Of a DNA stretch of 64,000 nucleotides, positions 1 through 64,000 are shown piece by piece (positions within the stretch are counted from its first letter, which is position 1; every line of letters starts with the position of its first letter). Under the pieces are notes generated by a model, which was not told where the DNA came from, made no database searches, and saw only the letters and a program-made list of their open reading frames with translations. Source of the stretch: Clostridiales bacterium (GTDB lineage: Bacteria; Bacillota; Clostridia; Oscillospirales; Acutalibacteraceae). The DNA is taken from the NCBI GenBank assembly GCA_012839345.1, contig DUNN01000036.1, positions 1-64,000 on the forward strand, written 5' to 3'. The translations under genes and the position numbers were made by a program.

Positions 1-9
1 CGAAATACA

Positions 10-125
<116 letters not shown>

Positions 126-129
126 ACAA

Positions 130-157
130 AAGAACGTCTATTTAGACGTTCTTTTTT
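130..157 (+). terminator. Intrinsic terminator of the rRNA operon
   Basis: An AAGAACGTCTA arm pairs with TAGACGTTCTT, followed directly by a run of T residues. It sits five bases after the 5S rRNA. Confidence 0.92.
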
Positions 158-174
158 ATTTTATAATACTTAAC

Positions 175-203
175 AATCCCCGCTGATTCTATTAGCGGGG
201 ATT
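175..203. repeat. Short inverted repeat after the rRNA terminator
   Basis: AATCCCCGCT (175-184) and AGCGGGGATT (194-203) are perfect complements with a 9-base loop. The T tail is weak (TCTGTATT), so it may be a second, back-up terminator or a fossil of one. Confidence 0.55.
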
Positions 204-381
204 TCTGTATTACTGCACCCAAATCCTATTTGACTCCATTTAAATGCTATGACAACTGAAACTAAAAGTAGAACAAAAGTCTTTAAAAGCATATTGACAA
301 ATCTTTTTTATTTTTATTAATAGAACAAAAATAGTGATGACCACGGTGCTTAGACATACAATTCGTTTTTGTGTCATGATT

Positions 382-411
382 AAGCGTAGGAATTTCCTGC
401 GCTTTTCTTTT
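382..411 (+). terminator. Terminator-like hairpin in AT-rich spacer
   Basis: AAGCGTAGG pairs with CCTGCGCTT (one wobble) and is followed by TTTCTTTTT. No gene is visible between the rRNA terminator and this hairpin (about 200 bases of AT-rich DNA), so it may be a remnant of a lost gene or end an unrecognised short transcript. Confidence 0.5.
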
Positions 412-447
412 TAACAAAAATAAGTTATTGACACATTGGAGGTTTAA

Positions 448-1180
448 ATTAAAAAGTTTTTCTTTCTATTATATCGATTGCTTTTATGATTTTTGATGGG
501 ATTACATGTCTTGTATTTCCGTATACAGTAAAGATGATTATTGACCGAGTGTCGGGTTACTCCAATGAATCATTTCTATCGATCATTATAAAATCGGTTG
601 CTCTGCTTATTATGGTATTAATGGTTGCTCGTTTAAGAAAAGGCTTTCAGACTAAATTAACCAAAAATATTTTGGTTCAGCTGAAGCAAAAGATATTGGA
701 AAATGCCATGAAAAATAACAATCTTACTTCAGAATACATATCCATATTAACAAATGATATGAATTTGTATGAACAGGATTATTTGAACGCATTGTTTGAT
801 TAGTTATATCACTATGTCGTTGGTTGCCATAGCAATGTTGTTTTCTTAAAGTATCATTCATGGAACAGTTATTCTGGTTATGACCGTTTTATCGATTGGT
901 GTAACCTTCTTTTCCGGAAAAAGTTCATGAAAAAGAAATTATCCGTATCCTTCTCGTTAGCGCAGTACACAGGGGTAATCAATAATATGGTAGGTGGTTT
1001 TGAGGTTATTTCAACGTTTAACGCATACCACCGCATGGCAAAAGAATTTGAAAAGGAAAACCAAAGCGTTGAAACGATAAAACAGAAATTAACATTATAT
1101 ATGGCTATGACCGAGATGATCTCGACTGACATGACGATGTCGATGTTCTTAACGAGCTTTATAAGGAAGAAAGTGATAAA
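448..1180 (+). pseudogene. Decayed ABC exporter (transmembrane half)
   Basis: Fragments in different frames together read as the membrane domain of an ABC exporter (ABC_membrane type, usually fused to an ATPase). The pieces are an N-terminal KKFFFLLYRLLL-like stretch after a GGAGG site whose start codon is now ATT (448), the 486-803 segment with two hydrophobic helices, a continuation in another frame over about 803-925 interrupted by TAA and TGA, and 927-1160, which carries the NMVGGFEVISTFNAY motif typical of the helix leading to the ATPase. The ATPase domain itself (Walker A, signature, Walker B) is absent. At least three lesions plus a lost start codon show it is not functional. It is clearly more AT-rich than the genes that follow, which hints at acquisition by transfer. 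The family call is good; the exact ends are approximate. Confidence 0.75.
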
Positions 1181-1330
1181 GGAGTACAGGGGCATATACC
1201 GGAATGCTGCGTTTAAATACGTTCATACAAGAAAGAATATGTATTTGGCTTTGACCGTCGAATTCTGTAACACTTGCAGGATTTTCCCCGGTCGGATATA
1301 ATAAGATTATCTGATTTGGGGGAATGTGCA

Positions 1331-2017
1331 ATGGCAGCAGGAGGAAAAAACCTGGCGGAGACCGTGGCGGAAGAAATCATATCCATGATTACAGTAGAGC
1401 ATAAGTTTCAGGTGGGAGATCAGCTTCCAAATGAAAACGAACTTTCCGCTGCCTTAGGGGTCAGCCGAACCACGCTTCGCGAGGCGGTGCGGATTCTGGC
1501 TGCCCACAATGTGTTGGAGATTCGCCGGGGCTGCGGAACCTACGTAAAAAACGGAGTGAATGCCGACGGGAACATCGGTTTGAAAGAGCTGTCCGCTTTT
1601 CCAATGGATATTAAAGATCTGTATGAAATGCGGCTGATTTTTGAACCGGAGACCGCCTATTACGCCGCAAAACGTGCGACCGACCGAGAACTGGAGCGGA
1701 TTTTATCTTATGGCCGCCTGGAAGAAGAGCTGATTCTGAAGAAGCAGGACCGTACCGAAGCGGAGCGTATGTTTCACAAAGCGATTGCTAATGCGACCCA
1801 CAACGAGTTTATGAACCGTCTCATGCCGATTTTGTATCGTGCCATTGACAAAGGAGTTGTTCTTGCCGATGCCCGGGAGGAAATGGTGCAAAATACGCTG
1901 ACCGATCATCACATTATCATGGATTTCCTGGAGAAGCGGGATGCGGAGGGTGCGAAAACCGCAATGAAACTTCATATCATCCATGCGATGCGCGGTTTTG
2001 GCATCGAGGAAGACTAA
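1331..2017 (+). CDS. GntR/FadR-family transcriptional regulator
   Basis: This 228-residue protein has an N-terminal winged helix-turn-helix (about 8-75, with the family motif LPNENELSAALGVSRTTLRE) and a C-terminal all-helical FCD domain (about 95-220). The FCD histidines and acidic residues (for example in RMFHKAIANATHN) are those that bind a metal ion and small acid ligand in FadR/LldR relatives. FCD regulators usually repress genes for catabolism of organic acids or sugar acids. The start chosen is the ATG at 1331, eight bases after GGGGGA; an upstream in-frame ATG at 1274 has no ribosome site. It stands alone between the decayed exporter and a tRNA gene, so its target cannot be read from context. 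Confidence 0.9.
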   Translation: MAAGGKNLAETVAEEIISMITVEHKFQVGDQLPNENELSAALGVSRTTLREAVRILAAHNVLEIRRGCGTYVKNGVNADGNIGLKELSAFPMDIKDLYEMRLIFEPETAYYAAKRATDRELERILSYGRLEEELILKKQDRTEAERMFHKAIANATHNEFMNRLMPILYRAIDKGVVLADAREEMVQNTLTDHHIIMDFLEKRDAEGAKTAMKLHIIHAMRGFGIEED

Positions 2018-2082
2018 AATTCATGTCAAGAATAAATGGAAAAAATTACTGCAAGAAATGTAGAAAAAGCTTTAATTTATAG

Positions 2083-2112
2083 TTGACAAGCGTCTAGTAG
2101 TGGTGATATAAT
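2083..2112 (+). promoter_or_regulatory. Sigma-70-type promoter of tRNA-Leu
   Basis: A perfect -35 TTGACA (2083-2088) and perfect -10 TATAAT (2107-2112) are separated by 18 bases, ending 15 bases before the tRNA. Confidence 0.9.
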
Positions 2113-2127
2113 TAAACACGCTGATTC

Positions 2128-2212
2128 GCGCGAGTGCTGGAATTGGCAGACAGGCACGTTTGAGGGGCGTGTGTTGTATGACGTATGGGTTCAAGTCCCA
2201 TCTCGCGCACCA
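2128..2212 (+). tRNA. tRNA-Leu (anticodon GAG)
   Basis: The acceptor stem GCGCGAG pairs with CTCGCGC, the T-loop is GGTTCAAGTCCC and the 3' CCA is encoded (2210-2212). The anticodon loop TTGAGGG gives anticodon GAG, which reads CUC and CUU. The long variable arm (GTGTTGTATGACG) is that of a class II tRNA, as expected for leucine. Confidence 0.95.
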
Positions 2213-2215
2213 ATT

Positions 2216-2263
2216 AAGAAACCTGAGAAGCCGCATATGCTGGTTTTTCAGGTTTCTTTTTTT
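2216..2263 (+). terminator. Intrinsic terminator after tRNA-Leu
   Basis: AGAAACCTGA pairs with TCAGGTTTCT and is followed by seven T residues. Confidence 0.9.
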
Positions 2264-2398
2264 ACGTAATTGGCCTAATAAGGCCGATTGGGTTTTCAGG
2301 AACGGCTCGTGTACCACTGATTCCGTCGCCAGTCGTAATCCTCTGAAGGCTGGTGGAATTTGGATACCCATCTGTACTGTCCTAAAAACTTTTACCTT

Positions 2399-2515
2399 AT
2401 GGCAGCAGGTGCAGCGCGCGGCGGAGTCATCTTTATGGCAAGCCTAGGCAAAGGGCAGAAAGAGGACAAACAAATTTTGCTAGATGCTTTAAACTGGACG
2501 CTGATTGAGCTATAA
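2399..2515 (+). pseudogene. Possible remnant of an unrecognised protein
   Basis: A 38-codon open stretch (MAAGAARGGVIFMASLGKGQ at its start) runs to a TAA at 2513-2515. The frame remains open upstream only to a TAA at 2336-2338. It has no ribosome site and its composition looks protein-like, with alternating hydrophobic strand and helix segments, so it could be the C-terminal scrap of a lost gene. The 2264-2398 stretch before it shows nothing else I can assign. I do not recognise the family. Confidence 0.25.
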
Positions 2516-2546
2516 TAAATGTAACAATATGGAGAGCGGGGGTTTT

Positions 2547-3512
2547 ATGGATTCAAAATATACGGTATCTTTGGCAAAGGTAATCAAAGAACTTTCCCTG
2601 GATGAAATTTATATGCCCGGCAACCCGGAAGAAATTATGATTTCTTCCCCAGATGTAAACCGCCCAGGCTTGGAACTGAATCGTTTCTATGATTACTATG
2701 ACCGCAGCCGCATTATTATTTTCGGCAACGCGGAGACCGCTTTTTTAAACTCCATTTCAGCGGAAGCGCGCGCGCAGGTGCTGAACGAGATTTTTTCCAA
2801 AAAACCGCCGGCGGCGATTATTGCAAGAAATATTAAGCCCATGCCGGAGCTTCTGGCCGCGGTAAAGGGAAACAACATTCCGCTGCTTGGCACGCCGGAT
2901 ACGACATCCAGTTTGGTTGCGGCGCTGGTTGCTTTCATGAATGTAGAGCTGGCCCCTCGCATCACGCGCCATGGCGTACTGGTCGAGGTTTACGGCGAAG
3001 GAATCCTGCTGGTGGGCGACAGCGGCGTCGGCAAGAGCGAAACGGCCATTGAGCTGATTAAGCGCGGGCACCGGCTGATTGCGGACGACGCGGTGGAAAT
3101 TCGCCGGGTTTCGGCAAGATCCCTGGTGGGACAGGCTCCCTCTAATATCAGGCATTTTATTGAACTGCGCGGCATAGGCATTATAAATGCGAGAAGAATC
3201 TTCGGTATGGGCGCCGTTAAGCTGACCGAAAAAATCGATCTTGTAATCAATCTGGAAATTTGGGACAGCAAAAAAGTCTATGACCGCATGGGCATTGACA
3301 GCGAGTTTACCGAAATTTTGGGCATTAAGGTTCCCGTGCTGACCATTCCGGTCAAGCCGGGCAGAAACCTCGCAGTCATCATTGAAGTAGCGGCCATGAA
3401 CAACCGCCAGAAAAAGATGGGCTACAATGCAGCGCAGGAACTGCTGCAGAGCCTTGGCATGGATTTAAGCACCATGCAGGAGCAGGAAAAGAAACTGGAA
3501 CTTGATATATAA
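2547..3512 (+). CDS. hprK: HPr kinase/phosphorylase
   Basis: This 321-residue bifunctional enzyme phosphorylates HPr on its regulatory serine with ATP or pyrophosphate and removes that phosphate, linking glycolytic state to carbon catabolite repression. The N-terminal domain (about 1-130) contains DVNRPGLELNRFYDYY; the C-terminal kinase core contains the P-loop GDSGVGKSE (about 155), the ADDAVEIRR segment and the family signature LEIRG-like LRGIGIINAR, ending with IPVKPGRNLAVIIEVAAMN. The start is ATG 2547, after GCGGGGG; an upstream ATG at 2529 lacks spacing to a ribosome site. It opens the housekeeping block with a PHP phosphatase and murB. No HPr or Crh gene is present in the window. Confidence 0.97.
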   Translation: MDSKYTVSLAKVIKELSLDEIYMPGNPEEIMISSPDVNRPGLELNRFYDYYDRSRIIIFGNAETAFLNSISAEARAQVLNEIFSKKPPAAIIARNIKPMPELLAAVKGNNIPLLGTPDTTSSLVAALVAFMNVELAPRITRHGVLVEVYGEGILLVGDSGVGKSETAIELIKRGHRLIADDAVEIRRVSARSLVGQAPSNIRHFIELRGIGIINARRIFGMGAVKLTEKIDLVINLEIWDSKKVYDRMGIDSEFTEILGIKVPVLTIPVKPGRNLAVIIEVAAMNNRQKKMGYNAAQELLQSLGMDLSTMQEQEKKLELDI

Positions 3513-3678
3513 AGCCGTTTTGGGCCTGCCTGCAAACAAATTTCCACAGAAACCGGGTTTGACCGGCTTTATCGCTTTGCTTTGATGGCGATTCTGCCGG
3601 TTTGCAACAGCGGCATCATTTTACGGGCAGACCATTTTGGAACCGGCGGATTGGATTGGCGAAAGGATAATCATAAGG

Positions 3679-4419
3679 ATGAATATTATAGCGGATACGC
3701 ATACGCATACGATTGCTTCCACGCATGCTTACAGCACATTGCAGGAAATGGTTCACGCCGCGGCCATGAAAAAACTTTACGCGATTGCCATTACCGACCA
3801 TGGAATCGCGATGCCCGGTGCGCCGGGAAAATGGTACTTCCACAATATGCGCATTTTACCGCATCGGCTGGAAGGGGTTCTGCTGCTTCGCGGGGTGGAA
3901 ACCAACCTCATCGATTATGAGGGAACCATCGATTTGGAACCGGACTGTGTCAATGATATTGATTGGGTGATTGCTTCCATCCACGGCGTTTGTATGCCGG
4001 AACAGAAACCGACGGTGGAACTGGTTACGAACGCATGGCTGAACGTGGCGAAAAACCGCTATGTCCGCGTCATTGGCCACTGCGGAATGGCCGACTATCC
4101 CTTTGACTACGAGCGCGTGATTCCGGAGTTTGGACGGAACGGCAAACTTGTGGAGATGAACGAGGGCACTTTTGTCAGCCGAAGTACTTCCGTACCGAAC
4201 TGCAAAAAAATTATGGAGCTGTGCAAAAAGCATGGGGTGCCGATTATCGTCAATTCCGACGCCCACTTTTCCACGCGGGTAGGCTGTTTTAAAAATTCCC
4301 TGAAGCTTCTTCAGGAAATTGATTTTCCGGAGGAACTGGTGGTCAACTCCAGTGTAGCCCGTTTTCAGCAGTATGTAAAGCAGTATACCGGTGTGTTTGA
4401 TACGCTGACATCTCTTTAA
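3679..4419 (+). CDS. PHP-domain phosphatase (YcdX-like)
   Basis: This 246-residue protein is a single PHP domain. The metal-binding motifs are visible: the N-terminal DTHTHT, the AITDHG motif (about 37), GVE near residue 75, ASIHG, VIGHCG, an EMNEG strand and the terminal NSDAH. Relatives are trinuclear-metal phosphoesterases acting on small phosphate esters; in Gram-positives it is often beside hprK and murB, though its substrate is unsettled. Start is ATG 3679 preceded by AAAGGA; the longer reading from 3637 has no ribosome site. It is 166 bases after hprK and about 100 bases before murB in the same direction, so it may be cotranscribed. Confidence 0.9.
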   Translation: MNIIADTHTHTIASTHAYSTLQEMVHAAAMKKLYAIAITDHGIAMPGAPGKWYFHNMRILPHRLEGVLLLRGVETNLIDYEGTIDLEPDCVNDIDWVIASIHGVCMPEQKPTVELVTNAWLNVAKNRYVRVIGHCGMADYPFDYERVIPEFGRNGKLVEMNEGTFVSRSTSVPNCKKIMELCKKHGVPIIVNSDAHFSTRVGCFKNSLKLLQEIDFPEELVVNSSVARFQQYVKQYTGVFDTLTSL

Positions 4420-4522
4420 GATTCGACATTTGTTTCGGGTTCGGGGTGGATTGATTCACGTCTGGAATCCATTGCAAAATTTGGTGTTTGCATTTATTCT
4501 TTTTTAATATTCGGAGGAAATC

Positions 4523-5431
4523 ATGAACCAACTGGATCAGTTGGCGGCCGTGGCCGAACAGGCCGGCTGCACGGTGCTGCGCGACGAACCGATGATGCGG
4601 CACACCACGTTTAAAATCGGCGGCCCTGCAGATTTATTTATCACCATATATGACTGCGCCGGGGCTCAGCAGGTATACCACACGGCGTATGAGCTGGAAA
4701 TTCCGGTGCTGCCCATTGGAAACGGTTCCAATATGCTGGTCAGCGATGCTGGAATCCGCGGCGCGGTGGTTGCATTTGCCGGGAACTTCGGCGCAGTGTC
4801 TCTGGCGGGGGAAACCGAAATCGAGGCCGGCGTGGGAGCCACGCTGGCGCAGGTGTGCGCGTTTGCCCAGGAACATTCCCTGACAGGATTGGAATTTGCA
4901 TGGGGAATTCCCGGTGCGGTGGGCGGTGCCGCCTATATGAACGCCGGCGCTTATGACGGCGTAATGAAGGATGTTATAACTGCCTGCACTCATGTAACCA
5001 AAGAAGGCGAAGTCGGAACCCTGCGGGGGGATGAACTGGAATTTGGTTACCGCCACAGTGCTTATACCGACAATGGCAGCACGATTCTTTCGGCTCGTTT
5101 TTCCCTGCGGAAAGGGGAAAAGGATCAGATTCGGCGGGTCATGGATGACTTGTACAGCAGGCGAAAATCCAAGCAGCCGCTGGAGCTTCCCAGCGCGGGA
5201 AGCGTATTCAAACGCCCGCCGGGGCATTTTGCAGGTGCCCTCATTGAGGGCTGCGGCCTGAAGGGAAAACGGTTCGGCGGCGCAATGGTGAGCGAAAAGC
5301 ATGCGGGTTTTATTGTCAATGTGGGCGGTGCTACCTGCGATGACGTTCTAAAACTAATCGATTATATTAAGGAAACGGTATTCCGGCAGACGGGCGTTAT
5401 GCTGGAATGCGAAGTAAGGATCTTCCGTTAA
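4523..5431 (+). CDS. murB: UDP-N-acetylenolpyruvoylglucosamine reductase
   Basis: MurB reduces the enolpyruvyl group of UDP-GlcNAc-enolpyruvate with NADPH and FAD to form UDP-MurNAc, the second committed step of peptidoglycan precursor synthesis in the cytoplasm. At 302 residues it matches the family. The FAD-binding half shows LPIGNGSNMLVSD (about 69-81) and GIPGAVGGAAYMNAGAYDG (about 130-148); the substrate half shows the YRHS motif and PSAGSVFKRP with the catalytic serine, followed by GLKGKRFGGAMVSEKHAGFI. The short form lacking an extra YxN loop insertion suggests a type II enzyme. Start ATG 4523 follows CGGAGGAAA. Confidence 0.97.
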   Translation: MNQLDQLAAVAEQAGCTVLRDEPMMRHTTFKIGGPADLFITIYDCAGAQQVYHTAYELEIPVLPIGNGSNMLVSDAGIRGAVVAFAGNFGAVSLAGETEIEAGVGATLAQVCAFAQEHSLTGLEFAWGIPGAVGGAAYMNAGAYDGVMKDVITACTHVTKEGEVGTLRGDELEFGYRHSAYTDNGSTILSARFSLRKGEKDQIRRVMDDLYSRRKSKQPLELPSAGSVFKRPPGHFAGALIEGCGLKGKRFGGAMVSEKHAGFIVNVGGATCDDVLKLIDYIKETVFRQTGVMLECEVRIFR

Positions 5432-5601
5432 GAAGCCGCGGATGAAGTGGTTTCTTAGGCCTTTGCTTTATCCATAAAAGACGGCGGATTTTTGGCGAAC
5501 TCTGCGCTAGCCGGCGCGGCGTTTGCCAAAACGGACAGGTGCTTTGATTTTTCCAACGGGGCCTGAAGGCCTGCAGCATTTTGGAGGGTAATGAAAGAAC
5601 A

Positions 5602-6462
5602 ATGGAATTTTTAATCGTAACAGGTCTTTCGGGAGCTGGGAAATCCCGTGCGGTACATTCCCTGGAGGATATCGGATTTTTTTGTGCGGACAATATTCCG
5701 CCTAAACTAATCGAAACCTTTTATGACTTCGCCCGGCAGGCCAAGGGTGCGCTTTCCCGGGTGGCGGTCGTGACCGATATCCGCGGGGGCGATATGTTTT
5801 CCAGCCTGTTCCAAACACTGGAAAATTTGAAATCCGACAACAAGGAATATAAAATGTTATTTCTGGATGCCAGCGACAACGTATTAATCAACCGGTTTAA
5901 GGAAACCCGGCGCAAGCACCCGTTGGCGGACAACTGCCTTGGCTCCCTGGAGGAGGCCGTTCGCCTGGAACGGGATGTGCTGAAACCAGTGCGGGAAAAG
6001 GCGGACTATATTATCGATACCTCCCTGCTGTCACCCGCGCAGCTAAAAGAGCGTATTTCGGGCCTATTCCTGGGCGATTCTTCCGATGCGCTGATGATTC
6101 ACTGTGAATCGTTCGGGTTTAAATTTGGACTGCCGGCGGAGGCGGACCTAGTATTTGACGTGCGCTGCCTTCCGAATCCTTACTATGTGGACGAACTGAA
6201 ACACCTTACCGGGCTAGACCAACCGGTTCGGGATTATGTTATGAAATGGGAACAGACCAAGGGGTTTGTCAAACGTTTCCTCGACCTGGTGGATTACATG
6301 ATTCCCCTGTATTGCAACGAGGGGAAAAGTCAGCTGGTCATCGCAGTCGGCTGCACGGGCGGGCATCATCGTTCGGTTACGCTGGCTCAGCTTTTGTATG
6401 ACCACCTGATTGAAAAGAATATGAGGACAAGTGTTCATCACCGCGACATCCACAAGCAGTAA
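5602..6462 (+). CDS. rapZ: RNase adapter / nucleotide-binding protein RapZ (YvcJ)
   Basis: This 286-residue P-loop protein has the Walker A GLSGAGKS near its N-terminus, the DNIPP motif (about 31), DIRGG (about 60) and the C-terminal domain signature GCTGGHHRSV (about 250), where RapZ binds metabolites. In E. coli RapZ guides a small RNA to RNase E and senses glucosamine-6-phosphate; in Bacillus YvcJ hydrolyses GTP and affects competence. The role here is probably linked to cell-wall precursor status, given murB upstream. Start is ATG 5602, 12 bases after GGAGGGT; the reading from TTG 5581 would place the start inside the ribosome site. It is followed 25 bases later by whiA. Confidence 0.95.
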   Translation: MEFLIVTGLSGAGKSRAVHSLEDIGFFCADNIPPKLIETFYDFARQAKGALSRVAVVTDIRGGDMFSSLFQTLENLKSDNKEYKMLFLDASDNVLINRFKETRRKHPLADNCLGSLEEAVRLERDVLKPVREKADYIIDTSLLSPAQLKERISGLFLGDSSDALMIHCESFGFKFGLPAEADLVFDVRCLPNPYYVDELKHLTGLDQPVRDYVMKWEQTKGFVKRFLDLVDYMIPLYCNEGKSQLVIAVGCTGGHHRSVTLAQLLYDHLIEKNMRTSVHHRDIHKQ

Positions 6463-6487
6463 CGAAGCATAAACGGAGGAAACGGAA

Positions 6488-7423
6488 ATGTCATTTTCGT
6501 CCGGAGTAAAAACAGAATTAAGCCGAAACATGCCGCAGAACTCCTGCTGTCGAAAGGCGGAGTGCTACGGCCTGCTTTTATTTGGGCGCAGTTTTACCAA
6601 ATCTGAAATGGTTGTGAAATGTGCGAACCGCGAGGCGGCCCACCATGCCGCACAGCTGATTGCCGAAATTGCGGGCGCGTTTACGGAGGTATCGGAGTAT
6701 TCCTTACACAGATTGTCCGGCCCGCACAAGGAAAGCCAGCCGTCTTTTCTGGTGACCGTACCCGGGGATGACCAGCGCCGGGCAGTGCTGAGCTGCTTTG
6801 GCCTTTCGGGCAACGAGGTCAGCCAGCGCATTCAGTACGCCAATTTGGAAAACGAGTGCTGTATTTCCGCTTTTTTGCGCGGCGCATTTCTTTCCTGCGG
6901 TACGGCAACCGATCCGCGGAAGGACTATCAGCTGGAATTTGTGGTGCCGTATATGAATCTGGCTAAGGACTTGCAGGCGCTGATAGGCGAGGTGGTGGAG
7001 CTTGGCATTCAGCCAGGATTGACCCACCGGCGCGGAGCGTATGTGGTTTACCTGAAAGGCGGAGAACGAGTCGCCGACCTGATTGCTTACCTTGGCGCGG
7101 GGAACGCCGCCATGGAGCTGATGCAGACGCAGATGGTTAAGGAAGTGCGCAACAACGTAAACCGCAAAACAAATTTCGAAACGGCAAATCTGGGAAAAAC
7201 CGCTAAGGCTTCCGCCGAGCAGGTGCTGGCCATTGAGAAAATTTTGAACTCTGCCGACGGGTTGTCCTTCCTGCCGGAGGAGCTTCAGGAGCTGGCCATG
7301 CTCCGCTACCGGAACCCGGAAATGTCGCTGCGTGAACTGGGGGAAATCTTATCCGAACCGCTCAGCCGTTCCGGTATCAACCACCGGCTGCAGCGAATTG
7401 TAGAGCTGGCTCAAGAATTGTAA
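6488..7423 (+). CDS. whiA: Sporulation/cell-division regulator WhiA
   Basis: This 311-residue DNA-binding protein consists of a degenerate LAGLIDADG homing-endonuclease-like domain (about 20-210) and a C-terminal helix-turn-helix (about 225-311, ending with ILSEPLSRSGINHRLQRI). WhiA binds DNA and affects chromosome segregation and Z-ring formation in Bacillus and sporulation in Streptomyces. Start ATG 6488 follows GGAGGAAAC. In many Firmicutes the order is rapZ-yvcK(glmR)-whiA; here yvcK is missing between rapZ and whiA. Confidence 0.96.
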   Translation: MSFSSGVKTELSRNMPQNSCCRKAECYGLLLFGRSFTKSEMVVKCANREAAHHAAQLIAEIAGAFTEVSEYSLHRLSGPHKESQPSFLVTVPGDDQRRAVLSCFGLSGNEVSQRIQYANLENECCISAFLRGAFLSCGTATDPRKDYQLEFVVPYMNLAKDLQALIGEVVELGIQPGLTHRRGAYVVYLKGGERVADLIAYLGAGNAAMELMQTQMVKEVRNNVNRKTNFETANLGKTAKASAEQVLAIEKILNSADGLSFLPEELQELAMLRYRNPEMSLRELGEILSEPLSRSGINHRLQRIVELAQEL

Positions 7424-7438
7424 ACGGGAGTGATTAGA

Positions 7439-8122
7439 TTGAAACAGCTGGAAGAAGATTTGCGGGAACGACTGTTAGCTATGGGCGCTTCTTTGGTGGG
7501 CTTTGCCGATTTAACCGCACTCGGCTGGGACGGGATGAACCGGGGCGTATCCGTTGCAGTTGCCCTTCCCAAAGAGGTGGTCCGCTCGATTCAACATGGG
7601 CCGACACGTTCTTATTTTGAATCGTATCACCGTTTGAACGCACAGCTGGACCGTTTGGTGACCGCGGGTGCCGATTTCCTGCGGCAGAAGGGGTTCCGGG
7701 CCTTTGCGCAGACAACGGACGTGGTAACGGAAACGGAGGATTACCGGACCAGGCTGCCCCATAAAACAGTGGCAACCCGTGCGGGGCTGGGATGGATTGG
7801 AAAATCCGCCCTTTTGGTCACCCCAGAGTACGGCCCCGCGGTGCGGTTGTCCTCCCTGCTGACCGACGCGCCGCTGGATTGCGCGGAGCCGGTTGTTCAT
7901 TCCCAGTGCGGGAACTGCACGGCCTGCGCCGATGCCTGCCCCGGAAAGGCGATCACCGGGGAACTGTGGGAGCCGCGAAAAGACCGGGAAACCTTTTTTC
8001 ATGCACTGAAGTGCCGTTCAGCGGCGCGAAAGCTGGCGGCGGAAACCATCTATGAGGAAATTACACTTTGCGGACAGTGCATCTTTGTGTGCCCGTACGC
8101 GCGGCGTTATTATTTGGAGTGA
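7439..8122 (+). CDS. Epoxyqueuosine reductase-like double 4Fe-4S protein
   Basis: This 227-residue protein resembles the QueG family core: an N-terminal DUF1730-like part (about 1-150, with KTVATRAGLGWIGKSALLVTPE) and a ferredoxin-like part with CGNCTACADACP (about 158-169), a further Cys in ALKCRSA and CGQCIFVCPYAR near the end. Two 4Fe-4S clusters can be built from these cysteines. It lacks the C-terminal HEAT-like repeats of full QueG (about 380 residues), so it is a short relative of uncertain substrate rather than a proven queuosine enzyme. The likely start is TTG 7439, eight bases after CGGGAG; a GTG at 7430 overlaps that ribosome site. It starts 15 bases after whiA. Confidence 0.8.
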   Translation: MKQLEEDLRERLLAMGASLVGFADLTALGWDGMNRGVSVAVALPKEVVRSIQHGPTRSYFESYHRLNAQLDRLVTAGADFLRQKGFRAFAQTTDVVTETEDYRTRLPHKTVATRAGLGWIGKSALLVTPEYGPAVRLSSLLTDAPLDCAEPVVHSQCGNCTACADACPGKAITGELWEPRKDRETFFHALKCRSAARKLAAETIYEEITLCGQCIFVCPYARRYYLE

Positions 8123-8140
8123 TACGGGTTCCAGACGAAA

Positions 8141-8175
8141 AAAGCACTCCGCCGCAAAAATGCGGGGAGTGCTTT
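8141..8175. terminator. Bidirectional terminator between convergent genes
   Basis: AAAGCACTCC (8141-8150) pairs with GGAGTGCTTT (8166-8175). An A run precedes it (T run on the minus strand), so it serves best as the terminator of the minus-strand SDR gene while also closing the whiA-side operon. Confidence 0.88.
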
Positions 8176-8192
8176 GAAAATCGGCCGATTCA

Positions 8193-8966
8193 TCAGGTGA
8201 CGGTAAATCCGCCATCCACAAAAATAGTCTGGCCGGCCACATAGCTGGAAGCGTCGCTGGAAAGGTACAGGATTGTACCGCTCAGTTCTCCACGGCGTCC
8301 GGGTCTGGAGGCAGGGCAGAGCGCGTTGTACATATTCATGAAATCCTGCGCTTTAAACAGGGTATCGGCAGTCATTTCCGATTCAAACAAGCCGGGTCCC
8401 ACAGCGTTTACGGTAATGCCGTACTGCATAAGGGAAGCAGCCATGCCGACGGTCAGTCCCATTACGCCGCCCTTGGAGGCGTTATAAACATGGCGCACCA
8501 GAGCAGGAGCCTTGTCGCCGACAATGGCGTTGACCGAAGCGATGTTGACAATTTTTCCGTATTTGCGTTCCTTCATGCCCGGCACAACGTACTTGGACAT
8601 CAGGAAAATTCCCTTTACGTTGGTGTTCATGGCCTTGTCCCAGGTCTGCTCGTCGAGGTTTTCAACGGAACCGCCGTACGCGACCCCTGCGTTGTTCAGC
8701 AGGATGTCGATTTTGCCATAAGCGGCAAGAACCTGTGCAACCGCGTTTTTCACGCTTTCCTCGTCGGAAACATCGCACTGAACGGCAATGGCTTTGCGGC
8801 CCATGCTTTCAATTTCCTTGGCCACGTTGGCAAGTTTCTCTTTTCGGCGTGCCAGAAGCGCCACGTCCGCGCCGTGCTCCGCATAAGCTCTCGCTGCATC
8901 TGCGCCGAGGCCGCTGGAAGCGCCCGTAATGACGGCGACCTTTCCGGTCAAATCAAATAAATTCAT
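8193..8966 (-). CDS. SDR-family NAD(P)-dependent oxidoreductase
   Basis: This 257-residue classical short-chain dehydrogenase has the Rossmann motif TGASSGLG (about 15-22), the stabilising NNAG (about 90), the catalytic serine in NIASVNA (about 144), and YNASK with the catalytic Tyr and Lys (about 163-167). The C-terminal SSDASSYVAGQTIFVDGG is typical of the gluconate 5-dehydrogenase/3-ketoacyl reductase branch; substrate cannot be assigned. ATG at 8966 is preceded by AAAGGAG. It is divergent from a LysR-type regulator, which is its most likely regulator. Confidence 0.92.
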   Translation of the reverse strand: MNLFDLTGKVAVITGASSGLGADAARAYAEHGADVALLARRKEKLANVAKEIESMGRKAIAVQCDVSDEESVKNAVAQVLAAYGKIDILLNNAGVAYGGSVENLDEQTWDKAMNTNVKGIFLMSKYVVPGMKERKYGKIVNIASVNAIVGDKAPALVRHVYNASKGGVMGLTVGMAASLMQYGITVNAVGPGLFESEMTADTLFKAQDFMNMYNALCPASRPGRRGELSGTILYLSSDASSYVAGQTIFVDGGFTVT

Positions 8967-9160
8967 TTAAAAACTCCTTTCATTTTTTCAAGCTGCGGCC
9001 ATTCTATTTCCTGGGGGGAACTTGGCGGTTCCATTCCGCCGGTTCGGCGAACCCACTGGTGCGTTTCCGCTTTCATCGGAACGGCCGTACGGATGAACCA
9101 GTTTCTTATATTATATATTTATTATAGCGTATCTTTCGGAGCCGAAAAAAGCAACGAAAA

Positions 9161-9186
9161 GTTGTCGAATCACAACCGGGAGTTGT
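9161..9186. promoter_or_regulatory. Candidate LysR-type operator
   Basis: Three alternating half-sites GTTGT (9161-9165), ACAAC (9172-9176) and GTTGT (9182-9186) form two overlapping inverted repeats just upstream of the LysR gene, in the divergent region with the SDR gene. AT-rich promoter-like DNA (9105-9130, with TATAAT on the minus strand) lies between them and the SDR gene. Confidence 0.5.
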
Positions 9187-9219
9187 AATGCACGGTTCGC
9201 AGAACAGGAGGCGGGCGCT

Positions 9220-10125
9220 TTGGAACTGAAGCAGATCAAGTGTTTTTATGAGACCTGTAAATATCATAGTTTTTCCGAAGCGGCAGAACACCTGTTTATG
9301 ACCCAGCAGGGTGTCAGCAAAACCATCCGCCAACTGGAAAAAGAACTGGGAGTACCGCTTTTTTCACGTTCTGCTGCGGGCATTTCCCTAACGCCGGAAG
9401 GGGAATATCTGAAAACGCGCAGTGAAATCCTTTTGATTGGGCTGGATGAAACGGTGAACCACCTGCACGCCATGCGGCAGGAGCACACACTTCGCCTCGG
9501 CCTGTCCAACGGCATGCGTCTGGTTCTTGCAGAAGATCTTTTGGAACGGTTCACGAATACTTTCCCGGAATGTTCCGTATGGGTAACGGAGGGCTCCGAC
9601 CTGCACTGCGAACAGGACGTCCGCAGCGGCGTTACCGATTTGGCGATTACCGTCGCGCCGGTGGACGAATCCGTTTTTGAAAAAATGTCTCTTTTTTCCG
9701 AACCGGTCTGTGTGCTGGTAAACCGGGACAATCCGCTTTCCAAAAAGGACACGCTGGAATTTGCGGATTTAAAAGGGCAGAAGCTGATTCTTTTGGATGA
9801 GCGGAACAAGTGTTATACCAACATTATTCGGCGCTGTTACCGGGAGGGGATTTATCCGGATATTGCATTTACCGTGCCGGAACTGCTTTCTGTTTTGGAG
9901 CTTTGCCAGTCGAATCAGGGGATCGCTTTTACGCTGCTCTGCCTGGAAAACAGGCTGACCTACGACCGGGTTCGCTTTCTGCCGCTGATTGGAGCAGACC
10001 AGTGGGAGCTTTGCATGATTACACGGAAAGGGGCGAAAGGAAATTCCGCCCTGGAAAAGTTCCGCGATTACATTTTAATGAGAAATGAGGAAAAAACTCT
10101 TTCCACCGGACTTGCCGCGGAGTAA
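9220..10125 (+). CDS. LysR-family transcriptional regulator
   Basis: This 301-residue protein has the N-terminal LysR winged helix-turn-helix (about 1-60; FSEAAEHLFMTQQGVSKTIR, with the recognition helix after TQQGVS) and a periplasmic-binding-protein-like effector domain (about 90-295). Start is TTG 9220, placed after ACAGGAGGCG. LysR proteins usually control the divergent neighbour, so the SDR oxidoreductase is the likely target; the effector is unknown. A NUDIX gene follows 30 bases later in the same direction. Confidence 0.93.
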   Translation: MELKQIKCFYETCKYHSFSEAAEHLFMTQQGVSKTIRQLEKELGVPLFSRSAAGISLTPEGEYLKTRSEILLIGLDETVNHLHAMRQEHTLRLGLSNGMRLVLAEDLLERFTNTFPECSVWVTEGSDLHCEQDVRSGVTDLAITVAPVDESVFEKMSLFSEPVCVLVNRDNPLSKKDTLEFADLKGQKLILLDERNKCYTNIIRRCYREGIYPDIAFTVPELLSVLELCQSNQGIAFTLLCLENRLTYDRVRFLPLIGADQWELCMITRKGAKGNSALEKFRDYILMRNEEKTLSTGLAAE

Positions 10126-10155
10126 AATAGAACTACTGACAGGGGGAAAATTCGG

Positions 10156-10578
10156 ATGCAGAAAGTAAAATTTTATGATCATGTGGATGATACGCTCCTA
10201 AAATTCGCTGTGATTGTCTGCCGGTATAACGGTGCGTGGGTGTTCTGCAGGCACAAGAACAGAACCACCTATGAAGTGCCTGGCGGTCATCGGGAGCCAT
10301 GCGAGGAAATTCGGGCCGCCGCCGTGCGGGAGCTTTATGAAGAAACCGGAGCGGTGCGGTTTCATATTCGGCCGGTCTGTGTGTATTCCGTAACGGAAGG
10401 GCTGCACGACGATTCCGAAACGTTCGGAATGCTTTACTTTGCCGAGATTTATGGATTTCAGGAACTGCCCGACTTTGAAATGGAGCAGGTCGTTCTGTTC
10501 CCCAATATGCCAGAAAATCTCACCTATCCTGAAATTCAGCCGGAGCTGATGAAAAAAGTGCAGGAATTTGTAAAGTAA
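10156..10578 (+). CDS. NUDIX hydrolase
   Basis: This 140-residue protein contains a complete Nudix box, GGHREPCEEIRAAAVRELYE followed by ETGA (about 43-66), which binds Mg2+ and cleaves nucleoside diphosphate-X bonds. The order (beta strand, box, then FGMLYFAEIYGF) fits a stand-alone MutT/ADP-ribose-type enzyme; the substrate cannot be read. ATG 10156 follows AGGGGGAAA. It lies between the LysR gene and dnaE, close enough to be cotranscribed with either. Confidence 0.9.
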   Translation: MQKVKFYDHVDDTLLKFAVIVCRYNGAWVFCRHKNRTTYEVPGGHREPCEEIRAAAVRELYEETGAVRFHIRPVCVYSVTEGLHDDSETFGMLYFAEIYGFQELPDFEMEQVVLFPNMPENLTYPEIQPELMKKVQEFVK

Positions 10579-10623
10579 GGCGGCTCGTCGCCGGTTCCGA
10601 GCAATTTGAAAGGAGAGTGCGCG

Positions 10624-13600
10624 ATGTTTGTTCATTTACATCTGCACAGTGAATACAGCCTGCTGGACGGCGCGTGCCGCATCAATCAATTGGTGGAAAC
10701 CGCGGCCGCACGGGGGGATACTGCAGTTGCCGTGACGGACCACGGGGTCATGTACGGTGCGGTTGACTTTTACAAGGCCGCAAAAAAGCAGGGTGTAAAA
10801 CCGATTATCGGGTGTGAAGTCTACGTCGCGCAGCGTACCCGCTTTGACAAAGTGCATGAATTGGACGGGGAAAACCGCCACCTTGTTCTGCTGTGCGAAA
10901 ACAACACCGGATACCAGAACCTGATTGCCATGGTTTCCAAAGCGTGGACGGAGGGGTTTTACAGCAAGCCACGCGTGGATTTTGACCTGCTGGAAAAGCA
11001 TCATGAAGGGCTGATCGCCTTGTCTGCCTGCCTTGCTGGGGAAATTCCGCGTGCCTTGAACGCGAACGATTATCAGGGCGCGAAAGAAGCCGCGCTTCGC
11101 TATAACGAAATTTTTGGACAGGGTAATTTTTATCTGGAGCTGCAGGACCACGGCATTCCGGAGCAAAAACGCATCAACCCGTCCATCATCCGGCTTTCGC
11201 AGGAAACGGGCATCCCGCTGGTGGTGACCAACGACTGCCATTACATCAGCCGGGAAGACAGCAAAATGCACCATATTCTGCTCTGTATTCAAACAAACCA
11301 TACCATTGAGGACAAGGACGGCATGGAGTTTGAAACCGATCAGTTTTACTATAAAACCGAAGAGGAAATGCGCGCGCTTTTCCCGGACCACCCCGAGGCG
11401 GCGGATAATACCGTACGTATCGCACAGCGGTGCAACGTGGAGTTTGAATTTGGAAAAACCAAGCTGCCGCATTTCGACACGCCGAATGGGCAGGAAAATA
11501 CCGCTTATTTCCGCGAACAGTGTTACAAAGGGTTATACCGCCATTACGGCGAAAACCCTGACCCGGCGCTGATTGACCGGCTAGAATACGAGTTGAACAC
11601 CATCGAGAAGATGGGATATGTCAATTACTACCTGATTGTGCATGATTTCGTCCGCTACGCAAAAGAGGCAGGCATTCCCGTCGGCCCGGGGAGAGGCTCC
11701 GGTGCCGGCAGCCTTGCCGCCTACTGCATCGGTATTACCGGAATCGACCCCATCCGCTACAATTTGCTGTTTGAACGCTTTCTGAACCCAGAACGCGTCA
11801 GTATGCCGGACTTCGACATTGATTTTGCGGATGAACGCCGCCCGGAAATGATTGAATATGTTGTGCACAAGTACGGCGCCGACCATGTGGCGCAGATTGT
11901 TACGTTCGGTACCATGGCGGCGCGCGGTTCCATCCGTGACGTGGGACGCGCCATGGCAATTCCCTACGCCGTGGTGGACGGAATCGCCAAGCTGGTGCCC
12001 ATGGAACCAAATATGACGCTGGACCGCGCACTGCAGCTTTCCCCCGAACTGAAGCAGCGATACGACACTGACCCGCAGATTCACGACCTCATCGACATGG
12101 CACGGAAGGTAGAAGGCATGCCGCGCAACGCTTCCACGCACGCGGCGGGTGTTGTCATTACCGACCGCCCGGTTGCCGAATATGTTCCGCTTGCCAAAAA
12201 CAACGATTCCACAGTCACCCAGTACACTATGACCACGCTGGAAGAACTGGGACTGCTGAAAATGGACTTTCTTGGCCTGAGGAACCTTTCGGTGATCCGC
12301 GACGCGCAGGAGATGATTGCGAAAAAGCAGCCGGGGTTCCGGATTGAGAACATTCCGCTAAACGATCAAAAAGTGTTCGCCATGCTGACCGCCGGTATGA
12401 CGGACGGCGTATTCCAGTTTGAATCGGGCGGTATGCGCAGTCTGATTATGCAGATTCGCCCGGTTAACATCGAAGACCTGATTGCGGTAATTTCCCTGTA
12501 CCGCCCGGGGCCGATGGAAAGTATCCCGCGCTATGTGGAAAACCGGAACCACCCGGAAAAGGTGACTTACCGCCATCCGCTCCTGAAACCAATTCTGGAT
12601 GTGACCAACGGCTGCATTATTTACCAGGAACAGGTCATGCAGATTTTTCGAAGCCTTGCCGGTTATTCGCTGGGGCGCGCGGATATTGTCCGCCGTGCCA
12701 TGAGCAAGAAAAAAGCGGCGGTTATGGAGCAGGAAAGCAAGATTTTTATTTACGGCCTGAAAAACGAGCAGGGAGAAGTGGAGGTGGATGGCTGCATCCG
12801 CCGCGGCGTGGACGAGGAAACCGCGAAGGCGATTTACGGCGAGATGGCGAGCTTTGCTTCCTACGCGTTCAATAAATCCCACGCGGCCGCGTACGCGCTG
12901 CTCAGCTACCAGACGGCATGGCTGAAATGCTACTATCCTCGCGAATATATGGCGGCGCTGATGACCAGCGTGCTCGACAATACCAATAAGCTGGCGGGCT
13001 ACATTGCGGAGTGTCTGCGCCTGGGCATCCGGGTGCTTCCGCCCCATGTGAATGAAAGCGGACTTGGGTTTACCGTTACCGGAAAAGACATCCGTTTCGG
13101 CCTGCTTGCGGTGCGCAACCTGGGCAAGGGCTTTTTACTCGCCCTGCTGCGCGACCGGCAGGAAAACGGCCCGTTTAGCTCTTTTTATAATTTCAGCAAG
13201 AGGCTGTTTGGTGAACTGAACCGTCGTTCGCTGGAAAGCGTGGTGAAATGCGGCGCACTGGACGGACTTGGCCTGAATCGAAATCAAATGCTTGCCAGCG
13301 TGAACGGCGTGCTGGATTTTCTGGACGCGGACCAGAAGCGTAATGTGGACGGACAGATGGGCTTTTTTGATAACCCGGCCGTTGCCGAAGAACAGGAGTA
13401 TTCGGTGCCCGATATGCCCGACCTGAGCACAGCGGATAAGTTGGCGATGGAAAAGGAAGTAACCGGGATGTATCTTTCCGGCCACCCGATGGCGGAATAT
13501 ATTGATCAGTATGACAAGATTCACGCCAGCCGCACCGGGGACATCCTGGATGACGTGCGCGAAGAGGGAGGACGTTTTCATGACGGGGACCGGGTTACCC

Positions 13601-14124
13601 TTCTTGGCATTCTTTCCAGTGTTCGCATGAAGGTTACCAAGAGTAACAGCACGATGGCGTTTCTGATTCTGGAAGATATGTTTGGCTCCATGGAAGTTTT
13701 GGTGTTTCCCAAAACCCTTGCCCAATACGGTGAATGGATTTCAGAGGGACGGATTGTCCGCTTGTCCGGCCGCGTCAGCATCCGTGAAGACGAAGATGCC
13801 AAACTCATTTGCGAATCGGTTGCACCTGCCGACCGGGCCAACTCCGCCGATTCCGGCGGAAAAGAAGAAACTCCTCACAAAAAGGCAAAGCACCCGGGGC
13901 TGTACCTTAAGGTGCCGGGTATAGACAGCGCAGAATACGATCGGGCGAAAAAATATCTGGCGATCTTCGACGGAACTACGCCGCTGTACCTCTATTTCAA
14001 CGACACCAAAAAGCTGATGCGTGCACCGCTTTCCATGCGGGTCAGCGTGAACGACGTGCTGCTGCGCGAACTGAATAAACTGCTTGGACCGGAAAATGTT
14101 GTTCTAGTTGAGGATTTGCAATAA
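10624..14124 (+). CDS. dnaE: DNA polymerase III subunit alpha
   Basis: This 1166-residue replicative polymerase of the DnaE type begins with a PHP domain (HLHLHSEYSLLDG at 4-16, AVTDHG about 38). The polymerase core has PGRGSGAGS (about 354) and PDFDIDF (about 395-401) with two catalytic aspartates, and the third in LLKMDFLGLRN (about 546). The tau/beta-binding and helix-hairpin-helix parts follow, and an OB fold (about 990-1060, VTLLGILSSVRMKVTK) closes the protein. Firmicutes normally use DnaE beside PolC; PolC is not in the window. Start is ATG 10624, eight bases after AAGGAGAG; the upstream TTG 10606 overlaps the ribosome site. Confidence 0.98.
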   Translation: MFVHLHLHSEYSLLDGACRINQLVETAAARGDTAVAVTDHGVMYGAVDFYKAAKKQGVKPIIGCEVYVAQRTRFDKVHELDGENRHLVLLCENNTGYQNLIAMVSKAWTEGFYSKPRVDFDLLEKHHEGLIALSACLAGEIPRALNANDYQGAKEAALRYNEIFGQGNFYLELQDHGIPEQKRINPSIIRLSQETGIPLVVTNDCHYISREDSKMHHILLCIQTNHTIEDKDGMEFETDQFYYKTEEEMRALFPDHPEAADNTVRIAQRCNVEFEFGKTKLPHFDTPNGQENTAYFREQCYKGLYRHYGENPDPALIDRLEYELNTIEKMGYVNYYLIVHDFVRYAKEAGIPVGPGRGSGAGSLAAYCIGITGIDPIRYNLLFERFLNPERVSMPDFDIDFADERRPEMIEYVVHKYGADHVAQIVTFGTMAARGSIRDVGRAMAIPYAVVDGIAKLVPMEPNMTLDRALQLSPELKQRYDTDPQIHDLIDMARKVEGMPRNASTHAAGVVITDRPVAEYVPLAKNNDSTVTQYTMTTLEELGLLKMDFLGLRNLSVIRDAQEMIAKKQPGFRIENIPLNDQKVFAMLTAGMTDGVFQFESGGMRSLIMQIRPVNIEDLIAVISLYRPGPMESIPRYVENRNHPEKVTYRHPLLKPILDVTNGCIIYQEQVMQIFRSLAGYSLGRADIVRRAMSKKKAAVMEQESKIFIYGLKNEQGEVEVDGCIRRGVDEETAKAIYGEMASFASYAFNKSHAAAYALLSYQTAWLKCYYPREYMAALMTSVLDNTNKLAGYIAECLRLGIRVLPPHVNESGLGFTVTGKDIRFGLLAVRNLGKGFLLALLRDRQENGPFSSFYNFSKRLFGELNRRSLESVVKCGALDGLGLNRNQMLASVNGVLDFLDADQKRNVDGQMGFFDNPAVAEEQEYSVPDMPDLSTADKLAMEKEVTGMYLSGHPMAEYIDQYDKIHASRTGDILDDVREEGGRFHDGDRVTLLGILSSVRMKVTKSNSTMAFLILEDMFGSMEVLVFPKTLAQYGEWISEGRIVRLSGRVSIREDEDAKLICESVAPADRANSADSGGKEETPHKKAKHPGLYLKVPGIDSAEYDRAKKYLAIFDGTTPLYLYFNDTKKLMRAPLSMRVSVNDVLLRELNKLLGPENVVLVEDLQ

Positions 14125-14160
14125 AAATCCATAATTCAGGAAAAATAATCCATACTTTTC

Positions 14161-14192
14161 AGTTGATTATTATTTGTCGAATCAACTATAAT
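14161..14192 (+). promoter_or_regulatory. pfkA promoter with an inverted repeat
   Basis: TTGATT (14163-14168) and perfect TATAAT (14187-14192) are 18 bases apart. A perfect 8-base inverted repeat, AGTTGATT (14161-14168) and AATCAACT (14180-14187), overlaps both promoter elements, so a bound protein would block polymerase. Confidence 0.75.
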
Positions 14193-14235
14193 ATTGTAAG
14201 TAGCGTTATGCTTGTTTTGAAAAGAGGGGGATTAT

Positions 14236-15204
14236 ATGAGTAAAAAAACGATTGCTGTTTTAACCAGCGGCGGTGACGCTCCAGGCATGAACGCAGCCAT
14301 TCGTGCGGTGGTTCGAACAGGTATTTCATTCGGTATGCGCGTTCTTGGTGTGCACAGAGGATATAACGGCCTTTTGAATAAAGATGTGCAGGAAATGGAT
14401 CTGCGCAGTGTTTCTGATATTATCCACCACGGCGGCACCATGCTGTTTACCGCACGCAGCCCAGAATTTAATACGCCGGAGGGCGTAAAGAAGGCAGCTG
14501 ACCACTGTCGTGAGCTTGGCATTGACGGTGTTGTGGTCATTGGCGGCGACGGTTCCTTCCGTGGCGCGCGTGACCTGACCGGAGCTGGCATTCCCTGCAT
14601 TGGCGTTCCGGGTACCATCGACAACGACATTGCTTCCAGCGAATACACCATTGGCTTTGATACCGCTATGAATACTGCGGTGGAAATGGTTGACCGCCTG
14701 CGCGATACAACAGAATCTCATGACCGCTGCAGTGTGGTTGAGGTAATGGGCAGACGCTGCGGCGACTTGGCCCTGCAGACCGGTATTGCGGTCGGCGCAA
14801 CCTCCATTTTGGTGCCGGAAGTGCCGTTCGATTTCCAGCGCGATATTATTGAACGGATGCGTTTTACCCAGAAAACAGGCAAAAAGCATTTTATCATCGT
14901 AGTTGCCGAAGGTGTCGGCGGTGTGGCAGATTTGGCGAAAGAAATTGAAAAGCAGACCGGAATTGAAACAAGAGCAACCGTGCTCGGCCACGTTCAACGT
15001 GGTGGTTCCCCCTCACTGCGTGACCGTGTAGCCGGCAGCGCCATGGGTTATTACGCGACCAAACTGCTGAAAGATGGCAAGAGCAACCGCGTGGTTGTCA
15101 TGCAGGGCGGCAAGATTACGGATTTCGATATTACCGAAGCTCTGAATATGAAGCGCACCTTCGACAAAGATCTTTACGACATTGCACATGTTGTTTCCAT
15201 CTGA
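14236..15204 (+). CDS. pfkA: ATP-dependent 6-phosphofructokinase
   Basis: PfkA phosphorylates fructose 6-phosphate to fructose 1,6-bisphosphate, the committed step of glycolysis. The 322-residue length fits the bacterial allosteric tetramer. Motifs are LTSGGDAPGMNA (9-20), VVIGGDGSFRGA with glycine after GGD, the ATP-type signature rather than the pyrophosphate type (about 100), PGTIDND with the catalytic Asp (about 125), MGRRCGDLA (about 170) and GHVQRGGSP (about 250). The ribosome site is AGAGGGGGA. It has its own strong promoter and a terminator, so it forms a single-gene unit after dnaE. Confidence 0.98.
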   Translation: MSKKTIAVLTSGGDAPGMNAAIRAVVRTGISFGMRVLGVHRGYNGLLNKDVQEMDLRSVSDIIHHGGTMLFTARSPEFNTPEGVKKAADHCRELGIDGVVVIGGDGSFRGARDLTGAGIPCIGVPGTIDNDIASSEYTIGFDTAMNTAVEMVDRLRDTTESHDRCSVVEVMGRRCGDLALQTGIAVGATSILVPEVPFDFQRDIIERMRFTQKTGKKHFIIVVAEGVGGVADLAKEIEKQTGIETRATVLGHVQRGGSPSLRDRVAGSAMGYYATKLLKDGKSNRVVVMQGGKITDFDITEALNMKRTFDKDLYDIAHVVSI

Positions 15205-15222
15205 TTTTGGCGGCTTAATTTT

Positions 15223-15258
15223 TACCCCGTCCGTTTTCGGGCGGGGTTTATTTTTTTC
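15223..15258 (+). terminator. Intrinsic terminator after pfkA
   Basis: ACCCCGTCC pairs with GGGCGGGGT, followed by TTATTTTTTT. Confidence 0.9.
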
Positions 15259-15275
15259 CAACAGGAGGAAACGTT

Positions 15276-15926
15276 TTGTATCGGTTTGTGGCATGGGATT
15301 TTGACGGCACCCTGTTCGACACGTACCCAGTTATGGCTGGGCTTTTCCACAAGCAGCTGGCAGAGATAGGGATACAGGAGCCGTATTTGGAAATTTACCG
15401 GCAAATGAAAAAATCGATGTCCCACGCGTTTCGATATTACCGGCAAAAGTATGGGATTAATGAGGCTTTTCTGGAGCACTATAAAGAAAGCCGCCGTGCG
15501 CTGGAGCTGGAACGCTGCGGCCCGTACCCCGGGATTCCGGAACTTTGCCGGCGGATTGTAGAAACGGGCGGGCAGAACTTTCTGTATACGCACCGTGGGG
15601 ATTCCGCACTGCTGCTGTTAGAGCAGTACAGCATGTACGACTTCTTTACGGATTTTATTACTGAGCGGCACGGGTTTGCCCGAAAACCCAGCCCGGATGC
15701 GCTCATGTTTTTGATTCAGAAACATGATTTGAACCCGGAGCAGACCATCATGATCGGTGACCGTGACCTGGATATTTTAGCCGCGAAAAACGCGGGCGTT
15801 CATTCCTGCTTTTTTCAGGACGATTCGAAAGAAACCTATGAATATGCTGATTACAATATCGACAGCTTCACACAACTGGAGACAATTTTGTGGGGTAGTG
15901 AAAAAAATTTCCGCGCCCAGGGTTGA
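15276..15926 (+). CDS. HAD-family phosphatase, phosphoglycolate phosphatase-like
   Basis: This 216-residue protein has the HAD motifs DFDGTLFDTYP (8-18, nucleophile Asp and acid/base Asp), the threonine of motif II in LYTHRG (about 108), the lysine of RKPSPDAL (about 135) and IGDRDLDILAAKNAG (about 155). The helical cap after motif I places it in subclass IA with phosphoglycolate and beta-phosphoglucomutase relatives. Start is TTG 15276, after ACAGGAGGAAACG. The pfkA terminator precedes it, and its own terminator follows. Confidence 0.88.
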   Translation: MYRFVAWDFDGTLFDTYPVMAGLFHKQLAEIGIQEPYLEIYRQMKKSMSHAFRYYRQKYGINEAFLEHYKESRRALELERCGPYPGIPELCRRIVETGGQNFLYTHRGDSALLLLEQYSMYDFFTDFITERHGFARKPSPDALMFLIQKHDLNPEQTIMIGDRDLDILAAKNAGVHSCFFQDDSKETYEYADYNIDSFTQLETILWGSEKNFRAQG

Positions 15927-15958
15927 AAATAATATCGGTTTCTGCCGGTTAGAAAAGA

Positions 15959-15984
15959 AAAACTCTGCCAAGGCGGAGTTTTTT
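15959..15984 (+). terminator. Intrinsic terminator after the HAD gene
   Basis: AAAACTCTGCC pairs with GGCGGAGTTTT with a tiny loop, then two more T residues. Confidence 0.85.
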
Positions 15985-16080
15985 GCTTTGTCTTCTTGGA
16001 ACAGCGCAGAATGCGTCGGCATAGAATACATTCAGGAAGGGAAGTATTCTTTTTCTCTGCAGTTGGAACGGAGGCGCAAC

Positions 16081-16263
16081 ATGGTCGATTTTGTAATGCG
16101 GTTCGGCAATGTAGATACGGGCTTTACCGCGGCCGAGGTTTTAAAAAGCATGGGATATCCGGTCATTTACTTCATTCACGACGGCATTACCCGCAGCGGA
16201 AAATACATTCAGTACGGCACAGTCGAAATGGTTGCTCCGAAAAGGATGATTTTTGAATCTTAA
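16081..16263 (+). CDS. Small protein of unknown function
   Basis: A 60-residue protein beginning MVDFVMRFGNVDTGFTAAEV. I do not recognise the family. It is compact and mixed alpha/beta in appearance, with no membrane segment. It is supported by a good ribosome site (CGGAGGCG, seven bases from ATG 16081) and independent position after a terminator. Its stop codon overlaps the stop of the convergent MFS gene by a few bases (16260-16263). Confidence 0.6.
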   Translation: MVDFVMRFGNVDTGFTAAEVLKSMGYPVIYFIHDGITRSGKYIQYGTVEMVAPKRMIFES

Positions 16264-17501
16264 AGTGCGGCTTTTTCCGTTTCCTCATAGACGGAGGTCA
16301 TTTTCTCCTTACGATATAGGATAAACATCCCCAGAGAGCCGGTAAGAACCACCACTGCAACTATTCGCCAACTGGTATGGTAGTTCAGCACGGAAAGCAC
16401 GTGGCCCATAAGAAACGGTCCCGCTGCTCTGGCTGCTCCGCGGACAAAACTGCTGAATGCGTTGATTCGACCGCGGTAATCGGCGGGAGAATGGTTGGCC
16501 AAAAAGGTGCCAATGTTGATGGTGGTGACAATTTCACCAAGCGTAAACAGCTCCGTGCTGATCCAGAACAGAATCAGGCTGTTTCCCACACTGAACCCAA
16601 GGTAGGAAACAAAGTATAGAAATCCGCCGAACGCCACGACGGCGAGCGGACGAAACCGGTGCGTCAGCGAAGTGACAAGAGGGGTTAGCACAATGACGGT
16701 GAAAGCGTTTGATGCGCTGAGTAGGCTGTAGAACTCCGCGCTGCTGTCGCCGAACAAATCCCCAAATTGAATGGGAAGCATAAAGTTCCATTGGGAATAG
16801 CAAAAATCATAAGTAAACATTAGAACAATAAACATCAGCAGAACCGGAACGGCCCTCAGTACGAAAAAGGCAGACTGCTTTTTTCGCTCCGTGCCGGTCT
16901 GCTTTTCTTTTTGGGAATTTCGATGGTATACTTCCGGAATGCCCAGTGCAATTACGATGGTAAAGGCGATGGTCGTGATGGCGTCCAGAAGAAACAGCAG
17001 GGAAAGGTGGTTTTGAAACAGCTGCCCGCCGATAATTGGGCTGAATGTCATGCCAATGTTTATGCCGAGGTACATCAGGGAATAAGAGGCCTTCCGGTTT
17101 TCCGGGGTGGTCAGGTCGGCCAGCATAGCGTCGAACGCGGGGTCGGCCATAATATAGATGTTTGAGGCGATGACAATAAACGCAATCATCGCAGTGTGGT
17201 TTGAAACAATTCCGCACAGGGCATAAAAAAATGCACCCACAATGTTGCAGAGAATTAAGATCTTTTTTCTTCCGATGGTGTCGATTAGTTTGCCCCCAAG
17301 CATCAGGGTGGGCGCCTGCGTAAGGGTTAGCAGGGCGGTAAAGGTTCCGGTATCCGCTTTGGAAATCCCGAGTTTTTGGGTTAAAATCAACGTCAGCAAA
17401 GGCATAATGAAACTGCCCATGCAGTTGATAATTCTTGCCAGAAACAGAAGATAAACTTCCTTCGGAAGTCCCGCATAAGCGGACAAGTAGTGCTTTTTCA
17501 A
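16260..17501 (-). CDS. Major facilitator superfamily transporter
   Basis: This 413-residue membrane protein has about 12 hydrophobic segments and the MFS loop motif between helices 2 and 3 (GGKLIDTIGRKKILI, about 60-75). The pattern fits drug/metabolite exporters of the DHA1 group, but substrate cannot be inferred. The likely start is TTG at 17501, placed after AAAAGGAGC; the longer reading from 17537 has no ribosome site. No regulator or partner gene adjoins it. A central cytoplasmic loop with many charged residues (YHRNSQKEKQTGTERKKQ, about 180-198) separates the two six-helix halves. Confidence 0.88.
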   Translation of the reverse strand: MKKHYLSAYAGLPKEVYLLFLARIINCMGSFIMPLLTLILTQKLGISKADTGTFTALLTLTQAPTLMLGGKLIDTIGRKKILILCNIVGAFFYALCGIVSNHTAMIAFIVIASNIYIMADPAFDAMLADLTTPENRKASYSLMYLGINIGMTFSPIIGGQLFQNHLSLLFLLDAITTIAFTIVIALGIPEVYHRNSQKEKQTGTERKKQSAFFVLRAVPVLLMFIVLMFTYDFCYSQWNFMLPIQFGDLFGDSSAEFYSLLSASNAFTVIVLTPLVTSLTHRFRPLAVVAFGGFLYFVSYLGFSVGNSLILFWISTELFTLGEIVTTINIGTFLANHSPADYRGRINAFSSFVRGAARAAGPFLMGHVLSVLNYHTSWRIVAVVVLTGSLGMFILYRKEKMTSVYEETEKAAL

Positions 17502-17798
17502 AATTGCTCCTTTTCCGGGAAGGAAAACCATAGCCACGGATGTGTTTTCTTTCCCAACCCAGGGAAGAACTGCAGATGAGTAACATATTAATTATATCGG
17601 ATTCAACATGTAATTTCAATAAAATCGTTCTGCGAAGAATCCTGTGGGAATGAATAAACTTCCTTTTTCGGAAGTAGTTATGGGTAATGGGAAAAAGTCT
17701 TTTTTGTTTTTCTGTACGCTGAAATTTCCGTGTCTTAGAAAGACGCAACCGCAAGCTTCTAAGCGCTATTGGCCGGCAGCGAAAGGACGGTACTCCAA

Positions 17799-17966
17799 AT
17801 GAAAATTGTAGCGGGACTGACTCTGTGTCTCTCAATCATCGGTCTAATCACTTCCCTGCATGTAAGCGAAAACCATACAGGCTATGGGGTTGGGCTGAAA
17901 CTGATGCTGCTTGTTCTCTCGGTTTTCAGCGCATTTTTTTCCATCCTGTTTTTAATTTTATATTAA
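17799..17966 (+). CDS. Small two-helix membrane protein
   Basis: A 55-residue protein with two predicted membrane helices (about 4-20 and 32-54) joined by a short polar loop (HVSENHTGYG). ATG 17799 follows AAAGGACGG. No family is recognised. It lies between the MFS gene and the HD-GYP gene; a longer reading from 17769 adds only a non-conserved-looking stretch without a ribosome site. The 17502-17798 region before it holds no other gene I can support. Confidence 0.5.
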   Translation: MKIVAGLTLCLSIIGLITSLHVSENHTGYGVGLKLMLLVLSVFSAFFSILFLILY

Positions 17967-18119
17967 GGCATAAGGTAGCAATTTAAGATGTGTAATTTCT
18001 TGCCCGATGCCATACCTGCCGCGATAATAAAGGGTCGATTCGTAGGAATGAAAGCAGTCCGAAAAATGTATTTTTTTCCCTCTTTCTTGTTGCTGGTTTA
18101 TTTTTTCAGTACTAAATGC

Positions 18120-18125
18120 TATAAT
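18120..18125 (+). promoter_or_regulatory. -10 element before the HD-GYP gene
   Basis: A perfect TATAAT lies 30 bases upstream of the ATG at 18156. No good -35 is visible at 16-18 bases, so this may need an activator. Confidence 0.4.
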
Positions 18126-18155
18126 CTACCTATATATGACATGGAGATTAGAGCA

Positions 18156-19367
18156 ATGAATTTTAACGTAAACGAGTTACTGAATTCCCTCTCCTTCACG
18201 CTTGATTGTGTGGAGGGCGGACTGCTGAAAAATGTTACCAATCATGGAAGACGGGTAGCTTATATTTCCGCCCGCATCGGAATGATGATGAAGTTTACCG
18301 GCCATGATCTGTTTGACCTCATTTCTTACGCGTTGCTGCACGATAACGGTGTTACCAAATCCCTACTTCACGCTTCTAACATGAATGAGTTCTATCAGGC
18401 AGAACTGAACCGTATGCATTGCATCGAAGGGGAAAGCAACATTGAGGCTTTCCCGTTTTTCCACCGTGTCCCGGACGTGATCCTGTACCACCATGAGCGG
18501 TATGACGGCAGCGGATTTTTTGGTGTGAGCGGGGATGACATTCCGCTTTATTCCCGCATTATCGGGCTGGCCGATTTTATTGCCGTTATCTATTCGGAAC
18601 AGAAAACCTATACGGAAATTCTGGAAAGCTTGAAAAAATCCAGCCGCCTTTTTGACCCGACTCTTCTGGCGGCGGTGTATGAGTTGGGGCACAATGCGGA
18701 ATTCTGGCTGAATATGAATGATATGTTTGTCTTCGGAGCGCTGAATAAAGTAATGCCGAGTGTTGTCCGGAATTTCAGTTACCGTGAAATGCGATCCGTT
18801 TCTCAGATCTTTAGTAATATTATCGATGCCAAATCGCCCTTTACCGGCTCGCATTCCCGGGGAATCAGTGCAAAAACAGGGGTTTTATGCCGGTACTACG
18901 AGTATGATGAGGATACCTACTGGAAAATGCGCATCGCGGCGGACCTGCATGATTTGGGGAAGCTGATGGTTCCAAACCAGATTTTGGACAAGCCCGGCTC
19001 CCTTACCCCTACGGAGATTCTAATCGTTCAGTCGCATCCGTTTTATACCCGGCGGGCATTGGAGGTCATCTCCGGATTCGAAAAAATCGCGGACTGGGCG
19101 GGCAACCATCACGAAAAGCTGAACGGAAAAGGGTATCCATATGGACTGGATGCTTCCTTCCTGGATTTTAATTCCCGGATTCTGGGATGCATCGATATTT
19201 ACCAGGCGCTGACGGAGGACCGACCGTACCGTCAGGGTTTGTCCCATGGTCAGACCATTACGTTGATGCGCGGCATGGTGAACAGGGGACTGATCGAAGG
19301 CTCGATTGTGGAGGATATTAACTCGGTATTCGGGGAAAGCGTACAACTCAAGGACTTCACCGGATAA
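18156..19367 (+). CDS. Tandem HD-GYP protein, putative c-di-GMP phosphodiesterase
   Basis: This 403-residue protein has two HD-GYP-like domains. The second (about 215-395) is complete: ADLHDLGKLMVP with HD and the lysine, SHP, the NHHEKLNGKGYP signature and ARIL-like SRILGCIDIYQALTEDRPYR. The first (about 20-180) keeps LHDNG, HHERYDGSGF and SRIIGLADF but has lost the GYP triplet and the HDxGK lysine, so it is probably regulatory or weakly active. HD-GYP proteins hydrolyse cyclic di-GMP to pGpG/GMP. No membrane or receiver domain is attached. Start ATG 18156 follows GGAG; the upstream extension from 17988 overlaps the promoter and is unlikely to be translated. The next gene starts 20 bases after its stop. 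Confidence 0.87.
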   Translation: MNFNVNELLNSLSFTLDCVEGGLLKNVTNHGRRVAYISARIGMMMKFTGHDLFDLISYALLHDNGVTKSLLHASNMNEFYQAELNRMHCIEGESNIEAFPFFHRVPDVILYHHERYDGSGFFGVSGDDIPLYSRIIGLADFIAVIYSEQKTYTEILESLKKSSRLFDPTLLAAVYELGHNAEFWLNMNDMFVFGALNKVMPSVVRNFSYREMRSVSQIFSNIIDAKSPFTGSHSRGISAKTGVLCRYYEYDEDTYWKMRIAADLHDLGKLMVPNQILDKPGSLTPTEILIVQSHPFYTRRALEVISGFEKIADWAGNHHEKLNGKGYPYGLDASFLDFNSRILGCIDIYQALTEDRPYRQGLSHGQTITLMRGMVNRGLIEGSIVEDINSVFGESVQLKDFTG

Positions 19368-19387
19368 GATAGGGAGAGTGACTCGCA

Positions 19388-20650
19388 ATGTTTCTGGATA
19401 TACGTGAATTTTCCAAACCGTGTAGTTGCGGCCGTACACATCAAATCGAAGTAAAGAAAATCATGGTGGAAAAAGGCGCGCTGCAGCACCTTCCAGAACT
19501 GCTTTTTTCCTGTGGGCGGTTTCGGCAGCCGACCATTATTTGTGACGAAAATACATATTCTGCGGCTGGTCATGACGTGCAGAAGCTCTTTCCGCATGCG
19601 GCGTGCGTTCGCCTCAATCCGGACGGACTGCATGCCGACAAACATGGAGTGGCTCAGGCCGAATCCGGTATGAATCCGGAAACAGATGTGCTTTTGGCGG
19701 TTGGTTCCGGAACCATACACGATATCACGCGCTACTGTGCGAACAAGCGGCGTATTCCGTTTGTTTCAGTTCCCACAGCGGCCAGCGTGGACGGCTTTGT
19801 TTCCACCGTTGCGGCCATGACCTGGCATGGTTTTAAAAAGACGTTCCCAGCGGTTTCTCCCATTTGTGTGGTGGCCGACAGCACCGTATTTTCCAAAGCG
19901 CCTGCCCGGCTTACCGCGTCCGGCGTATCCGATTTACTAGGAAAATATACCGCACTTGCGGACTGGAAGATTTCTCATCTGGTCACCGGGGAATATCTTT
20001 GCGATCGCGTGTGTTCCCTGGAGTACCGTGCGATGCGTGAGGTGTGTGGGGTACTGCAGGAAATTCGCGCAGGCAACGAGGAAGCCTGCGAGAAACTGAT
20101 GTACGCGCTGCTCCTTTCCGGCCTTGCTATGCAGATGGTAGGAAATTCACGCCCGGCTTCCGGGGCGGAGCATCACTTTTCCCATCTTTGGGAAATGAAA
20201 TTGATAAACGGTCCGATTGACGCATATCATGGGGAAAAGGTATCCGTTGGACTGATGATTGCCGTCGAAGAGTACCGCCGTGCAAGGGAAGCGCTTGCCG
20301 CGGGAAAATACCGTTGGGCCGATTACTCCGGACTGGAAATGGGTTTGCTGAATCGGGAAATTCCATCCGCCGCCATGCGGGAGGAATTAATTCGGGAAAA
20401 TACCCCTGACCCGCTTGCGTCCATTGACAAAGACCGATTGAAAGCGGCGATTCCTGGAATTGTCCAAATCCTATCCGAACTTCCGTTGCCGGAAGAGGTT
20501 CGGCGGCTCCTGACCGCGGCGGGCTGCAAAACCAGCCTTGGGGAAATCGGGCTTGATCCGCAAATTTTGGAAAAATCCATTCGGCTTTCGCCGTATGTAA
20601 GAAACCGGCTGACCTTGATGCGCCTGAAAAAGCTGTTTCAATTTTATTAG
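19388..20650 (+). CDS. egsA: sn-glycerol-1-phosphate dehydrogenase
   Basis: This 420-residue enzyme of the AraM/EgsA family reduces dihydroxyacetone phosphate to sn-glycerol 1-phosphate using NAD(P)H and a metal ion. It contains VGSGTIHDITRY (about 103), the VPTAASVDGF substrate loop (about 123), a metal-binding Asp in VSDLLGKYTA (about 178) and histidines in SGAEHHFSHLWEM and AYHGEKVSVG. The N-terminal CSCGRTH segment is also typical of this family. G1P is the archaeal lipid backbone; bacterial homologues may make heptaprenylglyceryl phosphate-type lipids. It is separated by 20 bases from the HD-GYP gene and probably cotranscribed with it. Confidence 0.9.
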   Translation: MFLDIREFSKPCSCGRTHQIEVKKIMVEKGALQHLPELLFSCGRFRQPTIICDENTYSAAGHDVQKLFPHAACVRLNPDGLHADKHGVAQAESGMNPETDVLLAVGSGTIHDITRYCANKRRIPFVSVPTAASVDGFVSTVAAMTWHGFKKTFPAVSPICVVADSTVFSKAPARLTASGVSDLLGKYTALADWKISHLVTGEYLCDRVCSLEYRAMREVCGVLQEIRAGNEEACEKLMYALLLSGLAMQMVGNSRPASGAEHHFSHLWEMKLINGPIDAYHGEKVSVGLMIAVEEYRRAREALAAGKYRWADYSGLEMGLLNREIPSAAMREELIRENTPDPLASIDKDRLKAAIPGIVQILSELPLPEEVRRLLTAAGCKTSLGEIGLDPQILEKSIRLSPYVRNRLTLMRLKKLFQFY

Positions 20651-20687
20651 ACTAATTGTATAAAAAATAATCTAAAATACTAATAGG

Positions 20688-20724
20688 AAAAGACAGACCC
20701 GCGTTTGGATCTGTCTTTTTTTAT
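20688..20724. terminator. Bidirectional terminator between convergent genes
   Basis: AAAGACAGA (20688-20696) pairs with TCTGTCTTT (20710-20718), followed by a T-rich run. It closes the HD-GYP/egsA transcript and faces the end of the small minus-strand gene. Confidence 0.88.
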
Positions 20725-20730
20725 TTTTTA

Positions 20731-20928
20731 TTATTCGTGCTGAAGACCGTTATTCACCTTGTCTTTTGGCTGGGGAATATCATAGATATCGGTATAAGAC
20801 TCTACTTCATTATCGGAACCCGGTGAATCCGGTATCAGTCCGGTGCACTCTGTGGTAGAAACGACGGATTCCGAATCAAAAAAGGAATCTTCGTCATGTT
20901 CATAAGGCCAGTATTTTTCCTTTTTCAA
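20731..20928 (-). CDS. Small acidic protein of unknown function
   Basis: This 65-residue, strongly acidic protein starts at TTG 20928 after a good AGGAGGT site. It has an N-terminal KKEKYWPYEHDEDSFFDS stretch, a central TECTGLIPDSP motif and a C-terminal YTDIYDIPQP motif. The ECTGLIP and DIYDIP motifs look conserved and recall short clostridial hypothetical proteins I have seen but cannot name. No membrane segment is evident. It is transcribed toward the egsA terminator. Confidence 0.7.
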   Translation of the reverse strand: MKKEKYWPYEHDEDSFFDSESVVSTTECTGLIPDSPGSDNEVESYTDIYDIPQPKDKVNNGLQHE

Positions 20929-21077
20929 TGAATTACCTCCTTTTGGTTTCGTTCCTTATAGTTTGTCCGAATTGCGGATTTTAAATCGGCTTTTTTGATT
21001 CTTTTTTTGGAAGTGAAAATACACAAAATAAGGAGGATAAATATTCAAAATTGGTCCGGCAAAATACGCTTGGAAAC

Positions 21078-21132
21078 TTGACAAATAAGGCCTGCACAGG
21101 TACAATAATATTAGGATGTTAGCAAAGGCTAA
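21078..21132 (+). promoter_or_regulatory. feo promoter with a DtxR/IdeR-like operator
   Basis: TTGACA (21078-21083) and TACAAT (21101-21106) are 17 bases apart. Just downstream, TTAGC-AAAG-GCTAA (21119-21132) is an inverted repeat near the expected transcription start, resembling the half-sites of DtxR/IdeR/MntR metal-dependent repressors, which fits an iron-uptake operon. The rest of 20929-21077 holds no gene I can support. Confidence 0.6.
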
Positions 21133-21188
21133 CTACTTGCAATAAAACAGAAAAATTGTGGGGGAACGTTTGATTGAATTTTCAAACG

Positions 21189-21241
21189 GGAAGGTTTGTC
21201 CTTTCCCTCCCGGCATCCGGGTGGGAAAGGACAAATCTTCC
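21189..21241 (+). repeat. Long leader hairpin upstream of feoA
   Basis: The arms 21189-21213 and 21217-21241 are complementary over 25 positions with one G-U pair and one T-T mismatch, closing a three-base loop. No T run follows, so this is not an ordinary terminator. It lies in the 5' untranslated region predicted from the feo promoter and ends about a dozen bases before the feoA ribosome site. Confidence 0.85.
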
Positions 21242-21263
21242 GAACCGCGGCGAAAGGATGGTC

Positions 21264-21494
21264 ATGCATATGACGCTGAATGAACTGAGAATTGGCAGCA
21301 AGTCCAGAATTATTGCGGTAAATGGACAGGGCGCATTGCGAAGGAGGCTACTGGATATGGGGCTGACGCCTCATACTGAAGTAATGGTTCGGAAAAAGGC
21401 ACCGATGGGAGACCCGATTGAGTTGCAGTTGCGTGGTTATGAACTTACCATCCGCCTGGATGATGCAAAAAATATTGAAATTGAGGAGGCCTAA
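21264..21494 (+). CDS. feoA: Ferrous iron transport protein A
   Basis: This 76-residue protein is a single FeoA SH3-like domain (MTLNELRIGSKSRI at the start, LLDMGLTPHTEVMV, then DPIELQLRGYELTIR). FeoA is a cytoplasmic partner that supports FeoB activity, possibly by modulating its GTPase. Three ATG codons lie close together; 21264 is preferred for spacing to AAAGGA, and 21270 is also possible. It is followed two bases later by feoB, so translation is probably coupled. Confidence 0.93.
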   Translation: MHMTLNELRIGSKSRIIAVNGQGALRRRLLDMGLTPHTEVMVRKKAPMGDPIELQLRGYELTIRLDDAKNIEIEEA

Positions 21495-21496
21495 CC

Positions 21497-23503
21497 ATGA
21501 TTTTTGCGTTGGCCGGAAACCAAAACTGCGGAAAGACAACGCTATTTAATCAACTGACGGGTTCCAACCAACATGTTGGGAATTTCCCTGGCGTTACTGT
21601 GGAACGCAAAGACGGAATGATCCGCGACCACAGCGATGTAATGGTTGTGGACCTTCCCGGTATTTATTCTCTTTCCCCATACACCAACGAAGAAATCGTA
21701 ACTCGTGATTTTTTGCTGAAAGACCATCCAGACGGCATCATTAATATTGTAGATGCCACAAATATTGAGCGGAACCTGTACCTCAGCATGCAACTGATTG
21801 AACTGAATCTTCCTATGGTGATCGCGCTGAATATGATGGATGAGGTTCGCGCCAACGGCGGCACCATCAAAATCGAAAAGCTCCAGCAGGAGCTTGGGAT
21901 TCCGGTTGTTCCTATTTCCGCCAGTAAAAACGAGGGAATTGACGAACTGATTGATACCGCGTTGAAAGTGGCACAGGCAAAGCAGCTGCCCAAACGCCAG
22001 GACTTTTGTTCCGGTGCCGTGCATAGAGCGATTCATTCCATTACCCATCTGTTGGAGGATCACGCGGACCGCATTCATGTGCCGTCCCGGTTTGCCGCCA
22101 CAAAGTTGGTGGAGGGCGACGAGCCGATGATGGAGGCGCTCGGCCTTTCCGACAATGAAAAAGATATGATTGCGCACAGCGTGACCGAAATGGAGCATGA
22201 GCTTGGGACTGACCGGGAAGCGGCGCTGGCGGATATGCGCTATTCCTTTATTGACCATTTGTGCAAAGACAGTGTGGTAAAGCCGGAGGAATCGATTGGG
22301 CACCGGCGCAGTGTAAAAATCGATAATATTCTCACACATAAATATTTAGCAATTCCGATTTTTCTACTTGTCATGATGCTGATTTTCTGGCTGACCTTCG
22401 GGGTGATTGGCAGTACGCTGAGCGATCTGCTTTCTAAGGGGATCGACTTGGTTACCGGCGCAGTGGACGCGGGACTGACCGCGTATGGAATCAACCCGGT
22501 GGTGCATTCCCTGATTATTGACGGCGTGTTCGCCGGGGTCGGCAGCGTGCTTTCGTTTATTCCGATTATTGTCACCCTCTTCTTTTTCCTTTCTTTGCTG
22601 GAAGACAGCGGGTACATGGCTCGTGTGGCGTTTGTTATGGATAAGCTGCTTCGTAAAATCGGGCTTTCCGGGCGGAGCTTCGTGCCAATGCTGATCGGGT
22701 TTGGGTGCTCTGTGCCCGCCATTATGGCGACCCGCACCCTTTCCAGCGAACGGGATCGAAAAATGACGATTTTGCTGACTCCGTTTATGAGCTGCAGTGC
22801 AAAGCTTCCGATTTATGCCGTATTTACCATGGCATTTTTTCCAAAATACCGCGCGTTGGTGATGATTGCGCTTTATGTTACCGGAATATTGGTTGGCATC
22901 ATCAGCGGACTCATTATGAATAGGACAGCGTTCCACGGAAAGCCGGTTCCGTTTGTTATGGAGCTGCCCAACTACCGTATGCCAAGTGCGAAAACGGTCG
23001 GATTGTTGATTTGGGATAAGGCAAAAGATTTTTTATCCCGTGCATTTACTGTCATATTTGTGGCAACCATTATCATATGGTTTTTACAGAACTTTGATAC
23101 ACGACTGAATGTTGTAACAGACAGCACAAACGGAATGCTTGCCGGAATCGGGCGTTTGTTTGCCCCAATTTTTGCACCGCTCGGCTTCAGCGACTGGCGC
23201 GTTTCTACGGCGCTGATTACTGGCTTTACCGCGAAAGAAGCGGTGGTCAGCACGCTGGCGGTTCTAACAGGTACCAGCGTCGCCGACCTGCCAACGGCGC
23301 TTTCTTCCATGTTCAGCCCGCTGACCGCGTGGTCGTTCTTGATCTTTACACTGCTTTATACCCCGTGCGTGGCGGCAATCAGTGCGGTAAAACGTGAAAT
23401 GAACAGTGCAAAAAATGCGGCTGCAGTCGTGTTTTATCAGACCGGTATTGCATGGATCGTGGCATTCCTTGTGTATCATGTTGGACTGCTTTTTGTTTCT
23501 TAA
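21497..23503 (+). CDS. feoB: Ferrous iron transporter B
   Basis: FeoB is the inner-membrane Fe2+ permease. In this 668-residue protein the N-terminal G domain has G1 GNQNCGKTT (7-15), G3 DLPG (about 53), G4 NMMD (about 113) and G5 SAS, followed by the helical GDI domain. The membrane part starts near residue 280 and contains two Gate domains (LEDSGYMARVAFVMDKLL near 365 and GFTAKEAVVSTLAVLTG near 580) and conserved cysteines (FGCSVPAIMATRT; PFMSCSAKLP). The length is typical of a Gram-positive FeoB without a C-terminal extension. It is the second gene of the feo operon. Confidence 0.98.
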   Translation: MIFALAGNQNCGKTTLFNQLTGSNQHVGNFPGVTVERKDGMIRDHSDVMVVDLPGIYSLSPYTNEEIVTRDFLLKDHPDGIINIVDATNIERNLYLSMQLIELNLPMVIALNMMDEVRANGGTIKIEKLQQELGIPVVPISASKNEGIDELIDTALKVAQAKQLPKRQDFCSGAVHRAIHSITHLLEDHADRIHVPSRFAATKLVEGDEPMMEALGLSDNEKDMIAHSVTEMEHELGTDREAALADMRYSFIDHLCKDSVVKPEESIGHRRSVKIDNILTHKYLAIPIFLLVMMLIFWLTFGVIGSTLSDLLSKGIDLVTGAVDAGLTAYGINPVVHSLIIDGVFAGVGSVLSFIPIIVTLFFFLSLLEDSGYMARVAFVMDKLLRKIGLSGRSFVPMLIGFGCSVPAIMATRTLSSERDRKMTILLTPFMSCSAKLPIYAVFTMAFFPKYRALVMIALYVTGILVGIISGLIMNRTAFHGKPVPFVMELPNYRMPSAKTVGLLIWDKAKDFLSRAFTVIFVATIIIWFLQNFDTRLNVVTDSTNGMLAGIGRLFAPIFAPLGFSDWRVSTALITGFTAKEAVVSTLAVLTGTSVADLPTALSSMFSPLTAWSFLIFTLLYTPCVAAISAVKREMNSAKNAAAVVFYQTGIAWIVAFLVYHVGLLFVS

Positions 23504-23574
23504 AAACCCGAAGTTGTCTGTTTGTTGGCCTGAAATCCGTTCGTAAGGGAATCTGCGGACAGAAAGGAGTGTTT

Positions 23575-23754
23575 ATGGGATTATCGGACTATTTGATTTT
23601 AGCTGGAGTTCTGGTCTTGGCCATTCTTGCCGTTCGGTACGCGTTCCGTCGCAGAAAACGCTGCTGCGGTGACTGTTCCGCCTGCACGCAGCATAGTTCT
23701 TGTACGACCGAAGAAAAAACAGAAAGCCATGACGAGAATCCACCCGCCCCATAA
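23575..23754 (+). CDS. FeoB-associated Cys-rich membrane protein
   Basis: This 59-residue protein has one N-terminal membrane helix (about 5-22) followed by an arginine/lysine stretch and a cysteine cluster CCGDCSACTQHSSC, which places it in the FeoB-associated Cys-rich family. Its place directly after feoB and the ribosome site AGAAAGGAG support translation. Its role is not firmly known; a metal-handling or structural role in the Feo system is plausible. Confidence 0.85.
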   Translation: MGLSDYLILAGVLVLAILAVRYAFRRRKRCCGDCSACTQHSSCTTEEKTESHDENPPAP

Positions 23755-23844
23755 AACAAGCGAACCCGGCCACTCGAATGAAAATCCCTCTTTCAGGCAT
23801 ACTACTGTTGTGCACGCGTTTTCATGCCTGGAAGGAGGAGAATT

Positions 23845-24300
23845 ATGGATTGTAAAAATCCGCCGGATACGGTGCATCGCGTATCCGACCATACCAGTGA
23901 GAAAATTAATCAGAAAATACGCAGAGATACCATACAGCGATTGAACGACGATGTGGACGACGACGCTTCCATGATTTCGGAGCGGATCCGCGAACTGAAC
24001 GAGGAGTGGGATACCGAACGGGTTTTGGAAGCGTACTGTGCCGGCCTGGTTTTGGCCGGAACCGTACTGTCGCTTACCAAGTGCAAATGGGGTCTAATTC
24101 TTGCCGGAGCGGCAGGCTGCTCTTTGATGAAGCATGCGCTTCACGGATGGTGTCCTTCGCTTCCGTTGATCCGGAGCCTCGGAATCCGCACTTCGGAAGA
24201 AATCTATAACGAAAAAACGGTGTTAAAACAAATTAGAGGCGACTTTTCCCAGGTTACCTCCAGCGTTCCCCTGATGCTGGAAATTGCGGAACGTCAGTAA
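23845..24300 (+). CDS. DUF2892/YgaP-like small membrane protein
   Basis: This 151-residue protein has an N-terminal charged helix (PDTVHRVSDHTSEKINQKIR), two closely spaced hydrophobic segments (about 62-100, EAYCAGLVLAGTVL and GLILAGAAGCS) and a C-terminal RTSEEIYNEKTVLKQIRGDF motif. The CP-containing turn (GWCPSLPLIRSLG) and the ExxxLKxxRGDF end resemble DUF2892 proteins related to the membrane part of YgaP, but the function is unknown. Start ATG 23845 follows GGAGGAG. It lies 90 bases after the FeoB-associated gene and ends before a terminator, so it may belong to the feo operon. Confidence 0.65.
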   Translation: MDCKNPPDTVHRVSDHTSEKINQKIRRDTIQRLNDDVDDDASMISERIRELNEEWDTERVLEAYCAGLVLAGTVLSLTKCKWGLILAGAAGCSLMKHALHGWCPSLPLIRSLGIRTSEEIYNEKTVLKQIRGDFSQVTSSVPLMLEIAERQ

Positions 24301-24303
24301 AGC

Positions 24304-24341
24304 GCCTGGCAGAACTGTTCTGCCAGGCCGTTTCTTTTTTC
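24304..24341 (+). terminator. Intrinsic terminator closing the feo region
   Basis: GCCTGGCAGAA (24304-24314) pairs perfectly with TTCTGCCAGGC (24318-24328), followed by CGTTTCTTTTTT. Confidence 0.92.
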
Positions 24342-24412
24342 AGTAGAAGCTTGAAACGGAGGAACCTACGTGATAAAACCGTAGAAATGAAAGCAAAACC
24401 CTTACGAAATGA

Positions 24413-24441
24413 TTGTAAAAGTTTACGAACTATGTTATAAC
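24413..24441 (+). promoter_or_regulatory. Promoter candidate before the PAS-GGDEF gene
   Basis: TTGTAA (24413-24418) and TATAAC (24436-24441) are 17 bases apart. Ten bases downstream a 10-base direct repeat, TATGTCAAGT at 24450-24459 and 24462-24471, repeats with a 12-base period. The rest of 24342-24646 shows no gene I can support. Confidence 0.5.
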
Positions 24442-24646
24442 AATATATATATGTCAAGTTGTATGTCAAGTCAATTCGCTCCTGCACTATGGAAAGCGCG
24501 GATTTATTCATTTAAATTCTTTGGAATTTCTAGTGTGCGTTTCTTACCCCCTATGAAAACCAAGAATGTATTAGATCAGCAAAATTTAGTTAAAACGTAT
24601 CACTACTTTTAAGAACGTCTTGCTTGGAAAGCGAAAGGATTAGATC

Positions 24647-26869
24647 ATGGATCAAGGCAGTCACTGTATCGTGGCAAACATGACCAAGGAACAATTGCAG
24701 GCGATCATTCACGGGATTCCTGAAGGTGTTGCTTTGTTTGCGGGAAACGCGGAGTTGACCGTGCTGTATGCGAACGAAGCTTTCTACCGTATTTTTGGTT
24801 ACACCCGTGAAGATTTATCAGGAAAGTCAGGAATGGCTGTTCTGGAGCTACTGGTTCTTCCGGAGGATTATCAAAGATTTACAGAGCAGATTGACGGGTG
24901 CGGCGAAAGCGAAAATAGGCCGGAATTTCGAATTCGGAGCAAAAACGGAGAACACAGGTGGATTCGGCTGAGTGTGCTCGCCGTGCCGAAAGTTCTTTCC
25001 GGTGCGGTTTGCTGTTTCTTTTTCGATATTACCAAGGAAAAAAACGTCCAGCGGGAGCTTCAAATCCAACAGGAACGCTATCGCACCGTTACGGAACAGC
25101 TGAACGATGTGTTTTTCGAATATGACTTTGCTGCGGATACCATGACCGCTTCTTCCGGATGGGAGAAAATTTTTGGATACCCCCTGAAAGGGGAGAACGT
25201 GCTTTTCAATATTTTTTCCGGCGACTATGTGTATGAAGACGATAAGGAAATCATTTCGCAGATTTTTGAGCGGGCAAATCACGGAATCGCGACCAGCGAA
25301 CTGGAGTTGAGGGTTCGCAAGGCGGGCGGCGGATATATCTGGGTCAGCGTCAGCACAAACATTCTCTGCGGCGACGACGGCAATCCGATCAAGGTGGTCG
25401 GGAAAATCAGCAATATTGATGACCGAAAGAGAGAACGGGAAAAGCTGATTTCCAACGCACAGCGGGAACCACTGACCGGCCTTTACAACAAGATTGCGGT
25501 GGAATCCTATATCCGTTCCTGCCTGCGTGTTTCGGACGAAAGCATGCGCCATGCGTTGATGATTATCGATGTGGATAATTTTAAGAGGATCAATGATACG
25601 CTCGGGCATCTGTTTGGGGATGCCGTTCTGACGGAGATTTCTTCCAAACTGCGGGCCCTGTTCCGCAGTTCGGATATTATAGGCCGCTTTGGTGGCGATG
25701 AATTTATTGTATTTTTAAAAAATATCGGCAGTGTTCAGCAGATTGCTCAGAAAGCGGGCACTGTCTGCGATATCTTCCGGGAAACCTACACCGGAGTCAA
25801 TAAGGACTACAAAATCTCAGGAAGCGTGGGCGTTTCGATTTACCCGGAACACGGAAGCAATTTTTATGATTTGTTTCAGCAAGCCGACACGGCGCTGTAT
25901 CAGGCGAAGCAGCGTGGAAAAGACGGTTTTGTGATTTACGGAAGGACTGGCCTGGATCAGACCGGAAAACTCCAGAGTACGGTGCAACCCGCCTCGGCGG
26001 GTAGAATACATATCCGCGCGCCGCAATCCATTGTAACCGATATTTGCACGATGCTTGTCGAAGCGAAGAATGCTGGCGGCGCGTTTGAGATGGTTTTGCG
26101 GATGCTTGGCCATGAATTTTTGGCCGGCCGGGTTTTTATTTTTGAACAGGGAAAGGGTTCCTACCGCAAAACATTTGAATGGTATGCGGAGAATAAGAAA
26201 CCGATGATTACCCCGAGCCCGTATGGGGATTTCAGCTTTGCGCTGTGCCGCTTTCAAGAAGATGGGTATTATTACTGTCCCGATTTGTCACTGGAAGAAA
26301 TGGAAACAGAGATGCATCACGCCTTAAAGAGTTCCGGTGTGAGAACCTTTTTTCTGTATCCGCTTTTCCTTGCGAATCGTTTGGTGGGCGTGATTGGTTT
26401 GGAAGGCGCGTTTCCCTGGCCGATTGAAGAGCGCCGTATCCTGACAGATCTCTGTAAAATTATCGGTCTGTATATCATAAAATATCGGAAGAATGAAAAA
26501 ATTCAGCAGGAACTGAATTATCTGCACCGTGTACAAGAACGACTCGGCCTGTGCCTTTATGTAGTAAAACCAGACAGCTGGGAACTGAAATATGTGAACC
26601 CCTCCCTGAAAGCTGCTGCTCCCGGCGCAAAAGAGGGAGAGCTTTGCTACCGCGCGTTAAAAGGACGGAACAGTGTTTGTGAAAACTGCCCCGCTATTTT
26701 GATGGATGGCCGGTGTCGCAGCTTTCACGACGAACCGCAGAAATCCTGGGCGGATTCCTTTGTGATTCCGATGGAAAATGACGAAGCATGCGTTTTAATC
26801 GGTTGTAGCGACTCTGCCGGGTTCGCTGGCAGCGGGTGCGGCAATACAACAGGAGAGGAGCATTGCTAA
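24647..26869 (+). CDS. PAS-PAS-GGDEF protein with C-terminal GAF-like domain
   Basis: This 740-residue protein has two PAS domains (about 10-125 and 135-260), a GGDEF domain (about 268-430) and a C-terminal sensory region. The diguanylate cyclase core is intact, with FGGDEF (about 350) and an inhibitory-site RSSD placed five residues before it; LTGLYNK opens the domain. The part after 450 looks like a GAF domain (about 465-620) followed by a third PAS-like segment with a cysteine pair (about 640-720, CENCP). There are no membrane segments, so it probably senses a cytoplasmic signal and makes c-di-GMP. It may oppose the HD-GYP protein at 18-19 kb. Start ATG 24647 follows GAAAGGA. Confidence 0.87.
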   Translation: MDQGSHCIVANMTKEQLQAIIHGIPEGVALFAGNAELTVLYANEAFYRIFGYTREDLSGKSGMAVLELLVLPEDYQRFTEQIDGCGESENRPEFRIRSKNGEHRWIRLSVLAVPKVLSGAVCCFFFDITKEKNVQRELQIQQERYRTVTEQLNDVFFEYDFAADTMTASSGWEKIFGYPLKGENVLFNIFSGDYVYEDDKEIISQIFERANHGIATSELELRVRKAGGGYIWVSVSTNILCGDDGNPIKVVGKISNIDDRKREREKLISNAQREPLTGLYNKIAVESYIRSCLRVSDESMRHALMIIDVDNFKRINDTLGHLFGDAVLTEISSKLRALFRSSDIIGRFGGDEFIVFLKNIGSVQQIAQKAGTVCDIFRETYTGVNKDYKISGSVGVSIYPEHGSNFYDLFQQADTALYQAKQRGKDGFVIYGRTGLDQTGKLQSTVQPASAGRIHIRAPQSIVTDICTMLVEAKNAGGAFEMVLRMLGHEFLAGRVFIFEQGKGSYRKTFEWYAENKKPMITPSPYGDFSFALCRFQEDGYYYCPDLSLEEMETEMHHALKSSGVRTFFLYPLFLANRLVGVIGLEGAFPWPIEERRILTDLCKIIGLYIIKYRKNEKIQQELNYLHRVQERLGLCLYVVKPDSWELKYVNPSLKAAAPGAKEGELCYRALKGRNSVCENCPAILMDGRCRSFHDEPQKSWADSFVIPMENDEACVLIGCSDSAGFAGSGCGNTTGEEHC

Positions 26870-27490
26870 TTGATTCAAAATATTGTATTTGATATGGGAA
26901 GGGTGCTGATTCATTACCAGCCGCCTGAATATGTGAAGCCCTTTGTTAAAGAGGAGGCGGACCAAAGGCTGCTTCTCAACGCGATTTTTGATGCGCCCGA
27001 CTGGCCGGACAACGACCGGGGAACGGTTACTTACGAGGAATTTCTGGAACGGATTCGGTCCCGCACGCCGGAAAGGCTGTACCATGCCGCGGAACAGGTC
27101 TGGAAAAACTGGATTTTATATTTAACGCCGATTCCAGAATCAAACCAGTTGGCCATGGAACTGAAGCGATGTGGGTACCGGTTGTTTCTGCTTTCCAATG
27201 TGAGCACGCGCTATTATGAGTTCCGCAAAACCATTACGGCCATCGATAACTTTGACGGTGAGTTTCTTTCCGCCGAAGTTCACCGGATTAAGCCGGATCC
27301 GGAAATTTACCGCTTATTCTTTCAGCGCTTTGCCCTGAACCCGGAGGAGTGCTTTTTTATTGACGATAATCCGGATAATATTGAGGCGGCGCGAAAATTG
27401 GGAATGCCAGGGTTCTGCTATGGGCAGGACATTGCGGAACTTCGCCGCGCTTTGGCAGATGCAGGGATCCGTGTAAAAGCCGAAACATAA
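26870..27490 (+). CDS. HAD-family hydrolase, YihX-like
   Basis: This 206-residue HAD phosphatase shows FDMGRVLIHY at its N-terminus (nucleophile Asp; second Asp replaced by Gly, as in the YihX/epoxide hydrolase N-terminal branch), LLSNVS (motif II), KPDPEIY (motif III lysine) and FIDDNPDNIEAA (motif IV). A helical cap follows motif I. YihX-type enzymes dephosphorylate alpha-glucose 1-phosphate, but the substrate here is open. TTG 26870 starts directly after the stop of the GGDEF gene and after a GAGAGGAGC site, so translation is probably coupled. Confidence 0.82.
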   Translation: MIQNIVFDMGRVLIHYQPPEYVKPFVKEEADQRLLLNAIFDAPDWPDNDRGTVTYEEFLERIRSRTPERLYHAAEQVWKNWILYLTPIPESNQLAMELKRCGYRLFLLSNVSTRYYEFRKTITAIDNFDGEFLSAEVHRIKPDPEIYRLFFQRFALNPEECFFIDDNPDNIEAARKLGMPGFCYGQDIAELRRALADAGIRVKAET

Positions 27491-27525
27491 AAAGTGGGTC
27501 CCAATATGACCCGTAAGCAGTGTTT

Positions 27526-27590
27526 GACAAAAGGGAGTGCTGCAAAATGAAGTTTCTTCATTTTGCAGCACTCCCTTTTGTCTTTTAGGT
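27526..27590. terminator. Very long perfect hairpin, bidirectional terminator
   Basis: Arms 27526-27552 and 27556-27582 are a perfect 27-base inverted repeat with a TTT loop. The A-rich and T-rich arm ends (CAAAAGGG and CCCTTTTG, then TCTTTT) allow termination in both directions. It lies between the convergent HAD and Dabb genes. Confidence 0.85.
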
Positions 27591-27598
27591 GCACAGAA

Positions 27599-27892
27599 TT
27601 AAACTTCGTAATCGACGCATTCTCTTCCGCAAACAACGTTGTGAATATCATTTTTAATGGCGACGTGTGCCGGGTGATTCTGGTAGCTGTCCTGTGCTTC
27701 CTTGGTCGTGAATTCGCAGGAAAGGACCAGGTCGAATTTCCCGCCGTTGTAGTTTTTCCCGACCTCAATGGCAGTCAGACCGTCCACCACGCCCAAAAGG
27801 GCTTTAAAGCGCTTTTGCAGGTCAGCCAGTATTGCGTCTCCGTTTTTCTTTTCTTCTGGTTTTAAGGTCCATAATACGATGTGTTTTACCAT
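27599..27892 (-). CDS. Dabb-family (stress-responsive A/B barrel) protein
   Basis: This 97-residue protein is a single dimeric alpha/beta barrel domain. The N-terminal MVKHIVLWTLKPE and the FDLVLSCEFTTKEAQDSYQNHP segment with HPAH are hallmarks of the Dabb family. Members are small oxygenase-like folds with varied or unknown functions. ATG 27892 follows GAAAGGAG. It is the last gene of a minus-strand group with the PPC protein. Confidence 0.88.
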   Translation of the reverse strand: MVKHIVLWTLKPEEKKNGDAILADLQKRFKALLGVVDGLTAIEVGKNYNGGKFDLVLSCEFTTKEAQDSYQNHPAHVAIKNDIHNVVCGRECVDYEV

Positions 27893-27922
27893 GAATTAGA
27901 ACTCCTTTCGATTTTTAATTTT

Positions 27923-28342
27923 TTAAATATCAAATAGATTTAATCCGGTTATCGGGTCATGCATACGGCCGACGGTCCCGTTTATAATCTGTATAAAAAG
28001 CTCGCAGGTGCCGCTGATGACCGCTTCGTTTAGATGCCCGCCGAAAACTTTACCGGTTTCATCCGCAAAGTTCGCGTGCAGATGCAGGTAAACCTCTCCG
28101 TCTTTGGTAGTGACATTGCCGTTGAGTGAGGTCATTTCCATTTCACGGTCGAATGTATTGGGCAAATACTTTTGCTTTTCCACTTGGTAAAGCCCTACCA
28201 CGGCGTGCCCGACGGCCCCGATGGCCGAAAGATTGGCCAGTGTTACCGATTCCCGCCGGCAAATTTCCCGGATGGAAGTGAGAATTTCCTCCCCACGGTC
28301 AATACGGGCGACAATCGTGTTTTCAAACCGTTTGTATTTCAT
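27923..28342 (-). CDS. PPC/DUF296 domain DNA-binding-like protein
   Basis: This 139-residue protein is a single PPC (DUF296) domain: KYKRFENTIVARIDRGEEIL at the start, SAIGAVGHAVVGLY in the middle, and the metal-site histidines in HLHANFADE and FGGHLNEA. In bacteria these trimeric proteins are related to the plant AT-hook PPC domain, but their role is unclear. The start preferred is ATG 28342, about ten bases after GGAAAGGA; an ATG at 28354 overlaps that site. It lies 30 bases upstream of the Dabb gene and downstream of dinB. Confidence 0.8.
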   Translation of the reverse strand: MKYKRFENTIVARIDRGEEILTSIREICRRESVTLANLSAIGAVGHAVVGLYQVEKQKYLPNTFDREMEMTSLNGNVTTKDGEVYLHLHANFADETGKVFGGHLNEAVISGTCELFIQIINGTVGRMHDPITGLNLFDI

Positions 28343-28381
28343 TGTGATACTCATTCCTTTCCGGATAAAATTTTCTGCTTT

Positions 28382-29635
28382 TTACAAAGGGAAATCTTCT
28401 TCGGAGATATTTTCCATTTCATGCTTCGGTTCAGAAATTCCCAGATTATTGTGCAGAATTCCGCCGAAGGCTACGGAGGTCTTGCCATATTTTGAACGGA
28501 TAAAATCCAGCGCGCTTTCCAAGTGCTCCTGCTTTTCCATTCCATGTTCCTGCGGCTTTTTAAACAAACTGAGCTGTTCCCCGGTGGCGTCTTCCGGCAC
28601 CAGACCGGAAGCGGTAACGGTCAGCATTCGAATAGGCGCGTTCAGGTTCCAGGAGGAGCAGATTAGGTCCAGCGATTCCCGTGCCAGCTCTTTCGCCAGG
28701 TGGGTAGGCGCCCGCAGCGTTTTTTGCCGCGTAATAGTTTTAAAGCTCGGGTTGCGGATGGTTACCTGAACCGTCCAGCATTTTACACCCTGGCGGCGCA
28801 TTCGCGCGGCTACGCTGTCGGCCAGAGTCAAAACCCCAAGCCGAATGTCCTCCATTCCTACCAGATCGCGCTTAAACGTCATGCCGTTGCCGACGGATTT
28901 CACCGCCCTGCGGTCGTCCACACTGCGCACGGGGCTGTCATCCAATCCGTTCGCGTAATCGTACAGTTCGCCGCCCGGCTTGCCCAAACGGGAAACAATC
29001 AAATCGCGGTTGCTCTGCGCTAAGTCACCGATGGTGTGGATGCCAAGCTCCGCAAGCGCTTTTGCCGCACTTGCTCCCACAAAAAGCATTGCACTGGCCG
29101 GTAGGGGGAACAGGATCTTTTTCCAGTTGGCACGGTCAATCACCGTGGTGGCGTCCGGCTTTTTGTAATCGCTGCCCAACTTAGCGAATATCTTGTTGAA
29201 GGACACGCCGACCGAAATGGTCAGCCCGATTTCCCTTTTTACCGTTTCGCGAATTTCATCGGCAATGTCCTTTCCATCGCCGAAAAGCAGCTGGCTTCCG
29301 GTAACGTCGAGCCAACTTTCGTCAATGCCGAATGGTTCCACCAGATCGGTGTAGCGCTGATAAATCGCGTTGATTTTTCGGGAATACTTTTGGTATTCTT
29401 CGTGGTGGGGTTCTGCCAGCACAAGTTCAGGACACTTCCGCTTGGCCTGCCAAATGGTTTCGGCTGTTTGGATTCCATACTTTTTGGCCAGCTCGTTTTT
29501 TGCCAGTATAATACCGTGACGGTTTTCCGGATTTCCGCATACGGCCATGGGTACCTTTTTATATTCCGGATGCAGAATGCATTCTACGGAAGCGAAAAAA
29601 CCGTTGCAGTCACAGTGCAGGATGGTTCTGTCCAC
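28382..29635 (-). CDS. dinB: DNA polymerase IV (Y family)
   Basis: This 417-residue translesion polymerase has the Y-family catalytic residues in HCDCNGFFASVE (7-18) and GIDESWLDVT (about 102-111), the SVGVSFNKIFAKLGSDYKKP palm motif (about 141-160), a helix-hairpin-helix region near IGDLAQS and a little-finger domain. The C-terminal stretch has QLSLF (about 370), a good clamp-binding motif, although some 45 residues follow it, longer than in typical enzymes. No LexA-type operator is obvious in the 130 bases upstream. Start ATG 29635 follows GGAAAGGG on the minus strand. Confidence 0.95.
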   Translation of the reverse strand: MDRTILHCDCNGFFASVECILHPEYKKVPMAVCGNPENRHGIILAKNELAKKYGIQTAETIWQAKRKCPELVLAEPHHEEYQKYSRKINAIYQRYTDLVEPFGIDESWLDVTGSQLLFGDGKDIADEIRETVKREIGLTISVGVSFNKIFAKLGSDYKKPDATTVIDRANWKKILFPLPASAMLFVGASAAKALAELGIHTIGDLAQSNRDLIVSRLGKPGGELYDYANGLDDSPVRSVDDRRAVKSVGNGMTFKRDLVGMEDIRLGVLTLADSVAARMRRQGVKCWTVQVTIRNPSFKTITRQKTLRAPTHLAKELARESLDLICSSWNLNAPIRMLTVTASGLVPEDATGEQLSLFKKPQEHGMEKQEHLESALDFIRSKYGKTSVAFGGILHNNLGISEPKHEMENISEEDFPL

Positions 29636-29756
29636 GGGTAAACCCTTCCTTTCGCTGCAGCCGTTTGAAGATTGTTCCGTCTTTCCTGCGGTCCATTGCG
29701 GTAAACCATCGTTTTATTTCCATCCGTTCGTTTTTCCGTATTCATGCTTTCATTTC

Positions 29757-30048
29757 AAAGCCAACGGCTGCCAAAGAAATGGCGGCCGCCGTAAGGCGAG
29801 AAGGTGCTGCGCGCCGCCAAGCAATTTCCGAAAGCCAACAGTCGTAAAAGAAATTGCGCCGCCGTAAGGGGGGAAGGCGCTGCGCGCCGCCCAGCAATTC
29901 CCGAAAGCCAACAGTCGTAAAAGAAATTGCGCCGCCGTAAGGGGGGAAGGCGCTGCGCGCCGCCCAGCAATTTCCGAAAGCCAACATCGTAAAAGAAATT
30001 GCGCCGCCGTAAGGGGGGAAGGCGCTGCGCGCCGCCCAGCAATTTCCG
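29757..30048. repeat. Four tandem copies of a 72-74 bp palindromic unit
   Basis: Copies start with AAAG at 29757, 29831, 29904 and 29977 and end at 30048 (lengths 74, 73, 73 and 72). Copies 2-4 are nearly identical; copy 1 is diverged. In each unit GAAATTGC near the start is the complement of GCAATTTC near the end, with GC-rich complementary stretches inside, so each copy can fold into a hairpin. Coding readings on the minus strand are a by-product of the repeat. Its immediate neighbours are dinB (upstream end) and a short hairpin (30051-30077). Confidence 0.92.
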
Positions 30049-30050
30049 AA

Positions 30051-30077
30051 AGTCAAATCAGCGTAGCTGATTTGACT
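30051..30077. repeat. Perfect inverted repeat after the tandem array
   Basis: AGTCAAATCAGC (30051-30062) is the exact complement of GCTGATTTGACT (30066-30077) with a three-base loop. It directly abuts the last tandem unit. The 30081-30470 spacer that follows has a further GGAGTACTCC palindrome near 30180 but no gene I can support. Confidence 0.8.
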
Positions 30078-30470
30078 ATTATACCACACACCCGGAAAAA
30101 ACGAACAATATAAGGCCGCCAATATGGTTTACCGGGATAAAAGCCATTCAGGTCTTACTTCGTCCATCCCACAGCAGGCGGAGTACTCCTGCCTCTGAAA
30201 AAACTCTTCTTCCGGGTATACCGTTTTATGGGAAGGACACCTTTCTAGAATGGCCTTCGACGGATATTCGAACATATTTTCTAATATTATAGCATACCAT
30301 TCTGCAAAATACTAGTCCTTTTCGCGAAAGAAATCAGCCAGAATATCTGATTCCGGAATTTTGTAGCGCTGAGCGGCTATTCGGGGGTTAAGGAGCGAAT
30401 CATTCTTTTTAAAAATTCTCCTCAGTGTATTATTTTTTGCCAGTGTCCGAATTGTATAATTTTAGAAAGA

Positions 30471-30498
30471 TTTACAAATTTTATGAAACTGATATAAT
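30471..30498 (+). promoter_or_regulatory. Promoter of the module A sensor kinase
   Basis: TTTACA (30471-30476) and perfect TATAAT (30493-30498) are 16 bases apart, about 70 bases upstream of the kinase gene. Confidence 0.7.
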
Positions 30499-30570
30499 GA
30501 TATTAGTTTAAAAATCTGAAACCGTGCATTTTCCCATTCGAAACATGATTCGTTTGAAAGAGGCGAAACC

Positions 30571-32370
30571 ATGCGAAATTTAGCCGCGCATTTCAGGACC
30601 CGAATGAAGCGGATGAAAATACGCTCACAGCTGATTTTAGTTTTTTTAATTGCCGGTTTTGTCCCAATTTTTATTATCGGCAGTTACCTTGTGATTAATA
30701 ACCGCAACATGGTGCAGAAGCAGCACGCCCAGCTTGTGGCCGCCTATAACGTGCGAACCAGAAGTATTATTCTGGATGCCACAACGTCGGTTTATAACAT
30801 TGCCGCCAGCATTGTCACCGATGACCAGCTGCAAACCCTTTTGTCCACCCGGTATCAGTCGGACGAGCAGTTTCACGAAGTGTGCCGCAATTACAATAAA
30901 CTGGATTCTTATTACAGCGGTTACGCCGAGGTGTCAAACATTACCCTTTACTGCAACAACCCCACTATGTCGGATTATGGGCGCATTAAAGTGGCCACGG
31001 AGCAGGACAAAAAAACAAAATGGTACCAGGAAGCCTCAAAAAGCCCGATTCCGCACTGGATGACATGGATTTACAACGATCAGCGGGGGAACCGGATTGT
31101 CCAACTGCGGGTGGTTTACCGCGTTTCGGTGGTGAGCACGGGCGGGTTTGCCATTCTGGCGGTGGATGTGAACAACAACCATTTGAATTCGGGAATCAGC
31201 GCCGACCCGATGGAAACGGTGATATCCGTGAACGACGACCCGGTGTTTTATTCCACCAACAGCAGCCTTACTGGAAAGAACATGCCCATGGCGATTGACC
31301 GCACACAGGATGTTTTCCGCTGTGCAGGAATTTTCCCGTTTGACGGGAAAATTCAGCTGCTGCAGGTTTCCACGTTTGTCCCGGTTTATTCCAACGATAA
31401 GATTTACATAGCCACGGTGGACACCGATGCTCTTCCCAACATGAAAAGCATTCTTTTCAACTGCCTGCTGATTGTACTGTTCAGCCTGTTGGTTCCGTTT
31501 ATTATGATGTTCTTCTTTTCCAAAACATTCAGCGATCGAATCACAACCCTGTGCCGGGAAATGCAGAAGGTGGGGCAGGGAAATTACGATATTATTCAGG
31601 ATTACAATGGCAATGGAGAACTTATGGATTTGTTCACCAACCTGCAGACGATGATCGAAAGCATCAAAAGCCGGGACCAGGAAATTTATGAAACCAAAAT
31701 GGTGAAGCAGCGCCTGATTAACCATCAGCAAAAAATGGAATTCAAAATGCTGTCCAGCCAGATTAATCCGCATTTCTTGTATAATACGTTGGAATCCATC
31801 CGCATGAAGGCCTATATGAATCAGGATATTGAGGTTGCGAACGCAGTGAAGCTCCTTGGAAAATCCCTGCGCTATGTGCTCGAGAAGAGCGATTCCATGG
31901 TTACCCTCCAGTCGGAACTAGAGTACATTACCATTTACCTTGAAATTCAGAAGGTACGGTTTAAAGACCGCATCAATTACGGCTTTTCGGTTTCGAACGG
32001 GGTGAACTGCGGCGAGTGCATGGTGCTTCCGCTTTTGCTGCAGCCGATTGTGGAAAACGCTGTGCTGCATGGGCTGGAAGAAACGGAGAGCGGCGGGTTT
32101 ATTCAAATTTCCGTGGAAAAAAGGGACAGTGACCTTTCCATTTCCATTTCGGACAACGGTTGCGGGATAGCGCAGCAGGAATTGGCTCAGCTGATGGAAA
32201 AAATCAATTCTCTCAATGAAAACGCGGCGGAAGGAATGGGACTGCATAATGTACAGCGCAGGCTAAAGCTGTTTTATGGGGAAAAGTATGGCCTGACGAT
32301 TGCCAGCAAACCGGGCTCAGGGACTAAGGTTACGGTTCTGCTGCCAATGCAGGGAAAAGGAGAGGTCTAA
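30571..32370 (+). CDS. YesM-type sensor histidine kinase (module A)
   Basis: This 599-residue membrane kinase has an N-terminal helix (about 18-42), an extracellular sensor of roughly 245 residues (dCache-like), a second helix (about 291-313), a HAMP-like linker, a His_kinase domain with QINPHFLYNT (His about 400) and a GHKL ATPase with QPIVENAVLHG and DNGCGI. This LytS/YesM class autophosphorylates on that histidine and passes the phosphate to a YesN-type regulator, usually in response to sugars. The regulator gene follows 100 bases later. The closest importer is convergent, which suggests the pair controls module A. Confidence 0.93.
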   Translation: MRNLAAHFRTRMKRMKIRSQLILVFLIAGFVPIFIIGSYLVINNRNMVQKQHAQLVAAYNVRTRSIILDATTSVYNIAASIVTDDQLQTLLSTRYQSDEQFHEVCRNYNKLDSYYSGYAEVSNITLYCNNPTMSDYGRIKVATEQDKKTKWYQEASKSPIPHWMTWIYNDQRGNRIVQLRVVYRVSVVSTGGFAILAVDVNNNHLNSGISADPMETVISVNDDPVFYSTNSSLTGKNMPMAIDRTQDVFRCAGIFPFDGKIQLLQVSTFVPVYSNDKIYIATVDTDALPNMKSILFNCLLIVLFSLLVPFIMMFFFSKTFSDRITTLCREMQKVGQGNYDIIQDYNGNGELMDLFTNLQTMIESIKSRDQEIYETKMVKQRLINHQQKMEFKMLSSQINPHFLYNTLESIRMKAYMNQDIEVANAVKLLGKSLRYVLEKSDSMVTLQSELEYITIYLEIQKVRFKDRINYGFSVSNGVNCGECMVLPLLLQPIVENAVLHGLEETESGGFIQISVEKRDSDLSISISDNGCGIAQQELAQLMEKINSLNENAAEGMGLHNVQRRLKLFYGEKYGLTIASKPGSGTKVTVLLPMQGKGEV

Positions 32371-32472
32371 GAATGCTGTTTCCGGCGGAAGGGGTGATTC
32401 CATCCACCGCGCTGAGCTATAATTCTGTGAGCCGAGCCCATTGATATTTTCGGAGAAAGGATGGTTGCAATC

Positions 32473-33999
32473 ATGAAAGTATTGGTAGCGGACGATGAAC
32501 CGGACGTGAGAATGGGGCTGAAACAAATTATCGACTGGCATGCCCTAGGATTTGATATTTGCGGAGAGGCCTCGAATGGGGAGGAGTGCCTGACGAAAAT
32601 GGTCCGCCTGAATCCGGAACTGGTTCTGCTGGACATCCGGATGCCGAAAATGCACGGCTTGGAATGCGCCAAAGCAGCAAGGGAACAGGGATGGAACGGC
32701 AAAATCATTATTCTGAGCGGTTATTCCGATTTTCAGTACGCGCAGGATGCGATTCGCTGCGGGGTGGAAACCTATCTGCTGAAACCGATTGACGAAACGG
32801 AACTGGAGGAGGCGGTCCGCAAAATCCATGAAAAGATTGAGAAGGAGCGCCGGCAGTTCCAGCGTATGAATTTTGCGATGGAAAAGGCGCGGAAAACGGT
32901 TCTAACGGACCTGCTTTCCGGGAAGGTGAATTCAGGCAGCGGCGAAAATGCGGAGATTCTGGGCTTCCATGAAGATGGCTATCAGGCAGTTATTCTGGAG
33001 CGGGAGGAAGACGGTCCGTCGCCGTACAGCGATTCTTTGCAGCTGGAGCGCCTGTTACAGGGGGCGATGGCGGAGCGGCTGAGACTTCCCGAGATGAACG
33101 TGTTTTTGCTAAGGGGCTCCGATACCATCCGGAAATTTGAGAGCATTACCCAAACCATATCCGGGAAAGGGCGGTTCCTTGCCGTGGGTAGAACGGTGCA
33201 AAATGCGGAGGAAATCTGCCTTTCTTATCAGGATGCATGCAGAATTTTTGCGCGCCGGTTTTTCTTCGACCGGAATCGGTTCGTGTTCCGTCCGAAAGAT
33301 CTGCCAAAAGAATTAAAACCCTGTGAAATTGGGAATATGAATCTGAAAGAATGCGCAGAAAAACTGTTTGCCTTTTTACAGGCTGGGAATCTAGAGTCTG
33401 CCTGCGCGGAACTGGAACGGCTGCACCATCGGATTAAAGAAATGGATGTGAAGCAGGATGATGTGGTGAATTACCTAATCAACATTTACACGCGGGTCAA
33501 GCATGCTGTATGGGAAGAATACAAACTGAATGAGTCCGCCGAAAGAAGCGACGCGGAGATTATCGCGGAGATCAGCCGGAAAAAGCGTCTTTATGAAATT
33601 ATTGACTATATGAAGGACGGCCTGCGCCGAATGGACGAGGGGCTCTCCGGTCTGCGGTGCAATAACATTGTAGAGCGTGTGAAACATTACATAGAAAAGA
33701 ATTACGGTTCGAATTTAAAGTTGGAGCTGCTCGCACAGTCCTTCGGCTATAACAGCGCGTATCTTGGAAAGCTGTTTAAAAACACCACCGGGGAAAATTT
33801 CAATTCGTATCTGGACCGCATCCGAATTGAAAAGGCCAAGAAGCTTCTGGCACAAAAGGACTTAAGGGTTTATGAGATTTCAAGACGGGTTGGATATGAA
33901 AACATTGACTATTTCTATATCAAGTTTCATAAGTACATGAACGAAAGTCCCACGGAGTACCGAAAGCATATTGAAGCCACTGAAACAATGGAAGAATAA
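32473..33999 (+). CDS. YesN-type response regulator with AraC domain (module A)
   Basis: This 508-residue regulator has a receiver domain (1-120; phospho-acceptor Asp54 in LLDIRMP, with ADDE at the start and LLKPID near 105), a long linker of unknown fold (about 130-390) and a C-terminal AraC-type double helix-turn-helix (about 400-505, LELLAQSFGYNSAYLGKLFK and RRVGYENIDYFYIKFHKYMN). It should act as a DNA-binding activator for the neighbouring importer and glycosidase genes. Start ATG 32473 is 12 bases after AGAAAGGA; the ATG at 32461 overlaps the ribosome site. Confidence 0.93.
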   Translation: MKVLVADDEPDVRMGLKQIIDWHALGFDICGEASNGEECLTKMVRLNPELVLLDIRMPKMHGLECAKAAREQGWNGKIIILSGYSDFQYAQDAIRCGVETYLLKPIDETELEEAVRKIHEKIEKERRQFQRMNFAMEKARKTVLTDLLSGKVNSGSGENAEILGFHEDGYQAVILEREEDGPSPYSDSLQLERLLQGAMAERLRLPEMNVFLLRGSDTIRKFESITQTISGKGRFLAVGRTVQNAEEICLSYQDACRIFARRFFFDRNRFVFRPKDLPKELKPCEIGNMNLKECAEKLFAFLQAGNLESACAELERLHHRIKEMDVKQDDVVNYLINIYTRVKHAVWEEYKLNESAERSDAEIIAEISRKKRLYEIIDYMKDGLRRMDEGLSGLRCNNIVERVKHYIEKNYGSNLKLELLAQSFGYNSAYLGKLFKNTTGENFNSYLDRIRIEKAKKLLAQKDLRVYEISRRVGYENIDYFYIKFHKYMNESPTEYRKHIEATETMEE

Positions 34000-34059
34000 C
34001 AGCATTGATGTAAAAATCGTTTCGTTACTACGGCGAGCGGAAAAGTGAGATAAAAAGAA

Positions 34060-34093
34060 GAAATTCCCCCTCGGAGGATCCAGGGGGAATTTC
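34060..34093 (-). terminator. Terminator of the module A importer operon
   Basis: GAAATTCCCCC (34060-34070) and GGGGGAATTTC (34083-34093) form a perfect stem; on the minus strand the arm is followed by TTCTTTTTA, so it ends the minus-strand ABC operon and insulates it from the convergent regulator gene. Confidence 0.88.
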
Positions 34094-34135
34094 TGTCGTT
34101 TATTCCATTTTGATTGGACTTGCTATCCTGTGAAA

Positions 34136-35935
34136 TTATTCGTTTGCGGCTTTTTCACGGGCTTCCTTGTATTTGTCGGAAATCTTTTGGTCAAACGCAA
34201 GAACCTTATCGTAGCCAAGGCCCTTGACCGTGGTCTGCATATGTTTCAGCAGGGAATTGAACTCGCTTTCATTTTTGGCAAATACCATCTTCCAGGAATC
34301 CTGAACGATAATCGCTTTGCACTGGTTGCGCATGGTATCAATTTCGGAACCGGCCGCTTCTGGAATGTAAGCGTTGCCGGGGGCCACGCAGAAGGCGTTG
34401 TGCTGCTGCAGATAGTCCAGAGTGGTTTTCGCTTTCATTGTGGTTTGCCAAGAGGTATCCAGCGGGGTCTTGTTGTCCGCCAGGTAGGATTCCCACATGG
34501 TATAGTTGTAAGGTGCGTTGATATTCGGGTCCGTATCGATGGAAAGTACGGCCTGATAGTTCATCTGAGAAATACCGTCTTTCCAGGTGCCCGTGCCATA
34601 TTCAGCGGGAACATTAATGGTTTCGCCGGAGAAGGCTTTTTTGCCGAAATCCGTCAGAACCGGCTTGCCGTCCTTCATTTCCCAGGTTAAGCCCTTCGGG
34701 CCGCAGGAACCGGAGGTCTGCGAGCAGGAAAGTTCAACCCCTTCGGGGGAATACAGCCAGTCGATGAAGTCGAGCATACGCTCCGGGTCCTTTGCCTTGG
34801 AGCCGACGGCGATGCAGTATTTGTTGCCGTAAGGATTGCAGCCGTAAGAGAAAATCTTAAGATTTTTTACCGGAGCCAGCATAAAGCCTTTGCCTTCCGC
34901 CTTGTGAGCGGTGGTGTTGTACGCTGCCTGACCGAGCCACGGCCAGGGGGAATACAAAATCTGTCCATCCTGATATTTCGCATACATGGTGTCGTAGTTT
35001 TGGGTGGTGGATTCCGGATCAACCAGACCCATCTGATTGGCCTTGTAGAAGTATTTCAGCGCTTGAATATAATACGAATTGTCATCAATGATGCTTTGGG
35101 TGGTCTTGCCGTCCGCGGAAAGAAGCAGAAATCCGTTTTCGTCGTAACCGTAAATGCAGGCCAGAATATTCTTGCCCAGGCACATCATGTTGCCGTCCCA
35201 GTCCTTAAACAGCGAGAAGGCGTAGGTCTTTTTGCCGGAGTCGCTCTTCGGGAACTTTTGCTGCATGTCTTTCAAAACATTCAGCATATCGTCCATGTCG
35301 TTAATCTGGGGGCTGCCGAGCGCCGTGTAGTAATCCCAGCGGATGTACGGGCCGTATGTAAGGTCAAGCCCTTCGGAAGGATCCGTGGCCTTTTGGGAAG
35401 AAAGTTGGCTCAGCATGGCGTAAAGCTTATGGTCATCCACAAGGGATTTGGCGGTTTCAATGGCTTTGGTGTACTGGGCAAGGTTCTTTCTGGTTTTTAC
35501 CATATCGGTAATGTCCAGCAGCAGCCCCGCTTTTGCCGTATCGTTCAGGCGGCCGTTTTCGGAACCGATGAGCACCAGGTCGCCAAGGTTCCCGGCTGCG
35601 GAACGTGTTTTGAACAGGGTGTCGCCGCCTCCCGCAACGTTCGGGGCAATCATATTTAGTTCCATGTTGAATTTGTCTTTTATAATTTTCCCGAACCATC
35701 CGGATTGAATCCCCTGATAGTTTGCCTGAGAGTTAAATACATCCACCGTAATAAAATCTTTGTACTTGGCGGCTCCCGTTGCTTCGCCGGAAGCGGTGGT
35801 TTGGCTGGAGCCCGCCTGATTGGCGGCAGCCGAGGAAGAACCGGTATTTGTGCCGCCGCTGCAGGCGGCAAGTGATTCGGCAAGCAGGACAGTGACCAAT
35901 AGACCGGTCAACAGTTTTTTGCCTGTCTTTTTCAT
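34136..35935 (-). CDS. Extracellular solute-binding lipoprotein (LipO-like, module A)
   Basis: This 599-residue lipoprotein has a signal peptide ending in the lipobox LAAC (about 24-27) followed by a serine/threonine/alanine-rich tether. The rest is a large family 1-type binding protein resembling LipO/LplA of Gram-positive complex-sugar importers. It binds substrate outside the membrane and delivers it to the two permeases encoded upstream in the operon. Start ATG 35935 follows AGGGAGGA; the ORF extends further but without a ribosome site. Confidence 0.9.
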   Translation of the reverse strand: MKKTGKKLLTGLLVTVLLAESLAACSGGTNTGSSSAAANQAGSSQTTASGEATGAAKYKDFITVDVFNSQANYQGIQSGWFGKIIKDKFNMELNMIAPNVAGGGDTLFKTRSAAGNLGDLVLIGSENGRLNDTAKAGLLLDITDMVKTRKNLAQYTKAIETAKSLVDDHKLYAMLSQLSSQKATDPSEGLDLTYGPYIRWDYYTALGSPQINDMDDMLNVLKDMQQKFPKSDSGKKTYAFSLFKDWDGNMMCLGKNILACIYGYDENGFLLLSADGKTTQSIIDDNSYYIQALKYFYKANQMGLVDPESTTQNYDTMYAKYQDGQILYSPWPWLGQAAYNTTAHKAEGKGFMLAPVKNLKIFSYGCNPYGNKYCIAVGSKAKDPERMLDFIDWLYSPEGVELSCSQTSGSCGPKGLTWEMKDGKPVLTDFGKKAFSGETINVPAEYGTGTWKDGISQMNYQAVLSIDTDPNINAPYNYTMWESYLADNKTPLDTSWQTTMKAKTTLDYLQQHNAFCVAPGNAYIPEAAGSEIDTMRNQCKAIIVQDSWKMVFAKNESEFNSLLKHMQTTVKGLGYDKVLAFDQKISDKYKEAREKAANE

Positions 35936-36006
35936 AATAGATATCCTCCCTTTACTGAATTTTGATCTATCTGTATGCCCCATTGGGCATGACAACCGGA
36001 TTTACG

Positions 36007-36930
36007 TTATCCTTTTACGGAACCAATCATGATTCCCTTTACAAAATACCGCTGGAACCAGGGGTAAACCAGAAGAATGGGGATGATAACGATAATGGAA
36101 ACGGTCATCCGCACGGAAGTTGGCGTTTGCTGGGTGGCCAGATTAGCAATGGCGGCTCCGCTCAGGTTTGGGTTGTTTTTAATCAATGTGGCAATGGAAG
36201 TGGAAGCATTTATGTAAGTATACAGAAGGTACTGCAGGGAATACAGGCGCGAATCGGTAATGTAAATCAGTGTATCCTGAAAGGAATTCCACTGGTTGAC
36301 GGCGGAAAAAATCGCAATGGTGGCAAGAATGGGGCTGCAGACCGGAAGAATAATTTTTGTAAAGATACATACAATTCCAGCGCCGTCTATTTCCGCCGCT
36401 TCCTGCAGGGAAGCCGGAATCGATTCCACGTACGTTTTAACCAAAATGATATTGAACGGCTGCACCACCATGGGGAGAATGTAAATCCAGAAATTATTGG
36501 TCAGGTGCAGATTGTAGGCAACCAGGAACAGGGGCACCAGACCGGCGTTGAAATACATGGTAATGACCACAAACCGGTACCAGAAGGTTCGTTTCCACAT
36601 TTTTTTCTGCGTAAACATGAACCCGAGGAAAGCGGACGCCAGCACGTTCGTAACGGTTCCGATGACCGTACGAAGCACGGAAATCAGGAATGCCTGCGGC
36701 AGACCGCTGAGTTGGAACACATCGATATAGTTTTTCCAGTGAATCTGCTGCGGGTACCAGTTTATCTGTCCGTTGGCGCTCATCTGGTTGGAACTGATGG
36801 TATTGATAAACATATAGTAAAACGGATAAATACAGGACAAGGTGATTAAGGTAAAAACCGTATAATTAATAATGTTGAAAATAATATCACCGCTCGTATA
36901 GTGACGCTTTTTGCGAATCGTTTGTTCCAT
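36007..36930 (-). CDS. ABC transporter permease, YtcP/LplC-like (module A)
   Basis: This 307-residue inner-membrane protein has six likely helices and the carbohydrate-importer EAA loop, ASLQEAAEIDGAGIVCIFTK (about 183-202), which contacts the ATPase. It ends with the MIGSVKG tail typical of this family. Start ATG 36930 follows AAAAGGAGG. It partners the permease encoded 28 bases upstream. No ATPase is encoded in the operon. Confidence 0.92.
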   Translation of the reverse strand: MEQTIRKKRHYTSGDIIFNIINYTVFTLITLSCIYPFYYMFINTISSNQMSANGQINWYPQQIHWKNYIDVFQLSGLPQAFLISVLRTVIGTVTNVLASAFLGFMFTQKKMWKRTFWYRFVVITMYFNAGLVPLFLVAYNLHLTNNFWIYILPMVVQPFNIILVKTYVESIPASLQEAAEIDGAGIVCIFTKIILPVCSPILATIAIFSAVNQWNSFQDTLIYITDSRLYSLQYLLYTYINASTSIATLIKNNPNLSGAAIANLATQQTPTSVRMTVSIIVIIPILLVYPWFQRYFVKGIMIGSVKG

Positions 36931-36958
36931 GCCGATAACCTCCTTTTCACGGCGATTT

Positions 36959-37924
36959 TTAGATGAGCGATTCCCCACGGGTTACTTTAGACAGGGTGTT
37001 TACCACAAACAGCAGGAACACGCTGATAATGGTTTTCATCATACTGAGCGCGATGGAAAGCGCGTAGCTCCCGTTGCCAAGGCCGAGAAGGAAAACGTAC
37101 AAATCCAGCACCTGTATGTGCTCCATGTTAAAGGAGTTATGGAACACATAGTATTGGTCCAACCCATTTGTCAGGAAGTTGGCAATTTGCAGCATCAAAA
37201 GGACAAAGTAAGTCGGCAGCAGGCCCGGCAGGGTAACATGCCACATTAGGCTGAATCTTCCAGCGCCATCCACTTTGGCCGCCTCGTACAAGTCCTGGTC
37301 AATATTCGAAATGGAGGCCAAATACATAATCGCGCCCCAGCCAAGCCCTTTCCAGGTTCCCCACAGAAGCATCGCCAGCCAGGTGTGGTCGTCGCTGTCC
37401 AGAAAGTGAACCGGCTCCGAAAACCAGCCCAGAGCCTGACCTACGTTGTTGACCATTCCGGTGGTGGAAAAAAGTGCGAACGCCACGGAATAAATCATGA
37501 CCCAGCTGATAAAGTTCGGCAGGGTGGCCAGGGTTTGCGCGGCCTTTTTAAAGGGTTTGCAGCGTATTTCATTTAGGAAGATGGCAAAAATCATGGACAG
37601 CGGGGACGTTAAAATTCCCAGGCTGCTCATGGCCAGAGTGTTGACAATGACTTTTCCCAGCTCCGAAATCTGCATTGGATTGGAAAACAGATAGGTGAAC
37701 CACTGCCAGCCGACAAACTGGCACTGCGATAATTTTAAGGGCGGCTTATAATCGAAAAACGCGTAAACCCATCCGTAAAGCGGCAGATAGGAAAAGATAA
37801 AGAGCAGAGCCAAAAATGGGAGAATCAGCAAAAACAGTTTGTACGACTGAAGCCTGTTTCGCTTATGTAACGTGTTTTCTTTTACGGCGGATGTGGTTCC
37901 TGTGGTTTCTATGGTGTGCGGCAT
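36959..37924 (-). CDS. ABC transporter permease, LplB-like (module A)
   Basis: This 321-residue inner-membrane permease has about six helices, an N-terminal cytoplasmic tail and the EAA loop DLYEAAKVDGAGRFSLMWHV (about 210-229). It forms the heterodimeric channel with the next gene product. It is first in the importer operon, ahead of the second permease and the binding protein, an order seen in LplB/YtcP/LipO systems. ATG 37924 follows GAAGGGGG; the reading to 38038 adds a stretch without ribosome site. Confidence 0.92.
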   Translation of the reverse strand: MPHTIETTGTTSAVKENTLHKRNRLQSYKLFLLILPFLALLFIFSYLPLYGWVYAFFDYKPPLKLSQCQFVGWQWFTYLFSNPMQISELGKVIVNTLAMSSLGILTSPLSMIFAIFLNEIRCKPFKKAAQTLATLPNFISWVMIYSVAFALFSTTGMVNNVGQALGWFSEPVHFLDSDDHTWLAMLLWGTWKGLGWGAIMYLASISNIDQDLYEAAKVDGAGRFSLMWHVTLPGLLPTYFVLLMLQIANFLTNGLDQYYVFHNSFNMEHIQVLDLYVFLLGLGNGSYALSIALSMMKTIISVFLLFVVNTLSKVTRGESLI

Positions 37925-38082
37925 TGAAAAACCCCCTTCTTCTGCTTTGCTCCATGTTTTTGCATGAAACGAAGCAAGAAATTTTGATGTATTGCACAAA
38001 ACATTCACTATTGTCAGAATATTATTGCCTGATATCACAAATACTTTACCATCTTGGGCAAATAATTCCTACCGGTAAAATT

Positions 38083-38120
38083 ACATTTTTTACTTTGAAA
38101 ATTAGACATTTTTACTTTTG
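38083..38120. promoter_or_regulatory. Direct repeats in the importer-fucosidase divergent region
   Basis: ACATTTTTTACTTTG (38083-38097) and ACATTTTTACTTTTG (38106-38120) repeat with a 22-23 base period (about two helical turns), which suits a dimeric AraC-type regulator such as the module A YesN protein. The surrounding 37925-38258 region holds no gene. Confidence 0.5.
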
Positions 38121-38258
38121 GGTAATACCCTGTGGGAGAAATCCTTGCAAAAAACACGGATTCTATCGCCTAACTTCTCTAATTTTTAGAGTTTTTCTTT
38201 TGGAATAAAAGCGTAAAATAGGCTGCAGCAAGAACGATCTGTAAACGGGAGGAAGGTT

Positions 38259-39740
38259 ATGAACGGTACAAGCGATTCAATTCGTCTGAAAGAAATTGAT
38301 CAGGTGATTTCACAGGGACCCTTTCGCGCGGACTGGGATTCGCTGGCGCACCACCACATGCCGGAATGGTTTTCCAAAGCGAAGTTCGGAATCTTTATTC
38401 ACTGGGGCCTGTACAGTGTGCCCGCGTACCGCAACGAGTGGTATTCCCGCAATATGTATCTTCAGGGCAGTCCGGAATTCCGGTACCATGTTGAAACCTA
38501 TGGCCCGCAGAATCAATTCGGTTATAAGGATTTTATTCCCCTTTTCCGCGCGGAAAAGTTTAATGCCCAAGAGTGGGCCGCTCTGTTCCGAAAAGCGGGC
38601 GCGCGCTATATTTTCCCTGTGGCGGAGCACCATGACGGGTTTCAGATGTACCGTAGCGAACTTTCACATTTTAACGCCTATGAAATGGGGCCGAAGCGCG
38701 ATATTTTGGGAGAATTGAAACAGGCTGCGGAGTCCGCGGGGCTGGTGTTCTGCACCTCGTCGCACCGGGCCGAACACTGGTTTTTCATGGGGCACGGAAA
38801 AGAGTTTCCCAGCGATATTCACGAGCCGCTGCACCGGGGCGATTTTTACTGGCCTGCCATGCCGGAGGGTGACCCGGAGAATTTACATAGCCGCCCGTAC
38901 CCCAGCGAAGAATTTTTGACGGACTGGCTGCTGCGCACCTGTGAGCTGATTGACCGGTACCAACCCAGACTGCTGTATTTTGACTGGTGGATACAGCATG
39001 AGGCTTTTAAGCCATACCTAAAAAAGTTGGTTGCCTACTATTACAACCGCGGAACGCAATGGGGTGTTGATACCGCAATCTGCTATAAACACGACGCAAT
39101 GATGTTCGGCACCGGAATTGTTGAAATGGAACGGGGCGGCTTTGCGCAGACCCAGCCGTTTGCTTGGCAGACGGACACCGCCATCGCGAAAAATTCGTGG
39201 TGCTATACGGATTCTTTGGACTACAAGGAGGTGCGAGACATTCTTTGCGGTCTGGTGGATACCGTCAGCAAAAACGGCAACCTTTTGCTGAATGTCGGGC
39301 CGAAAGCGGACGGTACGTTTGCAGAACGGGACCAGACCATTCTGCGTGAAATCGGCTCTTGGCTTGCGGTGAACGGGGAAGCCATATACGGCAGCAGACC
39401 GTGGAAGAGATCCTCCGAAGGGCCGACGAAAACGCAGGAGGGTCAGTTCACCGATAATCATCCCTTGGAGTATACTCCGGAGGATATCCGTTTCACCGTG
39501 CGGGGCGATTCCATTTACGCTATTATTTTGAGGTATCCGAAAGAGGGAGAGGTGCGGATCCGTTCCTTTGCCCCTTCCCACAATCAAAATCTACCGGAAT
39601 TTCATGGAATCCTGGAATCCATATCGGTTTTGGGCTGCGGGGAAAAAACGGAGTGGTCGGTTCAGGAAGACGGGCTTCATGTAAAAACCAACGGTTTTTA
39701 CAGTGAAATGCCTGTGACCGTTAAAATAAAAATCCGCTGA
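38259..39740 (+). CDS. Alpha-L-fucosidase (GH29)
   Basis: This 493-residue enzyme removes alpha-linked L-fucose from glycans. The GH29 signature is clear: AKFGIFIHWGLYSVPAYRNE (about 42-61) opens the barrel, PVAEHHDGFQMY (about 121) and TSSHRAEHW follow, and the catalytic nucleophile Asp lies in LLYFDWW (about 242). GNLLLNVGPKADG ends the catalytic part and a beta-sandwich follows. There is no signal peptide, so it probably acts in the cytoplasm on imported fucosylated oligosaccharides. Start ATG 38259 follows GGGAGGAAGG. It is divergent from the LplB-like importer operon. Confidence 0.93.
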   Translation: MNGTSDSIRLKEIDQVISQGPFRADWDSLAHHHMPEWFSKAKFGIFIHWGLYSVPAYRNEWYSRNMYLQGSPEFRYHVETYGPQNQFGYKDFIPLFRAEKFNAQEWAALFRKAGARYIFPVAEHHDGFQMYRSELSHFNAYEMGPKRDILGELKQAAESAGLVFCTSSHRAEHWFFMGHGKEFPSDIHEPLHRGDFYWPAMPEGDPENLHSRPYPSEEFLTDWLLRTCELIDRYQPRLLYFDWWIQHEAFKPYLKKLVAYYYNRGTQWGVDTAICYKHDAMMFGTGIVEMERGGFAQTQPFAWQTDTAIAKNSWCYTDSLDYKEVRDILCGLVDTVSKNGNLLLNVGPKADGTFAERDQTILREIGSWLAVNGEAIYGSRPWKRSSEGPTKTQEGQFTDNHPLEYTPEDIRFTVRGDSIYAIILRYPKEGEVRIRSFAPSHNQNLPEFHGILESISVLGCGEKTEWSVQEDGLHVKTNGFYSEMPVTVKIKIR

Positions 39741-39746
39741 AAAATA

Positions 39747-39782
39747 GAGCCGTCAAATGCATCTTCGTTCATTTGGCGGCTC
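39747..39782 (+). terminator. Terminator-like hairpin after the fucosidase gene
   Basis: GAGCCGTCAAATG pairs with CATTTGGCGGCTC with one T-G pair; the T tail is poor, so termination may be weak or Rho-dependent. Confidence 0.6.
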
Positions 39783-39814
39783 TTGAGTAATAGTGAAATG
39801 CCCGTGTGGTCTGC

Positions 39815-40138
39815 CTATTTTCGTTTTATGCTGCGCGGCGGTAGAAAACAAAATTTGTTCAGTTCTTCGGTTTTTTTGTAAGTGTTTCTTCCAGCTAGAG
39901 AAAGGTATACCGCCTGGCAGGCGACCATCCCCACGTTTAGCCGAGAGTAACCGGTTTTTTCGATTTCTTCTTTCAGCTTTTTTCGTAAAATCGGATTGGA
40001 AATAAAGAAATTGAACACCTGAAGCCCAATGATGTTACGGGGAGTATATAAGAAAACAACCAAATGTGAAGTTAAACAGATATGATTAATCGGCTCTAAT
40101 TTCGTAATTTTTAGGGAATCAGTTCGCGAAAGATGCAT
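39815..40138 (-). other. Questionable minus-strand reading, possible gene remnant
   Basis: A 107-codon minus-strand reading lacks a ribosome site at its ATG (40138). Its C-terminal half (FFISNPILRKKLKEEIEKTGYSR by parts) looks protein-like, so it may be the end of a degraded gene. I do not recognise a family. The rest of 39783-40255 holds nothing else that I can support. Confidence 0.2.
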
Positions 40139-40255
40139 AGAATCGAAAGGGAAGTAAATAATATCATTGTTTCATCAAAAGCGGATGGCTTCCGTAAAGA
40201 ATAGCAGTAGCCAGGATTGGTGGTTCGATCAATTACAATATTTCTAAAAAAAGTC

Positions 40256-40284
40256 TTGACATTCGTTGCCTTCAATGCTATTAT
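40256..40284 (+). promoter_or_regulatory. Promoter of the initiator tRNA
   Basis: Perfect TTGACA (40256-40261) and TATTAT (40279-40284) with a 17-base spacer, 32 bases before the tRNA. Confidence 0.82.
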
Positions 40285-40316
40285 AGTTAAGCGCTCTAAA
40301 CAAGGCAAATAAATAT

Positions 40317-40393
<77 letters not shown>

Positions 40394-40398
40394 AACAA

Positions 40399-40433
40399 AA
40401 CCCAGAAGATGTGTGGCTTCTGGGTTGTTTTTT
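40399..40433 (+). terminator. Intrinsic terminator after the initiator tRNA
   Basis: AACCCAGAAG (40399-40408) pairs with CTTCTGGGTT (40417-40426), followed by GTTTTTTG. Confidence 0.92.
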
Positions 40434-40608
40434 GTCTGTTTCGAAACCAAATCTACGTGCGGATACTGATTGGATCTTTCGCTGGGCTTTCAATTACCGC
40501 CAATCACCAGAAGAAAGCCAATTTTTCTGATGTTTGCATACAAATTTCGAGTTAACCAAGGATTAAATTCCTTCTGGCTTACTAAAACTAAGTGGCCCCC
40601 AATACCGC

Positions 40609-40636
40609 AAGAAGCACCCGATCAGGGTGGTTTCTT
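40609..40636. repeat. Imperfect hairpin before the VOC gene
   Basis: AAGAAGCACCC and GGGTGGTTTCTT are imperfect complements around GATCA, resembling a weak terminator. The 40440-40840 spacer otherwise shows no gene I can support; a 65-codon reading at 40592-40789 has no ribosome site. Confidence 0.35.
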
Positions 40637-40840
40637 TGTTTCATGAGGAATTTAGACATCCAAAAGCCAATTCAACCAACGCAGTACCATCACAGGCTGA
40701 TATCAGCTAAAGAACTTACCAGAGGATTAGGAGAAAAATTTTCGGAATCAACAGATAATAATGCTTTGATGTGTTTATTTATCGATTGAATTTTATCAAT
40801 AAAAATATCGGAAATTTAAAGGATTGGAGGGGGTAAAATT

Positions 40841-41266
40841 ATGGGTGATGAGCTGAAAATAAAAATGTATGCATGCACGCTGGACTGCAAAGACCCGTAT
40901 GAATTAGCAAAATTTTATGCAGCACTGCTCAACTGGGAGATTGTCTTTCAGGATGAGGACTATGCATGTGTAGGGGTTCCAGGAACAAATCAGGGAGCAT
41001 ATCCCGGTATCACGTTTCAAAGAAATCCGGAGTATCAACCGCCTGTGTGGCCGGAACAGCCGGATGCCCAACAGCAAATGGCGCATCTTGACTTTGCTGT
41101 AAATAATTTAGAAAAAGCGGTTCAATATGCGGTCCATAGTGGAGCAAGAATTGCAGATCAGCAGTTTTCAGACAGTTGGACCGTTCTGTTTGACCCTGCT
41201 GGGCACCCTTTTTGTCTATGCGAAATGAAATCTATTTTCGAAAGTCCCCATTTTGCGCTGCTCTAG
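40841..41266 (+). CDS. VOC-family protein (glyoxalase-like)
   Basis: This 141-residue protein has the paired beta-alpha-beta-beta-beta modules of the vicinal oxygen chelate fold: CTLDCKDPYELAKFYAALLN in the first half and HLDFAVNNLEKAVQYAVHSG in the second, with FDPAGHPFCLCE at the end. The His of MAHLDF and the terminal Glu of FCLCE could be metal ligands. The substrate is unknown; relatives include bleomycin resistance-like and glyoxalase proteins. ATG 40841 follows a GGATTGGAGGGGG site. Its composition is more AT-rich than the neighbouring modules. No partner genes adjoin. Confidence 0.85.
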   Translation: MGDELKIKMYACTLDCKDPYELAKFYAALLNWEIVFQDEDYACVGVPGTNQGAYPGITFQRNPEYQPPVWPEQPDAQQQMAHLDFAVNNLEKAVQYAVHSGARIADQQFSDSWTVLFDPAGHPFCLCEMKSIFESPHFALL

Positions 41267-41368
41267 ATCCTCATGAGGCGGAATGGTATTAGCACATTCA
41301 GCTATCACCTTTTTTCAATCTTTTTTTCTCTGCGCTGATTTTGGAATACGGACGAAACGGGTGAGAAA

Positions 41369-42994
41369 ATGGTCAGTGTGTTTTTAGTGGAGGATGAGTT
41401 TGTTGTTCGCGAGGGGATGAAAAAAAATGTGGACTGGGCCGGCAGCGGAATTAAATTTCTCGGCGAAGCGGCAGATGGGGAACTGGCCTATCCGCAGATT
41501 CAGAAGCTGAAGCCAGACATTGTCATAACAGACATCAAGATGCCGTTTATGGATGGGCTTGACCTTTCCCGCCTTATCCGCAAAGAGCTTCCCAAAACAA
41601 AGATTATGATTCTTTCGGGCTACGGTGATTTTGATTACGCTAAACAGGCCATCAGCATTGGGGTTACCGATTACCTGCTGAAACCCATTTCATCGGAAAA
41701 GCTGTTGGAAGCCGTACAGCATGTGGCAGGTGTTGTTCGCCAGGAGCGTGAAAAAGAGGAAAATCTGCGTCGGTTCGAAGAAGAAATGAAAGAAAATGAG
41801 GACCTTGCACGAAGCAAATATTTTGACGAAGTAATTTCTGGGCAACTTTCCTCTGCTGAGATTATTTCCAAAGGGAAAAGCCGAAAAATCGACCTTGTGG
41901 CGGGCTATTTCCGCATTGTTCTGTATGAGGTAAACGACGCGGCGCAAAGCGAAGAAACGGTGTGCTACTCCGACAAGGTCGTGCAGTTTATGGAGGCACT
42001 TCAGAAAAAGGAAAAAGAACTTCCGCGTGTGGATGTTTTCCCGCGCGGCGTGGAGGGGCTTGCTTTTCTGGTAAAAGCGGATACGCAGACCGAGCTGGAA
42101 GCAAATACCGAGTCGTTGCTGAGCCTGCTCGGCAGCCTGCGGGAATCCGTGGGGGAGCTGCGATATTTTGCCGCAATCGGCAGCCCGACCCATCGGCCAA
42201 AAGGAATTGCAGAATCGTTTTACGGCGCTAGGCGGGTATTTGCTTACCGTTATCTTGGGCAGAAAAATCGGGTTGTCCGTTACGATGAGTCCGAGAGCTT
42301 CAAAGTGGTGGATGACTGCCAGCAGAATAGTGTGGAAATAAGCGCCAGCGCGCTTGACCGGAATGTGGTGCGCAATTTTCTGCGGAACGGTCTGCTCTCG
42401 GAAGCCCCTGCCTTCACGGAAAACTTTTTTATCCAGCTGGGGAACAACAACCTTGCTTCCATGATGTTTCGGCAGTACGTTACGATGGACCTCTACCTCT
42501 GTGCGGCGGCGTTCCTTCGGGAAATTGGGTACAGTGAAGAAAATATCTGGAAGTACACCGGCAGCATCCACGCGATATCTGCTGCTCTGGTTTCAGTGCA
42601 GCAGACAAAAGCCTGCATGACGAAAATCATCCGGCAGACCATTGTGGCGCGCGACTATAAAGCGACCAAGCGCTATGGCGGGCTCATTGAGAAAGCAAAA
42701 GCGTATATCGACAAAAATTACGCGAACAGGGAAATTTCCCTAAATACAACCGCCCAAAGCGTCAACCTGAGCCCCAATCATTTCAGTACGATTTTTTCGC
42801 AGGAAACCGGCGTCACGTTCATTGAATACCTGACTAACCTGCGCATGAAGAAGGCACGAGAAATGCTTCGCTGTACCGACGCCAAAACTTCTGAAATTGC
42901 TTACCGCGTGGGCTATCAGGATCCGCACTATTTCAGTTATCTGTTTCGGAAAATCAACGGTTGTTCCCCGCGGGAATACAGGGAGAAACGATGA
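41369..42994 (+). CDS. YesN-type response regulator with AraC domain (module B)
   Basis: This 541-residue regulator has a receiver domain (phospho-acceptor Asp55 in VITDIKMP, LLKPIS near 106), a linker of about 300 residues and a C-terminal AraC domain (about 435-541, SVNLSPNHFSTIFSQETG and RVGYQDPHYFSYLFRKINGC). It is the likely activator of the sugar importer that follows. The kinase gene comes next and its ATG overlaps the stop codon of this gene (ATGA at 42991-42994), so translation is coupled. Confidence 0.94.
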   Translation: MVSVFLVEDEFVVREGMKKNVDWAGSGIKFLGEAADGELAYPQIQKLKPDIVITDIKMPFMDGLDLSRLIRKELPKTKIMILSGYGDFDYAKQAISIGVTDYLLKPISSEKLLEAVQHVAGVVRQEREKEENLRRFEEEMKENEDLARSKYFDEVISGQLSSAEIISKGKSRKIDLVAGYFRIVLYEVNDAAQSEETVCYSDKVVQFMEALQKKEKELPRVDVFPRGVEGLAFLVKADTQTELEANTESLLSLLGSLRESVGELRYFAAIGSPTHRPKGIAESFYGARRVFAYRYLGQKNRVVRYDESESFKVVDDCQQNSVEISASALDRNVVRNFLRNGLLSEAPAFTENFFIQLGNNNLASMMFRQYVTMDLYLCAAAFLREIGYSEENIWKYTGSIHAISAALVSVQQTKACMTKIIRQTIVARDYKATKRYGGLIEKAKAYIDKNYANREISLNTTAQSVNLSPNHFSTIFSQETGVTFIEYLTNLRMKKAREMLRCTDAKTSEIAYRVGYQDPHYFSYLFRKINGCSPREYREKR

Positions 42995-44478
42995 AACAGT
43001 CAAGAAAGCATTCGATTCGCAACCGCCTTTACATATTGTCGTTCGGCATTCTGATTCCTTTTGTGGTGATGGCGGTCTACCTTACGACAAGCCTGATTAA
43101 GCTGACCGATTCCTACGACCGGATTGTACGGAACATTACGGTGGCAAACAGCTATAACATTGAGTTTAAAAAAGATTACGACTACGTGCTGTACCGCATG
43201 ATCATTTCTTCGGTGAATGCAAAGGATGCCCAGCAGAAACTGGGGCTGCAGAACCCATACGTCATGCTGGACGGGGTTACGCAGCGCTACCGCTCTTTGC
43301 GGGGCAGCACTACGGGGCAGGAAAACGAACACCGCATTGAGTCTACCATCCGCATGCTGACCAATCTCAAAAAATACACACAGATTATCGACAGCAACAT
43401 ATCGAAGGGCGGAAAGTACAACGAAAACAGCCAGATGCTTGATCTTGATATTCGCAACGTGACGGAGCTCGTGCTGGAAAACACGCAGGAATACATTTAT
43501 TACGAAGCTACGGAAATGGAGAATGTGCGCACCGAGCTGCAGGCCAAGAAAGATCAAGCCGTTACCCTGACGTTTATCGTGTTTACGGCGGCTCTGATAT
43601 GGTCCGTGCTGCTGACCCGGAACATGGTGCAAAGCATTTCGATTCCACTAGGAAACCTGTGTGCCCTGACCAAACAGGTGGCCAACGGCAACTTTGAAAC
43701 GCGCGTAAGAACCGGAAGCGCCGATGAAATTCAGATTTTGAACGACAGCTTCAACAGCATGACCGAGCAGATCGGTGAATTGGTAGACAACATTCGCTTG
43801 GAACAGGTGAATCAGCGAAAAACCGAATTGAAGCTGTTGCAGGCGCAGATTAACCCGCATTTTCTTTACAATACGCTCGACACCATCGTATGGCTGGCGG
43901 AAGCGGGTGAAAAGGAGCAGGTGGTTTCTATGGTTACCAGCCTGTCGGACTTTTTCCGCACCACGCTCAGCCAGGGAAGAGATTATATTACGGTAAAAGA
44001 GGAAGAGCTTCATGTGCGCAGTTACCTGAAAATACAGAAGTTCCGCTACCAGGATATTCTGGATTATCGGGTTTGTTTTCAGGAAGAACTGTATCCTTAC
44101 ACCATTCTGAAGCTCACGCTGCAGCCGATTGTGGAAAACGCGCTGTACCATGGGATAAAGAACAAGCGCGGCAAGGGGGTCATCTGCGTTTCCGCGCGTA
44201 GGACGGACAAACAGGAGATGGAATTTACCGTTTCGGACGACGGTGTGGGCATGACACCCGCGGAACTGGACGATCTGCGGGAAAGAATCAGCGGCCGCAC
44301 AAAGGACGCAGCCGACAATATTCATGGGATTGGTTTGCTGAACGTGAACGAAAGGATTCGTCTGAACTACGGCCCACAGTATGGCCTCCAAGTGGAAAGT
44401 ACCTATGGGGTTGGCACCACGGTAACGGTTCGGATTCCGGCAAAGCGGTGCGGTGGGTTTGAGGCAGACAATCGTTGA
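42991..44478 (+). CDS. YesM-type sensor histidine kinase (module B)
   Basis: This 495-residue membrane kinase has a first helix (about 12-36), an extracellular segment of about 150 residues with no recognised fold, a second helix (about 188-208), a HAMP-like linker, the His_kinase motif QINPHFLYNT (His about 290) and a GHKL ATPase (QPIVENALYHG, DDGVGM, GIGLLNV). Start ATG 42991 follows AGGGAGAAA and overlaps the regulator gene. The sugar importer that follows is the likely target of the pair. Confidence 0.94.
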   Translation: MKQSRKHSIRNRLYILSFGILIPFVVMAVYLTTSLIKLTDSYDRIVRNITVANSYNIEFKKDYDYVLYRMIISSVNAKDAQQKLGLQNPYVMLDGVTQRYRSLRGSTTGQENEHRIESTIRMLTNLKKYTQIIDSNISKGGKYNENSQMLDLDIRNVTELVLENTQEYIYYEATEMENVRTELQAKKDQAVTLTFIVFTAALIWSVLLTRNMVQSISIPLGNLCALTKQVANGNFETRVRTGSADEIQILNDSFNSMTEQIGELVDNIRLEQVNQRKTELKLLQAQINPHFLYNTLDTIVWLAEAGEKEQVVSMVTSLSDFFRTTLSQGRDYITVKEEELHVRSYLKIQKFRYQDILDYRVCFQEELYPYTILKLTLQPIVENALYHGIKNKRGKGVICVSARRTDKQEMEFTVSDDGVGMTPAELDDLRERISGRTKDAADNIHGIGLLNVNERIRLNYGPQYGLQVESTYGVGTTVTVRIPAKRCGGFEADNR

Positions 44479-44505
44479 GTGGATTCCTGTTTTTTCAAAA
44501 ATCGG

Positions 44506-44553
44506 AAAAATGCGAACGAAAGGAGGAAAAAAACCAACTTCGTTCGCATTTTT
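44506..44553 (+). terminator. Terminator-like hairpin between kinase and binding-protein genes
   Basis: AAAAATGCGAACGAA (44506-44520) and TTCGTTCGCATTTTT (44539-44553) are perfect complements; the loop happens to contain AGGAGG. It separates the two-component genes from the importer genes. Confidence 0.8.
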
Positions 44554-44699
44554 GTTTCCCAAAAATCAAGACATCAAAAAAAGTTCAGAAAAAATATTAC
44601 AAAACAAATAAATTATTCTATGGGAATTTTGAATGTTTTGGTTTATTATCATAAAGGAATTGAAATCCAATACGGAACCTAAAAGGAGGAAGTTGTAGT

Positions 44700-45824
44700 A
44701 TGAAGAAATGGTTATCTGTTATCCTGGCATCGGTAATGGCGGTTTCTTTCACAGCCTGCGGCAACAGTTCGACGGCCACAAATGGCGCGGCGAACGGCGA
44801 TGCGTCTGCTGCGGTTTCCGCTGCGGCATCATCGGACACCGGCACCGCCAGCATGAAGACGGAAAGCGGCAAAACCATTACGGTCGGTTTTTCTCAGGTG
44901 GGCGCGGAGTCCGACTGGAGAACGGCGAACACCACTTCCATGAAGGACACATTCAGTACGGCCAACGGATTCAACCTAGTGTTTGACGATGCGCAGCAGA
45001 AGCAGGAAAACCAGATTACCGCAATTCGCAATTTCATTCAGCAAGAGGTTGACTACATCGTACTGGCGCCTGTTACTGAAACCGGCTGGGACACGGTGCT
45101 GAAAGAGGCTAAAGACGCCAATATCCCGGTCATTATTGTAGACCGTATGGTAAAGGTTTCGGACGAAAGCCTTTTCACCGCGTGGGTCGGTTCCAACTTT
45201 AAGCTGGAAGGCCAAAAGGCCGCCGCCTGGCTGAAGAATTTTGCAGATGCAAAGGGCCTGAAGGGTTCGGACCTGCACATTGTTGACATCCAGGGCACCA
45301 TCGGTGCATCTGCTCAGATTGGGCGTACGGAAGGTCTGGAGGAAGCCGCGAAGGAATACGGCTGGGATCTTTTGGCGAAGGAATCCGGCGAGTTTACTCA
45401 GGCCAAGGGCCAGGAAGTCATGGAGTCCTTCATCAAGCAGTACCCGAATCTCAATGTGGTTTACTGCGAAAACGATAACGAAGCATTCGGCGCCATTGAC
45501 GCATTAACTGCCGCTGGCAAGACGGTCGGTCCCGACATTAAGAACGGCCAGATTATGGTCCTGTCCTTCGACAGCACCAAGGCCGGACTGACCGACACAC
45601 TGAAGGGCAAAATTACGTTGAACACAGAATGCAACCCGCTTCATGGTCCCCGTGTAAAAAAGATTATTGATACGCTCGAGTCCGGCGGCACGGTAGACAA
45701 AAAAGCTTATGTTGACGAAGAAATGTTCAGTGCCGACACAACCGTTACCCAGGTTTCGGTTGGCGGCGAGAATTTCAACGTGACCAAATTGACACAGGAA
45801 GTTCTCGATAAGAGAGCATATTGA
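44700..45824 (+). CDS. Sugar-binding lipoprotein, YtfQ-like (module B)
   Basis: This 374-residue lipoprotein has a signal peptide and lipobox FTAC (about 17-20), then a two-lobed periplasmic-binding-protein type I domain (GFSQVGAESDWR near 65, IVLAPVTETGWD near 120, IVDRMV, and YCENDNEAFGAIDAL near 255). The sequence fits the YtfQ branch, which binds galactofuranose in E. coli and fructose-like sugars in others. ATG 44700 follows AAAAGGAGGA. A strong terminator follows, so much of the transcript may end here and give an excess of binding protein. Confidence 0.92.
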   Translation: MKKWLSVILASVMAVSFTACGNSSTATNGAANGDASAAVSAAASSDTGTASMKTESGKTITVGFSQVGAESDWRTANTTSMKDTFSTANGFNLVFDDAQQKQENQITAIRNFIQQEVDYIVLAPVTETGWDTVLKEAKDANIPVIIVDRMVKVSDESLFTAWVGSNFKLEGQKAAAWLKNFADAKGLKGSDLHIVDIQGTIGASAQIGRTEGLEEAAKEYGWDLLAKESGEFTQAKGQEVMESFIKQYPNLNVVYCENDNEAFGAIDALTAAGKTVGPDIKNGQIMVLSFDSTKAGLTDTLKGKITLNTECNPLHGPRVKKIIDTLESGGTVDKKAYVDEEMFSADTTVTQVSVGGENFNVTKLTQEVLDKRAY

Positions 45825-45900
45825 TCTGCTTGAGCATGGGAGGCGCCATCACCGCAGAGAAAAGCTGAAGAAAGTCCCACTGTTCCGGAGGAACGGAGTG

Positions 45901-45953
45901 AAAGAATGGCGTGATACGGGACGTTTGGAAACGGTATCACGCCATTCTTTTTT
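45901..45953 (+). terminator. Intra-operon terminator after the binding-protein gene
   Basis: AAAGAATGGCGTGATAC (45901-45917) and GTATCACGCCATTCTTT (45934-45950) form a perfect 17-base stem followed by TTT. It partly terminates before the ATPase gene. Confidence 0.92.
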
Positions 45954-46009
45954 ATCGGCGGGTGCGTTATATGTCGGAAGCAGACAACAAACAAAGGCAG
46001 GTGCAGAGA

Positions 46010-47548
46010 ATGAGTGACAGTTTGTTATTGTCCATGAGGGGAATTAGCAAGACTTTTCCGGGTGTGCGGGCTCTTTCGAATGTGGACTTTTCCCTGCGCA
46101 CGGGGGAAATTCACGCGCTGATGGGAGAAAACGGTGCAGGGAAATCGACGCTCATCAAAGTCTTGACAGGTGTTTATGAGTTGGAAAGTGGAGAAATCAG
46201 GATGGATGGCATCGACCATCCGATTGTCAATCGTTCTCCGCAGGAGGCGCAGGCCAACGGCATCAGCACGGTATATCAGGAGGTGAACCTCTGCCCGAAT
46301 CTTACGGTCGCAGAAAACCTGTTCATCGGTCGCCAACCAAAAAAATATGGCTTCATCGACTGGAAAACCATAAACCGAAAATCCGCAGAGATTCTGAAAA
46401 GCCTCGATATTAACGTGGAACCGGGAAAACTACTTGGGGAGTGCTCGCTGGCCATTCAGCAGATGATTGCCATTGCACGCGCCGTGGATATGCAGTGCCG
46501 TGTGCTGATATTGGATGAACCGACCTCATCGCTCGACGAGGAAGAGGTGGAAAAGCTGTTTGACCTGATGCGGAAGCTTCGGAGCGAAGGCGTCGGCATT
46601 ATTTTTGTTACCCATTTTCTGGACCAGGTTTATGAAGTGTGCGACCGCATTACCGTGCTGCGCAACGGCGAACTGGTGGGCGAATATCAAACGGAAAGTC
46701 TGCCGCGTGTGCAGCTTGTGGCGAAAATGCTCGGCAAGGAGTTCGACGACCTGGCCGAAATTAAGAGTGAGCGGAAAAATTCAGCAATCCCTGCGGAACC
46801 GGTGATCGAGGCGGAGGGGCTGACCCACGCGGGGACCATCAAGCCCTTTAACCTGACGATAAACAAAGGCGAAGTGATTGGCCTGACCGGTCTGCTCGGT
46901 TCCGGGCGTTCCGAACTGGTGCGTACCATTTACGGCGCCGACCGGCCCACCGGAGGAACACTGAAGGTAAATGGAAAAACAGTCAACATCACGAAGCCGC
47001 TGGACGCCATGAAAAACGGCATGGCGTATCTTCCGGAAGACCGGAAGAAGGACGGCGTCATCTCGGACCTTTCCGTGCGGGAAAACATCATTCTCGCCCT
47101 GCAGGCGAAGCGGGGAATGTTCCACCTGATGAGCCGGAAAGAAATGGACGAAGCGGCAGACCGGTTTATCGACCTGCTGGATATTAAAACGCCGGACCGA
47201 GAAAAACCGGTTGGCAGCCTTTCGGGCGGCAACCAACAGAAGGTCATCCTTGGACGTTGGCTGTTGACTAACCCGGACTACCTGATTCTGGACGAACCGA
47301 CCCGCGGCATCGACATCGGCACCAAGACGGAAATCCAAAAGCTGGTGCTGCAAATGGCGGATGAGGGCAAGGCCATCACTTTTATTTCTTCGGAAATTGA
47401 TGAGATGCTGCGCACTTGCTCGCATATCGCGGTGTTGCGCGACGGCAAAATGGTGGGCGAACTGACGGGCGAAGAGCTTACGCAGGCGCACATCATGCAG
47501 ACGATTGCCGGGAACCAGACCGGCGGGACAGGGGGAGCAGACGCATGA
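46010..47548 (+). CDS. Sugar ABC transporter ATP-binding protein, YtfR-like (module B)
   Basis: This 512-residue protein has two ABC domains. The first has Walker A GENGAGKS (about 38-45), a degenerate signature CSLAIQQM and Walker B LILDEPTSSLD; the second has a GLLGSGRS Walker A variant, the signature LSGGNQQK (about 405) and Walker B LILDEPTRGID. Such fused ATPases belong to ribose/galactose-type sugar importers. Start ATG 46010 follows AGGCAGGTG; ATG 45971 is an alternative. The permease gene overlaps its stop (ATGA, 47545-47548). Confidence 0.93.
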   Translation: MSDSLLLSMRGISKTFPGVRALSNVDFSLRTGEIHALMGENGAGKSTLIKVLTGVYELESGEIRMDGIDHPIVNRSPQEAQANGISTVYQEVNLCPNLTVAENLFIGRQPKKYGFIDWKTINRKSAEILKSLDINVEPGKLLGECSLAIQQMIAIARAVDMQCRVLILDEPTSSLDEEEVEKLFDLMRKLRSEGVGIIFVTHFLDQVYEVCDRITVLRNGELVGEYQTESLPRVQLVAKMLGKEFDDLAEIKSERKNSAIPAEPVIEAEGLTHAGTIKPFNLTINKGEVIGLTGLLGSGRSELVRTIYGADRPTGGTLKVNGKTVNITKPLDAMKNGMAYLPEDRKKDGVISDLSVRENIILALQAKRGMFHLMSRKEMDEAADRFIDLLDIKTPDREKPVGSLSGGNQQKVILGRWLLTNPDYLILDEPTRGIDIGTKTEIQKLVLQMADEGKAITFISSEIDEMLRTCSHIAVLRDGKMVGELTGEELTQAHIMQTIAGNQTGGTGGADA

Positions 47549-48603
47549 ACGCAAAAACAAAGTTTGACTGGGGAAAGCTGGTGCATTGGCGCTTTTTTAT
47601 GCCAATTGTATGTCTTTTTCTGGTTCTTCTTGTCAACGTTATTCAAACACCGGATTTCTTTGTAATATCCATTAACAATGGAGTACTGTACGGATATTTG
47701 ATCGATATTATCAACCGCGCTTCCGAGCTTGTTATCCTTGCGGTGGGCATGACGCTGGTAACGGCGGCTTCCGGTGGGCAGGACATCAGCGTAGGTGCGG
47801 TTATGGCGGTTGCGGCGGGCATTTGCTGTCAGATTCTTTCCGGCGGTGCGGTAAGCACGAACACGCTTATGGCTCCCATGGCGATTGCTATTCTTGCGGC
47901 ACTGGCAGCGTCCGTCCTTTGCGGCGCCTTTAACGGCTTTCTTGTTTCGGTGCTGGGCATTCAGCCCATGGTTGCCACACTGATTTTGTTTACAGCGGGC
48001 CGCGGCATCGCTCAGTTGGTGACCAAAGGGCAGATTACCTATGTGCGCGTCGATTCTTATCGGGTGATGGGCGGCTACATTGGCGCGTGCCCCGTGCCAA
48101 CTCCCGTCTTCTTTGCCATTGGAGTTGTCCTCGTGGTCAACCTGGTTTTAAATAAAACAGCGCTCGGTTTGTACATAGAAAGCGTAGGAGTCAATGGCTC
48201 GGCCTCGCGTTTGGTGGGCTTGAACAGCACCCACATTAAGTTTTTGACCTATGTGATTATGGGGCTGCTCTCCGGCGTGGCGGGGATAGTCGCTTCCAGC
48301 CGCATTTATTCGGCAGATGCAAACAATATTGGTCTGAACCTTGAAATGGACGCCATCCTTGCGGTGGCGCTGGGCGGCAACAACCTTGGCGGAGGCCGGT
48401 TTAACCTGATGGGCTCCGTAATTGGCGCTTACACCATTCAAGCGCTGACAACAACACTTTACGCGATGAAGGTTTCGGCCGATCAGCTCCCAGTTTACAA
48501 GGCGATTGTCGTCATCATTATTGTCGTCATTCAAAGTCCGGTTTTCCAGAAAAAATTCCGGAGCATGCGGCATGGAAAGGCGGTGACCGTCAATGCTGGA
48601 TAA
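47545..48603 (+). CDS. Sugar ABC transporter permease, YtfT-like (module B)
   Basis: This 352-residue protein has about nine to ten hydrophobic segments and the BPD_transp_2 features of ribose-type permeases: GGQDISVGAVMAVAAG (about 78) and AVALGGNNLGGGRFNLMGSV (about 270). It forms half of the importer channel with the next gene product. Translation is probably coupled through the 4-base overlap with the ATPase gene. Start ATG 47545. Confidence 0.92.
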   Translation: MNAKTKFDWGKLVHWRFFMPIVCLFLVLLVNVIQTPDFFVISINNGVLYGYLIDIINRASELVILAVGMTLVTAASGGQDISVGAVMAVAAGICCQILSGGAVSTNTLMAPMAIAILAALAASVLCGAFNGFLVSVLGIQPMVATLILFTAGRGIAQLVTKGQITYVRVDSYRVMGGYIGACPVPTPVFFAIGVVLVVNLVLNKTALGLYIESVGVNGSASRLVGLNSTHIKFLTYVIMGLLSGVAGIVASSRIYSADANNIGLNLEMDAILAVALGGNNLGGGRFNLMGSVIGAYTIQALTTTLYAMKVSADQLPVYKAIVVIIIVVIQSPVFQKKFRSMRHGKAVTVNAG

Positions 48604-49633
48604 GTTGACCCTTGTGAAAAAGAGCAAAAAGCCGGGCGCGGTTGCCTTTCTGCTCATGATTACGATTCTGCTTTTTGTTGTCATGTATTCCATTGGCATG
48701 ATTGTATTTGTCAACAAAGGCTTTGCCAAGCCGCAGATGTTTATGAATCTGTTCATTTCCAATGCGGGGCTGATTGTCATCAGCTGTGGGCTGACTATTG
48801 TGATGATCACCGGGGGAATTGATATATCCGTCGGTTCCGTGACGGCATTGGTGTGTATGGTGGCGGCAGACCTGATGGAACACAAAGGCATGAGCGTTTA
48901 CATGGCGCTGCTTTCCGCGCTGCTTATTGGGCTTGCTTTTGGCGTGGTGCAAGGATTTTTAATTTCATACCTTGACATTCAGCCGTTTATCGTTACGCTG
49001 GCGGGGCTGTTTTTTGGGCGCGGCATGACGGCTGTGGTCAGCACACAGATGATTGCAGTGAAAAACGCAGAGTTCCTGCAATGGGCCAACGCAAAAATCA
49101 ACCTGCCCATTGGGTACACCAAAAAGAACGGTACGTTTATTCCCTCATACATTTATCCCACGGTTGTGGTTGCACTCATTATTGTGATTCTCATCACTAT
49201 TATGCTGCAGCGCTGTAATTTTGGCCGAGAGCTGTACGCGATCGGCGGCAACCAGCAAAGCGCTCTTATGATGGGCCTGAATGTCCGCAGGGTGAAAATG
49301 AAGGCCTATGTTTTGGACGGACTGCTGGCCGGGCTCGGCGGATTCCTTTTCTGCCTGAACAGCTGCGCCGGGTTTGTAGAGCAGGCGAAAGGGTTGGAAA
49401 TGGACGCCATTTCTGCGGCGGTCATCGGCGGCACTCTGCTTTCCGGCGGCGTTGGAACCGTAGTGGGGACCCTGTTCGGTGTTCTCATCAAAGGTACGAT
49501 TGCAAGCCTGATTACCACACAGGGCACGCTTTCCAGCTGGTGGGTCAGAATCGTTCTCTCTGCGCTGCTCTGCTTCTTCATTGTTCTTCAGGCCATCATC
49601 GCCGGCGTGGGCGGGAAAAAGCTGAAAAAGTGA
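48593..49633 (+). CDS. Sugar ABC transporter permease, YjfF-like (module B)
   Basis: This 346-residue protein has about nine hydrophobic segments and the family motifs ITGGIDISVGSVTAL (about 66) and AAVIGGTLLSGGVGTVVGTL (about 280). It pairs with the YtfT-like permease; the two-permease arrangement matches YtfT/YjfF rather than the single RbsC of ribose systems. Its ATG (48593) lies inside the end of the preceding gene and follows AAAGGCGGTGA, so translation is coupled. Confidence 0.92.
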   Translation: MLDKLTLVKKSKKPGAVAFLLMITILLFVVMYSIGMIVFVNKGFAKPQMFMNLFISNAGLIVISCGLTIVMITGGIDISVGSVTALVCMVAADLMEHKGMSVYMALLSALLIGLAFGVVQGFLISYLDIQPFIVTLAGLFFGRGMTAVVSTQMIAVKNAEFLQWANAKINLPIGYTKKNGTFIPSYIYPTVVVALIIVILITIMLQRCNFGRELYAIGGNQQSALMMGLNVRRVKMKAYVLDGLLAGLGGFLFCLNSCAGFVEQAKGLEMDAISAAVIGGTLLSGGVGTVVGTLFGVLIKGTIASLITTQGTLSSWWVRIVLSALLCFFIVLQAIIAGVGGKKLKK

Positions 49634-49719
49634 TAGCCAACTTCTTACGATAATACGTTTCTCACCATGAGATGCCAAATCTTCCTGATTCCGGTTGAAT
49701 GGAACCGGTAAAAAGCAAC

Positions 49720-49768
49720 AGTCGCCGCCGCCCGTGTAAATGGGCGGCGGCGACTGCTTTTGCTTTTA
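49720..49768. terminator. Bidirectional terminator between module B and pflB
   Basis: AGTCGCCGCCGCCC (49720-49733) pairs perfectly with GGGCGGCGGCGACT (49742-49755), followed by GCTTTTGCTTTTATT; the other strand also has a T run. It separates the convergent importer and pflB genes. Confidence 0.92.
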
Positions 49769-49785
49769 TTCGAATGAATCCCTAA

Positions 49786-52032
49786 TTAAATCCTATCGTG
49801 GCAGGTTCTTGCAATAACGTCGAGCTGCTGTTCTCTTGTCAAATCAATGAATTTAACGGCATATCCCGAGACACGGATCGTAAAGTTCGCGTATTCCGGC
49901 TTTTCGGGGTGCTCCATAGCGTCCTTCAGCTTTTCTACGCCAAACACGTTCACGTTCAGGTGATGGGCGCCGCGGTCAAAATATCCATCCAGAACATGGA
50001 CCAGAGTTTCGGTCTGTTCTTCTTCCGTATGCCCAAGTGCACCCGGGTTGACGGTCTGCGTATTGGAAATACCGTCAAGCGCATACTCGTAAGGGAGTTT
50101 TGCAACTGAGTTCAGGGAAGCAAGAAGGCCGTTCTTTTCTGCGCCGTAGGATGGATTTGCGCCAGGTGCCAGCGGTGTCCAAGCTGGTCTGCCATCCGGA
50201 AGCGTACCGGTATTCTTACCGTAAACAACATTGGAGGTAATGGTAAGAATGGACGTGGTTGGTTCCGAATTGCGGTAGGTGTGGTATTTCCGAAGCTTCT
50301 TCATGAAGGTTTTCAGCAGCCACACGGCAATCTCATCCGCGCGGTCGTCGTCGTTTCCGTAACGCGGGAAATCACCCTCAATCTTAAAGTCCACAGCCAC
50401 GCCGTTTTCATTGCGCACAGGCGTTACCTTTGCGTACTTAATAGCGGATAGGGAGTCGACCACGTGGGAGAACCCGGCGATACCGGTCGCAAAGGTTCTT
50501 CTTACGTCGGTGTCAATCAGCGCCATTTCTGCTGCTTCATAGTAATACTTATCATGCATATACTGAATCAGGTTCAGAACGTTTACATAAAGTCCTGCCA
50601 ACCAGTCCATCATGACGTCGTATTTTGCCATGACATCGTCATAATCAAGCACATCAGAGGTAACGGGCTTGTAGGCGGGGCCAACCTGATCGCCGCTCTT
50701 TTCATCAATACCGCCGTTAATGGCATACAGCAGGCACTTGGCAAGATTTGCGCGAGCGCCGAAGAACTGCATTTCTTTACCGGTCTGTGTTGCGGACACG
50801 CAGCAGCAGATGCTGTAGTCGTCGCCCCAGATTGGACGCATTACGTCGTCGTTTTCGTACTGGATGGAACTTGTTTTCACGGAAATATAGGCCGCATACT
50901 TCTTATAGTTTTCCGGCAGTTTGGAGGAGTAAAGAACCGTAAGGTTCGGCTCCGGTGCAGGGCCCATGTTTTCCAGCGTATGCAGGAAACGGTAATCGTT
51001 CTTGGTTACCATGTGGCGGCCGTCCATGCCAAGGCCTGCGGTTTCCAGGGTAGCCCAAACCGGGTCGCCGGAGAACAGCTGGTTGTAAGACGGAATACGC
51101 GCGAACTTCACCATTCTGAGCTTTAATACCAGGTGGTCAATCAGTTCCTGCGCTTCCTTTTCGGTCAGCGTTCCTTCCTTCAAGTCACGGTCAATATAAA
51201 TGTCGAGGAAGGTGGACACACGGCCAACGCTCATAGCCGCGCCGTTCTGGCTTCGGATTGCTGCCAGATACCCAAAGTACAGCCACTGGACGGCTTCCTT
51301 TGCGTTGCTGGCAGGCTTGGAAATATCGAAGCCGTATCCTGCTGCCATTTCCTTCATTTGCTTCAATGCCCGAATTTGGTCCGAAAGCTCTTCTCGCTGG
51401 CGAATGATATCGTCCGTCATAATACCGGAGCCGCAGTAGGCAAGGTCTTCCTTCTTCTTTTCAATCAGGAAGTCGATGCCGTAAAGCGCGACACGGCGGT
51501 AATCGCCGACGATGCGTCCGCGTCCGTAGGTGTCCGGAAGGCCGGTGATGATCTTATTGTGACGTGCTTTCTTCATTTCCGGTGTATACGCGTCAAAAAC
51601 GGCCTGATTGTGCGTCTTGTGATATTCTGTAAAAATCTTGTGCAGTTCGGGGTCCGGGGTGTAGCCATAGGTGGTGCAGGCTTCCTCTGCCATCCGGATT
51701 CCACCGTAGGGCATGAACGCCCGCTTCAGGGGCTTGTCTGTCTGCAGTCCCACAACTTTTTCCAGGTCCCGGGTATCGCTGTCGATATAAGCAGGGCCAT
51801 AGGCGTTAATGCCGGAAACCACCTTGGTTTCCATGTCCAAAACACCGTTTTTGGCCCTTTCCTGCTTCTGCAGCTCCTGTACTTTTGCCCAGAGTTTGTT
51901 GGTCGCCTCGGTCGGGCCTTCCAAAAAGCTTTGGTCCCCGTCATATGGTGTATAGTTATTCTGGATGAAATCTCTCACATTGACATCATCCGTCCAATGT
52001 GAACCCTTGAAACTTCTCCATTCCTGCTTCAT
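49786..52032 (-). CDS. pflB: Pyruvate formate-lyase
   Basis: PflB splits pyruvate with CoA into acetyl-CoA and formate using a glycyl radical. The 748-residue length fits. The catalytic cysteines lie in [11 protein letters not shown] (Cys409-411 region) and the radical glycine is Gly723 in RVSGYAV near the C-terminus. FTIR and VNVFGVEKL precede it as in family members. The radical is installed by the activase encoded upstream. A perfect FNR site with a well-placed -10 lies in front of this gene, so it can be transcribed independently of pflA. ATG 52032 follows AGTAAGGAGTGG. Confidence 0.97.
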
Positions 52033-52086
52033 AGTACCACTCCTTACTTGAGATGTTCTGCAGCTCTCTTCTGCGGTTGTGCCTTT

Positions 52087-52128
52087 ACTTTAACGTATTT
52101 CACATGCTAATTCCTTGATTGTAATCAA
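52087..52128 (-). promoter_or_regulatory. pflB promoter with FNR box
   Basis: TTGATTGTAATCAA (52115-52128) is a perfect TTGAT-N4-ATCAA palindrome. A minus-strand TAAAGT (52087-52092) begins 29.5 bases from its centre, which is the class II FNR geometry (site centred at -41.5). Confidence 0.82.
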
Positions 52129-52159
52129 TAAATCAGTTTTTTCCTGTCAACGGTTCCAT

Positions 52160-52906
52160 TCATTTACCGACGATATCGCTTTCACCACGAAGAATGCATT
52201 CGGCGTGTTTGACACGTTGTGCACTGGGGGATTCCACTCCCTTGAGGGAATAGGGAATGCCGAGTTCGTTCCATTTATATTCGCCCATGGCGTGGTAAGG
52301 CAGCACTTCGATCTTCTTTACATTTCGAAGCGTAGCGATGAAGTCCCGCGTTCTGTGCAGGTAACCATCATCGTCCGTAATCCCCGGAACCAGCACATGC
52401 CGAATCCAGATGGGCTTGTCAATATCGGACAGATAGCGGAACAGTTCCAAGATATTATCATTCGGCTGGCCCGTCAGCTTTTTATGCTCTTCGGGGTCAA
52501 TATGCTTAATGTCCATCAGAAGAAGGTCGGTGTACCGCATCAGCTCCTCAAATTTCGAGAAAAACGGTTCTTCTTTTGTGAAAGGCTGACCGGCTGTGTC
52601 GATGACGGTATTAATTCCAAGCGCTTTAGCCTTTTGAAACAGATCAAGAAGAAAGTCAATCTGCAAAAGGGGTTCCCCGCCGCTAACCGTAATGCCGCCT
52701 TCCTTACCCCAATAACTGCGGTATCTTTGCGCCTGCTCCAGCAGTTCGTCTGCCGTACGCAAATCGTTGGAATGTGGGTCCCATGTATCTACGTTGTGGC
52801 AGTAGCGGCAGCGCATTTTGCATCCCTTTAAAAAGATTAGGAATCGAATGCCCGGGCCGTCAACGGAACCGAAGGACTCTGTGGAATGGATTGCTCCTCG
52901 AATCAT
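52160..52906 (-). CDS. pflA: Pyruvate formate-lyase-activating enzyme
   Basis: This 248-residue radical SAM protein uses S-adenosylmethionine and a 4Fe-4S cluster to make the glycyl radical on PflB. The cluster motif is CKMRCRYC (Cys29, Cys33, Cys36) after GSVDGPGIRFLIF, and SGGEPLLQ is the SAM-binding GGE motif. ATG 52906 is chosen for spacing from AAAGGGGG; ATG 52912 is adjacent. The activase lies upstream of the lyase, the reverse of the usual pflB-pflA order. There are 127 bases between the two genes, room enough for the pflB promoter. Confidence 0.96.
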   Translation of the reverse strand: MIRGAIHSTESFGSVDGPGIRFLIFLKGCKMRCRYCHNVDTWDPHSNDLRTADELLEQAQRYRSYWGKEGGITVSGGEPLLQIDFLLDLFQKAKALGINTVIDTAGQPFTKEEPFFSKFEELMRYTDLLLMDIKHIDPEEHKKLTGQPNDNILELFRYLSDIDKPIWIRHVLVPGITDDDGYLHRTRDFIATLRNVKKIEVLPYHAMGEYKWNELGIPYSLKGVESPSAQRVKHAECILRGESDIVGK

Positions 52907-52931
52907 ATGCATCCCCCTTTCTTGTACGCTT

Positions 52932-52973
52932 ATCATACTCCCACTTTTGCTCTGTTTCTTTGATTATAATCAA
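52932..52973 (-). promoter_or_regulatory. pflA promoter with FNR box
   Basis: TTGATTATAATCAA (52960-52973) is a perfect FNR-type palindrome. A minus-strand TATGAT -10 (52932-52937) starts 29.5 bases from its centre, again class II spacing, giving a start near 52925. Confidence 0.88.
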
Positions 52974-53011
52974 GTTTTGAATCGGCGGACAGTAAAACAC
53001 CCGAAGATGCT

Positions 53012-53058
53012 CAAAAACAAAGGGCTTGCCGCCTGCGTTTTACAGGCGGCAAGCCCTT
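53012..53058 (-). terminator. Terminator of the FNR-like gene
   Basis: AAGGGCTTGCCGCCTG (53020-53035) pairs perfectly with CAGGCGGCAAGCCCTT (53043-53058); on the minus strand it is followed by TGTTTTTGA. Confidence 0.92.
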
Positions 53059-53097
53059 ACGACTGTTTTATTCGAATGGTCTGATTTGTTAGGCCGC

Positions 53098-53817
53098 TCA
53101 ATGGCTGGACCCATAGACTTTTTTCAAACCGCTGCGGTCGGTAACCATAATTTTCCCATGGCCGAGCCGTTTGATCAGATTGGCTTTTTCAAACTGGCTC
53201 AGGTTCCTGCTTACGGTTTCCGGGCGCAGCCCAATGCTTGCGGCGATGTCTTCCAGCTTCAGCTTGATTTCCGGCCCGACGCACCGGATGTCCCGGTCCA
53301 GCAAAAATCCCGCCAGCCGTACCTTCGGGTCGCGGATGGAAAGCAGCAGTGCTTTTTCATTGGAGTCCTTTAGCCGAAGGGAGAGAAGCGAAATTAGGTT
53401 CATGGCGATGTTCGGACGCTCCGCAATCAACTGCATAAATTCGCTCTTTTTAATTTCGCACAACTCCACTTTGGACAGGCACACCGCGGAATACGGAAAA
53501 ACGGCATTTTCAAGGAAGAGGTTTTCCCATATGGCGTCCCCGTCGTGAATGATGTCAAGAATGTATTCGTTTCCGTCGGCATCATATTTACAGAGCTTGA
53601 TTCTTCCCTTTCGGATGATTAAAACAGAGTCCACTTTTTCCCCTACACGGAACAGGAAGCTGCCTTTTGCCTTGGTTGTCTGAATGGAGTGATCCGTAAG
53701 GCTTCTCTGTACGTCTGCCGGAAGTGCGCTGAACAGTGGGATTGTTTGTGTGCACCAAATGCTGTTTTTACAGTTTGCACAACTGGGCAGAGCTTTTTTA
53801 TTCGCTTTTTCCATCAT
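53098..53817 (-). CDS. Crp/Fnr-family regulator, FNR-like oxygen sensor
   Basis: This 239-residue protein has a cNMP-like beta-roll (about 30-150) and a helix-turn-helix (about 170-225). The N-terminus has Cys13-x2-Cys16-x5-Cys22, the same spacing as Cys20/23/29 of E. coli FNR, so a 4Fe-4S cluster is likely; further cysteines in the beta-roll (AVCLSKVELCEI) could supply a fourth ligand. The recognition helix RPETVSRNL carries the E-x-x-S-R pattern that reads TTGAT. Two perfect TTGAT-N4-ATCAA sites stand before pflA and pflB next door. ATG 53817 or the adjacent ATG 53814 follows GAAAGGA. Confidence 0.92.
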   Translation of the reverse strand: MMEKANKKALPSCANCKNSIWCTQTIPLFSALPADVQRSLTDHSIQTTKAKGSFLFRVGEKVDSVLIIRKGRIKLCKYDADGNEYILDIIHDGDAIWENLFLENAVFPYSAVCLSKVELCEIKKSEFMQLIAERPNIAMNLISLLSLRLKDSNEKALLLSIRDPKVRLAGFLLDRDIRCVGPEIKLKLEDIAASIGLRPETVSRNLSQFEKANLIKRLGHGKIMVTDRSGLKKVYGSSH

Positions 53818-54122
53818 AGCATCCTTTCCGTGAATTTTAATCGCCCATGGTATTTTGTTGGTGTTGCACTTATTTTACTATGCCTATTTCAAAGATACAA
53901 GGCCGCGAAAGAATTGTGATTGAAACTGTATGGGAAAAAACTAGAATGTAAGAAACGGTACTGTTGGGCATTCGGCGCGGTACCCAGAATCTTCGCTGCA
54001 AGGGCGATTTTCCGCCTTGAACGAAACTAAATATTGGCTGCATTGACGAAACTGGTGAAAGCTGGAACCAGGAGCTTTCTTTTTCGGTAGACAGATCTGT
54101 TTTATAACGTATACCAGGCAGA

Positions 54123-54170
54123 AAAAGGGTACCGCAAAAGGAATGCTTCATCATTCTGCGGTACCCTTTT
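54123..54170 (-). terminator. Terminator of the module C degradation genes
   Basis: AAAAGGGTACCGCA (54123-54136) pairs with TGCGGTACCCTTTT (54157-54170), with an inner GAATG/CATTC pairing; the minus strand continues TTTTTC. The 53818-54122 stretch holds no gene I can support. Confidence 0.9.
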
Positions 54171-54225
54171 ATGGTAAAAAATTATGGTTGAATCCGTCCT
54201 TTATGGGCGCTCTTGGTTAGCCGGT

Positions 54226-55014
54226 TTAGGCTTCTGTACCGAAGAGCTCCAACTGGGTCAGCGCCGGGAATGGGGAGGGGTCATCGGCTTTTCGAAGTGT
54301 GTCAAGTTTTACCCATTCCACTGTTTTTGGCTCAATGCGGAAGGACTGTGCCTCTCCGCTTTTCACCAGCGGGAACGTTTGGCTGCTGCCGTCCGAAAAA
54401 TGCAACGTTGCGCTTTCCCACCAAGCGTCATGCGGGAAGTCCGCGCGCAGGTAGAATACCACTTCATCCAGCCGTACCTTGCGCCCGAAATCCAGCGTCC
54501 ATTCGGCTTGCGGATTTCGGTTGATGCCCCAGCTTGAATACGGCCATTCCCCGTGGAAGGTGTTGGCTTTCAGCCCGTCGATTGCATTGCGCGCGGCGAA
54601 TACGGCTTCTCCCCGCGTTTCGACGTTGGCGCTTGCATGTGGGAACAAACTATTGTTTTCGTGTTCGTCCAGCGGGTTAAAGGCAAGGTTTTTGCGCGCG
54701 GCGATTTCATCGGGCGAAGCGTAGCGCGCATACAACAGGTGCCGAGTCCCGGAAAAAGCGCGGGGAGAGTAAGAAACACGCTTCTCGCCGAACGGAATGT
54801 AAAAGACAAAGCGGTCTGTTTTTAAAAAGGTGAAAGCAGGCGCAAGGGTATCGTCAAACTGGAGTACTACGAAGCGGCCGGGTTCACTGCTTTCTATCAC
54901 CAGGCAGTCACCCTGCGTATATTCGGGGTCATATACTAGGTTCACTTCGGTTTTGCCCGCCGCACAGGCGAGCGTTTCGCCGGAAGCATTCGTAATTTTC
55001 AGGGTAAGGCTCAT
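54226..55014 (-). CDS. F5/8-type C (discoidin-like) domain protein (module C)
   Basis: This 262-residue protein has an N-terminal beta-rich part (about 1-110, unrecognised) and a C-terminal discoidin/F5-8C-like sandwich (about 115-262: NAIDGLKANTFHGEWPYSSW, NPQAEWTLDFGRKVRLDEVV and a closing LTQLELFG). Such modules bind carbohydrate, usually outside the cell, but this protein has no signal peptide. It is probably a cytoplasmic accessory or an unclassified enzyme working with the adjacent heparinase-like protein. ATG 55014 follows AAAGAGGAA. It ends the minus-strand operon. Confidence 0.75.
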   Translation of the reverse strand: MSLTLKITNASGETLACAAGKTEVNLVYDPEYTQGDCLVIESSEPGRFVVLQFDDTLAPAFTFLKTDRFVFYIPFGEKRVSYSPRAFSGTRHLLYARYASPDEIAARKNLAFNPLDEHENNSLFPHASANVETRGEAVFAARNAIDGLKANTFHGEWPYSSWGINRNPQAEWTLDFGRKVRLDEVVFYLRADFPHDAWWESATLHFSDGSSQTFPLVKSGEAQSFRIEPKTVEWVKLDTLRKADDPSPFPALTQLELFGTEA

Positions 55015-55057
55015 TTTAGGTTCCTCTTTCTTTCGTGGAATTACTTAAAACTAATTG

Positions 55058-56848
55058 TTATTGAAGATTCAGGGTCAACTGTCCTTCAAAGCGGATGAGT
55101 ACGCGCCAAAGGGTTTCGGGCCAGGCAAGGCGCAGGCGGGGGTCGTTAATCGGGATGCTTTCCACACGAAGCTCGCCACGGTCCGCCGAAACGGTGCCCA
55201 GGCTGCCCACCGCGATGGTGCGGCCGGTGAAGCCGGGCTTTTCGCAGAACATCAGGCTCAGCACCGCTTCGCTTCGGCTGCCGGAAAAACGGTCCTCCAC
55301 GGTGATGCCGGCGCCCTTATGCAGCGTGACACGGCGAAGGTAATGTTCTACCCCCGCCTCGGGCGGATAGGCCCCGGCAATATCCATAGAAATGCTGCTT
55401 TGGTTTTCCTTAAAGGAAACCTCCACATCGCGGGCGGCAAAGGCCGCACCGTCTTTCTGCATCACCCCTCCGAAGGTGGGCAGATTGTGGTAGGCGGACT
55501 GCATGGTCCAAATTTCGTAGCGGCGCGGGGAAAAGGTCTTTTTCGTGTAGCTTTCCACGCCGACGTCAATTAGGAACGGCAGACCATTTTTATAGACGGT
55601 GAAACTGCCGGTATCGTTGTGGTTGTGGCTGTCGTTGTTGTCGCCAGCCTTCACAGCCAAGCAGTAAGCGGAATCCCGCGCGATAAAAATGCCAACGCTC
55701 GGGTAGTAGAGTTCCGGGTGACGCACTGGCTTTTCTGGGTGGTATGCACTGATTTCATTTGCTAGAAAAGCGGCCTGAAGCCGATAGAACAGGTTAATTT
55801 CATCTGGTAGGTCCCGGTCTTCGCTTTTCTGCCATTCCTCCGCGGCAAACGCGGTGAGGTTAGGATTTTCCGTGCGCAGCCCGAACAGAAATTCACGTAC
55901 CCCGGCACGGCCTGCAATGGGGGAACAGTCGGCAAAATTGATGTAGTATTTGTCATCCACATGCATGCTCAGAATATAGGCGGCAAGATTGCGGATTTTG
56001 GGTTTGCGGTAAAGCGGCGCAAATACATTCCCGCAAACGGCGTTGAGCACTTCTGTCGCGTTTAGCAGGCAGAGTCCGGCGTGGCGGTAGTACTGCGCAC
56101 CTTCCTCGCAGCAGCCGTCCTCACCATAGTCCTTCAAAAAGCAGTCCAAGCTGTAAGCGGCCTGCCGCACCGTATGTTGTTTAATATCCTGCGGCTGGTC
56201 CGTGGTGAATACAGTAATCAGCACGTTTTGCGTGCACCAGGGCGTCCAGTTGCACATGGGCTCGTCCCCGTTGCCCATCCACCAGAAGTGACGGTTTAAG
56301 TAAGGCGTGACAATGCGGGTGTTCAGCTCGGAGAGGATGCGTTTGCAGATGAGCGGGCTTACCGCGTCCAGTTCCTCGCGCAGCAGATAGCGCACCATGG
56401 CCAGCTGAGCGCCAGTTTCGCAGGCAAACAGGTCCAGTACGGGCGCTTCGGTGTCCGGAAGAATCCGTTGCGGCGTGTCGCGCACGTAGCTGTTGTGCGC
56501 TGGAAGCTGCCAGCCGCTCTCCTCACAAAGGGCATAAATGCCGTCGATGACGCCGTCGAGAAAGCGTCCCTTCCGCTCGACAAATTCAGCCAGCGCAAGC
56601 GCATTCAACGTTCTGCGCCGAGCCATGTAAAGCGCTTCAAACCGGACGCGGTTTCCGGTGCGGCAAAAGTCCATGTAGGCGGTTGCCGGAATGGCCGGGT
56701 AAGGTTGGTTCAGCGCCTCTTCACCGCGCTTTATAAGCTGCGTGGCGGTTTCTTCGGAAAGTGCGGCGCGGTCAATGCGACCGTTTTGCGCAAAGGGAGT
56801 GAAGTCCGCCAGCTGCGTCGGCAGAAAACTGAGTATTTCTGAAAACAT
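55058..56848 (-). CDS. Heparinase II/III-like polysaccharide lyase (module C)
   Basis: This 596-residue protein has an alpha/alpha-barrel-like N-terminal half (about 1-370) and a beta-sandwich C-terminal half, with the SHNHNDTGSFTVYKNG motif (about 405-421) that carries the metal and catalytic histidine region of heparinase II/III proteins. Such lyases cleave uronate-containing glycans by beta-elimination, and some act on alginate or other polyuronates; the substrate cannot be fixed. It has no signal peptide, so it should act on imported oligosaccharides. ATG 56848 follows CGGGGAT. It sits 43 bases from the discoidin-like gene and 13 bases after the regulator gene. Confidence 0.82.
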   Translation of the reverse strand: MFSEILSFLPTQLADFTPFAQNGRIDRAALSEETATQLIKRGEEALNQPYPAIPATAYMDFCRTGNRVRFEALYMARRRTLNALALAEFVERKGRFLDGVIDGIYALCEESGWQLPAHNSYVRDTPQRILPDTEAPVLDLFACETGAQLAMVRYLLREELDAVSPLICKRILSELNTRIVTPYLNRHFWWMGNGDEPMCNWTPWCTQNVLITVFTTDQPQDIKQHTVRQAAYSLDCFLKDYGEDGCCEEGAQYYRHAGLCLLNATEVLNAVCGNVFAPLYRKPKIRNLAAYILSMHVDDKYYINFADCSPIAGRAGVREFLFGLRTENPNLTAFAAEEWQKSEDRDLPDEINLFYRLQAAFLANEISAYHPEKPVRHPELYYPSVGIFIARDSAYCLAVKAGDNNDSHNHNDTGSFTVYKNGLPFLIDVGVESYTKKTFSPRRYEIWTMQSAYHNLPTFGGVMQKDGAAFAARDVEVSFKENQSSISMDIAGAYPPEAGVEHYLRRVTLHKGAGITVEDRFSGSRSEAVLSLMFCEKPGFTGRTIAVGSLGTVSADRGELRVESIPINDPRLRLAWPETLWRVLIRFEGQLTLNLQ

Positions 56849-56861
56849 AAAGATCCCCGTT

Positions 56862-58469
56862 TCAAAGTTTATTTTTCATATATTCCCTGGGCGAACAGCC
56901 TTCCACCTTTTTAAAGACTTTACTGAAATAGAAAGCGCTCTCAAATCCAAGTGCTTCGGCAATTTCGTAAATCTTTTCGTTGCCGTCTGCCATCATTTTT
57001 TTCGCTGCCGCGATCTTTTCCTGTGTGATGTATTCCACAAAGTTACAGCCAGCGGAGCGGGTAAAAAGCTGGCTCAGGTAATTTGGGCTGAACCCGAAAA
57101 CAGCCGCTACCTCGTTGAGGGAGAGCTTTTTATTTAGGTTTTCGCGAATATAACCCTGCACCTCGACCACAATTCTGTCTTTGTAACTTTGTTTCCGGTT
57201 TTGCAGCACTTCCTGCAAGCCATCCCGGAATTTAAGAATCCAGGCGAGAATTTCGTCGGTCGTACGTTTGGCGTAAATGCTGCGGAATCCCTCGCGGTCG
57301 TCAGCAAAAATCTGGGAAACAGTTTGTTCACCGTCCGGCAGCATAGAAATCGCCATATAAAGAAGGCTGCACGCAGCGTCCATTGCCTGCAGACGGCGGG
57401 CCGGGCTGTCGCGGAAGCTTTCGGCAATCTCCGTAATCAGTGTATACAAGGCGTTGCCGTCCAGCTCGGTGTAAGCTTTGGCGAGCCGGTCCTTATACTG
57501 GGAAAGGTCGAACACTGCGGTGTTGTTTGCAGTTTCACCCAAACGCTCGGCAAACAGAATGGGGTCCTGAGCAGAGACACTGTGAAAAATCTGCCGTGCC
57601 GCGTAGAACGATTCTGAGAGACGAAAAGGGTCATCCACTTTGGTACCCACAGCGCAGATCAACCGGACGTTGAAATAATTGTAGACAATGGAAATTGTCT
57701 TTTCCAGTACGTTTTTCAGCACATCGCAGTAGGTGGGCACCTCCTGCTCACTTAGGCAGAAAGTAATGCTGAAATGGCGCATGTCCAGGCTGGTGATATA
57801 GCAGGCCATGTATTTGGTGATGGTTTCGCGCACCATGCGGATGGTGCTGGAATACAGTTTAACGAGCTTTTCGTCGCTCATCCCCGCACTGTTGATCCCG
57901 AGAACCTCGCAGTAGCAGACAGCGTAGGCTTCAAAGGAAAAATCCATGCCGAGTTCTGTGCGCTGCATCCGGTACTGCTCCCGGTTTTCAAACAGATTGT
58001 TCAGCAGGCGCACAAAAAAGCGGTCGTAAAAAGCCTGCATTCCGCCACGCTCTTCCGGCGCCTGGCGGACCCCTTCACTTTTTTTCAAATCCCGCAGCAG
58101 GTCAACGGCCTTGGCAATGGAGGCGGCCAGCGTTTCCGGCGTAAGCTCCAACTTAATGAGGTAATCCACCGCCTGATAACTGATGGCTTCTTTGACGAGC
58201 TGAAACTCTTCAAAACTGGTCAGCAGAATAAACAAGGGGAGTCGACCGTATGTTTCGCGGCAGTATTTCATGACCTCAAGACCGGATTTCAGCGGCATTT
58301 TAATATCGGCGATTACAAGGTCGGGCGAATACCGCTGGATCATTTCCAGCGCTTCCCCGCCGTTGTGCGCGGTGCCGCAGATTTCAATATCGTAGTCCTC
58401 CCACTTCAGCATGGATTGCAGACCGACCAGCACAAGCGGCTCGTCGTCTGCCAGAAGCAGTTTAATCAT
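56862..58469 (-). CDS. YesN-type response regulator with AraC domain (module C)
   Basis: This 535-residue regulator has a receiver domain (ADDE at 8-11, phospho-acceptor Asp55 in VIADIKMP, the conserved lysine in DYLIKLEL rather than the usual LLKP), a long linker and a C-terminal AraC domain (about 425-535, AAVFGFSPNYLSQLFTRSAG and EALGFESAFYFSKVFKKVEG). It likely activates the divergent importer and the lyase genes. Its ATG overlaps the kinase stop codon (58466-58469), so the two are coupled. Confidence 0.93.
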   Translation of the reverse strand: MIKLLLADDEPLVLVGLQSMLKWEDYDIEICGTAHNGGEALEMIQRYSPDLVIADIKMPLKSGLEVMKYCRETYGRLPLFILLTSFEEFQLVKEAISYQAVDYLIKLELTPETLAASIAKAVDLLRDLKKSEGVRQAPEERGGMQAFYDRFFVRLLNNLFENREQYRMQRTELGMDFSFEAYAVCYCEVLGINSAGMSDEKLVKLYSSTIRMVRETITKYMACYITSLDMRHFSITFCLSEQEVPTYCDVLKNVLEKTISIVYNYFNVRLICAVGTKVDDPFRLSESFYAARQIFHSVSAQDPILFAERLGETANNTAVFDLSQYKDRLAKAYTELDGNALYTLITEIAESFRDSPARRLQAMDAACSLLYMAISMLPDGEQTVSQIFADDREGFRSIYAKRTTDEILAWILKFRDGLQEVLQNRKQSYKDRIVVEVQGYIRENLNKKLSLNEVAAVFGFSPNYLSQLFTRSAGCNFVEYITQEKIAAAKKMMADGNEKIYEIAEALGFESAFYFSKVFKKVEGCSPREYMKNKL

Positions 58470-60286
58470 TTACGACTTCCTCCCTCGGAACCGGTTTCGG
58501 GAAGCGGCCGCCAGGGAAGCAGAATGGCGGTTTTGGTGTAAATGCCCGGTTCACTTGTAATGGTAATTCCATAGTGTTCGCCGAATTCGTACTGAATTCT
58601 TTTGTGAACGTTTAGAATGCCGACCTGGCGGAACATGCCGGAGGGGGCATCCCCGTCCCCATCAAAGATTTTCTGAATGCTTTCGGCGTCCATGCCCACC
58701 CCGTCGTCCGTCACGGTGAGCTCCACGTCGCCGTCTTCCCGGCGGCGGCCTTTTACCTCAATGTGACCCGCGCCGCCTTTGGGTTCAATTCCGTGAAACA
58801 CGGCGTTTTCCAGCAAAGGCTGGAGCGTGAAGCGGGGGATGGCGTTTTGCAGGATGCCGTCATCCATCTCTTTTGTCATAGTAATGGCTCCGCCATAGCG
58901 GTATTGTTGAATTACAAAATAATCGTCCAGCAGGCTGAGTTCCTCTTCAAGGGGAATCATCTTTTCCGTGCCCTTAGAAATATTTTTTAGCAGCCGGGAA
59001 AGTGCGGTTGTCATTTCCGCAATGCCTGTGGCGTTCTGAATAGTGGCCATCCATTTGATGGAGTTCAGCGTGTTATAAAGGAAATGCGGATTAATTTGGC
59101 TTTGCAGCATCTGGTATTCCAGTTCCTGCTTTTTCTTTTCGTCCGCCAGCCTGGTCTGCATTAGATTGACCACGTTGTGGGAAAGCTGATTAATTCCACG
59201 GCCCACTTCGCCAAGTTCGTTATCCCACTCGATTTCCGGATCGTAGGAAAAATCTCCATGGGAAATCAGGACCATCCGCTTTCTCATTTTGGCCACCGGC
59301 GTGTTAATTAAGTGGTTTAAATAGGCGGTGATAAGGCTGCCGAGGGCAATGATGCCGATGCAGATGAGAATGGTCAGCCTGATAAAGTTGTTCCGCTGTT
59401 CGGCAAGCTGCTGCTCGGAAAGACTGTTGGAAAGGGTCATTCCGGTACCGCGCACCGGGTAGCTTACCAAAGTCTTCTTAACACCGTGCTGGAACCCGAG
59501 AACGGAAATTTCGGTTTTCGCGTCCAGTGTTTCCGAATTGCTGTTAGCTTGGGTCTTAGCAAAATCCTTAGGAAGCAGAGTAAAGTTTGCTCCGGCGTAC
59601 TGATAGGTGTTGCCGCCAAGTTTCAGGTAAAGGCTGCTGTCCGGCGGGACAACATAATTGGAAAGCTGGTCGGTAATCAGGCGGATGTCGACCGCCAGAT
59701 AGACGTAGCCGATAATTTCTTTGTTGGTGGGCCGGAAAATCGGGCGCACCATGGGAATGGTATTTTTCGGTTCGGCAGGGTCTACGTTATAAGGATCCGT
59801 TTCAATTTTCTGCCAGGCATACGCCTGCTTGGGGGCACCAGGGAATAGCAGGTTCAGATTGTAAACGTTGACCGGCAGCGTTTCGGTGGAGGCGCTGCCA
59901 ACCTGCAAAAACCGGGTATGCTGTGTATCCATGACGATGACCCGGCGAATGTAGCTGCCCGCGCGGTTGTTCTGGTATTCTTCCTTAAGACGGTTGTAGG
60001 TGCGAAACGCTTCGGAGGGGCTTACTTCCGCAGCCTCCAAATAAGAAATAATCTGGCTGTTGGTACTGCACCATTTGCTGAGAGTGTCCAGTGCGGCGGA
60101 ATCCTGTGCGATTAGCCCGGAAACCAGCTGCAGATTAAATTCTGTAGATTGGATCTGATTCCTTCTTGCGTAGGACTGAAACTGGGAGTAACTGACCGTG
60201 GCAAAGAAGATGGTGACAAAAAGGGTAAAAAGAATGGTGACCATCCGGATTTTTGATTTAATTGTTTTCAGAAATCTCCGCTTCAT
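58466..60286 (-). CDS. YesM-type sensor histidine kinase (module C)
   Basis: This 606-residue membrane kinase has an N-terminal helix (about 12-34), an extracellular dCache-like sensor (about 38-295), a second helix (about 300-320), a HAMP domain (about 320-375), the His_kinase motif QINPHFLYNT (His about 400) and a GHKL ATPase (QPLLENAVFHG, DDGVGM). It should sense a sugar or oligosaccharide outside the cell. It is the first gene of the minus-strand regulator-lyase operon and faces away from the importer operon. Confidence 0.94.
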   Translation of the reverse strand: MKRRFLKTIKSKIRMVTILFTLFVTIFFATVSYSQFQSYARRNQIQSTEFNLQLVSGLIAQDSAALDTLSKWCSTNSQIISYLEAAEVSPSEAFRTYNRLKEEYQNNRAGSYIRRVIVMDTQHTRFLQVGSASTETLPVNVYNLNLLFPGAPKQAYAWQKIETDPYNVDPAEPKNTIPMVRPIFRPTNKEIIGYVYLAVDIRLITDQLSNYVVPPDSSLYLKLGGNTYQYAGANFTLLPKDFAKTQANSNSETLDAKTEISVLGFQHGVKKTLVSYPVRGTGMTLSNSLSEQQLAEQRNNFIRLTILICIGIIALGSLITAYLNHLINTPVAKMRKRMVLISHGDFSYDPEIEWDNELGEVGRGINQLSHNVVNLMQTRLADEKKKQELEYQMLQSQINPHFLYNTLNSIKWMATIQNATGIAEMTTALSRLLKNISKGTEKMIPLEEELSLLDDYFVIQQYRYGGAITMTKEMDDGILQNAIPRFTLQPLLENAVFHGIEPKGGAGHIEVKGRRREDGDVELTVTDDGVGMDAESIQKIFDGDGDAPSGMFRQVGILNVHKRIQYEFGEHYGITITSEPGIYTKTAILLPWRPLPETGSEGGSRK

Positions 60287-60527
60287 AAAAACCTCCGCGG
60301 CGTTGGGGTTAGGGTACGGTTTGCCCTTTTATCAATCGCAAATTGCGCCGGAAAACCCAAAATGCAGGCTTTGCCTAAGCGTTCCAGAGAAGGCAAAAGC
60401 AAGCGTATATAAGTTAACGCATAATTTATAAAGTTATGATGAAACTGTACTTATGGTATCTTGATGAGAAGAAATTGTCAACTAAATCCGTTGCTATTTG
60501 TGCAGAATGTAGACATCGCATAAGATT

Positions 60528-60555
60528 TTACATGATTTTGTGAAAATCTTACATG
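60528..60555. promoter_or_regulatory. 21-bp-spaced direct repeats before the module C importer
   Basis: TTACATG recurs at 60528-60534 and 60549-60555, exactly 21 bases apart (two helical turns), and the following bases are also alike (ATTTTG and TTTTTG). This is the arrangement expected for an AraC-type dimer such as the YesN-like protein. A TACAAT -10 (60615-60620) lies downstream with no good -35, as in activator-dependent promoters. The rest of 60287-60702 holds no gene. Confidence 0.6.
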
Positions 60556-60702
60556 TTTTTGCAGCGCACATGAAAAGTTCGAGAAAAAGTGAATGTTCTT
60601 TTAATTTTTTATATTACAATTTCTTCACAGAGAGGCTAAAATAATAAAGCAAACGCACCGGAAAGGCGGCGCGGTGGTATCCAATCATAAGGAGGAGAAA
60701 AA

Positions 60703-62034
60703 ATGAACAAATTACGCAAAGTAACCAGTTTGATTCTTGCAATGAGTTTATCTGCATCGGTTCTTGCGGGCTGCGGTAACGGCAGCACCGAGTCCCAGGC
60801 ATCTCAGGCATCCCAAGCTCAGGCTTCTTCCCAGGCCGGCGGCCAGGTAAAGCTTGTGTGGGCTCTGTGGGATAAAGACAAGACCACCTATTATCAGCCG
60901 TTAATTGATGCCTACAAAGAGAAGAACCCCAATGTCACCATTGAAATGAAAGACCTCGGTTCCACCGATTACCAGACTGCGCTGGGTACGCAGCTTGCTG
61001 GCGGCGACAGCGGACTGGACATCATTACTGTAAAGGATGTTCCGGGTTATGCGGCCATGACAAACGCAGGCCAGTTGGAAGATTTGACCCAGTATATTAA
61101 GGACAACAACATTGACCTGAAGAAATACGGCGGTATTACGGACCAGGTTACGGTGGATGGTAAGCTTTACGAGCTCCCGTTCCGCAGCGACTTCTGGCTC
61201 CTCTACTACAACAAGGACCTGTTCGATAAGGCAAAGGTTGACTACCCGACGAACGATATGACCTTCGAACAGTACGACGCATTGGCCCGTAAGCTGGTAA
61301 GCGGCAGCGGCAACGACAAGACCTATGGCGCGCACTATCATACCTGGCGCAGTGCGGTGCAGCTGTTCGGCATTCTGGACGGCAAGCACACGGTGCTCGA
61401 TTACCAAGATGGCTACACCTGGATGAAGCCGTATTATGAAATGGTTCTCAAACAGCAGGACGACGGTGTTGTAATGGATTACGCAACACTGAAAACCAGC
61501 AGCACCCATTATTCCGGCGTGTTTGAAAATAGTTCCGTTGCTATGATGAACATGGGCAGCTGGTTTATTTCCACCCTGATGGCTGACAATAAGGCTGGCA
61601 AATCCACTGCTAAGAACTTTGGTATTGTGAAATATCCGCACGCAGAAGGCGTAGAACCAGGTTCTACACTGGCTACCATTACCGGCCTCGCAGTTGCTTC
61701 TTCCTCCAAAAATAAGGAAGCGGCTCTGGACTTTGTGAAATTCGCCAGCGGCGAAGAAGGCGCTGTAGTCGTTGCGAAGACCGGCACCATCCCGGCGATT
61801 ATGAGCGATGATGTCATCGAGTTCATTACTTCTATGGAAGGCTTCCCGACCGATCCAAACAGCAAAGAAGCTCTGAAGACCTCTCATACCTATCTTGAAA
61901 TGCCGATGAACGCCAAGAGCGCGGAAGTAGAAACCGCACTTAATGACGATCATGACGCCATTATGACGAAGAGCATTTCCATTGATGAAGGCCTTAAGAA
62001 AATGAGCGAAGACGTTAAGGCAATTCTTGGATAA
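60703..62034 (+). CDS. Extracellular solute-binding lipoprotein, family 1 (module C)
   Basis: This 443-residue lipoprotein has a signal peptide and lipobox LAGC (about 21-24), a Ser/Gln/Ala-rich tether, and a family 1 binding-protein fold (KLVWALWDKDKTTYYQPLID near 48, then GLDIITVKDVPGYAAM near 105). It delivers an oligosaccharide to the two permeases that follow. ATG 60703 follows AAGGAGGAGAAA. It opens the plus-strand importer operon, divergent from the kinase. Confidence 0.93.
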   Translation: MNKLRKVTSLILAMSLSASVLAGCGNGSTESQASQASQAQASSQAGGQVKLVWALWDKDKTTYYQPLIDAYKEKNPNVTIEMKDLGSTDYQTALGTQLAGGDSGLDIITVKDVPGYAAMTNAGQLEDLTQYIKDNNIDLKKYGGITDQVTVDGKLYELPFRSDFWLLYYNKDLFDKAKVDYPTNDMTFEQYDALARKLVSGSGNDKTYGAHYHTWRSAVQLFGILDGKHTVLDYQDGYTWMKPYYEMVLKQQDDGVVMDYATLKTSSTHYSGVFENSSVAMMNMGSWFISTLMADNKAGKSTAKNFGIVKYPHAEGVEPGSTLATITGLAVASSSKNKEAALDFVKFASGEEGAVVVAKTGTIPAIMSDDVIEFITSMEGFPTDPNSKEALKTSHTYLEMPMNAKSAEVETALNDDHDAIMTKSISIDEGLKKMSEDVKAILG

Positions 62035-62230
62035 TCCACTCCTGCACAGCAAATACAATTGCACGCGCTGAAAACTGCGGGTCGAGGAGGGCTCCTGCCC
62101 GAACCGGCCCGCTGATTTTTACAGGAAACCTGCGCACATTTTGCCGAATCCGCCCTCCGTGCGGGGCACTCAATCATTCGGTGCAAGAAGCTTGTGCGGT
62201 TAATTATCAAAAAGGAGGACACGGACTGCT

Positions 62231-63139
62231 ATGTCAACACATGTCAAAACCGTATCGTCGAAAGGCAGAAAACGGCGCAACAACTTAATCGCTTACAGTT
62301 TTATCGCACCGAATTTCATCGGATTCGCCGTATTTACTCTGGTTCCCATCCTGATGGCGGTGGGGCTGAGCTTTATGAAATGGAACGGTTCCGCCGTACA
62401 GGGACCGCAGTTTGTCGGCCTGGCGAATTATGCCAAGCTGTTTACCGACAGCCGCTTTAAGCAGGCTTTCATTAATACGGTCATTTACACCGTAGCCACG
62501 GTTCCGCTGACCATGATTACCTCGCTTTTGTTGGCAGTTATTTTGAACCAGAAAATCTTTGCGCGGAATTTCTTCCGTACCATCAGCTTTTTCCCTTATG
62601 TGGCTTCGCTGGTTGCGGTGGCTGCAGTCTGGAACGCGCTGTTCAGCCCGGAAAAGGGCCCGGTGAACCAGGTTCTGCGTGCCATTGGCATTTCAAACCC
62701 ACCCGGCTGGGCCGTCGACTCGAACTGGGCGATGGCAACCCTGATTTTGTTCAGCGTTTGGAAAAACATGGGCTATTATATGATTATGTATCTTGCGGGT
62801 TTGCAGAGCATCAGCCCCGAACTTTACGAGGCTGCGGGTCTGGACGGTGCGAACACCGTGCAGAAGTTCCGCTATGTAACGCTGCCGCAGCTCGGCAATA
62901 CTTCTTTCCTGGTGCTTATCATGGTAACCATCCAGTGCTTCAAGGTTTACGACGTTGTCCTCATGATTACCAACGCTGGGCCGGGTACCAAAACACTGGT
63001 GCTCGTGTTCCATATTTATAACGTCGCGTTCAAGCAGTGGGATTTGGGTTACGCAAGCGCAATTTCGATGGTGCTGTTCCTGATGGTACTCATTGTTACC
63101 ATTGTACAGTTCCGCGGCGAGAAGAAAATATCGAATTGA
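62231..63139 (+). CDS. Sugar ABC transporter permease, MsmF-like (module C)
   Basis: This 302-residue permease has about six helices and the EAA loop ELYEAAGLDGANTVQKFRYV (about 197-216) of the carbohydrate-importer family. It starts at ATG 62231 after AAGGAGGAC, and the 196 bases before it may include a weak hairpin near 62080. It pairs with the next gene product and is the second gene of the importer operon. No ATPase follows within the window. Confidence 0.93.
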   Translation: MSTHVKTVSSKGRKRRNNLIAYSFIAPNFIGFAVFTLVPILMAVGLSFMKWNGSAVQGPQFVGLANYAKLFTDSRFKQAFINTVIYTVATVPLTMITSLLLAVILNQKIFARNFFRTISFFPYVASLVAVAAVWNALFSPEKGPVNQVLRAIGISNPPGWAVDSNWAMATLILFSVWKNMGYYMIMYLAGLQSISPELYEAAGLDGANTVQKFRYVTLPQLGNTSFLVLIMVTIQCFKVYDVVLMITNAGPGTKTLVLVFHIYNVAFKQWDLGYASAISMVLFLMVLIVTIVQFRGEKKISN

Positions 63140-63159
63140 CGGGAAGGGAGAAGAAATAA

Positions 63160-63984
63160 ATGGGAAAAGCCAGAACCAAAGTAATTTTATATGTGATCCT
63201 GATTTTATTAGCGTTCACGATGCTGCTTCCGTTTGTCTGGATGCTTTCCGCGTCGCTGAAGCTGAATAAGGACGTGTTTACCTTCCCGATCCAGTGGATT
63301 CCGCAGAATCCCCGTTGGGAGAACTACCAAGATATCTGGACCGTTATTCCGCTTGGCCGGTTCGTCGGCAACACGGCGATTCTGACGGTAATTGTAACGC
63401 TTCTGCAGCTTTTGACCTCCAGCTTTGCGGCTTATGCGTTTGCAAAACTGGACTTCAAGGGGAAGAACGCTCTGTTCCTCGGTTACATTTCAACCATTGC
63501 TGTGCCGTGGCAGGCCTACATGGTTCCGCAGTTCATTATGATGCGCAATACATTTCATCTGAACGATAAACTTACCGCCATTGTCTGCCTGCAGGCGTTT
63601 TCCGCCTTTGGCGTGTTCCTAATGCGGCAGTTCTACGCGGATATTCCAAACGAACTGTGCGAGGCGGCCCGCATCGATGGCCTGAACGAATACCAGATCT
63701 GGGGGAAAATCATGCTGCCGCTTTCCAAGCCGGCGCTGTCCACCCTGACGATCTTCACGTTCGTTAATACTTGGAACGACTTTTTGGGGCCATTGATCTA
63801 CCTGACCACGACGGAGAAGAAAACGCTCCAAATCGGTCTGCGTATGTTCATTTCCCAGTATTCCACGGAATACGGACTAATCATGGCGGCCTCGGTGGTT
63901 GCGTTGATTCCGGTCCTGATCGTGTTCCTGAGCCTGCAAAAGTATTTTGTGCAGGGCATTGCGACCAGCGGCTTGAAGGGTTAA
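63160..63984 (+). CDS. Sugar ABC transporter permease, MsmG-like (module C)
   Basis: This 274-residue permease has about six helices, the EAA loop ELCEAARIDGLNEYQIWGKI (about 166-185) and the terminal FVQGIATSGLKG typical of MalG-type permeases. It is the last gene complete in the window. The ribosome site is GGGAGAAG. It begins 20 bases after the MsmF-like gene. Confidence 0.94.
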   Translation: MGKARTKVILYVILILLAFTMLLPFVWMLSASLKLNKDVFTFPIQWIPQNPRWENYQDIWTVIPLGRFVGNTAILTVIVTLLQLLTSSFAAYAFAKLDFKGKNALFLGYISTIAVPWQAYMVPQFIMMRNTFHLNDKLTAIVCLQAFSAFGVFLMRQFYADIPNELCEAARIDGLNEYQIWGKIMLPLSKPALSTLTIFTFVNTWNDFLGPLIYLTTTEKKTLQIGLRMFISQYSTEYGLIMAASVVALIPVLIVFLSLQKYFVQGIATSGLKG

Positions 63985-64000
63985 GAAAAAATAGTACTTT

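Follow-up and report, generated by a model that had tools for sequence, protein, structure and literature searches.

Facultative anaerobes sense O2, in the textbook case, through FNR, and a regulator of this type beside the genes for pyruvate formate-lyase (PFL) in a Clostridiales genome raises the question of which promoters it serves and what signal it reads. The window (the whole stretch of DNA analyzed, 64,000 nt, DUNN01000036.1 positions 1 to 64,000) carries the regulator, pflA, and pflB, all on the minus strand. The regulator gene (53098 to 53817) encodes a 239-amino-acid protein that belongs to the CRP/FNR superfamily by virtue of a cyclic-nucleotide-type sensor domain (PF00027, 63.2 bits with a cutoff of 27.5) and a Crp helix-turn-helix (PF13545, 55.2 bits with a cutoff of 27). 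An earlier note on this DNA had described a C-x2-C-x5-C spacing and an E-x-x-S-R recognition helix in this protein, and both are read directly from the translation and its alignment with E. coli FNR: the putative cluster ligands are C13-x2-C16-x5-C22 (codons at 53752 to 53781), and the helix is RPETVSR (53206 to 53226). A further cysteine, C120 (53458 to 53460), aligns without gaps with C122 of E. coli FNR.

The gap between the regulator and pflA holds a terminator-like hairpin (53020 to 53058; consensus scan), and a second lies 3' of pflB (49717 to 49758). Both pfl genes score above the family cutoffs: pflA (52160 to 52906), the PFL activating enzyme, scores 302.5 bits for TIGR02493 (cutoff, 231.75) and keeps the radical-SAM motif C-x3-C-x2-C, and pflB (49786 to 52032), formate C-acetyltransferase, scores 1163.2 bits for TIGR01255 (cutoff, 994.2) and keeps the Cys-Cys pair and the glycyl-radical motif RVSGY. 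The program-made list of reading frames would place the start of pflA at 52936, ahead of the predicted transcription start at about 52925, so that the start at 52906, which is preceded by AAGGGGG, is the more likely one.

A pattern scan of the window for perfect TTGAT-N4-ATCAA boxes returned two, against 0.10 expected, one ahead of each pfl gene, and this number was reached in only 1 of 100 dinucleotide-preserving shuffles. The pflA box (TTGATTATAATCAA, 52960 to 52973) is centered 29.5 bases from the first base (52937) of a -10 hexamer, TATGAT (52932 to 52937). The pflB box (TTGATTACAATCAA, 52115 to 52128) lies at the same distance from the first base (52092) of TAAAGT (52087 to 52092), with a predicted transcription start at about 52080. 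In E. coli, an activating FNR site that stands alone is usually at -41.5 (PMC7349173), and a distance of 29.5 bases from box center to -10 is that expected of a box centered at -41.5. The palindromes and spacing that the earlier note had reported at both genes are thus confirmed, and the spacing recurs elsewhere. Of 34 boxes that are perfect or one mismatch away, 30 have a hexamer with A2 and T6 starting 29.5 bases from the box center; the exceptions are three boxes (in L055 and L064) at 28.5 and one extra box in L148. The mean match to TATAAT is 4.21 at 29.5 bases; the second-best distance reaches 2.76, and the maximum over any distance in 2,000 shuffles is 2.88.

The genome-wide distribution of these elements bears on whether the regulator acts globally. 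The whole genome (2.53 Mb) contains eight perfect boxes, with about four expected when the window expectation is scaled up. Of the six boxes away from pfl, at least four fall within reading frames, L007 is intergenic, close to an aconitase-like gene and with no -10 at 29.5 bases, and L008 is the sixth. Box and -10 together occur without mismatch only at the two pfl promoters; allowing one mismatch adds six places, four of them in reading frames and two (L128 and L131) intergenic and weak. Because only these two promoters match perfectly, the regulator appears, from its sites, to be dedicated to pfl and not to act globally. The genome scan that the earlier note had called for therefore singles out the pfl promoters without uncovering a regulon, and a global FNR regulon in this genome was rejected given the eight boxes, of which those away from pfl resemble background. 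A reversed-pattern control (2 and 18 versus 8 and 114) was not counted as evidence because its dinucleotide content is altered. A box upstream of the regulator, as would suggest autoregulation, is absent even when up to two mismatches are allowed (52974 to 59054 scanned), and the three matches to a Rex site at three mismatches in the window (3.73 expected) include none near pfl.

The presence of boxes was compared between 24 pfl loci of regulator-carrying records and 27 loci in which the regulator is absent from the stretch read, as distinct from the whole genome. This count excludes L053 and L056, whose stretches truncate or lack pfl, L063 and L145, whose stretches have no pfl genes, and repeated copies of any one locus. 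Of the 24 regulator loci, 22 have a perfect box no more than 300 bases upstream of pflA or pflB, and of the 27 others, none does (Fisher exact test, P = 1.8e-12, the loci being related and the counts, uncorrected for kinship, not independent). The two exceptions are L055, with one mismatch, and L147 (TTGACCGCGGTCAA), with two. In 23 of 24 loci, the regulator is next to the pfl genes or nearly so; in L152, on the same contig as L144, the pfl genes are about 6.5 kb away from it. Gene order differs as sharply: pflA precedes pflB in all 23 classifiable regulator-linked loci (L148 has pflB only), whereas the loci lacking the regulator comprise 23 with pflB before pflA, 1 with pflA first, and 3 that were not classified. 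The activase-first order is therefore unusual, as had been suggested, with 23 of 24 classifiable regulator-less loci running the other way. The two-box layout exists in the window but is not universal, since a rumen group (L057, L058, L059, and L062) has a perfect box ahead of pflA only and L076 to L080 have one ahead of pflB only.

Boxes track the regulator even within a single genus and within one genome. Nine of 11 genomes in the window's genus have a PflB-type match, and the cassette-type PflB (94 to 100%) is found in G000, G571, and G566, the other matches in the genus being at 56 to 62%. G566 has both a boxed cassette and a resident pflB-pflA pair without boxes, an arrangement that fits horizontal gain of the cassette, as judged from these sequences.

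The earlier description of the locus as an FNR circuit holds for an FNR-type regulator with predicted class II boxes at pflA and pflB, but not for Fnr in the strict sense. The protein shares with Fnr the C13-x2-C16-x5-C22 motif, a C120 in line with C122, the E-x-x-S-R helix, and TTGAT-N4-ATCAA sites at the class II position; its score against NCBIfam Fnr (NF008365) is 60.7 bits, where the cutoff is 228. In a 42-row tree, whose long branches make the inner joins unsure, the pfl-linked proteins group in a clade of 28 rows (support, 98/97) that excludes E. coli FNR and other CRP/FNR proteins of Bacillota; L023, L026, and L072 have no alignment row and so are outside both the tree and the cysteine counts. 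Tryptophan at position 97 (codon at 53527 to 53529) marks this clade: all 28 rows have it, and the 14 others all have glycine. An extra cysteine, C113 (53479 to 53481), is similarly typical, being shared by 26 of the 28 clade rows but by only 1 of 14 in the outgroup, and C120 is present in 27 of the 28. On the basis of its score and its separate W97 clade, identity with proteobacterial Fnr was rejected.

The regulator is sparse. Matches occur in 8 of 200 genomes of the family (E 1e-20; four in the clade), 4 of 394 genomes of the order (E 1e-28), and 11 of 398 genomes of the phylum (E 1e-26; only two in the clade); in a second family, with a relative as the query, they occur in 9 of 299 genomes (E 1e-45; eight in the clade). 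A collection of named genomes yielded 15 regulator loci, 14 of them in the clade. The named relatives that carry regulator loci are of the Oscillospiraceae type. An AlphaFold model of the regulator has a mean pLDDT of 80.0 and a pTM of 0.54, with residues 1 to 21, the putative ligand region, disordered (pLDDT below 50), and its fold matches include holo-FNR (5e44, rank 31, E 1.2e-15).

In contrast to the output side, the sensor cysteines vary within the clade. The N-terminal pattern is C-x2-C-x5-C in 8 of 28 rows (L047 has one more cysteine in between), C-x5-C-x2-C-x3-C in 7, and C-x2-C-x3-C in 6, and L144, L146, L147, and L149 each have a variant of their own. At least three N-terminal cysteines together with C120 occur in 25 of the 28 rows. 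L060 has no N-terminal cysteine and keeps C113 and C120, and L148 has no sensor-domain cysteine at all, with W and Y at the positions of C113 and C120 and a single cysteine near the C terminus. L063 has two far-apart N-terminal cysteines, which disappear if the shorter start used in the alignment is right. Since L063 falls in a different half of the clade from L060 or L148, the N-terminal cysteines were probably lost on two or more occasions; the forks that would make L060 and L148 separate cases are weak. Each of L060 and L148 is represented by one genome on a long branch, and a search of the genus of L060, in which 1 of 8 genomes had the protein, turned up no ligand-less relative. Even so, perfect boxes with a -10 at 29.5 bases precede pfl in both; in L148, three perfect boxes lie ahead of pflB and another lies upstream of a formate-tetrahydrofolate ligase gene. 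The assumption of an iron-sulfur sensor is thus reasonable for the window protein but does not extend to the whole clade, where an Fe-S step would not be needed everywhere.

From the genes, ligand residues, boxes, spacing, conservation, and linkage, all read from sequence, we infer a cluster, dimerization, binding, activation, and a signal. The FNR-type activator and its two target promoters probably constitute a self-contained pfl cassette that is switched by the integrity of a [4Fe-4S] cluster. An intact cluster held by C13, C16, C22, and C120 would yield the regulator dimer, which would occupy the box at -41.5 ahead of each pfl gene and, through a class II contact with RNA polymerase, turn on both genes from separate promoters. 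Exposure to O2 or NO, or a poor iron-sulfur supply, would break the cluster and switch both genes off. Such gating fits the biochemistry, since O2 destroys PFL and the activase is an Fe-S enzyme in its own right: both the glycyl-radical enzyme and its activase would be made only while Fe-S chemistry works.

Explanations that deny the regulator its role fare poorly. That the boxes are chance palindromes at ordinary housekeeping promoters is scarcely credible: the eight boxes in the genome compare with the four or so expected, and the six others look like background, but two in one window greatly exceed expectation, the perfect combination of box and -10 is confined to the two pfl promoters, and boxes are conserved across divergent cassettes, so that the locus comparison already contradicts this reading. 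It is only slightly less improbable that the boxes serve another CRP/FNR paralogue and that the neighboring regulator is incidental. This genome does encode three paralogues (E 0.01 or better), and next to a ferredoxin gene lies a fourth gene of the CRP type; yet none of these four proteins contains the E-x-x-S-R motif, and boxes follow the regulator from locus to locus (22/24 against 0/27), including within one genus and within G566.

The nature of the input leaves more room. The protein could serve pfl alone as an activator yet respond to something other than, or in addition to, Fe-S, namely a C113/C120 thiol pair or a ligand of the cyclic-nucleotide-type pocket (W97, E98, and Y109), with the N-terminal cysteines serving only to tune it. 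The near-invariance of W97 and C113 inside the clade and their rarity outside it favor this alternative, as do N-terminal spacings that differ by group, and are absent in L060 and L148, while boxes and promoter spacing are kept; the box at the formate-tetrahydrofolate ligase gene of L148 makes a C1 or formate signal thinkable. But at least three N-terminal cysteines in 25 of 28 rows and C120 in 27 argue against it, the ligand-less examples are single genomes on long branches, and L148, which lacks both C113 and C120, indicates that the thiol pair is not universal either. We consider such an input unlikely for the window protein, for which [4Fe-4S] integrity (O2, NO, or iron supply) appears the likeliest signal, if not a clade-wide one. 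Somewhat less doubtful, though still tentative, is a broader reading in which the clade consists of pfl-dedicated activators with a fixed DNA code and class II geometry and an exchangeable sensor, the Fe-S ligands having shifted in spacing and, in certain lineages, disappeared, so that strict anaerobes may run an FNR box with a non-Fe-S signal (a metabolite, a thiol, or none).

The regulator shares with the FNR proteins of E. coli and A. fischeri (the latter represented by holo-FNR, 5e44) the CRP/FNR fold, the C-x2-C-x5-C motif with a central cysteine, the E-x-x-S-R helix, the TTGAT-N4-ATCAA site, and class II spacing; it differs in having W97 where FNR has glycine, in its extra C113, and in being pfl-linked and apparently dedicated, whereas FNR is global. 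FNR control of pfl is already known in E. coli, where Sawers and Suppmann are said to have reported in 1992 that pfl is induced through ArcA and FNR. A sister branch, adjacent in the tree, has a box of the same sequence beside its regulators, has glycine at position 97 where the pfl clade has tryptophan, and lies at genes that by sequence resemblance serve stress defense (ric/scdA in L150 and a flavodiiron protein in L061). HcpR of Clostridia and delta-proteobacteria is likewise a CRP/FNR-family regulator found in anaerobes and adjoining its targets, but as described in PMC1274295, HcpR proteins lack the FNR cysteine motif, HcpR2 sites read GTAAC-N4-GTTAC, and the genes controlled are hcp and redox genes instead of pfl. 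Identity with HcpR, so defined, was rejected because the regulator has the FNR cysteine motif and its predicted targets are pfl genes. Titles and the opening parts of abstracts in the open-license PMC literature yielded no description of a pfl-linked FNR-type regulator in Clostridia, of this clade, or of the cassette.

In these fermenters, an FNR-like protein would guard an O2-killed enzyme through one or two clean target promoters. Its ligand-less relatives have the same output wiring without that sensor, which makes the signal a testable question. The relatives supply ready-made comparisons, with a full ligand set, altered spacing, no N-terminal cysteines, or no sensor cysteines, and with perfect boxes at pfl in each, and through them, what FNR senses where oxygen is rare may be tested directly.

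On either side of the cassette (window positions 44700-49633 and 54226-56848) lie genes that, by reading, make up a sugar ABC transporter set and others that resemble those for polysaccharide degradation. Elsewhere in the same genome, on contig C2 (206915-206956), an FNR-type box with one mismatch and class II spacing precedes another CRP-type regulator, which is divergent from a ferredoxin gene and whose helix, SRPSMSR, resembles those of HcpR types.

In genome G566, an FNR-boxed pflA-pflB cassette and a second pflB-pflA pair that lacks boxes occupy one contig. In locus L148 of G1617, pflB is preceded by three perfect FNR-type boxes and the gene for formate-tetrahydrofolate ligase by a fourth (boxes at 6106, 6168, 6201 and 9464), and the adjoining regulator is devoid of sensor-domain cysteines. 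At 1950 in locus L145 (G1421), a regulator of the W97 clade adjoins the alpha subunit gene of indolepyruvate ferredoxin oxidoreductase, and this locus contains a perfect box with TAGAAT at a distance of 29.5 bases.

Perfect boxes also separate the sister-branch regulators from their neighbors, a ric/scdA-like gene in L150 (G1351; box at 6869) and a flavodiiron-like gene in L061 (box at 7642), pointing to a role for these regulators in stress defense.
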